From the NCBI GenBank assembly GCA_019096065.1, contig JAGUCH010000003.1, positions 1,178,001 through 1,242,000 on the forward strand: a DNA stretch of 64,000 nucleotides. Direction: 5' to 3'. This document shows, piece by piece, positions 1 through 64,000 of this stretch. The notes below the pieces were generated by a model that was given only the letters and a program-made list of their open reading frames with translations, was not told the DNA's origin and searched no databases. The number at the start of each line of letters is the position of its first letter. The first letter of the stretch is position 1. The DNA comes from Paracyclopina nana (Eukaryota; Arthropoda; Copepoda; Cyclopoida; Cyclopettidae). Made by a program: the position numbers and the translations under genes.

Positions 1-124
1 CAGTTTTTATATGTATGCATAACAATCATGTGTTAAGTTTTGATAATAGTACCTTGCAACAGGTTTACTTTAGAGAGAAAGCAAACAAAATGAGGCAACA
101 CCCTTTACACAAATAGTTTCCAAA

Positions 125-1412
125 ATGGCTGGGTTGAAGGCAGGCTTTGCTGTTTTGAAAACATCTTTATTTTTTGCATGCCTGGGATTATTCATAAACT
201 CTGCATTTGAAGCCTTGAATGTGCATCAAAGTGGGCTGAAGACAATGACATCAACTGTCAATTCCATGGATCCTGAGATAGGTTTGCTCCTTCCAGTACT
301 GCTAATTTGCAATGAAAGTGGCTTCAAAAACACAGAGACCAATACAAAATTACTGGATTACATGGAAAACACAATGTCAACTGATGACTTAGACATTAAA
401 GTTGCATTCAGTATTACAGCAAATCAAAGCAAAATTGTCAACTTTACTATTCATCCTATCCACACAGCTTTCAAGGGAAGATGCTATGCATTACAAATTT
501 GGGAAAGCGTCAAGCAAGAATTTGAAATGTTCATAATAACTCTGAGAAAAAGTCACACCCTCAAAATATTTGCACTGGAGCCAGGCAGTGAGATATTGGC
601 AGCTGTTGATATTTGGTTTCAAAGGCCTTTGTCTGTCACTTTGAGACCACAAGATACAATGGTTGATCTTTATGTGGAGAAAACAGTTCATCAAAAAATG
701 GATAATTGCAACTCTTCATCCCACATTGATTTTTATGGTAAGTTGACATCACTAATAATGGTTCTAGTCATCAAGCAAGATTGATGCCATTTAGTCTGAT
801 GTGGCAAATTATGCTGAATTTCAGATAATCTAAGAATTGAGTTGCGAGAGCACTTCATAAAAGGCAAAGTGTTTCCCAACTGTACAACTCCTTGGACTCA
901 ATATTTGATTTATGATCAAGTCTCATATAATGAAAGCAACCCTTGCTCGCAATCTGAGGCTTCAACTGCAATCAGCCAGCTTGGAAGCAAGCTATTGCAA
1001 TACTTGGATTCAACCAAAAACAATCGTTGTAAGCAATTCTATATTGCAGTACTTTAATAATGCAAAATCAGCAATGACATAACTTTTTGTTGCCACACCA
1101 GTTCCATGCGAAACTGTGAACTACAAAATTGGACTTCAAAGCTATGACATCTACAGTGGAGCAGGCCTAACTCATGGGATTGTTGGCGAGAACAGCAGGG
1201 CAATGTACTTCTACTATCAATCAACAAGCACAGTAATCAGCAAAGAAATCCTGGTCATGGGATTTTACGACCTGATCAGCGCTTGGGGTGGAACTTTGGG
1301 ATTGTTCATGGGTATCTCATTGTTCAGTAGCACCTTGGACTTGATAAACTTGTGTGAAAAATTCTGCCAAAATGAGGCTGCTGGCAGAAATCATGCCACT
1401 CCATCAGATTAG
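125..1412 (+). CDS. DEG/ENaC family sodium channel subunit, 3 exons
   Basis: Exons 125-737, 825-1028 and 1102-1412 join in frame with GT-AG introns to give 375 residues. A hydrophobic segment near residues 14-30 matches TM1. The ectodomain is cysteine-containing and has several N-x-S/T sites. The C-terminus carries the family signature before and in TM2: GFYDLISAWGGTLGLFMG followed by ISLFSS, which supplies the G-x-S selectivity filter (GIS). The family forms trimeric amiloride-sensitive cation channels in the plasma membrane (pickpocket, degenerin, ENaC). The model is shorter than usual (450-650 aa) and has almost no cytosolic N-terminus before TM1, so a 5' exon outside the window or a divergent short member are both possible. 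A stop codon lies in frame 52 bp upstream of the chosen ATG. Ligand and tissue role cannot be told from sequence. Confidence 0.85.
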
Positions 1413-1483
1413 ACTACTTGACCCACTTTGATGAAAAATACTGCCTTACATTTTTTGGCAAAAACTTTGTTTTCGACTTGTCT

Positions 1484-1512
1484 AATAAATAATTGGATGT
1501 CAGACTTTTATT
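1484..1512. terminator. Facing poly(A) signals of convergent genes
   Basis: AATAAA on the + strand (1484-1489) suits the DEG/ENaC gene that stops at 1412. The complement of AATAAA at 1507-1512 suits the RING gene that stops at 1525 on the minus strand. The two transcripts would overlap over part of their 3' UTRs. Seen directly; use of the signals is inferred. Confidence 0.55.
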
Positions 1513-1524
1513 CAGAGTTTATGG

Positions 1525-1971
1525 TTATGTCCAATAAATCTTGTGTGTATTTTCAATCTCTTCTCTGCAGATTGGACACTTTTGGTAGAAATGTGCCTTT
1601 TTCCCGGCACACTCTTGGCACAAGCAGGCATGTCCACATGGCTGCACCAAGATCTCCACAGAATTGGTCAGGCATATTGAGCAGCCATGTTTTCCCTCCG
1701 TGATCGTACGGATTTTTTCAGTCAACTTTTCAGTTTCTTGCCTCTCTATCCTTGAAGACAGGTAAAAAAAGCAGGCAGAGCAACAAGCTGCTATACAAAT
1801 AATCCACAAGACAAAATTGCTATTGGAACAATTTCGCTCTGATAACTCTGCTTTCAGCTTGTTGATTTCTTCTGAGAGCTGAGAATTTTCACGCTGGAGA
1901 ATTAGGCATTTGATAGCATAACAGAGTATGCATATGCCTCCAAAATAAGAAGGGACACCCTCGATGTCCAT
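1525..1971 (-). CDS. Two-TM C-terminal RING E3 ligase, MUL1/MULAN-like
   Basis: 148 residues if started at the ATG at 1971. A C3HC4 RING finger fills the C-terminus (about residues 98-137: CSIC, then CGHACLCQEC, then CPICREE), ending close to the stop as in MUL1 and related membrane RING ligases. Two hydrophobic segments (about residues 9-26 and 53-70) flank a short charged coiled segment. The longer frame to 2049 has no ATG and contains a GTAAGT donor at 2032-2037 followed by a good acceptor just before 1971. I therefore infer a 5' UTR exon above 2038 and start translation at 1971. Unlike MUL1, the roughly 200-residue BAM/GIDE domain between the two TMs is absent, so orthology is not claimed. 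Role: probable membrane-anchored ubiquitin ligase. Confidence 0.75.
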   Translation of the reverse strand: MDIEGVPSYFGGICILCYAIKCLILQRENSQLSEEINKLKAELSERNCSNSNFVLWIICIAACCSACFFYLSSRIERQETEKLTEKIRTITEGKHGCSICLTNSVEILVQPCGHACLCQECAGKKAHFYQKCPICREEIENTHKIYWT

Positions 1972-2892
1972 GCTTGGGACATAATTAGCAAAATGTTGGT
2001 GTTGCAGGGAATCACACTCAAGGTTACAATCACTTACAAAAATGAACAAAGTTTTGTCAGCTGCTGGTTCACCTGTTAACCTGGCTGCGCAGCATCCAAA
2101 TAGAGTGGAAGGTATCGTTAACTGAGAGCTTGGCGGTCACTCGAAATGTTGCAAAGGGCAAAGTCTAGCGCTCACACTTTAATAGGGCTTGTAAAGCAAC
2201 TTGACTATGACAATTCTCAGATTCTAGCTACTTTTCATTTCTATTTTTCCATGATTTATAAATTTTAATTTCTCCATCTGAGATAGTAGTGAATAAATGC
2301 ATAGCTTTTTAACTTTCTTTCAGCAAATAAGTTGGCTTCGTTAGACTTAAAAATTTGATCCATTTCATTTCTCAAAAAGAAAACAAAACATTTAATCAGG
2401 GTTGAGTGAATAATCCTACAATAAAATTGCGTTTTGCCCTTTGCAATCGGCTCAGTAGCGTGCGATGCAAACCTTCCACTCTCTAATCCAAATGCTATGT
2501 ACTGTACTGATGGGCTCCTACCTTAGGATCTACTACGGACCCAGACTAGAAACTACTGTGACGGACCCGGACAAGCATCTACGCCGGACGAATTGATTCT
2601 TCTGCCATTAAACCTCTCCATAACTTACCAGGGATAGAAACTACTGTTACAGAACCAGAAAAGGATCTACTCTGGGTAGTAAACAGTAAAGAATATGATC
2701 TACAACTGACCAGTACTTACACCTACAACAGACACAGAACAGGAATCTACTAGACCGAAACTAGGCTAGCAAAGCTGGTAAATACTTCAACTTAAATAAG
2801 ATGTACAGAAGTCCTGATTTATGCAACAAGCCTGGAAGTCTAATTTGACATGTTTTTAAGTTAGTCAAGCATTGAGGTTTAAAAAAGACCTC
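1972..2892. other. Intergenic, no gene seen
   Basis: Contains the probable first 5' UTR exon of the RING gene (above 2038, minus strand) and AT-rich unique-looking DNA. No supported reading frame. Around 2540-2790 there are loosely repeated phrases of the kind 'gatctact..ggacc', which look like a decayed simple repeat. Confidence 0.5.
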
Positions 2893-3199
2893 TCGTACAA
2901 TTACAGCCCTCGCAGGCATGGGCTAGTAAAACTGTACTCGAGTTTTCCCATTTTAAAATCCTCGCTCAGCTATTTAATGACCCTACTATATGTGCCCCAG
3001 CTCAAAATATACAATTTACACATTATTTTTATACAATTTATACAATACCTTGGATTTTAAAATGGAAAAACACTCGTACAATTACAGCCCTCGCAGGCTC
3101 GGGCTAGTAAAACTGTACTCGAGTTTTCCCATTTTAAAATCCTTGCTCAGCTATTTAATGACCCTACTTTATGTGCCCCAGCTCAAAATATACAATTTT
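2893..3199 (+). repeat. Two direct copies of a ~126-bp dispersed repeat
   Basis: Copies at 2893-3018 and 3074-3199 are nearly identical, separated by 55 bp. Pieces of the same family recur at about 7835-7860 (inverted, including the stretch read as cgtattacagtatata) and at 7969-8005 (direct, with tgccccagctc). It is therefore a dispersed repeat in this genome rather than a local duplication. No coding potential is seen. Confidence 0.7.
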
Positions 3200-3366
3200 A
3201 TATACTGTAATACGATTTTCGAGTGGTTTAATGAAGTTACCGGGCTGCCCCGTGCCCTTGAAAATGCTGCTCGGTTTTTATACTATGTATCACTGGCTCT
3301 CATCAGCTAGCATCCAGTGGTTTGAGAGCAATAAAGCAGACTTTAAAAATAGATCTCTTGTGAGTT

Positions 3367-3500
3367 ACACCTATGGCATAGTGGTTAGAGCGCTTGGCTC
3401 TTGATCCCGCTGTCTAGGGTTCAAACCCCAGTCATTCCTTGATTTTTTTGGTTTCTTTATCTGGCTTGATTTTTTTGGTTTCTTTATCTGGCTTAAATTA
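3367..3500 (+). repeat. tRNA-derived SINE-like element
   Basis: A pol III box A-like sequence (TGGCATAGTGGTTAGAGCGC, from 3374) and a box B-like sequence (GGTTCAAACCC, 3418-3428) stand about 40 bp apart, as in a tRNA. The acceptor stem does not pair, so it is not a functional tRNA. The 3' tail is a 27-bp unit repeated twice (about 3440-3493), typical of SINE tails. Family unknown. Confidence 0.55.
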
Positions 3501-3567
3501 TGTTTAAGTCCTATAAGCCATTGGAGGGACAAACTTTTTCGCTAGATGGCGCTTTTAGAGCAAGTAT

Positions 3568-3767
3568 TGTAAGCAATTTGCTACCCGGATACTAGTCCTT
3601 GGAGAAAATTGCCGATGACTTTACGAAGTAATACTTATAAGTGTGGAATCTATCGAATAAATCGAGATGAACAACTTGTTGTGGTGAAAGGTGGAACGTA
3701 ACTTACTTTGTTTATTTACTTTTGTGACTACGACTAATATGGGGGAGGGAGCGGGAAAATTCAAACA
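3568..3767 (-). repeat. LTR (3' copy in element orientation)
   Basis: 200-bp terminal repeat matching 6786-6985. On the minus strand it begins TGTTTGAATT and ends GCTTACA. It is preceded by the purine-rich tract at 3768-3777. Confidence 0.88.
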
Positions 3768-5044
3768 TTCCCCGCTAAATGAAAGGGCCTTACATTTATT
3801 CAATCATTTTCACGCAAAATCGTCTCGTCCATTTCGTAGTCAAGGTCTTCTTCTTCGCCGTCTCTAAAGCCATTCAACTTGGCAGCTTTGTCCGTGAGTC
3901 GGAGGTACTCTTTGAAGTGGTCTCTTATTTTGGCTCCTGTTTGGGCTCTATGTTGCTCCCAATAATACTTCAACTCCTCAGGGTCCCTTGATTCGGCCAT
4001 TTTCAGAGTTTTTAAACTGTACGTAATGTTATGGAGCAATTCTCACTTTTTCCCCGCAATTACGAAGTAATTAAACCTTGGAATTGCTCAAGTTTTGCGA
4101 GAATTCGTGACGTCATTTAGACTCGGTTTTAACATTGGCTCTAAGCTTGATGCCGAGTCCTTTGTTTTTGTTTTGAATTCACACTGTCTTTAAATTCAAA
4201 GTTCCCCGCGTTTAGAACTCATATTGACACTTTCGTGTTATTTTCCCCGCGTTTTTAGAGAATATTGTCAAAAGGGGACAGGTTTGATAGCTTTGTTTGT
4301 AGAAAGCCTTTTCTGCTTTTTTGGTCAGCGAATAAAGCATCTAGTCTTTCCAGAGCTTTGAGTTTTGGAATGTCAGATTCCTTTGGGAGTTTCTCCCTTT
4401 TTTTTCGTTGAATATTTGACTTAGTTTGAAGGATCTTTTGTACAAATCAGACCATGCAGAGATTGTTTCAACAGGGTTGCCCTTTGCGTTGAAACTTTCC
4501 AATTCTTTCTTTAGATCAGAATTGACACTCAGAAACGATACAAACTTTTTCTTTTTTAGATTGCTTTTCCTTTAGGTTTAAGCCTGACGGAGTTTCTGAG
4601 TGTGTTAGAAAGTTTCCGGATTTGTCAGAGCTTTTTAGGTTTTAAGGTTAGCTTCAGCTTTTTGTTCCCCGCGTTCATCCTTGTAAATGATGCGAAGATA
4701 AACTGTTACGCAGGAAGCTTTTTTAGAAGCATCGCAAGAAGTATGAATTTCTCTCCGGATTACGCGTTTTTCGGAGTAGAAACAAATTTGGGTACACAAT
4801 GTGTAACGTCTTTCGCTATGAGATATGTCAAGTAGCTCGATTTATCGAGTAGAATTTTTTCGGTATTTGAGTTTACTCATAGAAAAGTAAGAATTCTGTC
4901 TTTAGATTGAATTCTAGCAAAAATGAGTTCATCATGTTTTTATATCTAGCTTTTGACTTTAGTTTAAAGCCCTTGGATCATTTTTGCTTTAGGGTGCACA
5001 ATGCCTTTGGTGGGGATTTTCCCCGCAGTTTTGCAATTTAAAAT

Positions 5045-5995
5045 TCAAGTTTTTAACCCTTGATAGGTATGATTCGCCCCCTTGTTTGACATGCCTGATG
5101 ACATTTTAAGGGGGCAAAAGTGACTAGAAAGAGTTGCACGAATTTTGCCGACTTGTATCGGGTTTTTTGTAATTGGCCAAGGTGGTGCACTTCGATGAGG
5201 GATTGGCCAAGGTGGTGCGCTGCGATAAGCGATACGCGCAAAAGAGTGAAAAAGTGAAAGCCAATTCGTAGTTGATCTCGTCTGCCCACTTTCAGCTTTT
5301 GCTTGTTGGGTTTTTAAGACGATTTTTGCTTCAAATTGATCGGTATTGGGATCATTTTCGAAGTTTTCAACAGTTTGCTTCAGTTCTGTTGCTTTGATTG
5401 TCTCATAGGCGTCATTGGCCTTGTTTTCTGGATTTCCAAGAAGATCTTTGCAAGGTTTGCTACCCATTTCCGTTTGGGGTGCTGGAGTTAGCTCCAATTT
5501 TTGTTTTGATGGGGTTTTGAGTGCCATTTGCGCATCGTTCCAGTCGCCCGTTTGAGCGCTGGTTGAAGGCTTTGATAGAGCTGTGCAGCTTGTGCTAATT
5601 GTAGATTCCTGCATTTCATATTCAGCATGGTATCGCCTGAACCTTGCAAACCAGCCTTTTTTCCTAATGAGGATCATTTCCATTTTTTCCCTGAGGATGA
5701 TTAAAGCCTTGTCTCTGGCCTCGCCATCTTCGGCATCGATGAAGTCTGTGTCTTCCTCGAAAGCTTCAACTTCCTTGTCGAGGTGTGAGATCTTTGGCCT
5801 GAGCTCCTTGAGCTTTCTCTTGTAAGGCTTGATGTCTTGTTTCATGACATCTGGCATGATTTGATGCCATGCATCATATTGATCCTGGATGACTTTCATG
5901 TCAGCTTCAATCTCTTTGAGCACCACTCTCCAATGCCTTTGGCTATTGTCCTCGTCAGAGTGGTTTGGAGAGCTCTTATTTAGGTTGCTGGCCAT
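5045..5995 (-). CDS. 316-aa coiled-coil frame of the LTR element
   Basis: The only long frame in the LTR element, placed in its 5' half. About residues 20-130 are charged and predicted-looking coiled coil. The middle is Ser/Thr/Pro-rich, and near the C-terminus the motif RSAPPWPI occurs twice. By position it corresponds to a gag-type frame, but I recognise no capsid or zinc-knuckle signature, so the assignment is inference. A second short frame (3800-4039, minus, highly acidic) lies near the 3' LTR. Confidence 0.45.
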   Translation of the reverse strand: MASNLNKSSPNHSDEDNSQRHWRVVLKEIEADMKVIQDQYDAWHQIMPDVMKQDIKPYKRKLKELRPKISHLDKEVEAFEEDTDFIDAEDGEARDKALIILREKMEMILIRKKGWFARFRRYHAEYEMQESTISTSCTALSKPSTSAQTGDWNDAQMALKTPSKQKLELTPAPQTEMGSKPCKDLLGNPENKANDAYETIKATELKQTVENFENDPNTDQFEAKIVLKTQQAKAESGQTRSTTNWLSLFHSFARIAYRSAPPWPIPHRSAPPWPITKNPIQVGKIRATLSSHFCPLKMSSGMSNKGANHTYQGLKT

Positions 5996-6785
5996 TTTGA
6001 ATATTTAACTGCCATTCAAGAATTAAACTTTTGAGTGTAGAATGAGCAATTTGGTCTTTTATTGTTCTTAAACAGCTACAGTTTTAACTGGGTGTAAGAA
6101 GTGATGAGTCCGGATTGGCTTTTGAGTCGCTCCGGAATAGGATAGATAGAAAAGAGTTCGACGTCCCTTTTGGGTCTTAGAAACGTCTGGGGAGGGGTTC
6201 ACTGGTCTTTGGACCTGTAAATAGAAACGGAATTAGTTCTTTAGAACTGAAAAAAGTGAAAAAATTGACTGTTAAGTCAACTTACAAGAAGGCCAGGTGG
6301 GAGCTTGGGTTTTAGTGATGCTTTTCAGGATCTGATGCCGCAGCTTTGGACTGTGGGATTTCACCTGTCTGAGGATCACTCGAAGCCGAACTTGCCACGT
6401 GGTTTTGCTTCCTTTTCAAACGGGATTTCGGCCCCGCTTTTCAGCGTGCTGTCTTATGCCGTTATCGAGGATGCGGGAAATAGTGCTGGAACTCGGGTTT
6501 TCCAGTGCTTGCGGAGATCTGATGCCTCGGGATTTCGACGCCGCTTTTCAGCGTGTTTTCTTATGCCGGGGGATTTCACTCGTTTGAGGACTTTCAAGGC
6601 CAAGTTTTGTGCCAGACACTGTTAGCTTGAGCCGGAGGGTTGCTAATGCAGGCCTCCGAGATCCAAAGGGTTGCTTAAAAGCAGGCCTTTGAAATCAAGC
6701 CCCATGAGCTACTGCCTTTCGAGGCGTATTCTTACACCCAAGGTTACAGAAAGTTTTGTTCTTGCCTGCAATCCGTTGGGCGCCA

Positions 6786-6985
6786 TGTAAGCAATTTGCT
6801 ACCCGGATACTAGTCCTTGGAGAAAATTGCCGATGACTTTACGAAGTAATACTTATAAGTGTGGAATCTATCGAATAAATCGAGATGAACAACTTGTTGT
6901 GGTGAAAGGTGGAACGTAACTTACTTTGTTTATTTACTTTTGTGACTACGACTAATATGGGGGAGGGAGCGGGAAAATTCAAACA
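6786..6985 (-). repeat. LTR (5' copy in element orientation)
   Basis: 200-bp terminal repeat matching 3568-3767. The primer-binding-site-like sequence TGGCGCCCAACG (minus strand) abuts it at 6785 and below with no gap. A TATA-like stretch occurs within the LTR; promoter use is not shown. Confidence 0.88.
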
Positions 6986-7334
6986 AGTATATTTGGAAAA
7001 ACTGTCGCGCGCGAAACTTGTCACGTGATCACGAGCGGCAATTTCATTGGCTGATCAGCGGAGCGAGGTTAGAAAATATTGGTTTCAGTAATGAAAAGCT
7101 TGGAAATTTGTGTGAGTTGCATTTGGTTTTATGACTTGAAAGGGTGCCATTTTATCCGTAGATTATGTCATATTAATAAAGTTTTCAGAATTAGTGCACC
7201 AAAAGCCAAAAAATAGCCCATTAGTGATCTCCTATGTAGTGTAGCCATGTCAAATGTACTGGGCAAAGTTGCCGGGCTAGATGGCGCATGGAATCTAGCG
7301 ACTTTACGGCTTTGGCTTATACACAGCATGCAAT

Positions 7335-7660
7335 TTTCATGGTGTTTCCATAGCTCAGTGGTTAGAGTAGTTCAACTTTATTATAAGAGAGAGCGGCAAT
7401 CATGCAACGCACATTGCTGAGCAGATTGCAAAGGTCGAAGCTCTGGTCGAAGTCATAGGTGGCGCAATTTTTAGGAAATCTGTCACTCCACCTCGCCAAG
7501 TAAATAAGTTCGACCTTCGCAAATTTTGGAGGGCTCGCATTGATCTCAGCTACCCAAGATTGCCGCTCTCTCTTATAATACAGTTGAACTAGGTTAGAGT
7601 ATTGGAATGCTGATCCAACTGGCTGAGGTTCAAATCTTGGATGATTCTCTCTTTTTTCTA
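7335..7660 (+). repeat. tRNA-like SINE relic split by a MITE
   Basis: Box A-like TAGCTCAGTGGTTAGAG (7351-7367) and box B-like GGTTCAAATCTTGG are separated by the insertion at 7368-7591. Read without the insert, the anticodon-arm region pairs (TTGGA with TCCAA), but the acceptor stem does not. It is therefore a SINE head or tRNA pseudogene rather than a working tRNA. A T-rich tail follows. It is not the same family as the copy at 3367. Confidence 0.5.
7368..7591. mobile_element. 224-bp hAT-type MITE
   Basis: Terminal inverted repeats of 34 bp with one mismatch begin TAGTTCAACT and continue to ...GCGGCAATC. The element is flanked by a perfect 8-bp target duplication GGTTAGAG (7360-7367 and 7592-7599). 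An 8-bp duplication is the hallmark of the hAT superfamily. No coding capacity, so it is mobilised in trans. Because it lies inside the SINE-like unit, it is the younger of the two. Confidence 0.88.
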
Positions 7661-8565
7661 ACTTCTTTGGAATGTTGATTAGTTCCATGGAATATGAGGG
7701 GCATTAAACTGCTTAAAATCCCTCAAATTTGATTCCAGGGCCGTTAAGAATATAATATCCCCCAAATTGCCTAGAAAGAACTGTGATATAAAAGAGCTGA
7801 GTCGGATCTGTAAAATGAATTATAACATGAGGAAATCGTATTACAGTATATAAAAAAGGAAAAATTCGAGTTCCACTTTATAAGCACGAACGAAGTGTGT
7901 GCGTTAAACAAACGAGCTTAATATCCCCCAAAATGCGTAGAAAGAAATGTTATATAAAAGAGCTGTTTTATGACCCAACTTTACGTGCCCCAGCTCGAAA
8001 TGAATAACTAATAGGGAACCGTAAATCGTACCATATTTATCCTACCGGCAAGCTCATAAGATTTCAGACGGCTGATTGCTGACTTCGTAGTGCCGTCTGA
8101 ATGAGCAAAATGCCTTATTTTCTTGATTATTTTTTGTAAGGTATAATTTTAACAAGCTTAAGTAGTGTCTAAGATTCAAATTGACCAATTATATTTACAT
8201 CTCACTATATTTAGAGAGCTATCTTTCCTCTAATTCCATCTTTTCCTCAAATTACAGGCTGGCATTTGGGCTGGCTTACGGGCAAGCTAGAACACTAATT
8301 AAAAGTGTATCCAGATTGACCCATTATATTAAAGTGGCGTTTTTGTATGAGGGAGCTGGCTCTTTTTGACTTTTTAATATAGTTCACATCTGGCAGTTCA
8401 TTTGTTAAACGTGTCAACTACGCGCGCGCACTGATGACGTCAAGCCGTCTGAACTCAGTGCCATCTAGTGCAGTCAGCTTGACTTCGGGTTCCTATAATA
8501 GCGGCACAAGTGAAGCTTAACTCGTGTTTTTGCAAATTAAAATCCTCTCTAACCGCCCTGTATAT
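7661..8565. other. Intergenic, dispersed repeat fragments
   Basis: Contains fragments of the repeat family seen at 2893-3199 (inverted at about 7835-7860, direct at 7969-8005) and two similar phrases, 'aatatcccccaaa' with 'gaaag..tatataaaagagctg', at about 7750-7800 and 7920-7965. No supported gene. Confidence 0.5.
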
Positions 8566-9132
8566 CTGTTCAGCTACGAATCCGCAAAAAATATGAAAAG
8601 CAAAACTACGAAAAGCAGAATATCGTAATATTCCAAAAACTACGAATCTACTAATTTCATAATTACGAAGCTTTAATGCACCGCAATTTTCATTTATATC
8701 TGGTCTTAATTTTTGTTCATGCGGGTGGTTTCATTTGAAGTACGTGCCACCACACTCATTTAGCAAGCATAAAGACTGCAAAACTGCTAAGACTGGGAGC
8801 TATAAATGTGTCTACTAAAGCCAGACTATTTTGTTGATTAGCAATTGGATCTCTGGCTTTAAAATTTGACGACAGGAAACTTGGTAGGCTATCATTAATT
8901 GACCTGAGACCTATACCCAGTTCATGTCCAAATTTGAAGCTGAACATAAGTGTTGAAAAGATCATTCTGGGGATTTGACGGATTTACTAATGCGCGCGAA
9001 AAAACAGTTTCTTGATCCACAATCGATTCGTAGTTTTTGGGATCGTTGTATTGCTTTTCGTAGCTATTCACTTCGTAGTTTTGTGTATCGTTGTTTTGCT
9101 TTTCGCATTTTTGCGGATTCGCAACTGAACAG
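8566..9132. mobile_element. 567-bp foldback element
   Basis: Ends are inverted copies starting CTGTTCAG(C/T)T(A/G)CGAATCCGC (8566 onward; complement ending 9132). The match continues inward for well over 50 bp with gaps, built from phrases such as ctacgaaaagca. No clear target duplication is visible and no transposase frame is seen. It is a MITE or foldback element of unknown superfamily. Confidence 0.7.
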
Positions 9133-10019
9133 TACATTCTCCAAGCTCAATATAGAGAGATAAATACTTAACCTCATACAATATATTTTCAAAACCTTGG
9201 TCAACAGCCCATTTGTTCATCTTACATTTTATAAATAAAAAATATATAAGCTGTTAGCTTAAAAAAGCTATAGATTTAGCTGAATTGAGCCATTATCAGT
9301 TGAGAGTAAAATTCTAAAGGGCTGAGTGAGTTTTTGCTTAAAATTCCGCCAAGTTTTCCCTATGCTGTCAGCTGAAAAGTGTGCAATAAGCATTCGCAAA
9401 TCACTCAATATGAAGTTAATATATGGCAACTTACTATACGTATGGATGTTTTAATATTGCATTGCTTTAAGTTGAGTTAGGCAGTTTACCTATGGACCAA
9501 ACCAGATTCATAAGCATATGAATTTACTATGGTTATTTTTCTGGAGGAACCTGGCTAATGCATAAAGCAACAAAAGACAGTAGTACCTGTTCCAGACCAA
9601 GATGAGGATGGACCCTTCTTTTTTTTTATTTTACATTCCTTGAACCTTTGGATTGGGCATATGCTCTACCTCTAAAAAGCGCACATAGGCTGCAGAAACA
9701 TTGCAAAGCTTTCCGTAATTTTTTCTTTCTGTCCAAACTGCCTGAAGAGACCAATTTGGTGTAAAAAGGTTCTTTTTTAGCTAGCAGAACACATGCACTC
9801 AGGCATGTACCTTTACAAAGGCAACTTAAAGTCACTTGGGTAGGAGAAGTGCTCTGATTGTGACTATTAGCAAGCAATATAATGGCCAGTTATCTTACCT
9901 GAAGTAATGGCAGCCTTGTGCTGACATCCACAGTGCAGTGGAGAAGAAAGTTTCTATGGCTTTTATAAGTTTTGCCACAACACTTAATGACTTGAGTACT
10001 ATGCCTCAAGGTCTGATGA
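9133..10019. other. Intergenic, nothing recognised
   Basis: AT-rich sequence with no frame resembling a known protein and no clear repeat structure. Confidence 0.4.
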
Positions 10020-11045
10020 CTGCTCAGAAAGCTCAGAAAATCCAGGGTGTTCAAGATGTCCAGGTTGTTCAGGTTGACCTGATTATTAATGTTGTTCAGG
10101 TTGATCTGATAGTCAAGGTTGTTCAGAATGCTCAGTTTGTTCAGATTGCTCAGGTTGCTTAGATTGTTCAGGTTGATTTAAATTGCTCAGATAGTATACA
10201 CAGTGTTCCTGGTGAGGTTTTAACCTAAACTTTCTCAACCAACTTTATATTACACATTTTCTGAAAGCTATTGATATGGGGATTCCAATGGTGTAAACCA
10301 TAAAATCCCCTGTCGTAGCTTCCCATAGCATACGAGTTTAAAAAACCGCTAGCGCTCTCATTTTGCAAGGTAGAGAAAAAGTGCGCTTCTATGACCCCCT
10401 CTAAAATCAGAAAATGAACATATTATATTTTATAAACATTTTTGATATCGGACATGGTTTTGAAGTAACTGCACTATGCTAAATGGCAACCCTTTCTCAT
10501 CTTCCACATGATGGTAATATCACAAGTAAATTGTAACTCTAGAATTAAGTCCAAATTCAATATTTTGTATAAAATATATTATGTTCATTTTCGAATTTAA
10601 GAGGGGGTAAATGAAGCACATTTTTTCTCTTCCTTGTAAAATGAGAGTGCAAGGGGTTTTTTAAACTTGTATGTTATGGGAAGCTATGACAGGGGATTTT
10701 TTACACCATTGGAATCCCCCTATCAATAGCTTTCAGAAAATGTATAATTTAAAGTTGGTTGAGACAGTTTAGGTAAAACCCTTACCAGGAACACTGTGTA
10801 TAGGTTGTTCAGAATGCTCAGGTTGTTCAGATTGTTCAGGTTGATTTAGGCTGCTCAGATTGTTAAAGTTGTTCAGATTTTTTAGTATGTTCAGAGGTTC
10901 AAGATGTTCAGGTTTTCGATTGTTAAGATTGTTCAGATATATCAGAATGCTAAGGTGGTTCAGATTACTCAGGTTGATTTTAGGGTGCTCAGATTGTTTG
11001 GGTTGTTCAGATTGTTTAGCTTGCTCAGAAAGTTCAGGTTTTTTT
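10020..11045 (+). repeat. Degenerate 'TGTTCAGGT' short-unit repeat, split by a foldback element
   Basis: Blocks at 10020-10190 and 10803-11045 are made of imperfect 8-12 bp units of the type (a/g)(t)TGTTCAGgt(t). The two blocks were one array before the element at 10197-10800 inserted. Reading frames here (for example 9938-10162) are repeat translations and not genes. Confidence 0.7.
10197..10800. mobile_element. 604-bp long-TIR foldback element with TA duplication
   Basis: Inverted arms of about 245 bp (10197 to about 10445, and about 10555 to 10800) begin TACACAGTGTTCCTGGT. They are flanked by TA at 10195-10196 and 10801-10802. TA target duplications are typical of the Tc1/mariner group, to which I tentatively assign it. 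No coding frame. Related but diverged sequence occurs at about 28640-28865 and 29345-29490. Confidence 0.8.
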
Positions 11046-11634
11046 GAGCAGTTGTGGGCAGGAAATGTAGTCCTGGACGAAATTTTGAGCTTGGTAGAGT
11101 GACGAATTTTTTAAAGCTCTGCTAGCGTATTCCAGGCGGTTTGTGGAACTGAGTTTTGAGATTTAAGAACGTTTCACCCTCATCAAAATCAGCAGCTCGG
11201 TGCTCAACGACTCATCCACAACCAGTTTGGACTTTGGAGGCTGCCGGTTCAGAAGTCAAAAAGACAAAAGCACAGCAGTGAACATTTGGCCCGATTAGCC
11301 CAAATGTTAAATTGCTATGGAATAAATAACTTTTTCGGTTAACTCGCGCTCGATTCATGGCTATTTAGACGATTTAAAAAAAATAACTCATATGGTTGAG
11401 CCTTGATTTCTTTGGAGCAAATTTCTGACCTTTACGATAGTTCTTTAAAAAGCTGACTCGGTTTTCACGATTAATAGTAGATCGCAGTTGAGCGCGCGCC
11501 ATCGAAAAAAGATGTATTGATCTTTAAAGGGATCTGTTTTCAGTAACGCTTCTCTAGGTGACTTCTTAGTTGTCAACACATTTCAGGCCATTTATTTCTC
11601 GTTAATATGCACAGTTGAAAAAGAAAGGGAAGCC
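11046..11634. other. Upstream region of ARMC5-like gene
   Basis: No gene seen. It must contain the promoter and 5' UTR of the gene starting at 11635. No convincing TATA box was found. Confidence 0.4.
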
Positions 11635-14600
11635 ATGACAGACGCAAACTTGATCTCACTGATCAACAAGCTTGATCAGGATCCAGCTTTGGCATCCAAG
11701 GATCTGTACAAGGTCTTGGTCACCATTCGGACCAAGTTCATGGACAAAGAATCCGTTCTTATTCAAAATGGGGCCATTGTCAAATTTGTGCAACATCTTA
11801 AACGACCCAACTCTAAAATTGTCGATGTGGTTCTCAGCATTTTGGGTAACTTGATGTTGCAAGAGGAGGCACGTAAACAAATCAAGCCCCATTTGAGAGC
11901 CCTGACCTCCATTTTGGCCTCCATCAATGAAGAAACCATTTTGAGTCGTTGCTGTCGAGTTTTAGCCAACGTTGCTCAAGACCTAGAAAATGGTCGGGTG
12001 CTCAAGTCGCTTGGCTTACTGACCATGCTTGTCAAGACTTTGGGCGAATTCAAGACCTCAAAAGCCAAGGCCACCGCCGTGAGAGCCATAAGGTATCATT
12101 CAAATAATATTTTTGTACGTAGGCACTGATTAACAAGTTTCATGTCTTGACAGAATTATGGGCATGTTTGAGAAGAAAGAGGCGCTTGTCATGAGCAATG
12201 CCATAGCATCTGTGAGCAGTAATTTAGGCTCGAAATGTGAGGAATTACTCAAGGCTGTCACCAAGTGTTTAGCCAAATTCACTAGCCATCAGTGTGATCA
12301 GCAAGTTGCTTTGCAAATCCAAGGTGAAGGTGAAGGCTTCTTATCCTTGGTAGAATGTTGCAAGCACGAAAAAAGATCTGTGTGGGAGCCGGCGTTGGCT
12401 ACCCTAGTGAACATTTCATTTCTGGAATGCCTGAGACCAAACCTGGGCAACGCCGGAGTCATTTGGATTTTCATCACAAAAGCATTTGTGAGTGACGACA
12501 AAAAGTTGAGCCCTGGTGACTTCTTTCGTACTGTTAGTGCTCTCTGCCTGTATTGCTATGAATCGGTGAATAGGATGAAACTGCGTGATGCTGGAGGACT
12601 CAGATTGTTTGTCAGCATACTGGAGAATGAAAACTCAGACAAAGCTCTCAAGAGCAAGATCATCAAGTCGTTGACTCAATTTGCCTACGATGACATGAGT
12701 CTTAAAGTTCTGCAACACGTTGGTCTCGTGCCTGCTTTAGTGACAATTCTGGATGAGCAAAATGCTCAAAATGAGCTTCATCATTCGTGTGAGGATTTCA
12801 GCACTGGTCAAGAATCGAGCGAGTCAACGTCTGCCTCCTCTGAAGTAGTAAATGAAGAAGTATTGCCAGTCAAGAATACTTCTGATCTCGTGAATGAAGT
12901 CATTGATTTGGAAACGGCAGAGGCAGAATCTTCTGATGCCAATGACACAGTTGAAAACTGCTCCGACAACCCTAGACAGGACCAGCGCCAATACCGCATC
13001 AATAGCCCAAGCTATAGAGAGGTGCAGGATGAAGTGGAAGAATTTGCGAAAATCCGATCTAGTCTGCCAGGATCCTCGAGCTGGGCACAACCCAGCAATT
13101 CAGGAATGTCTCCTCTCTACTCGAGGTCGCCATCTCCGTCTAGAAGTGAATCCCCTCTTCCTGCTTACTCTTGCTCAACGTCAGGTGTGTCATCTCCCAT
13201 GTGGTCTTCATCTTCGTCGCCAATGAGTGATGCGGAGGATCGGTGCCCACCAACTTATTCTCCTATTGAATATTTTAGTGATGAAGAAGAGGACTTCGTT
13301 CAGGCTGCATTCGTGGCTGAGCCAAGAGCTAGGAACGCTTCCTCAGATTCTTTGCCAGCTTCGAAAAAGGCCAAAACGTCCCCCTTGTCTTCATGCATCA
13401 CATTATACCAACCGATGTACGTGCCGGCCAAGTCGTCGCAAAACTTTAAGCAGCCCTCAGCATCTGCTATTGGGGCTTCAACTGATGACTCCTCTTTGAC
13501 AGGCCAGATCTTGCAAGTGCTGTCGAGGCTGGCCCAGTCGGAAGTGCCGCACGAGAGCCTCTGTAGCTTCAAAACCGTCCAAGCTCTCATCAAATACCTC
13601 AGCAGGACTAAGAGACCCACTAAGCGAGCTGGCCGAATCCTCATTAGGGTGTCACAAAATCTCAATTGTCTCATGCCATTTGTTAACCAGCGGATTATGT
13701 CTTGGTTGATGCCAGAAATTGAAGCTCGTCCTACCATCAAAGATTCGCCCTGCCAAGATTGCCGCGAGCTTTTGGAGCTCTCTAAAGAACTGGCTTTCAA
13801 CTTCTCTCTTTTAGCTGAAACAGGATATGCGGAGGGTGTCATGTGCCATACTCTTGTCAAGGGGGAAATCAAAGAAAAGCAAAATGTGTCCATCGGTGTA
13901 CCGTTATTGGTGCGCCCCCGCAAGCTACTAGTGAACATTCTGGTGAACCACGAGGGCCTGGACGTGCTCCTGGACATAATCGAAAATGTGCTTTCGAGTG
14001 AAAAGGGTCTTTTTACAGATGCAGTGCATAGCCTGAGTGTGCTTAGCGGTCACGTGGGTATCGTCTCTCCTAACCTCAAACTACACGAGACACAGAACGC
14101 TAATCGGTGTCGTTACTCTTCTCATTCCGCCAAAAAGAATTTGACCATAAAGGTTGACGATGGGCGCACCTTAATGGTGAACAGAAATGTGCTCACCGAG
14201 GCAAGCGGAGTGTTTGAGGCCATGCTGGCTGGTCAGTTTGCAGAGTCCAGCCAAACGGAAGTACAATTGCCTATGACTGGCTACTTTGCCCTCACCTGCC
14301 TTATCCACCACTTGTATGGATGTAGGTGGTGTCCAACTATTTATGGCATGCCAGTCAAGGTTCTACTGGAGCTTGCCGCTGTCACTGACAAGTATTTGCT
14401 TAGTGAGTTCAACCAGTCCATATCGTACGAAATTGTGCGAAGGTGCATGAAAGTGGACCAAGTGGTGGAGATATACGAGGCCAGCCTACAAAACGAGTAT
14501 CCAGTGCGAGGACTCGACGAATCGCTGAACATTTGTGCCACCTCATACTTGCTCGTGGGCGATATTGACCACGTGAAGAGAGCAGAGATTTTCGCAGAGC

Positions 14601-14686
14601 TCATGAAATCCAACATGGCCTCTGACTTCATGGACGATGTCAATCGAATTGTTAGGCAAAAACTGTTGATGCATTACTCCAAGTGA
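11635..14686 (+). CDS. ARMC5: ARMC5-like armadillo-repeat/BTB protein, 2 exons
   Basis: Exons 11635-12092 and 12154-14686 join in frame (996 aa; human ARMC5 is 935). The N-terminal part (about residues 5-240) consists of armadillo-type helical repeats (for example VLSILGNLML..., ILSRCCRVLANVAQDLENG). A long Ser/Pro- and acid-rich linker follows (about 250-430), then a second helical repeat block. A BTB domain lies near the C-terminus (about 815-925: NLTIKVDDGRTLMVNRNVL). ARM then BTB in this order is the ARMC5 arrangement. In mammals ARMC5 is a CUL3 substrate adaptor that limits RNA polymerase II levels by targeting RPB1; that role is known for the family and only inferred here. Convergent with the eIF5B gene, with 162 bp between stop codons. 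Confidence 0.88.
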
Positions 14687-14848
14687 AAGTTAAATAACAT
14701 TTTCATTATTTCCACTCTGAACTGTAAACACCCTAGATTTTCAGGGGATAAGTAGGATGATAATTTCCAAGTTGACATGTCAGTGCACAATGAAAAAAGT
14801 TTGGTTTTGACCTAAATGAGGATCACAGCAACCTACGACGAGCAGCTT

Positions 14849-17800
14849 TCATAGGATTTCAAACACTTTTTTCAGCTCCACCATCAACTGCCAGTCTGAC
14901 TTTTGCAAATCATCACGGAAATAGTCTTTGCAAGCATCGATGGAAGCACGACTTATCTGCAACAACGAAAAGCCAATTTAATATATATAAAAGAAATAGA
15001 TAGCATTATTATAGAAGTGTACCTTGCTAACCAGAAAATCGGTTTCATCGAAATGTCGGCCAAACATTTTCGGAGATTCTCCCGGAATGGGGTCTATTTT
15101 CACGCAGACCTCATCACCCTTGCGAGCAGTTTCGACCTCTTTGTGATTGACTTGAATGCTTGTCACAATGCCAATGTCAAGAAACTGAAGCAGAAGCATG
15201 CATATTTAGTACACTTATCAAAGCATAGATTATGAAAGGTTCTTACACTTTTGGAGGGCACACACATGGGCGTTCCTTGTCGCACAACTCCCGCTTCGAC
15301 CACAACGCCACACACTATGGGGTCACGGGAGTTGAACACAAAGTTGGGCAAGACTTTGATTTTGCACGGAAAGACAGCCACGTTTTTGAACTCCTCTCGC
15401 TTTTTCCGCCTCAACTCGTCTTGGTAAGCAGTGAAACGGTCAAACAAGTGGTAGATGATGTCCGCTTGGAAAATCTTGACACCCAACGAGTCAGCCATTT
15501 CTTGAGCATCGCGTTCGATTTTCACGTCAAATGCCAGAATTATGGTGTACTTGGCTTCATGCTCCAGCATCACGGAAGCCTTCATCACGTCTCTTTTGAC
15601 TACGGGGCCAATTTTCACGCCAGCATACTAATTAAAAAGGTCAAGTTATCCGGAATTCCATAAGAAAATCAAGAGTCACTTACTGGAATTTTGGAGGTAC
15701 GAAGGAATTCCAAGAGGGCCTCCAGGGACCCTAGAGTTGAGGCCTGAACAAAGACTCCCCTGTCTTTCACTTTGAACGAGCTCAGCGCCGATTGCAGCCT
15801 CTTTTCCATTTCTTCTTTGCAAAGGTCAACCTCGTCCGGGTGATACGCTACCAACAAGTTGAGTCCAGCCACCGTTTTTTCCAGCTCCTTGGCTGAAATC
15901 TTAACTCCTTGCGCTGCCTTGATTTCCTTGTGTTCAATGTAGCTATTCTGAAAAGGGAAAAAAGCAAGCATTGCAGTAGCTCAAGCTGAATTGCTAATGA
16001 TTGCGCGGTACTCACTTTGACTCGAAGATCTTGCATTTTGGCAGGAGTCAACAAGGCCTTTATTTGTGTGACAATTGGGCCCTCAGTACCGGCCACAATG
16101 ATGGTTTGGCCCTCACGCAGCCTTCCATTAACAAGAACGATGTCAATTGTGGTTCCAAGGCCAGGAATAGCTTTGACTTCGAGCACTGTAGCCTGGAGCT
16201 CTTCTGTGTAGGACAGCCTCTTTGCCAACATGGTTTGCGACAGTTTCACCAACAGGCCCATCAAGTTACCCATGCCATCTCCTGAGTGAGCCGAAGTAGG
16301 AACCATAGATATGTAGGTTTTCGGATCGGGGTTGTTGTAAAACAGGGCACAGTTCAGACCCTGCTCCGCCATGGCAACCACAACCTCGTTAGATCTCTTC
16401 TCAAACTCCATTTTGGTGTTGTGCGCCTGACTCTCGATCACATCTTTGACGTCTTTGTGTCTGTTCTGCTTCCACTCGTACAGCCTGTCAATTTTGTTCA
16501 GGGCTATGATGAATGGCACCTTTTTCTTCTTGAGCAAATTAATTGACTCGATCGTTTGCGGCTCGAGTGAGTGCATAATATCAACCACCAAAATGGCGAT
16601 GTCGCACAGCGAGGAGCCGCGGTCACGCAAATTGGAGAAGGACTCGTGACCAGGTGTGTCAATGATCAAGAGTCCTGGCAATTTGGTCTCCTCCTTCACA
16701 TAACCGTTGACCATTTTGCATTGTTCATGAATCACGTCGATGGGCACGTTTGTAGCGCCAATTTGCTGAGTGATTCCACCAGCCTCTCCGTCTTGCACAT
16801 TGGTCCTACGCAACTTGTCAAGGATCTTCGTTTTACCAGTGTCCACATGACCCATGACAACGACTACGGGAGCCCTGAGCACATCCAGGGACCGATTGGC
16901 CTCGTTGTCAGCCTTCCTCTTTTCTATTCTTTGAATGGCCTTTTCACGCCTCTTTTCGGCCATATTCATGTCTTCCTCCCCATCAGACTCTGACTCCTCG
17001 TCATCATCCGAGTCTTCAGAGTCGCTTTCTTCATCAGAGTCAGAGTCTTCATTACTGTCTTCTTCCTCATCAGATTCCTCTTTCTTCGCACTTGGTTTTG
17101 GTTGAGCCTCCTCCTTTTTGGCCTCTTCCTTCTTGGGCTCATCCTTTTTAGCATCTTCAAGATGAGTCTCCCAGCTATCAAGCACATCCTCCTCTTCCTC
17201 CTCAGCTTCTTTGGCCTCAGCCGGTTGAGACTCTGCTTCAACAGTTTCCTCTGCCTCAGCATTTGCCTCCTCATCCTTGGCTTCCTCGTTTTCTTTTCCG
17301 TCATCCACATCAGGCGTTTGACTCTTGGACTTTTGAGGCTGGTTTTTGTTTCGCACCCGAGTTCCAGGCCTGGGACCGCGCTTGACCCCAGTATCAGGTA
17401 CTTCCAACCCTTGCGCCCTCATGGCAGCCAACATTTGCTCAGCCCTGGCCTTGGCAGCCTTTTCTTTTGCAGACAGGAGCTTGCCTTCTTTCCTTAGCTG
17501 CTCTTTCCGCTCCTTTTCGCGCTGCTTCTTGAGAGCCTTTTTCTCTTCCTCTTGCTGTTTCTTCAATAGCCTCTCTTGCTCAGCCTCCTCCTCCCTTCTA
17601 ATGCGTTCCTCCTCCTCACGTCTAGCTTTTTCCTGTTCCTCTTGCACCTTTTTCAAAGCTTCTTGCATGGCCAACAAGGTTCCCTTTCCAGGTCCCTTCT
17701 TGCCCTTCTTTTTGTCCTCCTCTTCCTCTGCTTTCTTCTTCTTCTTGCCCTTTTTGCCTTTGTCATCCTGGTCCTTTGACTCATCCTCTTCCTCTTTGGG

Positions 17801-18769
17801 CGCTTCCTTATTTTTGGTAACTGCATCAACAGCAGTAGGCTGGGAAGGCTCCTCCGTTTGCTTTTGCTTCTTCCGCTCCTTCTTTTCCTTCTTCTTCTGG
17901 GCAGCAATCTTGGCAGCCTCGTCTTCGTCAGCCTTGGCTTCAATGTTGAGCTCAGCTAATGCTTTTTCCAGATCATCATCTTCGTCAGCCTCGGCTTTAG
18001 CTGGAGCCTTTTTCTTCTTCTTTTTCTTGTCCTTTTTGTCAGTCCCCGTATTCTCATCCGCATCAAAACCCTCATCCATGTCATCACCTTCGACTGCCTT
18101 AGCTTTTTTCGTTTTCTTCTTTTTCTCAGGTTCGGGTGCTTTGATAATGACAGGAGCTTCGTCAGAGTCAACCGCATGATCATCTTCGCTGTCATCCATC
18201 ATCAATGCTGCAAAGCCAGCTTTCTTGGCAGGTGCCTTCGCAACTTGTACTTCCTCGTCACTATCTTGGCTTGCCTTCGAGCTCTAAATTAGGAGAAATT
18301 TCATTTCCACTAAAATATTGAGTTCAGAGAACAACTTACAGGGTCGGCAGCTTCAGTGCCTTTTGCCTTTTTCTTTTTGGCGTCTTTCTTGGCAGGCTTT
18401 TCGTCTATGATAAAAGATTTTTTAATGGGAACTAAAAGACGTTAGATTGAAATGCTTACCATTCGCTGCAAGGTCATCATCGTTGGCAAGAGCTTCGAGC
18501 TCCTTTTGGGCATCTTCGAGCTCAGCTTCTTTTTTCTTCTTCCGATCTTTTTTGCCCTTTTTCCCGGCAGCTTTGCTCGTCCCGTCCTCGGAATCTTGAT
18601 CGGATGGAATCATGGATGGTGCTCTGAAAAAAGAGAAATTTCTCTCGTTATGAAGTCCACGTGTGAATCACAGCAACAGCTGCTTTTGGAATGATCGTCT
18701 TGAGGATCCAGACACTTACGCATCGTCCTCGGAATCATCCGCTTTCCGTTGCTTCTTTCCTTTGGCCAT
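14849..18769 (-). CDS. eIF5B: Eukaryotic translation initiation factor 5B, 8 exons
   Basis: Exons (minus order) 18769-18720, 18623-18460, 18404-18340, 18283-16016, 15947-15684, 15627-15247, 15184-15023 and 14956-14849 close in frame to 1,153 aa (human 1,220). The first half is the usual low-complexity Lys/Glu/Asp-rich region. The G domain begins near residue 560 with GHVDTGKT (G1), GGITQQIGAT (G2), DTPGHE (G3), NKID (G4) and SAHSGDGMG (G5). Domains II-IV follow, with near-identical blocks such as QASTLGSLEALLEFL and CVKIDPIPGESPKMFGRHF, and the typical C-terminus SDWQLMVELKKVFEIL that contacts eIF1A. The GTPase joins the 60S subunit to the initiation complex in the cytosol. The start MAKGKKQRK matches the family. 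Introns are 55-96 bp. Confidence 0.97.
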
Positions 18770-19258
18770 TCTGCAGCTAAAATGCTTCTACAATCTGACC
18801 CCTCCAATGTGGGAAATACTTGGGCAAAAAAGCTGGTGCTGTATCCTTGTGTTGACAAATGCAATTTTGTTGGCGGAATCGGGATCGAAAGGTGACCCCG
18901 ATCTTTGTCTGATGCAACAAAATTGATTAATTCACTTGTCTAAAAGTGACTAAAACTGTGTTAATCTAACTTTCTCAAAATGTAGTTTATATTTTTGGAA
19001 CCAATTTTTAAACTACTATTTTTTATTACGCTAAGAAACGATCACGTGAAATTTATAGAAGCCTTAGATAGTGTTAACCACTTTCTTTTTGTTTTCACCG
19101 CTCCAATTTGAGATTATTTTCTCTTCAGAGGTTGGGAGAGTCGGGTTAATTAATTTCCGGGGAATATTAAGCTGTTTATTTGTGCTGCCCTTCAATTTTC
19201 ATTGCGATTTACCAGCAAAAGGCAAAATTCAATGGAGTTTCAAGAGTGACAATTGCAA
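18770..19258. promoter_or_regulatory. Shared divergent upstream region
   Basis: 489 bp between the start codons of eIF5B (minus) and the small membrane-protein gene (plus). No other gene fits, so it must hold both promoters. No TATA box stands out. Confidence 0.45.
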
Positions 19259-19771
19259 ATGCTGACCATCAATATGGTTGTTAGTTATCTTTTGGGGCAG
19301 TTTTTCATCAAGCCAGAAAATATAGCAAGTGACTTCAATTTGACAAGATGGCAGCTACAAAATCCAGACTTTTACGTCCCACCCCATCCACTGCTGTATT
19401 TGGCCAATCCCCAGGAATTCTTGCTTCTAGCACTAGTGTATTGGCTGACACCACAGCCTGCAATGGCACACATTCTGCACATCTACTACTTGATATTTAG
19501 GGCATTAGTGGATTTTCCTTATGGACTGTGGCTCATGCCTGATTGGCTGAGCAAATTTTTCTACGTCATCATCTACGCTTTTATGAGACTCTGGGACTAT
19601 GATTCCATTGTGCAAATGGTCGGATCCGTCAAAGTGACTGTCAATTCTACCAACTTTTTCTATTGGATGCTGAATTATTTTTCGTTTGGCATATTTGCTA
19701 CATGGCCTTTGGTTAGGCCTGATTTATTTGAAACGTATCGCAATGAATTTTGTATGTATTGGTCTTGTTGA
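19259..19771 (+). CDS. Unrecognised multi-pass membrane protein, 170 aa
   Basis: Single-exon frame from ATG 19259 (the frame runs 6 bp further upstream without an ATG). About four hydrophobic segments are visible: near EFLLLALVYWLT, MAHILHIYYLIFRALV, FFYVIIYAFMRLW and FFYWMLNYFSFGIFATWP. Aromatic residues are abundant. I do not recognise the family. Support for a real gene: codon usage like its neighbours, a good start context, and two poly(A) signals, one overlapping the stop codon (19771-19776) and one at 19790-19795. It sits head-to-head with eIF5B and tail-to-tail with VPS53 (118 bp between stops). Confidence 0.65.
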   Translation: MLTINMVVSYLLGQFFIKPENIASDFNLTRWQLQNPDFYVPPHPLLYLANPQEFLLLALVYWLTPQPAMAHILHIYYLIFRALVDFPYGLWLMPDWLSKFFYVIIYAFMRLWDYDSIVQMVGSVKVTVNSTNFFYWMLNYFSFGIFATWPLVRPDLFETYRNEFCMYWSC

Positions 19772-19888
19772 ATAAAGCCTTTTTATATCAATAAACTCAA
19801 AGCTAGTTTATGACACTGGGGAAACTTAACACATCACATTCTTTAAGCTACTACAAATCTTCTCGCTTGAAACAGCAAACAACAATTT

Positions 19889-22800
19889 TTACAGTCTTTT
19901 CTTAATCATCTTTTCTAGCTTCTTAATGCGCGACTCCTCCTCTCCCATTCTGGACGAAGAAACAGCCTGATGGTCCACTTTGATAGGCAACGATGCAGTC
20001 CCAGTCGATGGTTGCAGAGAATTGAAGTACTCAATGAATGCGGCTTGGTCGACTTTTCGGATGCCTTTCATGTCTAGCACACGAGCAAATTCCGATGAAT
20101 CTGCCTCAGCCAAAAGTTTGTTGAATTGCTCCACGAATGACTGGATAGGCTCAGACGGAGACATGACAACTTTCAGTGTCATTTCCGCTCTAGTCATGCC
20201 TTTCACCACAATTTTGGTATAGCTGGCTGGAGCTTTGCGAGAAGCCAGCTTGGAACCAACGGAAGGCAAATCCAAAAGTAGCGTTTTTATTGAGTGAGTA
20301 TCTGAAAAAGTTAATTACATTACTTTGCATGATTTCCTCTCTTTCATTGACGGTTCTTTTGGCTCAAATAAGTGCGAATTTCTTTCTTGTATTTTTGATT
20401 GTAGAGGCAATGATCAACGGAGCTCTCTCCATGCCATAAAATCAGGGCGAGGTCGTAGGCAAACCAGAAGAAGACGAGGGACGCGAAAATCGTAAGAGCT
20501 CCAATGGTAACGCAAGAAGCGTTAATCACTTGAACTTTTTCAAAATCATGCGGCTTCATGGGTAAATTCAAGCCTTCATCTTTCAAAGCGTCCGTGGCGT
20601 CGATGAAAGCAAATGATGGATACGACAGATAAATCAAGGATGCACCGCAAAAAACAGCCAATACTGCTGATAGGGTGAAAATCAGCAATAGCAGCTTGAT
20701 ACACTTATACTTGATCGCCATGGCCTCCGAGTTTGCTAACACGTGATGAATTGGCGTAAAATTGAGCATTGAAGAAAATCTTACTTTTTTAGCGCGCATT
20801 GAATTGACGGACAATAAATGGCAAAAATATATATATGACTTACCCAATAAAAGCTGCTCTGCTCCAACTGTGCTTAAAGGCCGACACTTGTAAAGGCTCT
20901 GTAAGAACTTGGGAATGAACGTGTTGGCAAACTTGATGCAAAACTGGGTAAAGTACTTCCTCGAAGAGGCAAGATTATCACGAATCAATGGAATGGTTTG
21001 TTTCATATGGTTGACAATGGTCGTCACGTAACCAGATTGGTCTCCCACACTCTCGATGGTCGACCAGGGCATTTTCACCATGCTCCCCAAGGCAGGATCA
21101 CAGCTTGCGTCCAACTCTTGAACGAGTAAACCAAGGCAAGTTGAGATGACCCCATGAAAGATGTCTTGCTCAGAGGACATGTTGATTCTGTCAGCCAGCC
21201 CCGAGTCCACTTTCTCTTTCAGCTTGCTTTCCAATTGCTGGGTGGTTTCAATGATGTATTCAGCAGTGACAATGACACTGCAAATGAAAACCCGTTCATC
21301 GGGATGCAGTTTGATGGTTTCTCCCTCTTTCAGCAACGAGTGGAAATTCTGAAGCTGGGTTGACAGCTCTTTTATATCTCTTGTCATAAGCGTGCTAGTC
21401 ATCGAGGATAATGCTGCAGCCGAAGACGAGGAAGTGATGCTGCCCAGACCTTGAGGATTCAGCTTTGGCAAATTCGCCAATAAAATCTTGGTGGCATACT
21501 CCTTGAGATGTTTTTTGAACACATTCGTTAAGGCCAGCATGGGTTCACCCGTGGAGAGCTGCGCACACTGAACCATGCATTTTTTGTAGAACATGAACAA
21601 ATCGCCGCAGCTGTGCAGAACCGAGCTTCCCTCAACTGACAGATTAACGTGGCCCTTCTTCTTTTGCTCTTCTGCAGCCCGATCAATCAATTCTACGAGA
21701 TTTTGGTCTTGACTCTCAATGTAGATGTGCAGGTAAGGCTCGAAACACTTAGATATGATACCGTGGAACGGCGTTAAATCAGGTACCGACACACTTTCAG
21801 TTTTCTTGCTGGGATTGTCAGCATCGAAGAAAGGGTTGTCCGTGTCCAGTTTTTCCTCCTCTTCATCGAGAAACGGGTTAGGCGCATCGACTTTTTCAGT
21901 TTCTTTGACCTCATGCGTGTTTTGTTGGAGCGTCACTCCCGTGAATCTTCTCGACAAGAGTGACTCAAAATTGGTCGTTCTCTGCACGGCATGCAAAAGC
22001 AGTTTAGTGTCGATTTCGCGTTGACGCTTAAACATGGATTTTTCCAAATCTTTGCAAGTCACTGAGCAAAATTCAACTGCGATTCTCTCCGACATTTCCC
22101 AATCAGGGGGAAACATGGGTGCGAGCCTCTCTTCAAATTCGATTAAATGCCTCTTCAGCCAGTTGTAACGATCGTCCACTCTGTCGATCCAAGCACAATC
22201 TTCACCCTCGCTGAACACGATAGAATACTCGGCCAATTGTCTGCCCAGGATGAATTTAAGCAAAATGCGCTTCACCTTGGGATCGAGCACCGAGACAACC
22301 AGGCAAGCCTCAGCCAATTGCCGATTGGGAGAGAAGTTTTTCGCGTTCTCAGCAGCAAATGCACGGTGGAAATCATTGACAATCTGGTCACCAAAATCGC
22401 TCTGGATCGACTTGACTTGCAGAGCCAAATCTTTGATTTGGGGAATGTCTGAATAGCTCTGGAAATGAGCAATCACTTCTTGGAGTCCTTGCAGTAAGTT
22501 CGCAGCGTCTCCATATTGCCTCTCTTCTTTTTGCTTTTTCAACGTGATCACTCCACCAACGAGCATGTGCAAGTGATTCAAGGTTGTGATTGCAGCCGTA
22601 AGGTTGCGTTTGGCGGCGTCTAATTGCTTGATGTCTCTCGTGATATCTCTGACCGTGGCTTCAGATTCTGCAGCCTTCGACTTGATGTCCTTGATTTGGC
22701 TGAACAGTTCAATAATGGCAGATTGAGCTTCGGCCAATGCCAAAGAAGCATCTTCGACTCCCATTCTATGGCCACTGTTATCAACTCCATGGCCTCTGAC

Positions 22801-23052
22801 AATGTGCCTCAAGTCGTCGTCAATGCCGGAGATTTGAGATTTCAGCTCGGAAACTGTGTCATCGAGATTGGCTAAAGATTGCTCGGTGGGGAACAATTCG
22901 TTGATGTAATCAACTGCCGAGAAATCTGCCGCATCCAAGGGATCATCATCCGAGGAGAAAACTTCGGAAATAGCGGCTTGCACTGAGGCAGGAAATTGCA
23001 GAGGTTCAGATTCGTCATCACGTGAACTCGTTTCCGACTCTATGTTGTCCAT
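19889..23052 (-). CDS. VPS53: VPS53, GARP/EARP tethering complex subunit, 2 coding exons
   Basis: Exons 23052-20844 and 20301-19889 join in frame to 873 aa. The product matches VPS53 along its length: the N-terminal coiled region (INELFPTEQSLANLDD, then TRDIKQLDAAKRNLT and ITTLNHLHMLVGG), [50 protein letters not shown], and the last exon KAPASYTKIVVKGMTRAEM ending SRIKKLEKMIKKRL. The protein tethers endosome-derived vesicles at the trans-Golgi (GARP) and recycling endosomes (EARP). The apparently longer N-terminus (to 23124) has no ATG and is rejected. The 542-bp intron (20302-20843) is far longer than others in this window and holds a same-strand open frame, described separately. Confidence 0.95.
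20344..20721 (-). CDS. Possible nested gene or alternative VPS53 tail: two-TM protein
   Basis: Inside the VPS53 intron, on the same strand, an ATG in strong context (GCCATGG, at 20721) opens a 125-aa frame. It has two clear membrane segments (CIKLLLLIFTLSAVLAVF and about residues 70-95, ASCVTIGALTIFASLVFFWF), an N-glycosylation-type NAS between them, and a basic C-terminus. The frame is continuous and in phase with the upstream VPS53 exon through the donor. Intron retention would therefore give a VPS53 isoform with a membrane tail; alternatively this is an independent nested gene. The nearest AATAAA on this strand lies just inside the last VPS53 exon (about 20285-20290). Not recognised as a known family. 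Other in-frame ATGs occur at 20769 and 20799. Confidence 0.5.
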   Translation of the reverse strand: MAIKYKCIKLLLLIFTLSAVLAVFCGASLIYLSYPSFAFIDATDALKDEGLNLPMKPHDFEKVQVINASCVTIGALTIFASLVFFWFAYDLALILWHGESSVDHCLYNQKYKKEIRTYLSQKNRQ

Positions 23053-23402
23053 TTTGGCGAGAAACCAGGCTGCAGACGTGTACTTCAGAACAATACCTTG
23101 AAAAATCTGGGAATGTTTTGGCACTTTTCAGTTATTTAGCTAGTGGGGACTCTAAACCGCAGAGTTTTGTAGAAAAACGCCAATGTGTCCCTCTAATTTA
23201 TCCGTCTGGTTACTTTCTGGTATTTTCGAAGAGAGAAAGGTTATCTCGCCATTTTCAGGATATAAAATGGTGAATGTGGCTTTTTATGCGAAAATTTCGC
23301 GATACAAAAAGAATATCAACGTGTTGCTCTGCAACTCGAATAGGTAAACAAACATTGACAACATTTTCATCTTGCGAAAAATCACTCGAACACAGCCCGA
23401 AA
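23053..23402. promoter_or_regulatory. Divergent upstream region of VPS53 and TOM6-like gene
   Basis: 350 bp between the two start codons on opposite strands. It must hold both promoters and 5' leaders. No distinct motif recognised. Confidence 0.45.
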
Positions 23403-23585
23403 ATGATGCCATTCGGTCCTCCTCAGCCTAAACCCGTCAAGGGACCCAAAGGTCGATTTGACTTTATCACAAGCTTGTACACAGACGAATTCAAGTGGTC
23501 GATCGTGAAATCGTCGTCCATGTTTCTGTTCGGCATTTATTTGGCTCGCGAGCTGCGCGGCGTGGACATTACAGGAGGCAACTAA
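23403..23585 (+). CDS. TOMM6: TOM6-like small mitochondrial import receptor subunit, 60 aa
   Basis: 60 residues starting MMPFGPPQPKPVKG. A single C-terminal membrane segment (SSSMFLFGIYLAREL) is followed by RGVDI. This matches the pattern of animal TOM6, where the tail-anchored helix ends in a VWLARNLSDIDL-like stretch. The preceding segment FDFITSLYTDEFKW aligns with the amphipathic stretch before the helix. TOM6 stabilises the TOM40 translocase in the outer mitochondrial membrane. The upstream part of the frame (to 23274) is open but lacks support. The stop is only 13 bp from the DECR1 stop on the other strand. Its AATAAA (23790-23795) lies inside the last DECR1 intron. Confidence 0.7.
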   Translation: MMPFGPPQPKPVKGPKGRFDFITSLYTDEFKWSIVKSSSMFLFGIYLARELRGVDITGGN

Positions 23586-23598
23586 GTTGAAGGTGAAT

Positions 23599-24843
<1,245 letters not shown>

Positions 24844-25461
24844 TTATATATTTAAAGTTCCAAGAGAACTCAATGAATTGGTGCTGAAAAAAAGCTTGAA
24901 AGTTTTAGGAGATATTAACAGATCCTTTGGTTTTTGCTTTTGCCGTTTTGCTGTCAAGTGTCAACAAAGTTTAGCAAAAACACAGACTCGAACTAGCATT
25001 TTTCAGGCAAAAGTATCAATGAGCACCCATAAATTATCATCCATCTCCAATATATTTTCCTATTTCAAATAGTAAATTAAAATTAATTAAGGGCAACCTT
25101 TATAGTTGAACGTAGTTCGAATCTATGACGATTTTTTTACCTAAATAGCGTAGAATCAGAGTAGTAGTATTCACTTGGCAATATTAATAGCTAAATGTAA
25201 GTTTTTCGAGTTAGTTAGCTAAGTGGATAAAATGCATCGCTATACACCATATCAATGGAGATCAAATTTACCATCTTACTCTCTTAGCTGCAAAGCTTTT
25301 AAATGGGCAAGCCATAAGATTTTACAATAACTGTGAGTGAATGGATATGTTTGTAGGTAACGAACTCAAAAATACTCATAAATACTCTAGGATCATTAGC
25401 ATTGCTCAATGATTTCAACCAAATTTCCAATCTCTGAGAACAAGATGAAAAAAAAATGTTC
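24844..25461. other. Intergenic; weak tRNA-like SINE head
   Basis: Around 25212-25275 a box A-like TTAGCTAAGTGGATAAAATGC and a weak box B-like ATCAAATTTACC are about 40 bp apart, suggesting a decayed tRNA-derived SINE. No gene seen in the rest. Confidence 0.3.
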
Positions 25462-26130
25462 ATGGTTATCGGTGGACAAGAAGTGCACAGTGCTACAAAG
25501 TACTAATGGATGGTAAGCATTGATGGCACAGTGCATATGTGCTCCGGAAGCATAATATCGTCTACCAAAGTTCTGACAGCGAAGCATTGCACACTTGATG
25601 GCTATTTGCACGAAATTGACCCTTCCTAATTTTCAGTTTATTTTGGTTCAAACATGAGAAACGCCCAAGACAAGTTTCACATCTCCTCCATAATCAGACC
25701 CCCAAAAGAGACATTCAACATGGATTTTGCCATATTAGTCCTCAACACTTCTCTGCATCCATGCCAGCCTTCCATAAGGCCTTTTATCTATCTCTGGATC
25801 TAGCTGACGATTTAACCCCAAGAGCAATAGTTACTACTATGGGATGGGGCAGAACCTCAAACTTGACCCAAACCCATAGCTCCTCTGTGAAAGAAGCAAG
25901 GATATCAATAATCCCCGATATTGATTGCTTCTCGTCAGACCAGCCGGATTTATTCTGCGCCAAAGACATTTCTGGAAGAAATTGCAACGGCGAAAGTGGG
26001 GGTAAAACTCGCATGAGAAGAGAAAATGACATGTTATACCTTCTCCTTTTTGTAGGGCCTGTAGTTGCTCAAAAGATGGAAAGTATATCCAAATTGGCAT
26101 TAATCGTTTTGAAAGTTCAAGCTCTGTTGG
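25462..26130 (+). pseudogene. Decayed trypsin-like serine protease
   Basis: Translation from 25466 gives a recognisable S1-family protease: VIGGQEVHSATK, then MCSGSIISSTKVLTAKHCT with the catalytic His region, a DFAILVL stretch with the catalytic Asp, VTTMGWGRTS, and NCNGESGGK at the catalytic Ser region. Two in-frame stops occur in the first half, and the frame changes near 25755 between the Asp and the MGWG motif. The Gly-Asp-Ser-Gly-Gly motif reads GESGGK. No signal peptide exon is seen. It looks like a dead host gene copy; intron misreading could explain one stop but not all the defects. Confidence 0.75.
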
Positions 26131-26352
26131 ATACCAAACAGGCCATTGCTTCAACCACTACATTTACAAACTTGGCCAAGACGTTGCTGACATTAAATAA
26201 CTAGAAGGTTAGCAAGGTTAGTTTGTATTTTGGCTTGAATGATCAATTGCGAATTGCAGCTAAATATTGCTAATTATAAAAAAAGAAGTACCTACGCATA
26301 ATGTTCTCAAGCAAGTAACTTGCTTCCAAGAGCGTTAGATGTGAATCACTTA

Positions 26353-27480
26353 TCAGTCATCAGATGATTGCACCTGGGGATCACGAAAACCCTTCAATGT
26401 TTTGATGCAATACAGCCATATTTCATCTTGGCAAGTTTCGTCATCCACGGACATATGATGGAATCCGTTTTCGAGGCTTTTGAAAGTAGAAGAGCGCTGA
26501 CAGGGCGTTTCAACCATACATTCACTCAGGGACTTTTCTGAGGGATGCCTGGACCGTTTCGAAGGATACCGTCCAATATATGGAGTGCACAACTCCATGG
26601 CTAAGGGCGTGTAACTATCGTTACCAGACACCGTTGCCCTTTTTTTGTAGGGCACTTCCTCACATTGCTCGGCTTGCACCAGGAAAGACGTGACCTTCGC
26701 TCGTTGGGGCCAAGCTTTGTTTTTCAAATCTGGACGAGACATTAAGGCATCAGGCAGAAGAACGTCACATTCTCTATTCAGTCTTGTCTTGAATGCCAGA
26801 TGAGCATTGGTCAGAGGAAACTCTTCACTTATTCTATCAAACAGCTTCTCATGTCCCATCTGAAAATTTTGATTTTATAATACAAAAAATATGTGGAATT
26901 CGAGTAGAATAGGTAAACAAATTATAAACAGAAGGCTTTCTTAGAAAACACGTACCACAACTCTGAAAATACGCAGCAGCTTCCTCTTGTCGATGCTGCT
27001 TGGAATGGCATGATGTTCACGCGTTACCTCGTAAGGAGGTAAGTCGATGAGATAAATTTCTTTTGGGCAAGCCGGTGATAAACCCAAAATGAGCGCAACC
27101 TGCTCCACATGAAACTTGGCAACAACTTGGCTCACGGTAGCTTCAAACGAGTCGAAATCTGATACGCAAACTGCAGCCTTTTTGAGAAACTTTTCTCTCA
27201 ATTTGGCCTTTCTCGCATTTGCTCGAAGCTGTTTTCGAGTCAATAAATCACCATCATTGATTATCGGTTCCTCGTTCAGGCTACAAAGACTTTGGCTAGA
27301 AACGTCCCTCCTCAAGCTGTCTAGCGTTAAAGGAATTTGCCGACGTTGATACAGCAAACTTTTCACTAATTCCAGAATAATAAGTGTGAGCTGGTCACTT
27401 GTCAACACTTCGTCGAAATTCAATTCAACTTGAATGTGCTCATCTTTCAATTTCGGCCTTGCCGTTTTTACGCGATTCAT
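26353..27480 (-). CDS. MAD2L1BP: p31comet (MAD2L1-binding protein), 2 exons
   Basis: Exons 27480-26956 and 26859-26353 join in phase 0 to 343 aa (human 274). Matches to p31comet: LVKSLLYQRRQIPL near residue 40, a helix and strand ending VALILGLSPACPKEIYLIDL, LLRIFRVV at the exon junction, and the C-terminal safety-belt-like segment DEIWLYCIKTLKGFRD (human EDYIWFQAPVTFKGFRE). The protein mimics MAD2 and with TRIP13 dismantles mitotic checkpoint complexes. The longer size comes from an insert with many Ser/Lys before the C-terminal motif. The frame extends four codons upstream without ATG, so MNRVKTARP is taken as the start. Confidence 0.85.
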
Positions 27481-27538
27481 TTTCGCGAACAATTCAAACT
27501 TTGTTTACGTTTTATTAAATCGACGTCGACGCATCAAC

Positions 27539-28022
27539 TAGAGGTGTATCGGGCTCAGGCCCGAGCCCGAAAGCCCGATACCAATTTCTGGCCCGAGCTA
27601 AATAAGACCCCAGCCCGAGCCCGACTCGGGCCGATTTACAGAAAGCCCGAAAAAGCCCGAAGTCATTTTCAAAAAGCCCGAAGTGGCCCGAATGACATTT
27701 TTTAAAAATTCAAAACTTCAGAAAAACAATTGCTCCAGATTGTGAGCTTTAATATTGAGTTTGATTGTTAAGTATCCCTTCATTTGCATAACCTTCAGTA
27801 ATTGATGAGAATTTCATAACAATAAAGTGATTTTTATTCAGATTTTTCCTGAAAAATTGTAGATTTTGTCTCGGCCCGAAAAGCCCGTAACATTTTTTGA
27901 CTGGCCCGAAAAAGCCCAAAGCCTGAAAAAAAAGTTCAGGCCCGGCCCGACCCGACCCGAGTAATTTTTTGAAAGCCCGAGCCCGACCCGAGCCCGACAT
28001 TTCTTGGCCCGATACACCTCTA
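27539..28022. mobile_element. 484-bp hAT-type MITE with GCCCGA-rich arms
   Basis: Terminal inverted repeats TAGAGGTGTATCGGGC (16 bp) are flanked by a perfect 8-bp duplication GCATCAAC (27531-27538 and 28023-28030). This identifies a hAT-superfamily insertion. Subterminal arms are full of GCCCGA/GGCCCG hexamers in inverted orientation, and the core is AT-rich. No transposase frame. It lies 58 bp upstream of the p31comet start codon, so it probably sits in that gene's promoter or 5' UTR. Confidence 0.9.
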
Positions 28023-28639
28023 GCATCAACTCAGTGAAAAGGAAACGAGCCGATAATTTTTGCCCACTCTAACAAACTCAACATCTATACCAAATCGTCC
28101 ATTTAGCTTAATGAATAATATCTAAGCGCAAAGGAATATCATTTACTATTGCCCAAATCTATTTAACACGAATTCTATATTTTTCCATTTATTTTAACCA
28201 TAGCTTGAAATTAACGGAGGACCTTCAAAACTCAGCTCTAATAACTCAGTTATTTGACTTGATATTGCTGACCGCAGAATCAGTTAGTCAGCACTCAGAC
28301 TGCCGGTGTCCCGTTCATCAGTGGCTTGTGGGCTGCGAAAGGCTTACTCGAGTTCTCAGTGTTGAAGACAAAAATCGGGAGAAGGAGAACTTGGTAAGTT
28401 TTTTGAGATTTTTTCCCTATAACAGTAGAAAATCTATTGCTTTAGGTAGTAGCTGCTTTGAAAATAAACCGTTCAGAGGTCTGAGCTCGTCCGATCGAGA
28501 AAAAAACCGAACGGAGAAAATGGGCGATGTACCCTTGGTTATCATTGGAAATTGCTATTTGCATTCACTTTTAGCATAGCTATATCTACGTTTCTGTTCA
28601 TCCTAGCGATTTTACTCTTAAGTAATTTAAGTTCTATTT

Positions 28640-28865
28640 TTGAATTTTAGTGGGGGTCATTGAAGCTATGTATCCCCAAAAAATGAGCCGTTTTTGCGTA
28701 AAACGCTTTTAATTTTTTTATGTTATTGGAAGCCATAGGCCAGGATTTTTATTTTATCACCAAATGAACCCTTGGGACATACGCTTTCAGAAAATATATA
28801 ATTCTTGGGCGTTGTAAGTAGTTTGGATTAGGTCCTTTGCCAAGTCAATGTGAACAGAGATATAA
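28640..28865 (+). repeat. Copy of a repeat related to the 10197-10800 foldback
   Basis: The order of phrases (ttgaattttagtgggggtcat, then an oligo-T run, atgttattggaagccatagg, gctttcagaaaatatataat) parallels the right arm of the 10197-10800 element, with many differences. The second half recurs at 29345-29490. Confidence 0.5.
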
Positions 28866-29344
28866 GCCTTGCATTTGAGCGTAAGAAAATATAGAGGGAG
28901 CTCATTTCCTGCGTTTCTGAAAATTCCTCCGCTGATCTTAGGCCTCTGAATGCAGCACCTTTTCCATTTGCTTTCATATAAAAACTGATGATATTGTAGC
29001 ATAAAATCAAAACATGAGCAGTCATTTGAAGACATTTGCAAAATGTTAGTGTTTTCAGAGAATTTTCTTTTTGCCAAAAGCATAGTTCTAATTGATATTG
29101 AGTTCTTGTGTGAATATGCCATGCACAAACAGAGATTTTTTACCAAAATTGTTGTTGATAAAAATACTAATGAGTTTACTTTCATCATTTTCGAAAATAC
29201 TTCATAGGTCTCAAGAAAAACTCAAAAATCCTTATTTCCCTTTGCTACGCCGCTGCGTTGATACTAGCTCTATTTTCACAATAGGGGGCGCTATTTACCC
29301 TCGACGGCAGGGGCTATAGCTAAATAATAAACTGTAGATGCTAG

Positions 29345-29490
29345 ACGTTTTTGAAAATTTCATGTTATGGAAAGCCATAGGCCAGGATTTTTAAATTACT
29401 GAAAATAAGCTTTCAGAAAATGTATATTTTTTGGGTGTTGTAATGAGTTTGGGTTAGGACCTTCTTCAAGTCAATGTGCTACGAGAGCTA
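29345..29490 (+). repeat. Second copy, direct repeat of 28718-28865
   Basis: Shares gccataggccaggattttt, gctttcagaaaat and caagtcaatgtg in the same order as 28718-28865, roughly three-quarters identical by eye. Probably a solo arm of the same MITE family. Confidence 0.5.
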
Positions 29491-32400
29491 CCATTTTTGA
29501 TAGTTTGAAAAATCGTAAAAAATTCCTTGAGCTTTCCAAATTAACTGATTGGCTTATTTCATTATCTTGTGCATACATTAATTTTCATCGGCTCAAAACG
29601 GTTGTCATTTCTTTTTACTAGCATCAATCTCTTTATCACCCTCTTTGCTACCTCCATCATAAGTGATGAGGTCCGATCTTATAGTTCTTTGCTTATATCC
29701 CCTAATGAAAAGGGCTTTGTTTAATGTTGTAAGTGTTGCATATAGAGGCACTCCTCTCACTTTTGCACGCTTTCATAAAATGCTTTTCCACATTTTGTTG
29801 GGCTGTCTGCATTTTTTCAAATTGGAAGCTATGTGTCTGGTGGGTAATTTATAAACACTACAGTGTATTTTATAGGTGGTGGTAAACCAGATGGCAACAC
29901 ACAAAACCAGGCCTCCAATGTCGTGACTACACCATTCCCGAGCTGAATATGAAAGGTTTACATTGGGCCAATCCGATGCCTTGCACTATCTATCTTTTAA
30001 GCCTCAAGCTCGAGACATGGCTATTGGAAATTCAATGTACAGCCATAACCAAATAATCATGGGCTCTCACACTTATTTGGATGCCAGCAAAACAAAGGTA
30101 AGCAAAATTAGTAGTTTTCAAGCAGGACTTTTTCCGGACGGACCAAAATTGAGATTATGAAGGTGTGGGACATGTCTAAAAAATCATATAGGGATCGGCT
30201 TTTACGCAAATATGCATATAAAACATTTTATGGCTCGCTTAGTTCTGTTACTTGGCAACTTTTTTCCCCTCCATTTTTTACGATTTAGGCCTTATAACAT
30301 TATTTAGCATGTGCTTCCATTGTCATCATTTTGATAATCTTTTGTCGTTAAACAACCTGGATAATTTTCCAAAATGGCTCAGGTTCTTATGGACTCAGGT
30401 TTTAGAAAAATATGCATTGGGTCAAAAATTGGCTTAGGACCTCCACCCAAGCATAAAGTAGGGCATTTGGTCCAAAAAGTATCAAATACATATAAAGTGG
30501 AAATGTCCTTGGGGCCGCTTACAGATGCCATTCTGGGACACTAAGACTCAAGAGTCGAACGTTTGAAGGCCGATATATGGGACTGCGTTCTTCCCAATTG
30601 GTGACATTGCTTCAAATGCCTCCAGTACCTGAGTGAATGCAAAAAATCAAAAGGAAGCCTTTCAACTGACACTAACAATTAATGTCCTCATGGGAATGCC
30701 ACATAAAAGCATTTCTAGTAATCATATGGTTTTATGTCATTGATTTTTTGTTGGGGTATAACCGCATCATACCAATTTGTTTAATTTTAATTAGTATATA
30801 GCCCTGTAATTACCTTCATAGCTATTTATCTAAAATACCGATTATGGCTATCAATCAGGAATTTGGTAATTTCGTGCAATTAATTGCATGTTTTTCTCTC
30901 ACTAGCTCCAATTAAGTGTTAAGGTGAATTTTGCCATTTTTCAAAGCATATTTTGCTGCAGCCAGATGCATCCAAAATTGAAGGGCCTACTTTACATAAA
31001 ATAAGGTGAGCCCTTAAAGTTCAATTTGCTCTCAAAGGAATTTTGGGCAGTACACGCACGAAAATAGATTAATTTCTTTGCGCATAATACACTCTGCCTG
31101 AAAGCCATATCGTATTTTCAAAGTCTAAAAAGTGCGCTATTTTCTTCGCATTTGCATGCATATTTTGCTGAAATTGTGAGCAATGTGCATCAAAGCTGTA
31201 GGAATTCTTTGAAATGCTCCCTTTTTTCTAGATGGAAGACATGTAAAATTGAAGCCTAGAGATTCGTTTTTTATATGGCTCCCTTGGGACCTTGCTATGC
31301 TTGGCATGCAAAGTGAAAATTCCTTCTGTTATTTCGGCCATTTTTTTTCGGTCATAATTCAGGCCCAATTTCGACTGGAAACTTTCTCTTAAGTTATAGT
31401 CAATAATCAGCTTTGCTGCAATGCAGCTACAAGATTTTCTTTGACGACAAATGTGAGAACTTTGACAGGTCTGTTATTATTCAATGACAAATACATGTGT
31501 GTTAGCAGTAGAATTTTTCACGTTTTTCTCACAGTTTAGGCTGGATAATAGGCAAGTCTCGAGGCCTTTTAAGGGACCCTCCATTCACATTCAGTCCATT
31601 GAGATCCGAAAGTACTTTCTCACGCTATTATAGGCTACTTCAAAAGTATGGAAAGATACCAAATTAATTACCCTTGGATTTTGGCACTTTTAAAATATTA
31701 CATTTTTCGTTATTTTCCAAAAACAGTACAGTGTTAACAATAGAAGGCTGAAAGTCAATTGTTAATTACCTAATTTTGGCCCCACTTCATATCTGATCAT
31801 CTATCTTTTTTACAATGGCTTACTAAAACGCTGGCTTTAGCTTTAGACCTCAAAAAAGAAAGGTGGAAGTCATGCTAATGCCTCTGCAGTGTCGTAATTT
31901 AACAAATGGCCTTTTACATTTCAGCCAAGTTAACTTGTTAATTGCCAACTCAACCAGATTGTCCCACAATTTTCAGACTAACTATAAAGGTCTTTTAATT
32001 TACTAGATCGCCTTAAAAAGTGCAATTATATGCTTACTTTGTTTAAAGCACTTTAAGAGGAAGCTTACTTTTCCATTGTGTTCCATGAAGAGCTCCGAAT
32101 GAATGGGGAAAGTAAGGAGCTTGTGGACATGGCTTTGCAAGGCCTTCTCCCCAAGTTTTGATGAGTTCTGCATCATGTTCATGCAAGAGATTTAGCAAAA
32201 AATCCCATGTGTTGCTGGGTCTTTGCTGAGCAATGGATCAACTCTGTGCAAGCATTTTTCCAGCAAAGTGAAAGCTACACAGTGGCAAATGGATTAAGTA
32301 CCAAGTGCTTATTTAGGTGGACAATTCTATCAAAACGTGTTAAAGTAGCACAAAAATTGCCTCAAGAATGAATGACTTAGCAAAATTCTGCACTAGGAAA

Positions 32401-32817
32401 AGAGTTATTTTTCTCAGATGAAGATGCTAGTTCAGCCTTTTTGGGGGGGCCTTCTTTATAGCAGAGTGACCTTTGCTTTCTCTAGAGACTCAATTTTTCC
32501 AGCCAACTTTCCTAGCCCAGTCACTCAGAAAAATTATGGTGTAATGACTCCGAAAGCTCTCTTAAAAATGACATATTGAGGTCAAAGTGGTAGTAGATAA
32601 GCAAAAAGAGTAAAACATGAGAGCTCTAAGTAGCCTTTAAAAGGAATATTGAAAGTAAAATACCTAGCAAAAATCTTGATTTTTTTCCTGCATAATTATT
32701 AAGTCAAAATTTCCCAATTTCCCATAATGTTAGTAAATGGTACTTTTTATTGTCTCTTTATTGAAATTGTGAGCAATTAAAATTGGTTCCACTTTTGGCA
32801 CTCAACTCAGTCAAAAT

Positions 32818-34934
32818 TCACACCAAAGTGTCACTTTTCTCTCTGATGAGCAATGACTGAAGGACTCTTTTCCTGCTTTCAAGAGACATGAGCCTGTTAT
32901 TGGTGTCATAGGAAGCTGCACCAATGGAGGACACTGCTGAGGCTGAGCTTGACATTGGATTACTGAAATTGTGATACTGTTTGCTGTTGGCCTCTGCCCA
33001 AAAGCCTGCTGGGCTCTTGAGTCCACTACTGGAACTGAAGCAGCCACTGTCATGGTCTGACAATTGATCATTATTCAGAGGCCTTTGGAAGCTGTTGAAG
33101 TATCCTTTGAGCCTACAGAAAATGAGAAAGCATCTTTTTATCTGTATACTTGAGTTGTAGCCTTTCTAAACAGTTATACCAGTTTTTTCTACTCACCCAT
33201 AAGTGGCTCCTGGTGTCATCAAAGTGGCAGAAGTGTTGCCTTGTGGCCTTTGATTAAGGGTGGCTGAATGTGGCCTCCATTGGTGCAAATGCATGTGGAA
33301 GGGTGGTGGGGGTTGGGGTTGGTGCATCATCAAGTGGGTGCTCTGGTGGCAGTCCAGTAAATCTGGCCTTTGACCTCTGAGGTCTTCAGTTGACCTCTCC
33401 TCAGCGCCATCCAGTTCAGCCCTCATTCTTGCCCTTTGTGCCCTGGCCAAGGCTGTAGTTTGCCTTATTTGTTGCTCCTCCAAACTAGCACTGTCCATGG
33501 ACTCAAGGGAGGCCATGGCTGTCACTGACCTGGAAATCTTGGCCTCCTCATCAGCAGCTGTGCTTGACTGGCTTTTGACCTCTAAAACAGGCCTCCTTCT
33601 TCTTTTTGTGTTCCTGATGAGCATTGCCAGGCACAGGCTGATGCTGAAGAAAGCAACTACCCCAGAGATGATGCCCCACAGCAAAATCCAGGAGACCACA
33701 CCCTCCCCATCTCCCACATAAGTGGCCACATTGGGGGAGTGGACCAGAGTGACATTTGCCTCAGAGGATGACCCACCCTCACTTGTGGCCAAGCATGTGT
33801 AGAGGTCACTTGAGGTTGGAGGCTCAATGTTCTGAATGCTCAGGTTGTACCAGCCTTTCCCAGCATAAATCACATAATGCTGCCCAGGCATTGACTTATT
33901 GAACTTGATTGGGGCGCCCTCATGAAGCCATGAGATTTGTGCTCCAGCCTCGCTGCCCTCTTCAAGTTTGCACGGCAAGAGGGCCTGACCGCCCGTCACT
34001 AAGACATGTGGGTGTGGCACTGACACAATTTGAGCACAAGTGAAATGTTTGCTGGAATCGAGGTCATGAAAGCCCTGCCCTTCAACAAGGGGTGGGTTTG
34101 CACATGTGGCTGAATTCAGGAGGAGCCTCTTGGCTTGCAGCCAATGCCACAAATCCTTGAGCTTGCAATCACAACGCCAAGGGTTTCCTGGAAAACTGAT
34201 TGTGTTAGTACGCTAAAAAGCTGAGTAGTGCAAGCGCTGTTTACCTTCTAAGCGGAGGCTTTTGAGGTTGTGAAGGCTGAAGAAGGGCCTCGCTGACAGC
34301 CATTTGAAATGGTTCGAGTTCAAGTGGAGCACTTCAAGGGTGTGTCCAAGTTTTGCAAAAGTGTTTGTGTCCAGTGCGGACAGGAGGTTCCTGCTCAGGT
34401 CAAGCATCCTCAAATGACTCATGGTAGGAAAAGATGCCAGTGACCTCAAATGGTTTGACGACAAGTGGAGCTTTCTTAAGCGGACATTGCTCTGTAAGTA
34501 TAGATTTTAAATTATTTAATCATATATATGTATTAATCTGGCATTTATACCTCAAAGGTTCCAGGGGTGATTTCACTTAGGTAGTTCTCCGACAAATCCA
34601 GTTCAATGAGAATGACCAAGCCAGCCAAGGCTGTTGGGTGGAGGTCACTGAGGCTGCAGTTTTTCATGTACACCTTTTGGACATTGATGAGGCCGGCCAA
34701 ATGGAAGGCCTTTGGTGGAAGTGTCTTCAATGGGTTATGGTCCATTACTAGCACTTGAATCAGGTCTGGTCTGGGGAAAAGGGGCAGGGATGTGAATGCT
34801 TCACAGACGGCTGTTCGCTTGCCAGAAGCCCATTTACACTTGCAAGCTTCAGGGCATTGGCTCCAGTCATCTAATTCCTCGGAAGGAGTGGCCAATGAGG
34901 CCAACAGGAGAAGAAAGACCAACTCTAGCAGCAT
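32818..34934 (-). CDS. Kekkon-like LRR-Ig transmembrane receptor, 4 exons
   Basis: Exons 34934-34551, 34491-34245, 34187-33197 and 33112-32818 close in frame to 638 aa. Order of parts: signal peptide MLLELVFLLLLASLA; Cys-rich N-cap (CPEACKCKW); about six leucine-rich repeats; C-cap NPWRCDCKLKDLWHWL at about residue 211; one Ig domain (LLPCKLEEG to LYTCLATSEGG); TM near residues 366-394 (WILLWGIISGVVAFFSISLCLAML); and a basic stop-transfer and long cytosolic tail rich in Ser, Gln and His/Pro. This is the insect Kekkon/vertebrate LINGO-LRIG-type plan; in flies Kek1 restrains EGFR and Kek5 modulates BMP signalling. Which kekkon it is cannot be decided. The frame extends upstream through a tandem duplication, but the chosen ATG gives the only good signal peptide. 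Confidence 0.88.
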
Positions 34935-34941
34935 CTTTGCA

Positions 34942-35104
34942 AGGCCTGGAAACATTAATTGGTTTTCATCTGTAAAAATTATTTTTTTGTGCTCTGAAAC
35001 CAAAAGTTGGAAGTTGGTTGCTAGGCCTGGAAACATTAATTGGTTTTCATCTGTAAAAATTATTTTTTTTGTGCTCTGAAACCAAAAGTTGGAAGTTGGT
35101 TAGC
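34942..35104 (+). repeat. 81-bp perfect tandem duplication at the kekkon start
   Basis: Copies 34942-35022 and 35023-35104 differ by one T in a T-run and the last bases. They lie immediately upstream of the chosen start codon of the kekkon-like gene. Each copy carries an in-frame ATG on the minus strand (MFPGLA), so the 5' leader has duplicated upstream start codons. Confidence 0.85.
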
Positions 35105-37504
35105 AAGGATGATGGTTTTGTGACAAGTGAGGAAACTATGTGTCAAAGATGAAATGTGTGTGTGCTGTAATAAGTTTCCCTTGGTAAAGATGGAGCATCA
35201 AACTTTGTATTTACTGCCACAGTGCAAGAAATGCATTTCTTATTAGCTGCTGCTACACCAAAATTAGTAGGCGTGAAACCACTTACAAAATATCTGCACT
35301 CTCTTTTTCCTTAATTTCTGCAATATTCTGAGAATGATAGTTTCTAACAAAGTGATGAAAGATAATTGCCTTGATTCAATTTAAGACCTTTTGAGGGATC
35401 AAGAATGATTTTCAGCATGATGACAATCTGTTTGAAAGTGCGTCTTTTTGCCAAAAACTGTTGTATTTTCTTCCATCTATGCTACTTGGAACCTAATCAA
35501 TGCACAAATATTTCACCAGGAAGCTACACAGCCTTGAAGGCATGCAGCCCTTTGTGACAATAATGCAGTGAAAATGCAGACTCTCGCTAAAGGCTTTCTA
35601 GTTGGTTGGTGAGAAATTATTTGCATTCTAACTCTCAATTTGTTATCCCCTAAGCCAATTTTACAGCCTGGGTGCGTGTGGTGAAAATTCCAGCCAAATC
35701 GGACCATAAATGGCACTTTTATGCAAAGCACCATAAAAGCAATGCTTTTTTCTAGTTTCACCCATATAATTGCAGTTTCCTTCCATTAGATGTAATTGTT
35801 CAGCTCAATTTTGATGGTTTCATCTAAATGCAATTTATCTTACTTATTTCTTGTTGAGAAGCTTGTTTTAAGTGGTCATGTCCTGGCCAAAATGTCTGAA
35901 GGAAGCTCGCTAATTGCACGTAATTTGCCTTCACTCTGAGTGGAAAAAGGGCTCAAGAAATACTAAAGGGCTCCGGCTGTTTTTTGAGACGGAAGCTCGC
36001 AGCTTTCTATTTTATAACTAGGAGAAGTTGCGCCGTCAAAGCCCCGCGTTCACTATATGCTACATTACAACTTCTCTCATAAGCTATTTAACTGAGTGAC
36101 AACCCAGTAAACTTGTCATAAAAAGGCTAAGACAATTCCTTATGATGTCATAAGAGCAATTTATTCTTAATCAAGAGCAAAGTTTGAAATAGCCTTTATT
36201 TTTGAGGGTTTTTTCAACAATAACAGCTCGCTTTCTTTTACTGAGTGAGCTAATGATATCTGTTGAATATGGCAGTGCAAAGGAAGGAACAGATGCTCAG
36301 AAAGCTGCCAGTTCCATTCACAAAATTGAGTGTGAGGTGTTGAAAATTGCAGCAGAGCAGAAGAGAAGGAGGGGCGGATAATAATATCACATTGGGGGAT
36401 CACAAATCAATATTTTGGAATTCTGATACAACATTGAGATTCAGCAAAGAGAGTTCATCAAAAAAATCAGTGCCTACCTAGTCAGTTGATTTTTTTAAAA
36501 TATTATTACAATAAAAATTAGCTCACAGCTTTGAATGAATGGCTGTATGAATGTCCCTCTTTGTGACCTGTTTGTTGGCTTATTATTCAATTTAATGAAG
36601 TGTCAATGGCCGACATGAAATGACAAGCCCAACAAAGGCCATATAATTGCAGAATTTCTGATGAGATACGTATTTTGGGTCGACGTGAAAAAGCATCAAT
36701 TTTTCATGAATCCTCGACCCGGTTTGCAGTTAGATATCAGGATATATAAAGGGGGAGATATATCAGTGCAGTCTGTTACAAAGGATCCATGTGTCCCAAA
36801 ACAACACGAGCAGACTCTTCTTCTGCCTCTTGAATTTGCCCAGATTTGTGCTTTTACCTTTTACGCAGAAAATGGATCTCTTTTAAGCTCCATGTCACGA
36901 CAATTCTGCAGGCAGAAGGAAATAATGCATTTGACCCCAGAAAGGAAAGGCAATAAAGCTTGCAGCAAGCATTGGAAAATTGAAAGATCTCCTCTCTCCA
37001 CATTGGCCCTTTTTGTATTTTGCTTGCTTGCCCTCGCCCAGGAAATTGCTTAAATTGCAGAGAATTTTTCTCCTGTAGTAAAAGCTCTATGGTAGAAGAG
37101 GATGCAGCAAGCCACCAACATTCTTACAAAGTTGGTGCCATCAAATTGCAATTGATTTTTCAGAGGCTTTTCAATCCTTTTAAGGAAATTCCTAAGAATG
37201 TACCTAGATTTGGCGGCTTTATGCTATTATTTTAGATGGCGCCACTGCATGCACAGAAGATAGGGTCAGAGTTACGCGAACTGGCTTCTTTTAGCCGTTT
37301 GCACTTTTGGCATTTTTGGCTAGCAAATGGCTTATATGATTGCATGCCTTCCCATTCTCCGCTTAAAGTCCCTTAAGCGAATCACTTTCCTTTTTTGCTA
37401 TGAGTTCTGTGCAAAAAAAGGACTAAGGGCACTTTTTTTGGGCGAAAAATATTGCCAAGTAAAATAGCATGCAAAAGTGTTGACGTGACATTCAGAGCTA
37501 GTGC

Positions 37505-37542
37505 TTCATTTCTTACCGCATTATTTTGCGGTAAGAAATGAA
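37505..37542. repeat. 16-bp perfect hairpin
   Basis: Arms 37505-37520 and 37527-37542 are perfectly complementary (core TCTTACCGCA / TGCGGTAAGA) around a 6-nt loop. It abuts the start of the 94-bp repeat copy at 37542. Function unknown. Confidence 0.75.
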
Positions 37543-37635
37543 CGGTGGCGCCATCTATAGTGGAAGTGAAAATAACACGTCAACAAAACCATTTTTGAAG
37601 CCGTTACAGGGCAACTTTAAAAAAAATGTGTAAGG
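37542..37635 (+). repeat. 94-bp repeat, left copy (pair with 55804-55897)
   Basis: Begins acggtggcgccatctatag and ends atgtgtaagg. It differs from 55804-55897 at only a few positions, in the same orientation. The two copies lie outside, and on opposite sides of, the 15.4-kb transposon. Confidence 0.85.
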
Positions 37636-39510
37636 CTAACAGACGAACTAGGCTAGTTCTAGCTAGAGTAGTCCACTTTTTTTACTTGAAATACTTACCA
37701 GAATTCCATGTACAATTCTGTGGCAAAAAAGACATGTCCAAAACAACAATAAAGAGATCACTATTGGCAGCTTGGCGGAAACAAATTGCCCCTTGCGCTT
37801 TGAAGCTGTATGACATTTTTGCTGCTACAAAAAGTGTACTAGAGTTTTTCTTACTTTTGCTTGCCCATTGTCCTGTTCATGTACTTCCTAAACTCCTCAA
37901 GAAAATGCACGAAAAACAAATGAAGGAAAAGCGAAAAACTGACTCGCTAGCGGATACAAAAAAAATCAGATCGACTCTAAGCCAACTTAAAAAAATCTAA
38001 TTTTGGCAATTTATGGGCCACATCTTAAAAATTTCCAGCAAAATTAATAGTAAGATTTTCATTTTTCACCAAAGAAACGCGAAGGAGGCTACTTTTTCAT
38101 GAGGAAATGTTGAAAATCATGAAACTAAATAGCAAAAATTGCCATTAATAACGCTGCTCGGTCCCCAGCTGAACTCGTAGAGTGGCAGTGAGCAGCAGAT
38201 TCACTTTTCCTTAAGGCAATTTTCCTTAACCTCAAGGCATTCTTAATACATGAACAAGGCATTGATGTTATGTTGTATCGAATTCATTCATTCCCCTTTT
38301 AGAGTCGCATCGTCGTCCTCTTTGCCATCAGAGCCCAGATTAAGCTTAAATTCCTTTGAAGTCCCCAGAATACAGAGCCTTTCTTGTTACCAGCCACGCC
38401 TAATGATTTGACAAAGTTTGCTGCTCTCAAGACTCTGCAGTTAAAGCTCATTTTCATCACATACTATGTACATAGTAGTAGTTCAATGCTTGCCAAAATA
38501 CACTGCTACACTTGACTGTGCTAATTTAAGGGAAAATGAGCTGAGCTTCAGTATTTTTTAGCAAATTGAAAAAAACCTGGGCTACAAAGAAGTCAAAGCT
38601 TTCAAAAAGTTGGCTGTTTTGATCTTTGAGTGGATGCAAATGTGGTGGGAGTACAAATTCATCAAGAGACTTACATTTTTTTCTGCATAATTTATCAAGT
38701 TTGTCTGGCAAGGAAGACTTTGCAGGGGTTAACCACTGCACTGAGAATCCAACAAGCTTCTAGCAAATTCCTTTTGACATCTTTTTTATTCACTGTCAAA
38801 AGTGTAAATAAATCAATTTTTTACTCTCTGATGGGTAAATAAGGCTTTTTCCCTTATTGTACCACCCCAGAAGCTTTCATATTTCAAGCAGATTTTTTCA
38901 AAGAGAGGATTTTGTGGACCAGCAACATAAATCACAGCTATCTGAATGCAGATCTCCTCTGGGCCAGAAAGACCCAGCTTCTACCCATTGTAGTTGAAAA
39001 AGTGGATTTGGGTTGGACGTTACGCACCTGGGTTAATATAAAAGAGACCTAATAAAAAAAGCAGCCATGATAATTTATTGGTTGGCTCAAATCATGCAGA
39101 CAAACTGCCAACTTCCGGGATAAAATCACTCTTTACAATTTTCAAAAAACAAATTGTACCTCTTAAAGATACAAACGAAAACAAAAAATGGCAGTAGCCA
39201 AAAGTCAAGAAAATGGACGACTCTTTTTCATGATTTGTTGGCTGCTCAGCATCACTCTGTCATTTTCTTGGCAAAGCCTTAAAGACAAATAGGGTCCAAA
39301 AAAAGATCAGTTTAGCTGCATTTTTCCATGTTTTTGCTTCACTATACATTGCAATGGAGTGTTGAAGCAAGCGTTAAAGAGCTGATTTGGATAAAGTGAG
39401 AGCAAAGTTTTCATAAAGTTCAACTTTAGTAGTACTGTGCTGCAGGATTCCAGTATTGCAGCAGTGGGACTTTGCTCCTGGTTATTGTTATTATAACTGC
39501 CACACATCTA

Positions 39511-39524
39511 CCCAACCAGACAAA
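39511..39524 (+). repeat. Left terminal inverted repeat
   Basis: CCCAACCAGACAAA, exactly complementary to 54871-54884. With the outer TA included the match is 16 bp. Sequence further inward does not match the other end. Confidence 0.85.
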
Positions 39525-39996
39525 ATAAAAAATAGTACTGATTTAGTACTTAATTAATACTGGGTTCGAATTTAGTCGTATATGGCATTACTACCGAAAA
39601 ACGTGTAACGCTTTGAATAAACATATGATTTGGCGACTACTGATTTTTTAAAATTAATGCTACGATTTTAAAATTATAAAAAATGCAAAGCCTGCATCCC
39701 ATTGATGCCATATCAATCAAAAAATTCATTAAATTATGCTTAGTTTCTGAGTTATTAATTTTTAAAAATCTTTCTACGATAACTAAACCTGTCTTTTATC
39801 CCTTTAGTATATATTTTACTCTTCAAAAATACACCTTTTTTAAAAAAAATTAAAAAAAAAATCAATCTAGTATTATCTCGGTATTTTTAATGAAAAATTC
39901 TAATTTCATATACTACATGCTTAAAAATTATGCAGTAGTCATGAAGAATACTTGCCGTTAAAAACAGGGTATTTATTTCAAAATTTTAATTTATGT
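39525..39996. other. Left subterminal region of the transposon
   Basis: About 470 bp of very AT-rich DNA. Close to the tip is the repeated phrase agtactgatttagtacttaa, with TAGTACT-type units also present elsewhere in the element. It may hold transposase binding sites; no gene. Confidence 0.4.
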
Positions 39997-40853
39997 ACGC
40001 ATAGAATACACCTCTGAAATGCGTTGCATATGGATTATACCCACCGTTACGTTTATGCCATATGGACTGAATTATCAAACTCCAATTTGTACGCATTTGA
40101 TACATGTCGCTTTTCGGTCAACTACACCGTCATCTACGCATAGAATACACCTCTGAAATGCGTTGCATATGGATTATACCCACCGTTACGTTTATGCCAT
40201 ATGGACTGAATTATCAAACTCCAATTTGTACGCATTTGATACATGTCGCTTTTCGGTCAACTACACCGTCATCTACGCATAGAATACACCTCTGAAATGC
40301 GTTGCATATGGATTATTCCCACCGTTACGATTATGCCATATGGACTGAATTATCAAACTCCAATTTGGACGCATTTGATACATGTCGCTTTTCGGTCAAC
40401 TACACCGTCATCTACGCATAGAATACACCTCTGAAATGCGTTGCATATGGATTATACCCACCGTTACGTTTATGCCTTATGGACTAAATTATCAAACTCC
40501 AATTTGTACGCATTTGATACATGTCGCTTTTCGGTCAACTACACCGTCATCTACGCATAGAATACACCTCTGAAATGCGTTGCATATGGATTATTCCCAC
40601 CGTTACGTTTATGCCATATGGACTGAATTATCAAACTCCAATTTGGACGCATTTGATACATGTCGCTTTTCGGTCAACTACACCGTCATCTACGCATAGA
40701 ATACACCTCTGAAATGCGTTGCATATGGATTATTCCCACCGTTACATTTATGCCATATGGACTGAATTATCAAACTCCAATTTGGACGCATTTGATACAT
40801 GTCGCTTTTCGGTCAACTACACCGTCATCTACGCATAGAATACACCTCTGAAA
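39997..40853 (+). repeat. 139-bp tandem array, six units plus a 22-bp partial
   Basis: Units start at 39997, 40136, 40275, 40414, 40553 and 40692, with a partial unit from 40831. Units are nearly identical, differing at a handful of sites (for example ttattccc for ttataccc). The 63-aa open frames seen in each unit are by-products of the array: the 139-bp period shifts frame and no start context is shared with a gene. Confidence 0.95.
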
Positions 40854-40979
40854 TTTGTTTTTATAGCAGGAAATGCTTTTTTTTTATTAGTAAATAAATC
40901 AGAAATATTAGTATTAACACAGTATGGAAAAAAAATAATACTGAGAACATACAGTTGATGAGTTGTTTGAACCTTATGT

Positions 40980-43952
40980 TCAATTTTCTTCATAAACTTC
41001 GACTTCAATTTGGTGCTCCTGAACATCTTCATCTGATGAGGAGTTATCGGCCTGGAAAAAATAATTGTATCAAATAATTATTATGTCAAACTATGTTTCG
41101 TTACATTCTTAGTAGATGCCTTCGACTCCCTCACTTTCTGACTTGTAGAGGTGACACTTTTAGTCAGCGATGAGCAATTGATTGGCGTAGATACATCCAG
41201 AGTCTCTTTTTGGCATTGTTGTGAAAAGTAATTTGAAATTTTTAATTGAGACGAAGTTGACGCTGACTGCAATCCACATTTTTGAGATCTTGCTGAATCA
41301 CGACCACGATTGTTCTCTTCTTTGCCATCACTACGTTCCTCTCTTTTCTCAAACAAAGCTCTCTTCTTCGTTTTCTCCTTGGATGACTGTGGTTTTACAA
41401 AATCGTCATCCGAATCAGAATTGTCCTTGGCAGGTGTCATAAGACTTCGTATTGCGTCTTGACTACGCCACTCCCTTATTTGCTCTGTCAAGTCATCACA
41501 CTTTGCCAGCTCTTCCAAATACTTCTGCTTTGGCTAAGGATGAATCATAAGTGAATTACAAGTTTCATCAAAACGTATAATACTTAATATATACCTTTAA
41601 AGTTCCGACAATCTGAGAGAAACTGACCGATTCCGGATTCTTATCAAGGGCTAGACATATTGCAGCAATGACTTTCGTAGCATCCCCTAAAGTTTCAATT
41701 TGAACTCCCGCGCCTCTTCGAGAGTTATCCAGATAGTCTTCATCAGTTTCCATGCACTCTTGATCATTGTCGGTAGTAGAATCAGCGGCAAATTTCCTCT
41801 TCAATGCATTAATGTTCTTACTGTTTTCGCAAAATTGCTCAAAAGTAATAGCTGCTACATAATTCGCGTGCTATAAGGTAAACAAATGAATTATTATCAA
41901 TTTAATTTATTAAATGGTGAAAACCTACCCGATTGTTCTGCCAATACCAATACGCCTCATCAAATAGTGCCTTCAATGCAGCTTTAGCCGTTGGAGCCCT
42001 TTTGCAGACATCGTCAATTAGCCTTTGCCTGTCGCCACTTAGTGCATCGCCCATTCGAATTTTGACATCTTGCACAGAGGTTTTCTTAACGGCTCCAACA
42101 TCAATTTTCCTCCTAAGCAAGTATGATGTCGCAACTTCCTCAGCAAATTTGACAGCTCCAATTGGATATCCACGCTTGAACCACATTTTGTTAAGCATTC
42201 CCCTAAATAAGACAATATTATTGAATGTGAAAGTTTGTAGCAATAACTATTCAAACTACGTTGACTTCTCTCCTAGAATCATATGGGCTCGTGCATTGTT
42301 GGTGAACAAAATTCGGTTGAGCACACCAGCCATCTTCCTTTTCATGTCTGCGTAATCAATTTTGTCAACACGAGTAATGATTGCAGACTGAAGCAATTGC
42401 AAGACAACGTCACAGGCAAAGAAATAGTCATAGCCTATGCAAACTCGATCAGCAGGAAGGTGTCTCAAGACAATTTGTCTTGCGACGGATTCTCTGTCGG
42501 CAGGCATAGACCTAATCAAGGACATTTGCTCCTTCATTTCGGATGTTTGTTCAAGAATCGCCTTATTGGTCATTAGAATCTCCTTTTGATCATCATTCTT
42601 GCGCTTTAAAAAAAAAAGTAGTTACTAAGAAAAAACACGATAAAGTATAAAACTAATACCGGTTTCATTGAGGCAGTCGCTTTAATCCATTTAGATGAAC
42701 TAATGGACAAGTCGTTGATTTTTGAGCACAGCTGCTTGATTTCGTCTGTCTCAGATCCTAAATTCTTAGCGACAGAATCAATGCTTTCGATGAGTTCAGT
42801 TTTGGCATCATCGATCCGCTTGAAAATACTTTGTTCGAGTTTTGGCAGTAATTCTCGAACAATTTGAGTTACGAGCTGATCAAGTGGGCCATCCAATGAT
42901 GACAGTCGAGTTGAGGGTTGCGTGTCGTCAGTTACCTCATTACGAGATGAGATTGATCGTTCAATAAAAGTCTTTGAACTTCTCTTTGCTGGAAGGACAT
43001 CACTCATCTCAGATCCATCGTCAGAAAGATCAGAATGTTCAAATGCATTCTGAGATGAGCTTGGCCTTTTACGTTTGTTGGCAATCTTGCTGTTGCTCTT
43101 GACGATCAACTTCTGAGAGTAGCTTCCTTCATCTGGATCCTCAATATCCGGAATTTCCTAATATTAGCAACAATAATTATATTTAGTCATTTCAATCGAA
43201 AAATTCAAATAATTACCAATGGTAGTTTGTTCGATTTCGTTACGGCATCACTGTCAGAGGTGATAGGGCATTTCACAGGCTTGCTTCTTAAATTGTGCGA
43301 GCTCCAATTATGATAAATATGTTCGCCAGTTTTGATGTCAATTGCCGGGAACGTATAATCCATCATAAGTTTTTCTGGGTAGGTCGCGACCATTTGAGCA
43401 TACATTCTTTGTATTGGCCCAATGCCTCTGCATTTTCGGAAGTGACTGTTTTGAAAAACTAGTAAGTTATTCAAGCGACCCTCAGTGACCTCTGAAAGAA
43501 TTTAAACATTATTAAAACAATTCAAAAAATATTCTGACTAAATACTTACTGTCTTCTATTCGGAAATAAACATAGGTAGGAGTCAACTCAATGCCATTGT
43601 GGACAAAGCATGGCTTCAAGCGCATAGAAGTCTTCAAACATTTGAATGGTTTGAATCCGAATATCTCCTCTAGCGTTTTATTAGTGACTTGGCAGACATC
43701 ACTTACATTCCGAACAAAGAGCTTGTCTTTCTTGAGCTTTGGATCAAAAAGACAGATGCGATCGTAATTACCACCAGTTTTTGGAATATCAACAGATTTC
43801 TTTCGATCTAAACCAGTACAATCCTCTGAGACATGGACCTCGGCACCAGCAGCATATTGCAGGTCTTCCCCAATAATGTCATCATCTTGAGCAGGCGTCA
43901 AAATTGGCAATTCATCAGAATTTTCGGTTCGCTTAATTCTCTTCATTGACAT
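40980..43952 (-). CDS. Cargo gene A: novel-family protein, 8 exons, 856 aa
   Basis: Exons 43952-43550, 43491-43217, 43157-42660, 42603-42260, 42202-41929, 41870-41595, 41533-41105 and 41051-40980; all joins are GT-AG and in frame. Not recognised. The N-terminal part has a conserved block shared with genes B and C (CQVTNKTLEEIFGF, FRIED, MVATYPEKLMMDYTFP). A Ser- and Lys-rich linker with coiled-coil character follows, then an alpha-helical block (RQIVLRHLPADRVCIGYDYFFACDVV; LFTNNARAHMILG; MWFKRGYPIGAVKFAEEV; DALSGDRQRLIDDVCKRAP) and an acidic/basic disordered tail. The tail suggests a nuclear protein. A 20-bp duplicated phrase (44021-44060) lies upstream. Proposed role: accessory or cargo protein of the transposon. 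Confidence 0.8.
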
Positions 43953-44295
43953 TGTAATGGCGTGAACACGTGGAACGAATACGAGATTCTATGTTAGCTG
44001 AAGTTGAGACAATTGTGCTGAGCATGTATAGTAATTAATGAGCATGTATAGTAATTAATGAGCATGAAAGACGATGATTAATTATCACGTGTAATCATAA
44101 AAATAAGATTTTTTAAAAAAAAATTGAACAATGTGATAATCAGTATTAAAAATGAAGTTAATTCAAAAAATACTTATCTAATACTTATAAAATACTGTCT
44201 AAATTGAATTTTTTAACAAAAAAAAAATATGATAAGAAAACATTTATTCTTTAGACATATCAGTACAAATATGGAATGTACGACAAAACGATGAA
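43953..44295. promoter_or_regulatory. Upstream region of cargo gene A
   Basis: Between the stop of gene B and the start of gene A. Holds an exact 20-bp direct duplication (44021-44040, 44041-44060, agcatgtatagtaattaatg). Otherwise AT-rich with no gene. Confidence 0.45.
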
Positions 44296-45574
44296 TTATT
44301 CGTCATCCGAGATGGGTGGAATGTCATCGTTGTTGACGGATTGTCCGAAACGAGATTCCACAACATTGACACGACCAATCATTCGCAATTGCTCGACAAC
44401 ATCACTAATGCTAGTAACAGCGTTAAGAATGGCAGTCAACATTGTCATCGTTGACTGTTGGTTGTCACCTTCGTCCTAAATTAGTATAAACTGTTTCAGA
44501 AGCATTGCTAAACCTAATATTGATGTGATTTACCGTTTGGATGGATTCAGCAATCCCCTTGAGCGTTTTGACATCTTCTGACAATTGTTGAAACGAATCC
44601 GATTGCGATTGCATTGCGTCAAGCATATCAATCTTGATAATACTGACATCGCTTGCTAGAGACTTGACAGAGTCTTGAATTGAGGCTAATAGTTCACGCT
44701 GCTCTCGACTTTGACTTGTAATTGCCTCGACAATCCGTGGCATCAACTTCGAGGCAATACCATCAACGAGTTGACTGACTGACGATTGATCCTGTCCCTG
44801 AGCGTCATCAGCGGCTAGGAGTGGTTGACGAGAATTTTCTTTGGGACTACTGTCAACAAGTTTAGGTTGATCAGTTTGCTCATCATGCTGGAATAAAGTA
44901 AGATGTATTAACTGCAAATTACGTGAAAATAATATATATATAGTGTATCATACTTCATCTTCGGAGCACAGGTCCACGACAATCGGTGTTTTACGGACCA
45001 AAGAGAAGAAGTGGAAGTTGAACACCTTGGTATTTGGATCCATCGGTGGGTAGGTATAATACGCCATTAGTTTCTCAGAATAGTGCTGAACCATTTTTTC
45101 GTAGAGAGCTCCTCGGACAGTAGCAGAGACGCAACGAAACATGTGCCGGTTCAAGAAATGAACAATTGTCGCCAAACGATCATTGGAGACAGCTAAACAG
45201 AATGATATTAGAATACTTTAAATGAAATTTAATATAAAATATCCATTACCGTCTTCTACCCTCACGAAAATGTTGAACATCTCTTGCTTCTTTCGATGGA
45301 TCACCATGCACGGAGTCTTACGCAGCTCTTCAGACAGTTCTTGACGGATATCGGCTTGGAATATATCATTCAAAGTTCGATCGGAATACTGGCAGTAGTA
45401 ATCCACGGACTCGACGAAGAAAGAGTCATACTTCTTGACACGGTTAAACAGAATGAACCGGTTAAAGATTCCAATATCGGGGCGATGGACGATTTCACTC
45501 TTGGGGAGATGAGCTGATTCTTCGGATAATGGAATTGGCACTCCCAAAATTTCGCAGATTCTTTTCTTCGACAT
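44296..45574 (-). CDS. Cargo gene B: short paralogue, 4 exons, 365 aa
   Basis: Exons 45574-45250, 45192-44954, 44887-44534 and 44475-44296 close in frame. It shares the N-terminal block with A and C (CQYSDRTLNDIF, FVRVED, MVQHYSEKLMAYYTYP). Exon 2 is 239 bp, the same length and phase as exon 2 of gene C. A coiled-coil-like exon 3 and a short acidic fourth exon follow (ending DDIPPISDDE). The helical C-terminal half present in A and C is missing, yet the gene ends with a proper splice and stop, so it may be a working short form. It could compete with or regulate the long paralogues; this is inference. Confidence 0.75.
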
Positions 45575-46527
45575 CGTTAAAGGCGATATTAGCGGCACGG
45601 AAACACTTCACACGTGGATATTTATTTATCATGAAAATTGCTGAGACAAAAATTGAGAAAGAGCGCGATTTCTTGGCGGCTAGGGCTAAGCTAGGCTGAA
45701 CGCAGTTCAGTTATTGTACTGGCACGGCAGTTGCCACGTTGAAATCCCGCTTATCGCAACTACAATAACAATAAATAACACGCAACCTATCATCGAGCGA
45801 TTTTTAATACTTAGAACAATAACGATGGATTTAAAGTATTAATCAAGTAGCATATTGACGTAGCAATGACTAATTTAATGTTTTCGTGTATGCAGATGCA
45901 TCATCTCAACTTTGCGTTTGTTCATAATAAATTATGTAGTCGTTAAGATAACGCTACATACTAATAAGCGCTAATTACAATGTATTTAATCACAATTATT
46001 ATATTTTTGAACAAGTAATGATGATAATAACTGATATTCAGAAGTGCATGGCTTAAATTCGCGATTGCGCGCGCTAGTAATAATAATGTGCATGATGTCA
46101 GTAGCGATGCTGCTGAAGCATCTCGATAAAGTTAGCAACAATCATTTTATGTTTATTTAAGGTGTGTTAAATACGGATTAGGAAACATTAGCTTTAAAAA
46201 TAGTTTTTTCCAACGGAATTTTTTAAAAACAATGTCAGAAAAAGATAAACGGTATTTTATTAGAACTTTATTAGAAAAATTCTAAGAAAATACCAATGTA
46301 ATACTAACCATAATTACTAATGTTTCTTTTTTTTTTATTCAACGCTCGAGCAATTGATATATGAAATGAAATAAGATGAGGCATAATTACCAGTTAAGTA
46401 TTCTCTATTCTCTATTCTTTACGACACATGCTTATTAGTATTACGTTATATCACAGATAAATTTTGATTGTGCAAGAGTGCACTAAGAATTCTGGTCCGA
46501 AATAATGTACAAATGATTCGTTCATGC
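45575..46527. other. Between cargo genes B and C
   Basis: About 950 bp containing the gene B upstream region and the gene C 3' flank. AT-rich, with nothing recognisable. Minus-strand poly(A)-type signals are possible near 46340 (tttattc on the plus strand). Confidence 0.4.
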
Positions 46528-49376
46528 TTAAAACTCTTCGGCTTCTGATGAGCTGTCGTTCGTCGGTTGAGGATTGGCTGAACGAGTAGTCCTTCTTGGC
46601 ACGTCGCGTGAGGTGGAGGCTTCTCCCTTTTTCTTTGCCTCAGCAAGTTTGGCGAGGCCTTCAGCAATTGCCTTCTTTTTGGAAGACAAGTCTTGCAGCT
46701 TCTTGGCTTCCAGCAACGCTTTTTTCTCCGCCGCAGCCGATACCTTCCGTAGACGTTTAGCAATTGGAGGAGTCTTTTCCTCCACCGACTTCCGTTTAGA
46801 GCTGGACTGACTTGATCGTCGCCGGACAGTAGGCGAGTCATCCTCTGATTCGTCGTCATCAGACTCCACGATTTGACGTGTAGCAAGATTGCATTCGTTC
46901 TGAATGCTCTGTAGCACGTCGGCGATGTCCAATCCATCAATTACTGATGCGTAGGCACGATAAGGCTGTAAGAAAAAAGTATTGCATTAGAATTTTATTG
47001 AATACTTTTCTAATATCTGTTACCTCTTTGATGCCGTCAATCTCGTCAAATTTGACGTCTTTAGGGTCACGTCCCAATGCTTGGCAAACTGCAGCGATAA
47101 TCTTGCTGGCCTCCTCGATGCTTCCTATTGGCGCACCAGCGTTACCCCTCGAGTTCTTGAGAATTTCGGCCCTTGGCACTACGCTGTCAATTGGATCGCT
47201 ATTGAATTTAGCCTCTAGATCATCAGAGTGGCCGTAGGACTCCTTGAACTGGTCAAGAGTCATACTCGGGTCGGCATTAATGTGCTGAAATTAATAAATG
47301 ATATCACTCTTTTACTTAAATCAAACATCGACAATTACCTGATTGTTGCTCCAAAAGATCATCGCCTCATCGTAGAGGACCTCCACAGCAGTGTCCCAAT
47401 CAGGAGCAACGCGGCAAACATCCTTGATGAGACGTTGACGGGCACCGCTGAGTCCGTCGGCCACCTTCTTCTTGACCTGATCCACGGACAGACGCAGAAT
47501 TTGCTGCTCTGTTAGGTTGCGTCGGTGGTGGTTGTCGGATACAACCTCGGCGATGAACTTCACAGCGCCAGTTGGAAATTTGCGCTTGAACCAAACTTTT
47601 AGCGCATTACCACTGCAACAGGTATTAATTAAGTATTACCTTTGAATTAAATACATTAACAACTTTTACTTACGCTTGCTTCTGTCCAAAAATCAAGTGT
47701 GCGAGGGCGTTTGTAGTAAACATGAAGCTTACTATTTTGCCAGGCATTTTCGAGTTGAGGACCTCGAATTTGATGTTGTCGACAATAGTGATGATGGCTC
47801 CAAGCATCACCTCACGAATGATGTCACAACCAAAGAACAAGTCGTGTCCGATTGTGATGTGGTCAACAGGTAGGTATCTGGCCACCATCCTCCTCGCCAA
47901 GGAGACCCGCTCAACCTTCGAGTATTTAATGTCCTTTAAGGCATCATCGATCTTAGCGACCTTTTCAAGGATTGCCTTGCAGGTTAGGGCAACCTCTTGC
48001 TGATCGGACATTTTCTTCTGCAATGTAATTCAATCAGTATTTCATTAGAATTTAATATGTAAATTTCTTACCGTAATGGCATCTTTGGTTGTGATCGTCA
48101 TTTGATTGATGCCAGTACACAGATCGGACATTCGGACAATTCCTTGACTCATTTCGTCCGTTCGCGTTGACATCACGTTCTCGTTGTATTGCTTCAACGC
48201 CTTGACATCTTCATTGATCGAGTCCAATACAGTGATGATGGCTTGATCACGTTCAAGCAGAGTCTCGCTAAGCCTCGGGAAGATCTTATCAGCAATCGCT
48301 GATGAAATTTCGTCAATCTCTTCCTTCGTGAGCTTCGAGCGAGCTACAAAATCCGGTGGGTTGAAAGTCAAGGATGGCCTCCGCTCAAGTACTGGCTCAT
48401 CCTCCAATGGTTCGTCATGAACCTCATCCTCGATCGGCAATACCTCTGCTGGCTGTTCCTCTTCAGCCAGCTCCTGAACGACGGCTGATGCTGGTTTGGT
48501 CGGCAACTTAACCTTTAACGGACTTTTCGCTTTTCCACTCGACCTGGTGGACCTTTTCGTTGGACTCGGCTTGTCCGATGGTGGATCCGATTGATCGTCC
48601 TAATTAAGTTGTTTGTTTTAATTCAAAATTTCTCTAGAATAACAATAGAAACATACCGATGTCATTGTATCAAAGACTGTCGTCAAAATCTGTTCGCTGC
48701 CGAGTGCTCCACTCCAGCGATGGAAGTAAAACTCCCCGTCCTCTCGACGACTCGGAAAAGTGAAGTTCGCCATTAACTTCTCGTTATAGCTCGCCACCAT
48801 AGTCTTATAGACATCCATACGCTCATTCTCGACGAGACCATTGAAGTGACTGTTGAAAAAGTCGAGCAATGTCGCGATCCTCGACTTTGGGACTCCTGTA
48901 TGAATTTAATAAGTATTTTTCATGGTATTATGTGATGTAATATACTTACGATCCTCGATCCGGCAGAAAACGAATGCCTTACGAACAATTCGTGGCGCAA
49001 TGTTCATCAACCCTTCCTTCAAGCGATGTTTTTCACTCAGCTTGCCCTTCGGTTCGTAACCAAAAATCTGCTTGAATGACTTGTTCGTGTATCCGCAAAC
49101 GAGGTTGACTGGGTAGACGAAGACGGGCTGGTTCTCCTCAGGCAAGACGACGAAGATCCGATCATAGACCGAGTTCCTCGAATCCCGATTGATGGCCTCC
49201 TCGATTGGCAATCGGGTCCAATCCTCGGAATCCGGAATGCTGACTCCGATATTCATTGGGAACATTTGTTCTTCCTCGCGTTCCGGACTTCCAGTCGGTG
49301 TTGGTGGTGGCAAACCGAACGATTCTCGGTATTTTTTCCGTTTTTCGTAGAGGACTTGTTTCGGCGTCTTCTTCAT
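46528..49376 (-). CDS. Cargo gene C: novel-family protein, 7 exons, 836 aa
   Basis: Exons 49376-48950, 48895-48657, 48599-48072, 48017-47674, 47612-47339, 47284-47024 and 46965-46528 close in frame. Paralogue of A along its whole length: CGYTNKSFKQIFGYEP, FCRIEDR, MVASYNEKLMANFTFP, then RRMVARYLPVDHITIGHDLFFGCDII, FTTNALAHLIFGQ, VWFKRKFPTGAVKFIAEVV and DGLSGARQRLIKDVCRVAP. Exons 4 and 5 are 344 and 274 bp in both A and C, with the same phases. The C-terminus is Lys/Ser-rich with nuclear-localisation-like clusters (KRKSVEEKTPPIAKRLRK). Coding DNA is visibly richer in G+C than A, B and the transposase gene. Function unknown. Confidence 0.82.
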
Positions 49377-49875
49377 GGCCGCTTTTGTTTTTAAGACGGA
49401 ATTTAACCGCTCAGTTTTACTCGTTGGCGGGCTCGTTGGCGTCTGCTTCCTAGCTGTGTGGGTGGATGTGGGTGTGCACCGGAAAAAGTACCGTCACGTT
49501 CTTTTTGCCGCTCACCTGTTAGCTTAGAACGCTGGCGCGCAAAAATACCGGAAATGACGTGGAACTTCAATTTGACGAGATTTCTCTGTTTCTGTTGAGC
49601 ACTGTAAATATTTATATTTTTGTTTGCAAACTCATGCGATGTTTCGTATTTATGGCATTTTTGTCAATCAGAATTAATTTTTTTTATTCATTCATGTCAT
49701 ACTCAATTTTAATTCTTAATTATTTCTAATGGCTAAAAATTATTGTATTTTCTCAACAACATATTGGAATTATTTACAGTGATAATTAGTTACGTACTTA
49801 AACAAATTATTTGATCCGATTAGATTACCGTTCAATGTAATTTCAGCTTATGATCCATTTTATTCCATAGTCGTC
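49377..49875. promoter_or_regulatory. Divergent upstream region, cargo gene C and transposase
   Basis: 499 bp between oppositely directed start codons. The half near gene C is G+C-rich and the half near the transposase is AT-rich. It presumably carries both promoters, allowing coordinated expression; no specific motif identified. Confidence 0.5.
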
Positions 49876-52559
49876 ATGTCAAAAAAAAATGTTTTGTCCC
49901 GCAAAGATCACATGCAGAATTATCGGCAACGGAAAAGATTGAAAATAATAGACGAACTACTGAAAGAGGACGATAACGATCAAGCTCAGATAAATGTTGG
50001 CTTACCTCGTAGTGCCGAACCAATCGAATATGATGAATCTCAACCAGTTGTTAGTGTGATAATTAATGATACACCTCATGATGATTGTCATTCAAAGCCT
50101 AAGTTAATGAAGCTGTCAGAAGTTCTCAAACGAAAAATACCAAAGGAATCGTCCACAGATTCGGAATTTATTGTAAGTTATACTTTAACTGTACGAGCAT
50201 TTACTGTAATTGAAAAAATTTTCTGACATAGCTACGAGAAGATGATCGATTTGTGCAAAGTAATCAGGATGCATTTGAAATTGAAAATTTTAACAATTCC
50301 AACGAGAATTTGTCACTTGTCTCCAGAAGCAGTCAATCAACTTATTTAGATGATGTTGTTAACAATTATTCAGATGCTGAAGTAGAATCAAGTACAGAAT
50401 CAGAGGTATTTAAAGAATTTGTTTATAGTACTTCTTACTTAATTATTATTCTAGGTATCGCATAGCACGCAAAATGTGAATTATGGTGTATCTGATGCAT
50501 ATTACGCATCAAACAAGAAGTACATGTTTTTAGATACCAGCAAGCATTCACTAAAAGATAACCTTTCATTGAGCAAGTTCCTTGATGCATTTAGTCATGC
50601 AGCAAGTCTCGAAGATTCTAATGCCCGAGAATACATAGCGGATATGTTTGTAATGACATATACTGAGCTAATGATGTCTGAAAGTTCAGCATGCGCTATG
50701 TGGAATTTGTTGTGTGCCGCAATACATTACAAGTACCCAAATATGAAATCCTTTAAAACCATAAAAAGAAAATTTAATGCAAACGTTCCGCAACCAAAAA
50801 TGGACTATCAATTACAGGACAAAGAAAATGGTGCATTGTTTGAAATCAAAAATCAGCAGTCATATCCTCGAAAAAAGTTTCCTGAGAGAAAATTTGAGCT
50901 ATTATCTGAGTGGACAAAATTATCTGTTCATGATGCATACCTTTTCCACTCACAAAATCATGGATTGAAGTTTGATCCACTTGCGAAACTAAATGTTAAC
51001 TATGACATCTCGTTTGATGGTGTTCCTGTTACTGAGTCTGGACTTGACAAGGCTACTGTTCTATGTGTCAGATTTGAGGGATGCAAGATGATTTATGAGA
51101 TTGGAATTCATAAATACAGGTATTATATCGGTAGTAATATAGAATTATACTTTATTTTATAATGATATAGGACTAACTCTACAGTTGACTTTAATTGTCT
51201 CTTGAAAGATGTACTATCCGATGCTTTATCAAAAGGATTCATATGTAAGAAGGCAATTGCTGATGCTCCATGCAGGGCTTCTGGGAAATGTTTTAAAGGT
51301 CATGGTGGCTACTGTTCATGTGAACGTTGTTATGCTGTTGGTGTCAGTCTTGGTCCTGGATGTATTGCCTATCCACCTAGCAGCAAAAAGTATCACAAAC
51401 GTACTCACGCTGGCTGGTTACGAATTGTTGAAAAAATTCAAAATGCCAAAAAGGATCTCACTGATTATTCTAAATTTGGCATACATGGCTCCTCTCCATT
51501 TTTACTTCTTCCTCATTTTGATATTGTTAAAGATTTTCCAGTGGAGCCCATGCATAATTTGTTTCTTGGCCAAGCTAAAGGCCTTTTGAAACTTATGCTT
51601 GGCCTTTCTGGACGAACTAAAGCTTTTCCGCAACGTGTGAGGACAATTCTGAATCGGTATTAATTCATCAAAATTCTCATTTATGCGCATTTTCATTCAT
51701 TATTGTTAGGTTTGATGAAACGTGGCTGTCTGTACGTTTACCTTCTGAGTTTTCAAGAAAACCACGAGATCTTGCTAGATCATTTGTGCATTTGAAGTCA
51801 GAGGAATTTGTCACAATCACGTGTTGTGCTTTCTGGCACATGGCTAACTCATTCATCGATATTAAACTTAACAGCAGAACAATTTCTCAGAAGCAAGTCA
51901 GAAGACTGTTTAAATTTTTCGGATTTTTATGCAAGTCAGTGCTGTTAGATGACAATATGCTTGAATTTTGTCGAGAGAAATCATATTGTCCACTTGAAGA
52001 TCTTCTTGACAAATTTTACAACATGTGGTGCGATGAATTTGGTGAAAATAAGTGCTCATACAATTTGCATGCATTTAGTCATGTGTACGAAGTTCGAGAT
52101 GATCATCAATTTGATGATATATCTGCCGAAAGATTTGAAAATGAATATGGGTACATGAAGCGCTTCTTAAAAAATAACACTATGTCCTATGGAAAGCAAG
52201 TGATGGTGAAAGCCAACATACTTACAATGAGAAATCACTACTGCTCAAGAGTTATTCGTGTCACTAACCGAAAAGGCCGCAAGGATTCTAATGACAGTAT
52301 TATTTTAGCAAACGATTTAATATTTTATGAGGTTATTGAAGACGATGGACCATTATTTCGATGTCATCAAGTTAAAACGGAGAAACTTATTGATCCGGAG
52401 ACTCCTGAACTCAACTACGATGCCATTTTTGTAAGAAAATTTATCAAGATTGTGAAAAGAGAATCGTTTTTTGACATTGATAAGTCGAGTGTTATATCTA
52501 AAGCTTGCATTGTCAATGATGTTATTTATGCTGTGTCATTTTCATCACTTTTTGTTTGA
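49876..52559 (+). CDS. Tnp2/CACTA (EnSpm)-like transposase, 5 exons, 823 aa
   Basis: Exons 49876-50172, 50232-50405, 50455-51119, 51171-51656 and 51710-52559 close in frame. The central and C-terminal parts follow the Transposase_21/Tnp2 pattern: first acidic site in NYDISFDGVPVTESG; then IADAPCRASGKCFKGHGGY with paired cysteines (CSCERCYAVG); HGSSPFLLLPHFDIVKDFPVEPMHNLFLGQAKGLLKLMLG; and YNLHAFSHVYEVRDD...FENEYGYMKRFLKN with the expected last Glu. The N-terminal 160 residues are acidic and basic low-complexity with a KRLK-type nuclear signal. Where family members usually have Asp before the MH of the second site, this protein has Glu (VEPMH), which is unusual. Catalyses cut-and-paste transposition if active. 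Family assignment is from motifs only. Confidence 0.8.
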
Positions 52560-52661
52560 ATTTTTCCGCTAAAATGCTCAGTTAATACATTCTCATCAAT
52601 TGTCGTAATGTTTTCATCAGCTGTTTCTGGAACAATTCATTGAACTCATTCTGATTGAATT

Positions 52662-53066
52662 ATGGCTTCTACAAAGAAAGTGAGATCCACTAATTTCTTT
52701 AATCAGAAGAAGCTTATTGATAAGCTTAATGCTTTGGCTGGCAATCCATCGTCAAGAATAGGTTATGATCAACTATTTCGATCTCAAGGAACTGCTGGAC
52801 AATCAAAAAAGAACATTAATGAATTACTCGAATCTGTTGCTGTTAAAACAGTAGACGATGATACCAAAAATAATTTTGAAGCTGACATTGAAGATACACC
52901 TGTCTTTGATTATGATACCTATTCTAACTTTGAAGGCGACTATTATCCTTGGCGCAAAGGAAAAATCTTTAAGTCAGACATGGATTTGGAGAAACTAAAG
53001 ATTGCTTTAATGCAAAAAAAAAAAAATCCAATAGAATATGTGTCTGATATTGATGATGATAAATAA
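52662..53066 (+). CDS. Small acidic/basic transposon protein D, 134 aa
   Basis: Single exon, start MASTKKVRSTNFFNQKK, in the same direction as the transposase and 102 bp after its stop. The N-terminus is basic; the middle and C-terminus are acidic and Asp/Tyr-rich (DYDTYSNFEGDYYPW, ending YVSDIDDDK). Not recognised. Its position suggests a transposase partner, as TnpA-type DNA-binding helpers accompany Tnp2-type transposases in plant CACTA elements; that comparison is inference. Confidence 0.55.
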   Translation: MASTKKVRSTNFFNQKKLIDKLNALAGNPSSRIGYDQLFRSQGTAGQSKKNINELLESVAVKTVDDDTKNNFEADIEDTPVFDYDTYSNFEGDYYPWRKGKIFKSDMDLEKLKIALMQKKKNPIEYVSDIDDDK

Positions 53067-53081
53067 AATTGCTTATTTTAA

Positions 53082-53434
53082 ATGTCCCACTCTAAACTGG
53101 CCAAACTAGTATTTCTTCAATCGCACATTTCCATCAACTTTTACAAATCACTTTGTCTTATACTTTCGAATATACAACAACTTAGAATGACGAACGATCA
53201 AAGCAAGATTGTTGAGCTCATCATAGAAAATAAGAAAATCAAGCGATTGCAGCGTAAAGCAAATAAAACGCTGAAGTAAGTTAGTTTGATTTTTTATACA
53301 TGAATATATAACTAATTACACATCTTAGGATGGCGATAATTCAATGTGAACAAACAGAATCAGCGATTGCAACTGTTAAAGAAGCAATTGCCTTTTATGA
53401 AAATGAGTTTGAAAAAATGAAAAATTTGAAATGA
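53082..53434 (+). CDS. Small coiled-coil transposon protein E, 2 exons
   Basis: Exons 53082-53275 and 53329-53434 join in frame (99 aa). The part from ATG 53187 (MTNDQSKIVELIIENKKIKRLQRK, 64 aa in total) reads as a charged coiled coil and follows a good acceptor (cttag at 53181-53185). The real start may therefore be there, after a spliced leader joined to gene D's transcript. Only 15 bp separate the D stop from the upstream ATG. Not recognised. Confidence 0.45.
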
Positions 53435-53480
53435 AATGACATATGACATATTAGTCTTTGAAATATAGCTGCATTACAGT

Positions 53481-54387
53481 CAAAAATACCGACTGTGGAA
53501 TTGAATTTACTAGGCATTCCGGACCAATAAAATACAGTTATTTTGCGATGCGCTTTTCAATGCGCTACAAAATTGGAGCCCAGTCCTAACTGGCAATCGT
53601 AGCGATTCAGCATACCTTCCTTATGCGGAGTCATCTAATTGAAATGGCAGCAAAAATACCGACTGTGGAATTGGATTTACTAGGCATTCCGGACCAATAA
53701 AATACAGTTATTTTGCGATGCGCTTTTCAATGCGCTACAAAATTGGAGCCCAGTCCTAACTGGCAATCGTAGCGATTCAGCATACCTTCCTTATGGGGTG
53801 CCCTCTAAGTGAAATGGCAGCAAAAATACCGACTGTGGAATTGGATTTACTAGGCATTCCGGACCAATAAAATACAGTTATTTTGCGATGCGCTTTTCAA
53901 TGCGCTACAAAATTGGAGCCCAGTCCTAACTGGCAATCGTAGCGATTCAGCATACCTTCCTTATGCGGAGTCATCTAATTGAAATGGCAGCAAAAATACC
54001 GACTGTGGAATTGGATTTACTAGGCATTCCGGACCAATAAAATACAGTTATTTTGCGATGCGCTTTTCAATGCGCTACAAAATTGGAGCCCAGTCCTAAC
54101 TGGCAATCGTAGCGATTCAGCATACCTTCCTTATGCGGAGTCATCTAATTGAAATGGCAGCAAAAATACCGACTGTGGAATTGGATTTACTAGGCATTCC
54201 GGACCAATAAAATACAGTTATTTTGCGATGCGCTTTTCAATGCGCTACAAAGTTGGAGCCCAGTCCTAACTGGCAATCGTAGCGATTCAGCATACCTTCC
54301 TTATGCGGAGTCATCTAATTGAAATGGCAGCAAAAATACCGACTGAGGAATTGGATTTACTAGGCATTCCGGACCAATAAAATACAG
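53481..54387 (+). repeat. 170-bp tandem array, five units plus a 57-bp partial
   Basis: Units start at 53481, 53651, 53821, 53991 and 54161, with a partial unit from 54331. Copies are almost identical; the second ends ggggtgccctctaagt where the others have gcggagtcatctaatt. Each unit contains AATAAA, so it may supply poly(A) sites for the rightward genes. It shares no sequence with the 139-bp array. Confidence 0.95.
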
Positions 54388-54870
54388 ACAAGTTAATAAG
54401 TTAAGAAGAAACAATTAGTACTAAGAAATAAATCTATATTATATCAAATAAAGACTTATTTCAATAAAAGAATTTTATTGAGTCAGGAAAAAAAAAATAG
54501 TGAAAAAAATAAATAAGGTGTACAAGTCCATTTAAAGTCAAAATTACTTATTAAATACTAAAAAAATACTAACTTAAAAAATCTTTAATTTAAAAAAAAA
54601 AAATGATTTTCAACCTCATTCATACTTAGCTGTTATCTAGGAATACATTAAAAAAAAAAAAAATAAAATCTAAGGAAATTCATATAATGGTCAAAATTGA
54701 GTCAAACGACAATTTTTGAAAATTCATATCTCGAATGATATTGATTATATCGATTTCTAAATATGATATTACAGTATCAAATACATCGAGGAATATGATT
54801 TTACTATAAAAATTTATAAAATCTTAAAACAATTTTTGAAATGGATAAACGACCGAATAAATACGGACCG
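54388..54870. other. Right subterminal region of the transposon
   Basis: About 480 bp of very AT-rich DNA with short TACTTATTAAATACT-like phrases similar in flavour to those at the left tip. No gene. Confidence 0.4.
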
Positions 54871-54884
54871 TTTGTCTGGTTGGG
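54871..54884 (-). repeat. Right terminal inverted repeat
   Basis: TTTGTCTGGTTGGG, exact complement of 39511-39524, followed by TA. Confidence 0.85.
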
Positions 54885-54886
54885 TA

Positions 54887-57800
54887 CTGTGCACTTGCTC
54901 TAGGCAGCATATTATTGCTATATCCTGTATTTAGTCCAAAAAATAAATATTTCTATTTTTGCCAAATGCTGCTTTTTTTAAAACTAAGAGTATTTTAGGT
55001 AGCCTGTTTTTTTAGGCTGAATTTCATAGTTTTACTTTATCCTATGTTTAATCCAAAAAAGATTTTTGGCCTACAGCTGCTTTTCTGAAACTTTTGAGTT
55101 TCTTAAAAATGACTTGTTTACTTTAATTTCATTTTTATTTCAATTTTTTTTTTGGCTGAATTTCACAGTTAAAGCCGAATAGGTAAGCTGTTAGCGTTTT
55201 GAGTTTAGCATTGTATTTTAGTGGTGGGTACGCAGAATGCACCAGAATTTCAGTCAAGCACACAAAACAATATGGCCCAATCCAGCTTCCCGCCATGTCA
55301 TGTTCTGAACTTTCTTTCTCGCACTTTAGCCAACAAACCCAAAAATCATTGCGACAGCAGAGTAATTGCTTGGAAAAGTGCTGCTGTAGCCATCTTCATT
55401 AATTTCCCCAAAAACAAATGCATAAAAGTTATTTTTCTAGACACCCAATCCATCAGTTTTCATGTGTCAACTGAAGTTAATTTTAATTTTTTCCCCGATT
55501 GACTGATGGTGATTGAAACCGGGTAAAATGACGGCAAGATTTCTTTTTCACAAAAGATATTGAATTGAGAACAAACTCGCCTCTTTTCTTGGTGAAAACG
55601 AAAGCTTTCTTTAAAGTGGCTTGTTCTTTACGCTGGTTTTTGGATAGTGATCGGGCAACGGTTCTAATGCGTTATTTCATTAAGTCAGCTGATGTTGCTT
55701 TTGTGACATAGGCTCAACACACTTTTTTGGTCACTTGCACGTTAACAGACGCAAAAACGCTCATCTAAAGAAAAATCCTCATCTGGCAACTTTGTTTGCC
55801 GCTACGGTGGCGCCATCTATAGTGGAAGTGAAAATAACACCTCAACAAAACCATTATTGAAGCCGTTACAGGGCAACTTTTAAAAAAATGTGTAAGGAGC
55901 CAGCCAATGTTTGTGTTCGATAGTGGCAATTTGGGAGAGATGGGACACATCTCTTAGCTGATTAAAAAATGGGGGGGAAATCAATCAAAACCTTTTTTTT
56001 TCTTTTGCGGACCAATGCAATCCAATTATGGTTACTTTATAGTATTGATTAGCTCAAAATCCGCAGTCAATTTGCATACTTCATTACATTCCTCTGATCA
56101 TAACATTCAGTAAGCAATTGTTCTTATTTTCCCCAACTTTGATATTAGACACCATAGAAAGTCTTTTTTTTTCATTGGAAAATCTGAAAAAGCCAATTTT
56201 CAGATAGCTGGCTGAAGTGACAAAAAGGGGGGAAAGCCAGTGGTAGTTTCGCTAGTGTGTATGAACAATCTCATCAATCATTACTGAGCTGAGTAGGGAA
56301 GAAGAAAGCAAAATTAATCTCAGCAAAGTTGTCCCCTAACGCGACCACTTGTGAAGAGCAACTTTGAGGATCTCCTAAAAAAAGATAGCCTCAAAGAATT
56401 CTTCAGTACAGGCGAACTTTGCTCATACTCCAGCCAAAAGCTGAATGCCACATTATGCAACCCCAACACAATGCTAACCAAAGTTGACCCAAATCTCAAG
56501 ATGGCTGCCATTATTAATGAAGCAGCGCAAAATAATGTTATGGGTGATTTATCTCACCTGGTGGCGGTGTAGAAATTAGGTCTTTAATTGGTAGACAAAT
56601 ATCTGCACTGCAGTGCCCCACATTTAATGAAACTTTTTCCGCGTAAAGGCACCAAAATGACATACTTAAACAAAAACAAAAATAGTCTAACTAATGTGGC
56701 TTGATAAATGCCTTAGATGTCCTTACAAATGTTTTTGCTAAAATATTAAGGGAGCAAAACTACCAAACTGAAAGCTGGCCCATTTGTCTTTCTAAGCATT
56801 TGTACGTTATGTAAACAGGAAGCAAGTCTCTTTTTGTTATGCCTCAAATTTGTCTTTTTGACGAGAGTGGAAAAAGTGCAGACGTAGCCGAAAATTGTTT
56901 GGTGCTAATTTTTCCTTTTGAAGTGGGCATACGTTGTAATTTCTTCCAGCTTTTTTGTTGCTGCAGCAGCCAAAAGTGGCAAATGCAGAGCTTGCAGCAA
57001 AACGAGCCATGTACCATGTTATGAATTCTTTTTTATACTACTTTGTGTGTCCAAAGAATAAAGGAAACCATTGCGTCATGGCATCTCCCGCCACAAAAAA
57101 AAGGCTGCAACATCATGTTGTAAATTACTATAACCTCAGAAATAATAAAAAAAAGCCTTTGCTCTTGATAACAAATGCTTTCAAAAATGCCAACTTCAGT
57201 AAAGTGCTGGCCGCTTTTTATAACGGAAATTCAATTATGCTGATCAAAAGGCGGAAATTAAATGCATTTGAGGGGCAAAATTGCATTTTGTTGCAGCACA
57301 TCGAGCTTTGTAAAAAAAAGTACTATATGACACATGTGCTTCGGGGCAAAGCTAGCATTTTGGCATAAATTGACAAACAGCCCATATAATTCAGCTGTAA
57401 AACTACTCTTCATTCCCCCAGAAATTATGGCCTCTTTCCATAAACCAAAATATTACTCTCATCTCTCTTCCTGTCTGATTTTGCGCTAAAAAAGATCTTT
57501 TTCGCATGGGCATGCTATGCTACATAAATCACAACAGGCCAAATTAATGGCCTGAAGCCCCAGGGAAATGATTAGCAGCTTTCTCCCCTGCGTAGCTTGT
57601 ACTATATGCTAATGCTTTTATGCATGAAACTCGGGCATAGTAGGCCTCATTTAAAGTCCCACGTAGCTTATTTTTAGCCACGTTTTGGAGCAACTTTGCT
57701 CAGAGCAAGTCAAGTAGTCAAGAGCATCACTTTTAAGCCTCTTTAATAAATCACGTTCAGTAGGGTGACAAAAAAGCTGGCACTCTGCTTTTTGCCAGAG

Positions 57801-58648
57801 GCTGGCATGCTTGTACATCATTGATGCTATTAAAAGTCGTCTCAAGCATCCACCTTTGAAAGGTTTTTTTTACTATGTCAAGAGGTTGCAGGTCAAAGGC
57901 ATTTTTTGAAACCTTACTCGTGTAGCCTCCCTACTTTGAATGAACAAATTGACAAATTCAGCTATCTTTCATTAGCCATGAAAAAGCCTTCAAAATGGAT
58001 AAAAAGGCCACTTTAGAGGAGCAATAAGGTCACGATGTTTCTTATGATTTTCTCCCTACTAAATGAATCTTTGGTGAGGTAAGTAGGCCAAGTGAGTGGA
58101 TGGGAAACTGTGCAGATGTTTAATTAGTGGATGAGATGAAGGGCTGCAAATTAGACTGAATTTTTTTTAAAGTCCTGATAGTTGAGCTGCGTAGATTGGG
58201 TTCATTTGAAATCAATCTTGTCCGCAACATTTTCATTTGAATTCACAAAACCTCATTCCCAACTTTAATTTTTAGACATTGCTGTCCGTATTTAAAGCTA
58301 ATTATGACTTGCCATAAAAAGTGACTTGTTGATCATACCGATTCAGATTATAGAAAAGGAGATTTTTCCTACTTTGATTTTTTTCCCGACAAATTGCTCG
58401 GTTTCGTGCGAGCGTACAAAAATTCCGCCAAAGGAGAGTAGCAACAACAAACAGCTGAAATATGTATAATAGACAGCTACAACTGTGGGCTGCAGAGTGC
58501 TTTCTTTCGTGAATAAATGCCGCAGTCAAATTGCATATTCTTCCATTTGGAATTATTTCAAGCTGATTGGTGATCACTTTGAGGCGTGGCCATATAAGGA
58601 AGCCGACAATGATTGTCAGATAAGCAACTGCTTTGCAATTAAAGCAAG
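54887..58648. other. 3.8-kb gene-poor region
   Basis: No gene recognised; open frames here (for example 56955-57368) lack domain content. Includes the right copy of the 94-bp repeat at 55804-55897. The last few hundred bases must contain the PIGZ promoter. Confidence 0.45.
55804..55897 (+). repeat. 94-bp repeat, right copy
   Basis: Matches 37542-37635 with only a few substitutions, in the same orientation. Here it is not preceded by the hairpin. Confidence 0.85.
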
Positions 58649-60918
58649 ATGGCTGGACTCTTCCAAAGATTACCTGGAGTTGGACTGCTTCGAGAGGCGT
58701 GGCATGCTACTCAGCTGGCCGGAGCCTTGGCTGAAAAGAAGAGAGCTGAACGAGCTCTGGTTTTAGCTGAACAGAATGCAGCCTTGGCGCCTTTCAGAGG
58801 CAAGCGAGCCAACCAAAAACTGCGAGAATTGTTCGACGAGAAGAAGTACGACGAAATCGTCCAGTTGTACGTGCCGAATCCAGTTTATCGAGCTGGCAGA
58901 AGCCTTGTGGATGTCTGGTGGAAAGTGTGGGACATTTACTGGATTTTCGTCCTCTTGAGGATTGCCCTGGTCCTCTTTCCCCAGCCAGGTTACATTCATC
59001 CGGACGAGTACTTCCAAACGGTGGAAGTGATCACTTCAGATGTGCTTGGAACCAGGACGACGAGGACATGGGAGTTCAATGCCACCAGTCCAATCAGGAG
59101 CGTCACCCTCAACATGATCGTGTTTGGCGGGCCTCTGTATCTGGTCAAAGTTGCTGACTATGTCTTCAACTTCTTCACTGGCTGGACCTTGATTGGCCCA
59201 TATATTGTCAGCCTCGTGCCAAGGCTGGTCATGCTCGGCCTGTCATTCATCTCTGACTACACGGTGTACCAAATCTGCATTTTATACAAGCATAGCTATA
59301 ACCAATGTCTGACAACCCTCGCGAGCTCATATGTGATGCTAATCTTCTCAACTCGAACCTTCAGCAACAGTGTCGAATTGGTAATGTACAGAGCCAATTT
59401 TTTACGATACACTTCTATAGTAATGATCTTTATTTGCAGGCCTTTGTGTCGCTGATTATTTATTTCGTGGCCCATTGTCTTAAACGAACCTCGGAAACGG
59501 TTTATCTACAAGCCATGGTTCACGAGTCTTATGTGAACGCGGACACTCCGCGTGAAAAGGCTCAGATCAAAAAGAAGGAGAAGCTGATTCCTCCACACGA
59601 CTTCAAGTTTTTCCTGCCTCTGTCGATCCTCATAGCCATAGGAGTGTTCAATCGGCCCACATTTTTCATTTATGCTGCCGTCCCACTGTTCTACTGGTTT
59701 CAACGAGGAGTAGCCACAAACTCCGTGGTCACTCCGTTCCAAATGTTCAACTTCCGGATTGCCTCGATCATTCCAGGTGGAGTGCTGACGAGTCTACTGA
59801 TCATCCTCTCTGATTCACTCTACCATGGCAAGCTCACCTTGCGCAAATTGTGGCATCTCACCATGGACTGGAGCGATTGGAAAGTGGCACCATTTCAGTT
59901 CATCATGTACAACGTGGTCCCCGGCAACCTTGACAAGCATGGGACTCATCCTGTTTGGCTACACGCTCTAGTCAATCTCCAGTTACTCTATGGTCCCTTG
60001 GGAGTGTTTGCACTCTACTCTGCCCTCAACTTTGTGGCTGAAATCATCATGAACGACTGGAAGAATAAGCCAGGCGTGCGCACCGTATATGCACTCACCA
60101 TGTTTACCTTTATCGTCTCCTTGGGCCTGTTCTCCGTTTTCCCTCACCAAGAGCCTCGATTCCTGATACCTCTCACAGTGCCAGTGGTTTTGATGAATGC
60201 TCACCGGCTGCGTTGGAAGTTGGGCTCGTACAAGCCTCTGCTGACGCTATGGTACATCTTCAACATCAGCATGGCTGTCTTCTTCGGCCTGGTCCATCAA
60301 GGTGGCGTGACTCCTGCAGTCAAGTACATCAGCCAAGAGTTGCAGCTTCTTGATAGCACCACTGAGGCCAACATTGTCTGGTCGCACACCTACATGCCGC
60401 CCACTTATGAAATGCTGCGCATATCAGAGGCCTCTCGCAGGGCCAAAGAAGAGGCTGGAAAGTCAGATGACGACTTTCCCTCGTATTTCCTGCGGCCTCA
60501 TGTTCGCGTTAATTTTCACGACCTGCAAGGAGGCGATTTGCTATCTGATGTAAGACGAGAGCTCGTGGCTTTGTCAACACGAGCCAAACTGAAGAAGAAT
60601 ACTGTGGAAAACTTCATTGTGCTGCCATCTCATATGCATGACGATCTTGAGGAAGGCTTAGAGGGTCAGGTCAAGCTGATGCCAGTGGCTTACTTCTTTC
60701 CTCACGTCTCAATGGAATCACCCCCGGATATTTCTGCCGAGCTGACAGAGCTTTTGGACCAGCTATGTGACGGTGGCATTTTGCAGGACTTTTCTGCCAC
60801 CCTGTCGACGTTTGGCAATTTAATAGGCCACTTTGGCCTATCTCTGTACAAGTTTGAAAGCATTGTGGACTCTGTGCATACTGTTAGAATGAAAAACTCC
60901 ATTGTTGGCTCGGCTTGA
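58649..60918 (+). CDS. PIGZ: GPI mannosyltransferase 4 (PIG-Z/SMP3), 2 exons
   Basis: Exons 58649-59380 and 59440-60918 give 736 aa (human PIGZ 579). A GT22-family multi-pass ER enzyme: GYIHPDEYFQTVEV in the first luminal loop (the HPDE acidic motif, about residue 116), RTFSNSVEL, FNRPTFFIYAAVPLFYWF, and HQEPRFLIPLTVPVVL near residue 478. It adds the fourth mannose to GPI anchor precursors, using dolichol-phosphate-mannose. Odd points: about 85 residues precede the usual start, Ala/Arg/Glu-rich and helical (AEKKRAERALVLAEQNAAL), and the C-terminal domain after the last membrane segment is long. ATTAAA around 60949 may be the poly(A) signal. Confidence 0.9.
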
Positions 60919-62064
60919 GCGTACTCACAATTTTAATTAACTTGTCGCATTAAACACATCTCTCTTACAATATGAGTGTTGAAAGGCCATAACTTTTACT
61001 GAGCAACCGAACAATGAAATTAACATTTACTAAGGATGCGCGGTTATTGTCTTTGAGTACTCGATCTCCGTTATGCAGGAGAAATCCCGTCTTCAGATGT
61101 CTACAGCAAGACGAGCAAAATTAATTATTTTGCTGTATGAAAAAGGCGTACCAAAAGTAATTAATTTAGCCTTGAGGAAATTAGGAAATTACCGCTCCAC
61201 TGAGCAGCAAAATTACGTTACTTCACAAAGCTTACATTTTTCAGCTTAATTCGCGTGAATTCTGTTTGTGTCTGACCAGGAATATTTTCAGCCGCATTAC
61301 ATTTTCTCCTGATTTCCTTGCAAGGCCTCCTTTTTTTAAAAGGCCAGGTTGATTGCGTATATCCTACGGCTGACGCAACAAATTCAATTAAGAAAGCTGC
61401 TTTTACTCAAGGCGAGTGGCCAGGTCCAAGCTGAAATTGAATAAAGGTAGTATAGAGATTTGCGGCCAGCCCCAACTTTTTATGCTGTCTTATCTCTATG
61501 AACAAAGAGGCTCCTTTTTTTACGGAGGACATCCTAAAGAAAACGGTGGCGCAGTACGGTTACATGGAGAGATAGGGCCCTGCATAATTATGTCACAAAA
61601 GGTAGACTATGTAGTGACCTTGGAGGCCAGACAAATGCAGCTAATCCAGGCCAGGGGCACGTCAACAGCTCTAGGATTTAGGCCCCAATTAAGAGAGGAA
61701 ATAGGGCTTGAAGCTGTACATGTACATTCACCTGGAGGGCCTTTACTGCAACAATTCAACTTAATGCATATTGCACCAAAGAAATAATTATAAGATATCT
61801 TTTATTCTACATTCGGTTCACAATTCAAGTGAAAATATAATAGTGTCCTACGAAGAATGCATCAACGTCATCATAATATTGCCATATTATAATCACTGTA
61901 AATTTTTATGGAGAGCCTCGGAAGATGTGCTGCGGCCCATTCATCATCTTTTTTAGCATAATTCCTGTATCCGTGTAATACTGCGAAACAAATATATTAT
62001 ATGTAGGAAGGCAAAAATGATGCTGATTCTTGATGGCAGCTTGCAATATGAAGCCACAGCATGA
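60919..62064. other. Intergenic, no gene seen
   Basis: Contains the 3' flanks of PIGZ and of the CHK-like gene. A 123-codon open frame at 61416-61787 lacks an ATG near its start and resembles nothing known. Confidence 0.45.
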
Positions 62065-63489
62065 TCAGACTGGCTTGTGCACGAGGTTCACGAGGCTGAG
62101 CAAGAATTGGACGCGACGAGAGGTCAACGGAATGTAATTGGGGCCAGCTTGGCCACCATTGTTGGGTATCACAGCAGCGGCGGACTCATCCTCACCATGA
62201 TCATCATCTTTGGGAGGAAGGGGCTGGCGCGTGGCAATGACCAGCTCCAGCTCGTTCGGGTCAGTCAAGGCCATATGCTCAATCACGGCCCGCAAGAGGG
62301 CCTGCGGTATGTGGTCGTAGAAGGCCATCACCATTTTGATGAAGGACATGCTGCTGCCAAAGTGCTTCTGCCAGTCCACGTCGAGCATCTCCAGTGTCAT
62401 GGTGAGCACGTGGCAGTAGCTCTGCAGCATGTACACGATGTATCTCTCACGCACGAGGCTCTCGGGCAGGACGTAGAAGTACATGGCGAGCTCCTTGAGG
62501 TAGTTTCCGAATCGCACCTTGTGACAGGTAGTGACGGCTGCGCATATGGGGGACACGAGGTCGTCAGACTCGCCGGTCTTCCAAATCACATTCGAGGCTC
62601 CTGCTGACGACGATGATCCACTTTTGGCCAGCAATTCGAAAAACGTGGCCTCGTACTGGAACATGACCTCGTGGGCCAGGATTGGTCCCAGGCAGAGTCC
62701 TGCCAACGGATCACACATGTCCTGCTTGATGCTGTCACCAAGCAGCTCATCAGCCTTGTCTGCCAGCTGGCTGAAGAGCAGCCTTTGCCTGCTGTCAGGC
62801 TCGTAAAAGGCACCCAGGAGCCTGGCGTAATTTTCCAGGTGGACTTGATTGGCCGCTTTGGTCACATCGTCCACACCCACGTGGAGGAATGGAAACAGGT
62901 CCAGCAGGGAGTCATCGCGAGTCCCTCGCGACCAGGCAATGCCAACCGCGTGAAACTGGGCGAGAGTGCCGAGCAGCACCTTGAACTGGCCCAGGCTCAG
63001 GCCACCTTCCAGCCTTTTGCGTTTGACTGGCGTGCATCGTTTGGTCTCAGTGACATCCTCGGTGACGAGGTGACACCTCACGGGTTTGCCACCCTGCTGC
63101 AGCCGCTCATGAAAGACCACATCGGGCACGTTGAGCAGGTACCTAGCCCTCGTGTTCTTCTTGTTGCCCAAAAACTTGCAAATCTCTCCAAAGACCTCGG
63201 TGTACACGCGTATCTCGTGATTGAGCACCTCCAGGCTCAACGGGCTGTTGATCACCGCCGAGGCTTTCACCACCCAGTACACAGTCTGCTGTTTGCCCTT
63301 GGAGTTCCGGAAGACGATGTGCACTTTGTGGTGCTCAATGCCATGGATGTCGATTCCCTGGGGCTCGATGAGGAAACTGTCGAAGCCACTCACGCCTTGC
63401 CTCCGTTTCTGGTAATGTGTCACCACAGTCCGCAGCCAGGCTGAGCCCTCAAGGAGGCTCGCGTGGGGTCTGCTCTGTTTGCCACCCAT
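62065..63489 (-). CDS. CHK/EcKL-like protein, probable pseudokinase, 474 aa
   Basis: Single-exon gene. The layout of the ecdysteroid-kinase-like (EcKinase/CHK) family is visible: a Lys in the N-lobe (TVYWVVKAS), EIRVYTEVFGEI, VPDVVFHERL then CHLVTEDV (hinge), and LGQFKVLLGTLAQFHAVG (the ALAxxHA helix). Where active members have HGDxWxxN the sequence reads LAHEVMFQYE, and no IDFQ-like metal-binding motif follows. Catalytic residues therefore seem absent and I infer a pseudokinase. The N-terminus MGGKQSRP fits the N-myristoylation pattern (Gly2, Ser6), suggesting membrane attachment. The C-terminus is acidic and Pro-rich before a final conserved-looking helix. Base composition is more G+C-rich than the rest of the window. 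Confidence 0.7.
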   Translation of the reverse strand: MGGKQSRPHASLLEGSAWLRTVVTHYQKRRQGVSGFDSFLIEPQGIDIHGIEHHKVHIVFRNSKGKQQTVYWVVKASAVINSPLSLEVLNHEIRVYTEVFGEICKFLGNKKNTRARYLLNVPDVVFHERLQQGGKPVRCHLVTEDVTETKRCTPVKRKRLEGGLSLGQFKVLLGTLAQFHAVGIAWSRGTRDDSLLDLFPFLHVGVDDVTKAANQVHLENYARLLGAFYEPDSRQRLLFSQLADKADELLGDSIKQDMCDPLAGLCLGPILAHEVMFQYEATFFELLAKSGSSSSAGASNVIWKTGESDDLVSPICAAVTTCHKVRFGNYLKELAMYFYVLPESLVRERYIVYMLQSYCHVLTMTLEMLDVDWQKHFGSSMSFIKMVMAFYDHIPQALLRAVIEHMALTDPNELELVIATRQPLPPKDDDHGEDESAAAVIPNNGGQAGPNYIPLTSRRVQFLLSLVNLVHKPV

Positions 63490-64000
63490 AACTGCACTAA
63501 GGCATGCAGCAGCAGCCTCGGAATGCGTGAACTTGCATAATATTCCGATATGGTAAACGTCTTCTGAGCACTTCTCGAATTGAATGGGGGCCGAAAGCTA
63601 TTGTGTGTCAGTGAGTGTGTGCAATGCGCTCCGGCGACCGAGTAGAAAGCCCCCTTCTTCTTCTTCAGCGCGAGGACAAGTTGTGCTACAAGGCACGGCA
63701 CAGGCACACTGCGCATTGCGGGCCTACTTCTTCACGCTGCTGTCCTAAAGTGCATTAGTAAAGCTAAGCCAGGCCATTCCACAAGAAGCTACTTATATTA
63801 TATACTGAATTAATGGGACTGTATGAAATGATATGCTATATATGTGATGCGGAGCGCATGACACTTTGTAGTTTTATGTAAATTAATGATAGCTATTTTT
63901 TGACTTTTCTCCAAGGAAACTTTTCACATAATTTGCGTTGCTGCTGAGCTAAAAGGACTTTCTCCGTGGTTGCAAAATTAGCTGTCGGCCTTTTATGATA
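63490..64000. other. Upstream region of the CHK-like gene
   Basis: Holds the 5' UTR and promoter of the minus-strand gene ending at 63489. A 98-codon minus frame overlapping its start (63420-63716) is in another frame and not supported. Confidence 0.45.

Follow-up and report, generated by a model that had tools for sequence, protein, structure and literature searches.

Among the transposons described to date, the TRC elements of animals stand closest to the locus considered here. These elements possess CCC ends and 2-bp duplications, the latter having been found in seven of the 14 analysed copies of SmTRC1 (PMC1636069, PMC4298943). The end of the Hydra element Spongebob/EnSpm-4N1_HM reads CCCAGCCAACATTGAC, and that of an Aedes TRC element reads CCCAGTCAAC (PMC1636069, PMC4298943). 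The transposases carry a box A of the form [LVI]-D-x-[LM]-H-x3-L-G, and motif I of Transposase_21 comprises DG, F/Y and W-P in most, not all, of the elements (PMC1636069). For the CMC/CMCT clade, the residue order D, D, C(2)C, H, E has been described (PMC12730594).

Plant CACTA elements include En/Spm (8.3 kb) and the soybean element Tgmt* (20.5 kb); they combine a conserved DDE transposase, which acts at the terminal inverted repeats (TIRs), with a divergent partner protein that binds repeated motifs inside the ends, and these TNPA-type partners show little similarity between families (PMC2613891). VANDAL21 of Arabidopsis encodes VANC21, an anti-silencing protein whose target word is YAGTATTAY (PMC5735166, PMC10398659).

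We have analysed a 64-kb window (the whole stretch of DNA under study) of Paracyclopina nana that contains a large and apparently complete candidate element spanning 15.4 kb. That the candidate makes up one transposon unit akin to animal CACTA/EnSpm elements is well supported by its anatomy, its TRC-like ends, the TA on both sides and the signature of its transposase; the same features uphold a first-pass annotation that saw leftward genes (here paralogues A, B and C) and a rightward transposase with its helpers as parts of one design. We infer that the unit is mobile. Our preferred reading, to which we assign a probability of roughly one half, is that of one complete cut-and-paste animal transposon, CACTA/EnSpm-related and TRC-like, in which A, B and C would be element-encoded DNA-binding partners.

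Element boundaries and subterminal satellites

The first-pass annotation had reported exact 14-bp TIRs flanked by TA and lying 15.4 kb apart. This is confirmed, as the only matches to the TIR in the window with up to two mismatches are the two element ends:

39509..39510, unstranded: left TA, putative target-site duplication, by direct reading; part of a 16-bp inverted repeat
39511..39524, plus strand: left TIR, CCCAACCAGACAAA, an exact 14-bp match, compared with published TRC ends
54871..54884, minus strand: right TIR, exact over 14 bp, by sequence match to CCCAACCAGACAAA
54885..54886, unstranded: right TA, putative target-site duplication, by direct reading; part of the 16-bp inverted repeat

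Each TIR forms with its outer TA one arm of a perfect 16-bp inverted repeat, and 15,346 bases separate the arms. Two or more TIR matches with up to two mismatches also arise in 18 of 100 shuffles, and the window is rich in perfect inverted repeats of at least 16 bp (11, versus a mean of 0.98 in 60 dinucleotide shuffles), so that the length of the repeat by itself is weak evidence and the TIR match was discarded as a stand-alone proof. The ends are nevertheless credible because they lie just outside two satellites and resemble published animal TRC ends. A tandem repeat search delineated these satellites, which begin 485 bp (left) and 497 bp (right) inside the tips, in agreement with the earlier report of satellites just inside each tip, together with one shorter array:

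39996..40854, unstranded: left subterminal satellite, 139 bp x 6.2, 98% matches
53481..54387, unstranded: right subterminal satellite, 170 bp x 5.3, 98% matches
44019..44066, unstranded: 20-bp tandem array upstream of paralogue C

With about one perfect 16-bp inverted repeat expected by chance per window of such composition, one might view the locus as a host gene cluster, or as a domesticated transposase locus, that merely lies between chance inverted repeats. We consider this very improbable, because an inverted repeat of at least 16 bp within 1 kb outside each satellite was obtained in only 9 of 2000 local shuffles, and because the ends start with CCC, carry TA outside both arms and are similar to published TRC ends.

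No other observation speaks as strongly for genuine boundaries as this last, independent similarity, which supports them but does not prove them. The ends begin TRC-like with CCC (CCCAA), TA flanks both sides of the sole copy in the window, and the first 10 end bases agree at seven positions with Hydra Spongebob/EnSpm-4N1_HM and at six each with the Aedes and Tribolium TRC elements. The loose end class CCCA[AG][CT]CA[AG] occurs eight times on the two strands of the window, the two TIRs included, and is preceded by TA in three cases; the third of these is CCCAGTCAAC inside the coding sequence of paralogue A at 49113, which demonstrates that TRC-like end words do occur by chance.

The units of both satellites also share a motif, CTCCAA-TTTGTA-CGCATT, in inverted (mirror) orientation, a candidate feature that is newly reported here. 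The score of the inverted match was equalled in 2 of 1000 shuffles, while the best forward match was equalled in 391; under a softer scoring scheme the satellites showed no excess (194 of 1000 for the inverted and 313 of 1000 for the forward match), and we regard the mirror motif as suggestive.

No second copy or remnant of the element was detected in the window flanks, either with the proteins (best E = 0.31) or with the tip DNA (best E = 0.026), and the joined flanks matched nothing elsewhere in the window beyond weak self-similarity. Pattern scans of viral contigs and prokaryote genomes and tblastn searches of phages, data sets ill-suited to an animal element and searched with the small genes excluded, yielded no relative, and no RNA family was found in the window by Rfam at gathering scores. 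The host genes nearby include an ARMC5-like and an ecdysteroid kinase-like gene, an Alg9-type mannosyltransferase and a translation GTPase, taken by us to be eIF5B; such a set is in keeping with an invertebrate, perhaps an arthropod or a relative.

Gene content and the TRC-like transposase

Hand splicing yielded six open gene models on two divergent arms:

40980..43952, minus strand: paralogue C, 8 exons, 856 aa, open
44296..45574, minus strand: paralogue B, short form, 4 exons, 365 aa
46528..49376, minus strand: paralogue A, 7 exons, 836 aa, open
49876..52559, plus strand: transposase, 5 exons, 823 aa
52662..53066, plus strand: small gene 1, 1 exon, 134 aa
53187..53434, plus strand: small gene 2, 2 exons, 64 aa

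The earlier statement that all six genes are open after hand splicing is thus borne out, with the refinement that the middle paralogue, B, is a short form; the 21 introns of the six models, whose splice sites were chosen by hand, all follow the GT..AG rule and measure 49-66 bp. By eye, the introns of nearby host genes are also about 50-60 bp long. AATAAA or ATTAAA is present within 300 bases past the stop codon in five of the six genes, the transposase being the exception; the word that follows small gene 1 falls within small gene 2. None of the six element proteins matched a Pfam family at cut-off.

Inspection of the transposase revealed D345, D410, C429-C432 (CERC), H661-H665 (HAFSH) and E684, a D-D-C(2)C-H(3)H-E layout whose order, as read by eye, is that of the CMC/CMCT clade. 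Its sequence VEPMHNLFLG departs from the TRC box A by a single conservative change, from D to E. In motif I, which is degenerate, DG is retained at 345-346 and both F/Y and W-P are missing; the two aspartates are separated by 64 residues versus the published 80 (PMC1636069). Searches against Pfam, including Transposase_21 (PF02992), returned nothing to E = 5 for the whole protein and to E = 10 for its core, in a procedure whose HMMER filters drop most weak matches; in a PDB sequence search, the transposase and a profile of A/B/C reached a best E of 1.6. The 'Tnp2-type' designation given earlier is only partly supported, as a Pfam match is missing and one Transposase_21 motif is degenerate; for these reasons, and in view of the short D-D gap, we label the transposase as TRC-like only, short of a proven member.

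Three anciently diverged paralogues

Paralogues A and C share the intron phases 1,0,0,2,0,0 (C has one extra intron), and B has the phases 1,0,0. The shared introns occupy the same alignment columns with the exception of the second, which in A is offset by six columns from B and C within a poorly aligned stretch. A and C are approximately 32% identical in BLAST and 45% identical across the exon 4-5 region; B matches the first three exons of A and C and then possesses a short last exon. Third codon positions are identical at 31% (A-C), 33% (A-B) and 30% (B-C), whereas first positions reach 41-49% and second positions 51-57% across the pairs, with A versus C at 49% and 57%, respectively. Among the 140 identical fourfold-type residues of A and C, the third base is common to 37. 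Since third positions have diverged while first and second positions are conserved and the introns are held in common, the three genes appear to have been duplicated anciently, together with their introns, and their proteins to have been kept by long purifying selection, a conclusion that is new here.

Pfam recognised no DNA-binding domain in A, B or C. A possible likeness to BEN and DUF4806 domains was set aside when Pfam, searched with the exon 4-5 portions of the two long paralogues, listed neither to E = 10, and the PIP-box-like QLKISNYF of C, seen once where 0.19 are expected across the set, does not exceed chance. The sole family match, a weak one, is to a PHROG of no assigned function at residues 488-550 of A (E = 2e-4), in one of the three paralogues. 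Structure models of two paralogue domains were poor (pLDDT 47.5 and 42.1), so that DNA binding by A, B and C is without structural support.

A short word phased at 11 bp in the non-coding DNA

The non-coding part of the element, satellites excluded, comprises 4356 bp; here the word AATACT (AGTATT on the other strand) is found 25 times (5.7/kb), 17 times in spacers and tips and eight times in introns (7 of the 21). It occurs six times in the 9252 bases of element coding sequence (0.65/kb), not at all in the satellites, 29 times in the 48,626 bases of the flanks (0.60/kb; mixed coding and non-coding DNA that is richer in GC), and nine times in about 17 kb from four host stretches poor in long open reading frames. 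An order-1 Markov model predicts 5.9 occurrences, and 0 of 300 simulations attained the observed maximum z; an order-2 model predicts 8.4, and 26 of 300 simulations attained the highest z obtained in this second run, a value that comes from a different 6-mer. The top 7-mer was reached in 27 of 300 simulations at order 1 and in 106 of 300 at order 2, the 8-mer AATACTTA in 4 and 8 of 300, respectively. Family-wise evidence for enrichment under the order-2 model is weak. A host stretch with known 9-bp arrays (6000-11400) shows a stronger 6-mer enrichment than that of the element.

The arrangement of the sites is stronger evidence than their enrichment. For the class A[AG]TAC[TC], which was widened from AATACT after the clusters had been seen, 41 sites are present, and 8 of the 12 same-strand pairs within 40 bases lie exactly 11 bases apart, with two more at 22. 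The 11-bp pairs, a pattern that is new here, fall in six separate places of the element's non-coding DNA and were located by a motif spacing test:

39534..39561, plus strand: three A[AG]TACT sites in 11-bp steps, 9 bp inside the left TIR
39869..39885, minus strand: phased site pair, 11-bp spacing, left subterminal DNA
44169..44196, plus strand: three phased sites, 11-bp spacing, spacer between B and C
46289..46305, plus strand: phased site pair, 11-bp spacing, spacer between A and B
47621..47637, minus strand: phased site pair, 11-bp spacing, intron 4 of A
54554..54570, plus strand: phased site pair, 11-bp spacing, inside the right tip

Not one of 1200 simulations (400 at each of the Markov orders 1, 2 and 3) matched this result at any spacing, and the 74 A[AG]TAC[TC] sites of the flanks form zero pairs at 11 bp. 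Strict AATACT gives three pairs at 11 bp, a number attained by 1 of 5000 random placements. A motif-free test counted 31 repeated 5-mers at lag 11, while simulations gave at most 24 (0 of 200 at each of two orders) and, with the 20-bp array left out, no other lag exceeded 15; some 19 of the 31, as sorted by the author, are parts of the A[AG]TAC[TC] word. Five host stretches had between 4 and 19 repeated 5-mers at lag 11. Orientation is uniform inside each cluster and varies among clusters (four plus, two minus).

Tandem slippage readily produces fixed spacings, as illustrated by the known 31-bp array of one host stretch with its 27 repeated 5-mers at lag 31, and the non-coding element DNA outside the satellites is AT-rich (GC 0.27). 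Periodic A/T clusters of nematode germline genes are helically phased and favour open chromatin. The 11-bp signal might be what is left of a minisatellite after decay, or else an A/T pattern of that helically phased kind, an explanation that we find rather doubtful, for what recurs is a specific C-containing word, in six separate places and not in one array, with spacers that are unlike one another. Across the eight pairs of neighbouring units, the motif is 92% identical and the 5-bp spacer 40%, which indicates that the distance between the words is maintained whereas the intervening bases are free to change.

Partners, passengers or nested elements

Base composition differs along the element. 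GC3 is 0.57 in A, 0.47 in B, 0.40 in C, 0.31 in the transposase, and 0.25 and 0.35 in small genes 1 and 2, while five host open reading frames range from 0.52 to 0.72; the observed/expected CpG ratio lies at 1.11 for A, 1.14 for B, 0.84 for C and 0.74 for the transposase, with 0.57 for small gene 1 and 1.40 for small gene 2, and the five host frames span 0.13-0.71. In addition, the non-coding DNA between 48918 and 53107, which includes the introns of the transposase and amounts to 886 bases, contains no AATACT and a single AGTACT.

The drop in GC3 from A to the transposase and small gene 1, taken with the near absence of motif sites from 48.9 to 53.1 kb, could mean that two or more elements are nested or adjacent here, a small transposase element and an unrelated element with A, B and C, to one of which the outer TIRs would belong. 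This is quite unlikely, since the motif is present in both outer tips as well as on the A/B/C side and so ties that side to both ends; the mirror motif of the satellites, under one of its two scorings, also speaks for unity, and the 25 inverted repeats listed, out of 26 for the region, included no conspicuous internal TIR pair, as judged from the repeats themselves rather than flank by flank.

A further proposal accepts a genuine TRC/EnSpm-like transposon and sees in A, B and C passengers, that is, a captured and duplicated host family devoid of a role in transposition or anti-silencing. The host-like GC3 of A, so unlike that of the transposase, would suit such an origin, as would the failure of Pfam to find a known DNA-binding domain in the three proteins. 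We deem it unlikely all the same: common introns and phases combined with old divergence argue against both a recent and a separate capture, the CpG ratios of A and B are unlike those of the host frames, and the motif accompanies the A/B/C side and both tips while being nearly absent from the non-coding DNA around the transposase. Because the paralogues are old and apparently selected, and phased repeats populate the non-coding DNA, element-encoded DNA-binding partners of a TNPA-like or VANC-like kind appear to fit better than passengers, and the term 'cargo' used for these genes in the first-pass annotation is probably wrong.

Proposed mode of action

Under the partner reading, the rightward arm would provide, judging from its anatomy, a DDE transposase of the CMC clade that cleaves at the TIRs and produces a 2-bp duplication. 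The leftward arm would provide, with less certainty, three anciently diverged DNA-binding partners, A and C being long and B being short and perhaps a modulator that pairs with A and C via the shared first part. These proteins may recognise the 11-bp-phased A[AG]TAC[TC] clusters in both tips, in one intron and in the gene spacers, and perhaps the mirror-image satellite motif as well. Such binding might juxtapose the two ends for cleavage, which is the task of TNPA in plant CACTA elements, and/or protect the element from silencing by the host, the task of VANC in VANDAL elements. In its most specific form, the suggestion is that an element-encoded DNA-binding family reads a helically phased AATACT array, counters silencing and pairs the ends as an independent animal counterpart of plant VANC/TNPA; we put this forward as a tentative idea only.

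Should A, B and C bind the phased motif, an animal transposon would carry a self-recognition code along its length and would offer a test of element-encoded anti-silencing outside plants. Even if they do not, an apparently complete, large animal CACTA-like element is useful for dissecting the retention of partner genes.

Comparison with known systems

In VANDAL21, the target word lies in one orientation in introns, intergenic DNA and terminal non-coding DNA, a distribution encountered here as well, and YAGTATTAY resembles the word described here, AATACT/AGTATT (PMC5735166). Exact YAGTATTAY occurs six times in the element (twice in coding sequence) and twice in the flanks, so that this likeness in letters may be due to chance. 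VANDAL21 is a Mutator-like element. VANC is a plant DUF1985/DUF287 protein (PMC5735166, PMC10398659); no sequence relation of A, B or C to it was found, and the Pfam searches with these three proteins did not list DUF1985. The resemblance to VANDAL/VANC is best taken as a likeness of design, the proteins not being recognisably related.

The EnSpm-like ESTA elements, compared here in signature and target-site duplication, likewise combine C(2)C with H(3-4)H and have a TA duplication (putative in the present element), but they are fungal and carry TET/JBP genes (PMC12730594). Like the present element, plant CACTA elements are large, encode a transposase and a partner, and repeat short motifs near both ends; their partner, in contrast, arises by alternative splicing of one unit, whereas three separate opposite-strand genes are found here, and they display CACTA ends and 3-bp duplications in place of the CCCAA ends and flanking TA of the Paracyclopina element (PMC2613891). 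In the open-access literature, Repbase being outside the scope, we found no animal CACTA-like element with such a gene content.

From the TRC elements compared (SmTRC1 of Schistosoma, the TRCs of Aedes and Tribolium, and Hydra Spongebob/EnSpm-4N1_HM), the element differs by its three paralogous and two small genes, its divergent arms, its 11-bp motif and a transposase without a Transposase_21 match, and it is larger than the Aedes TRC element (15.4 kb versus 9.2 kb; PMC1636069, PMC4298943). SmTRC1 likewise possesses a tandem-repeat region, located near one end, where the element studied here has satellites at both. With the TRC elements as a group it has in common the CCC ends, the 2-bp duplication (here putative), a transposase with D, D, C(2)C and a box-A-like motif, and a multi-exon organisation, seen there in transcripts and here in gene models.

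CpG content of the element and host genes

Four genes of the putative 15.4-kb CACTA/EnSpm-related DNA transposon at 39511-54884 are considered here:
46528-49376, minus strand, paralogue A, one of three related leftward genes
44296-45574, minus strand, paralogue B, another of these three
49876-52559, plus strand, transposase
53187-53434, plus strand, small gene 2

The CpG observed/expected ratio exceeds 1.1 in paralogues A and B and also in the tiny small gene 2, values that set these genes apart both from the transposase and from five host ORFs located outside the element. This CpG excess may mean that these genes arrived recently or that they have mutated under other conditions in the past. 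Among the host ORFs, the ratio is 0.13 in the Ig-containing ORF at 33196-34212, while it lies between 0.58 and 0.71 in the other four. An 81-bp unit, repeated 2.1 times (34937-35108), is in-frame and open, and directly precedes the likely start of a gene that we read, from its sequence and an Ig match, as LRR/Ig-type.

Other repeats in the window

A further perfect 16-bp inverted repeat (27538-28023; 470 bp apart) encloses a 31-bp tandem array that contains GRAGP-like peptide words. The near-perfect long hairpin at 10195-10802 (arms of 103 nt at 93%, inner arms of 168 nt at 82%), adjoined by 9-bp repeats at 10043-10190 and 10802-11040, is possibly a fold-back element. The inverted repeat at 7368-7591, with 37-nt arms of 95% complementarity separated by 150 nt, looks like a small MITE.
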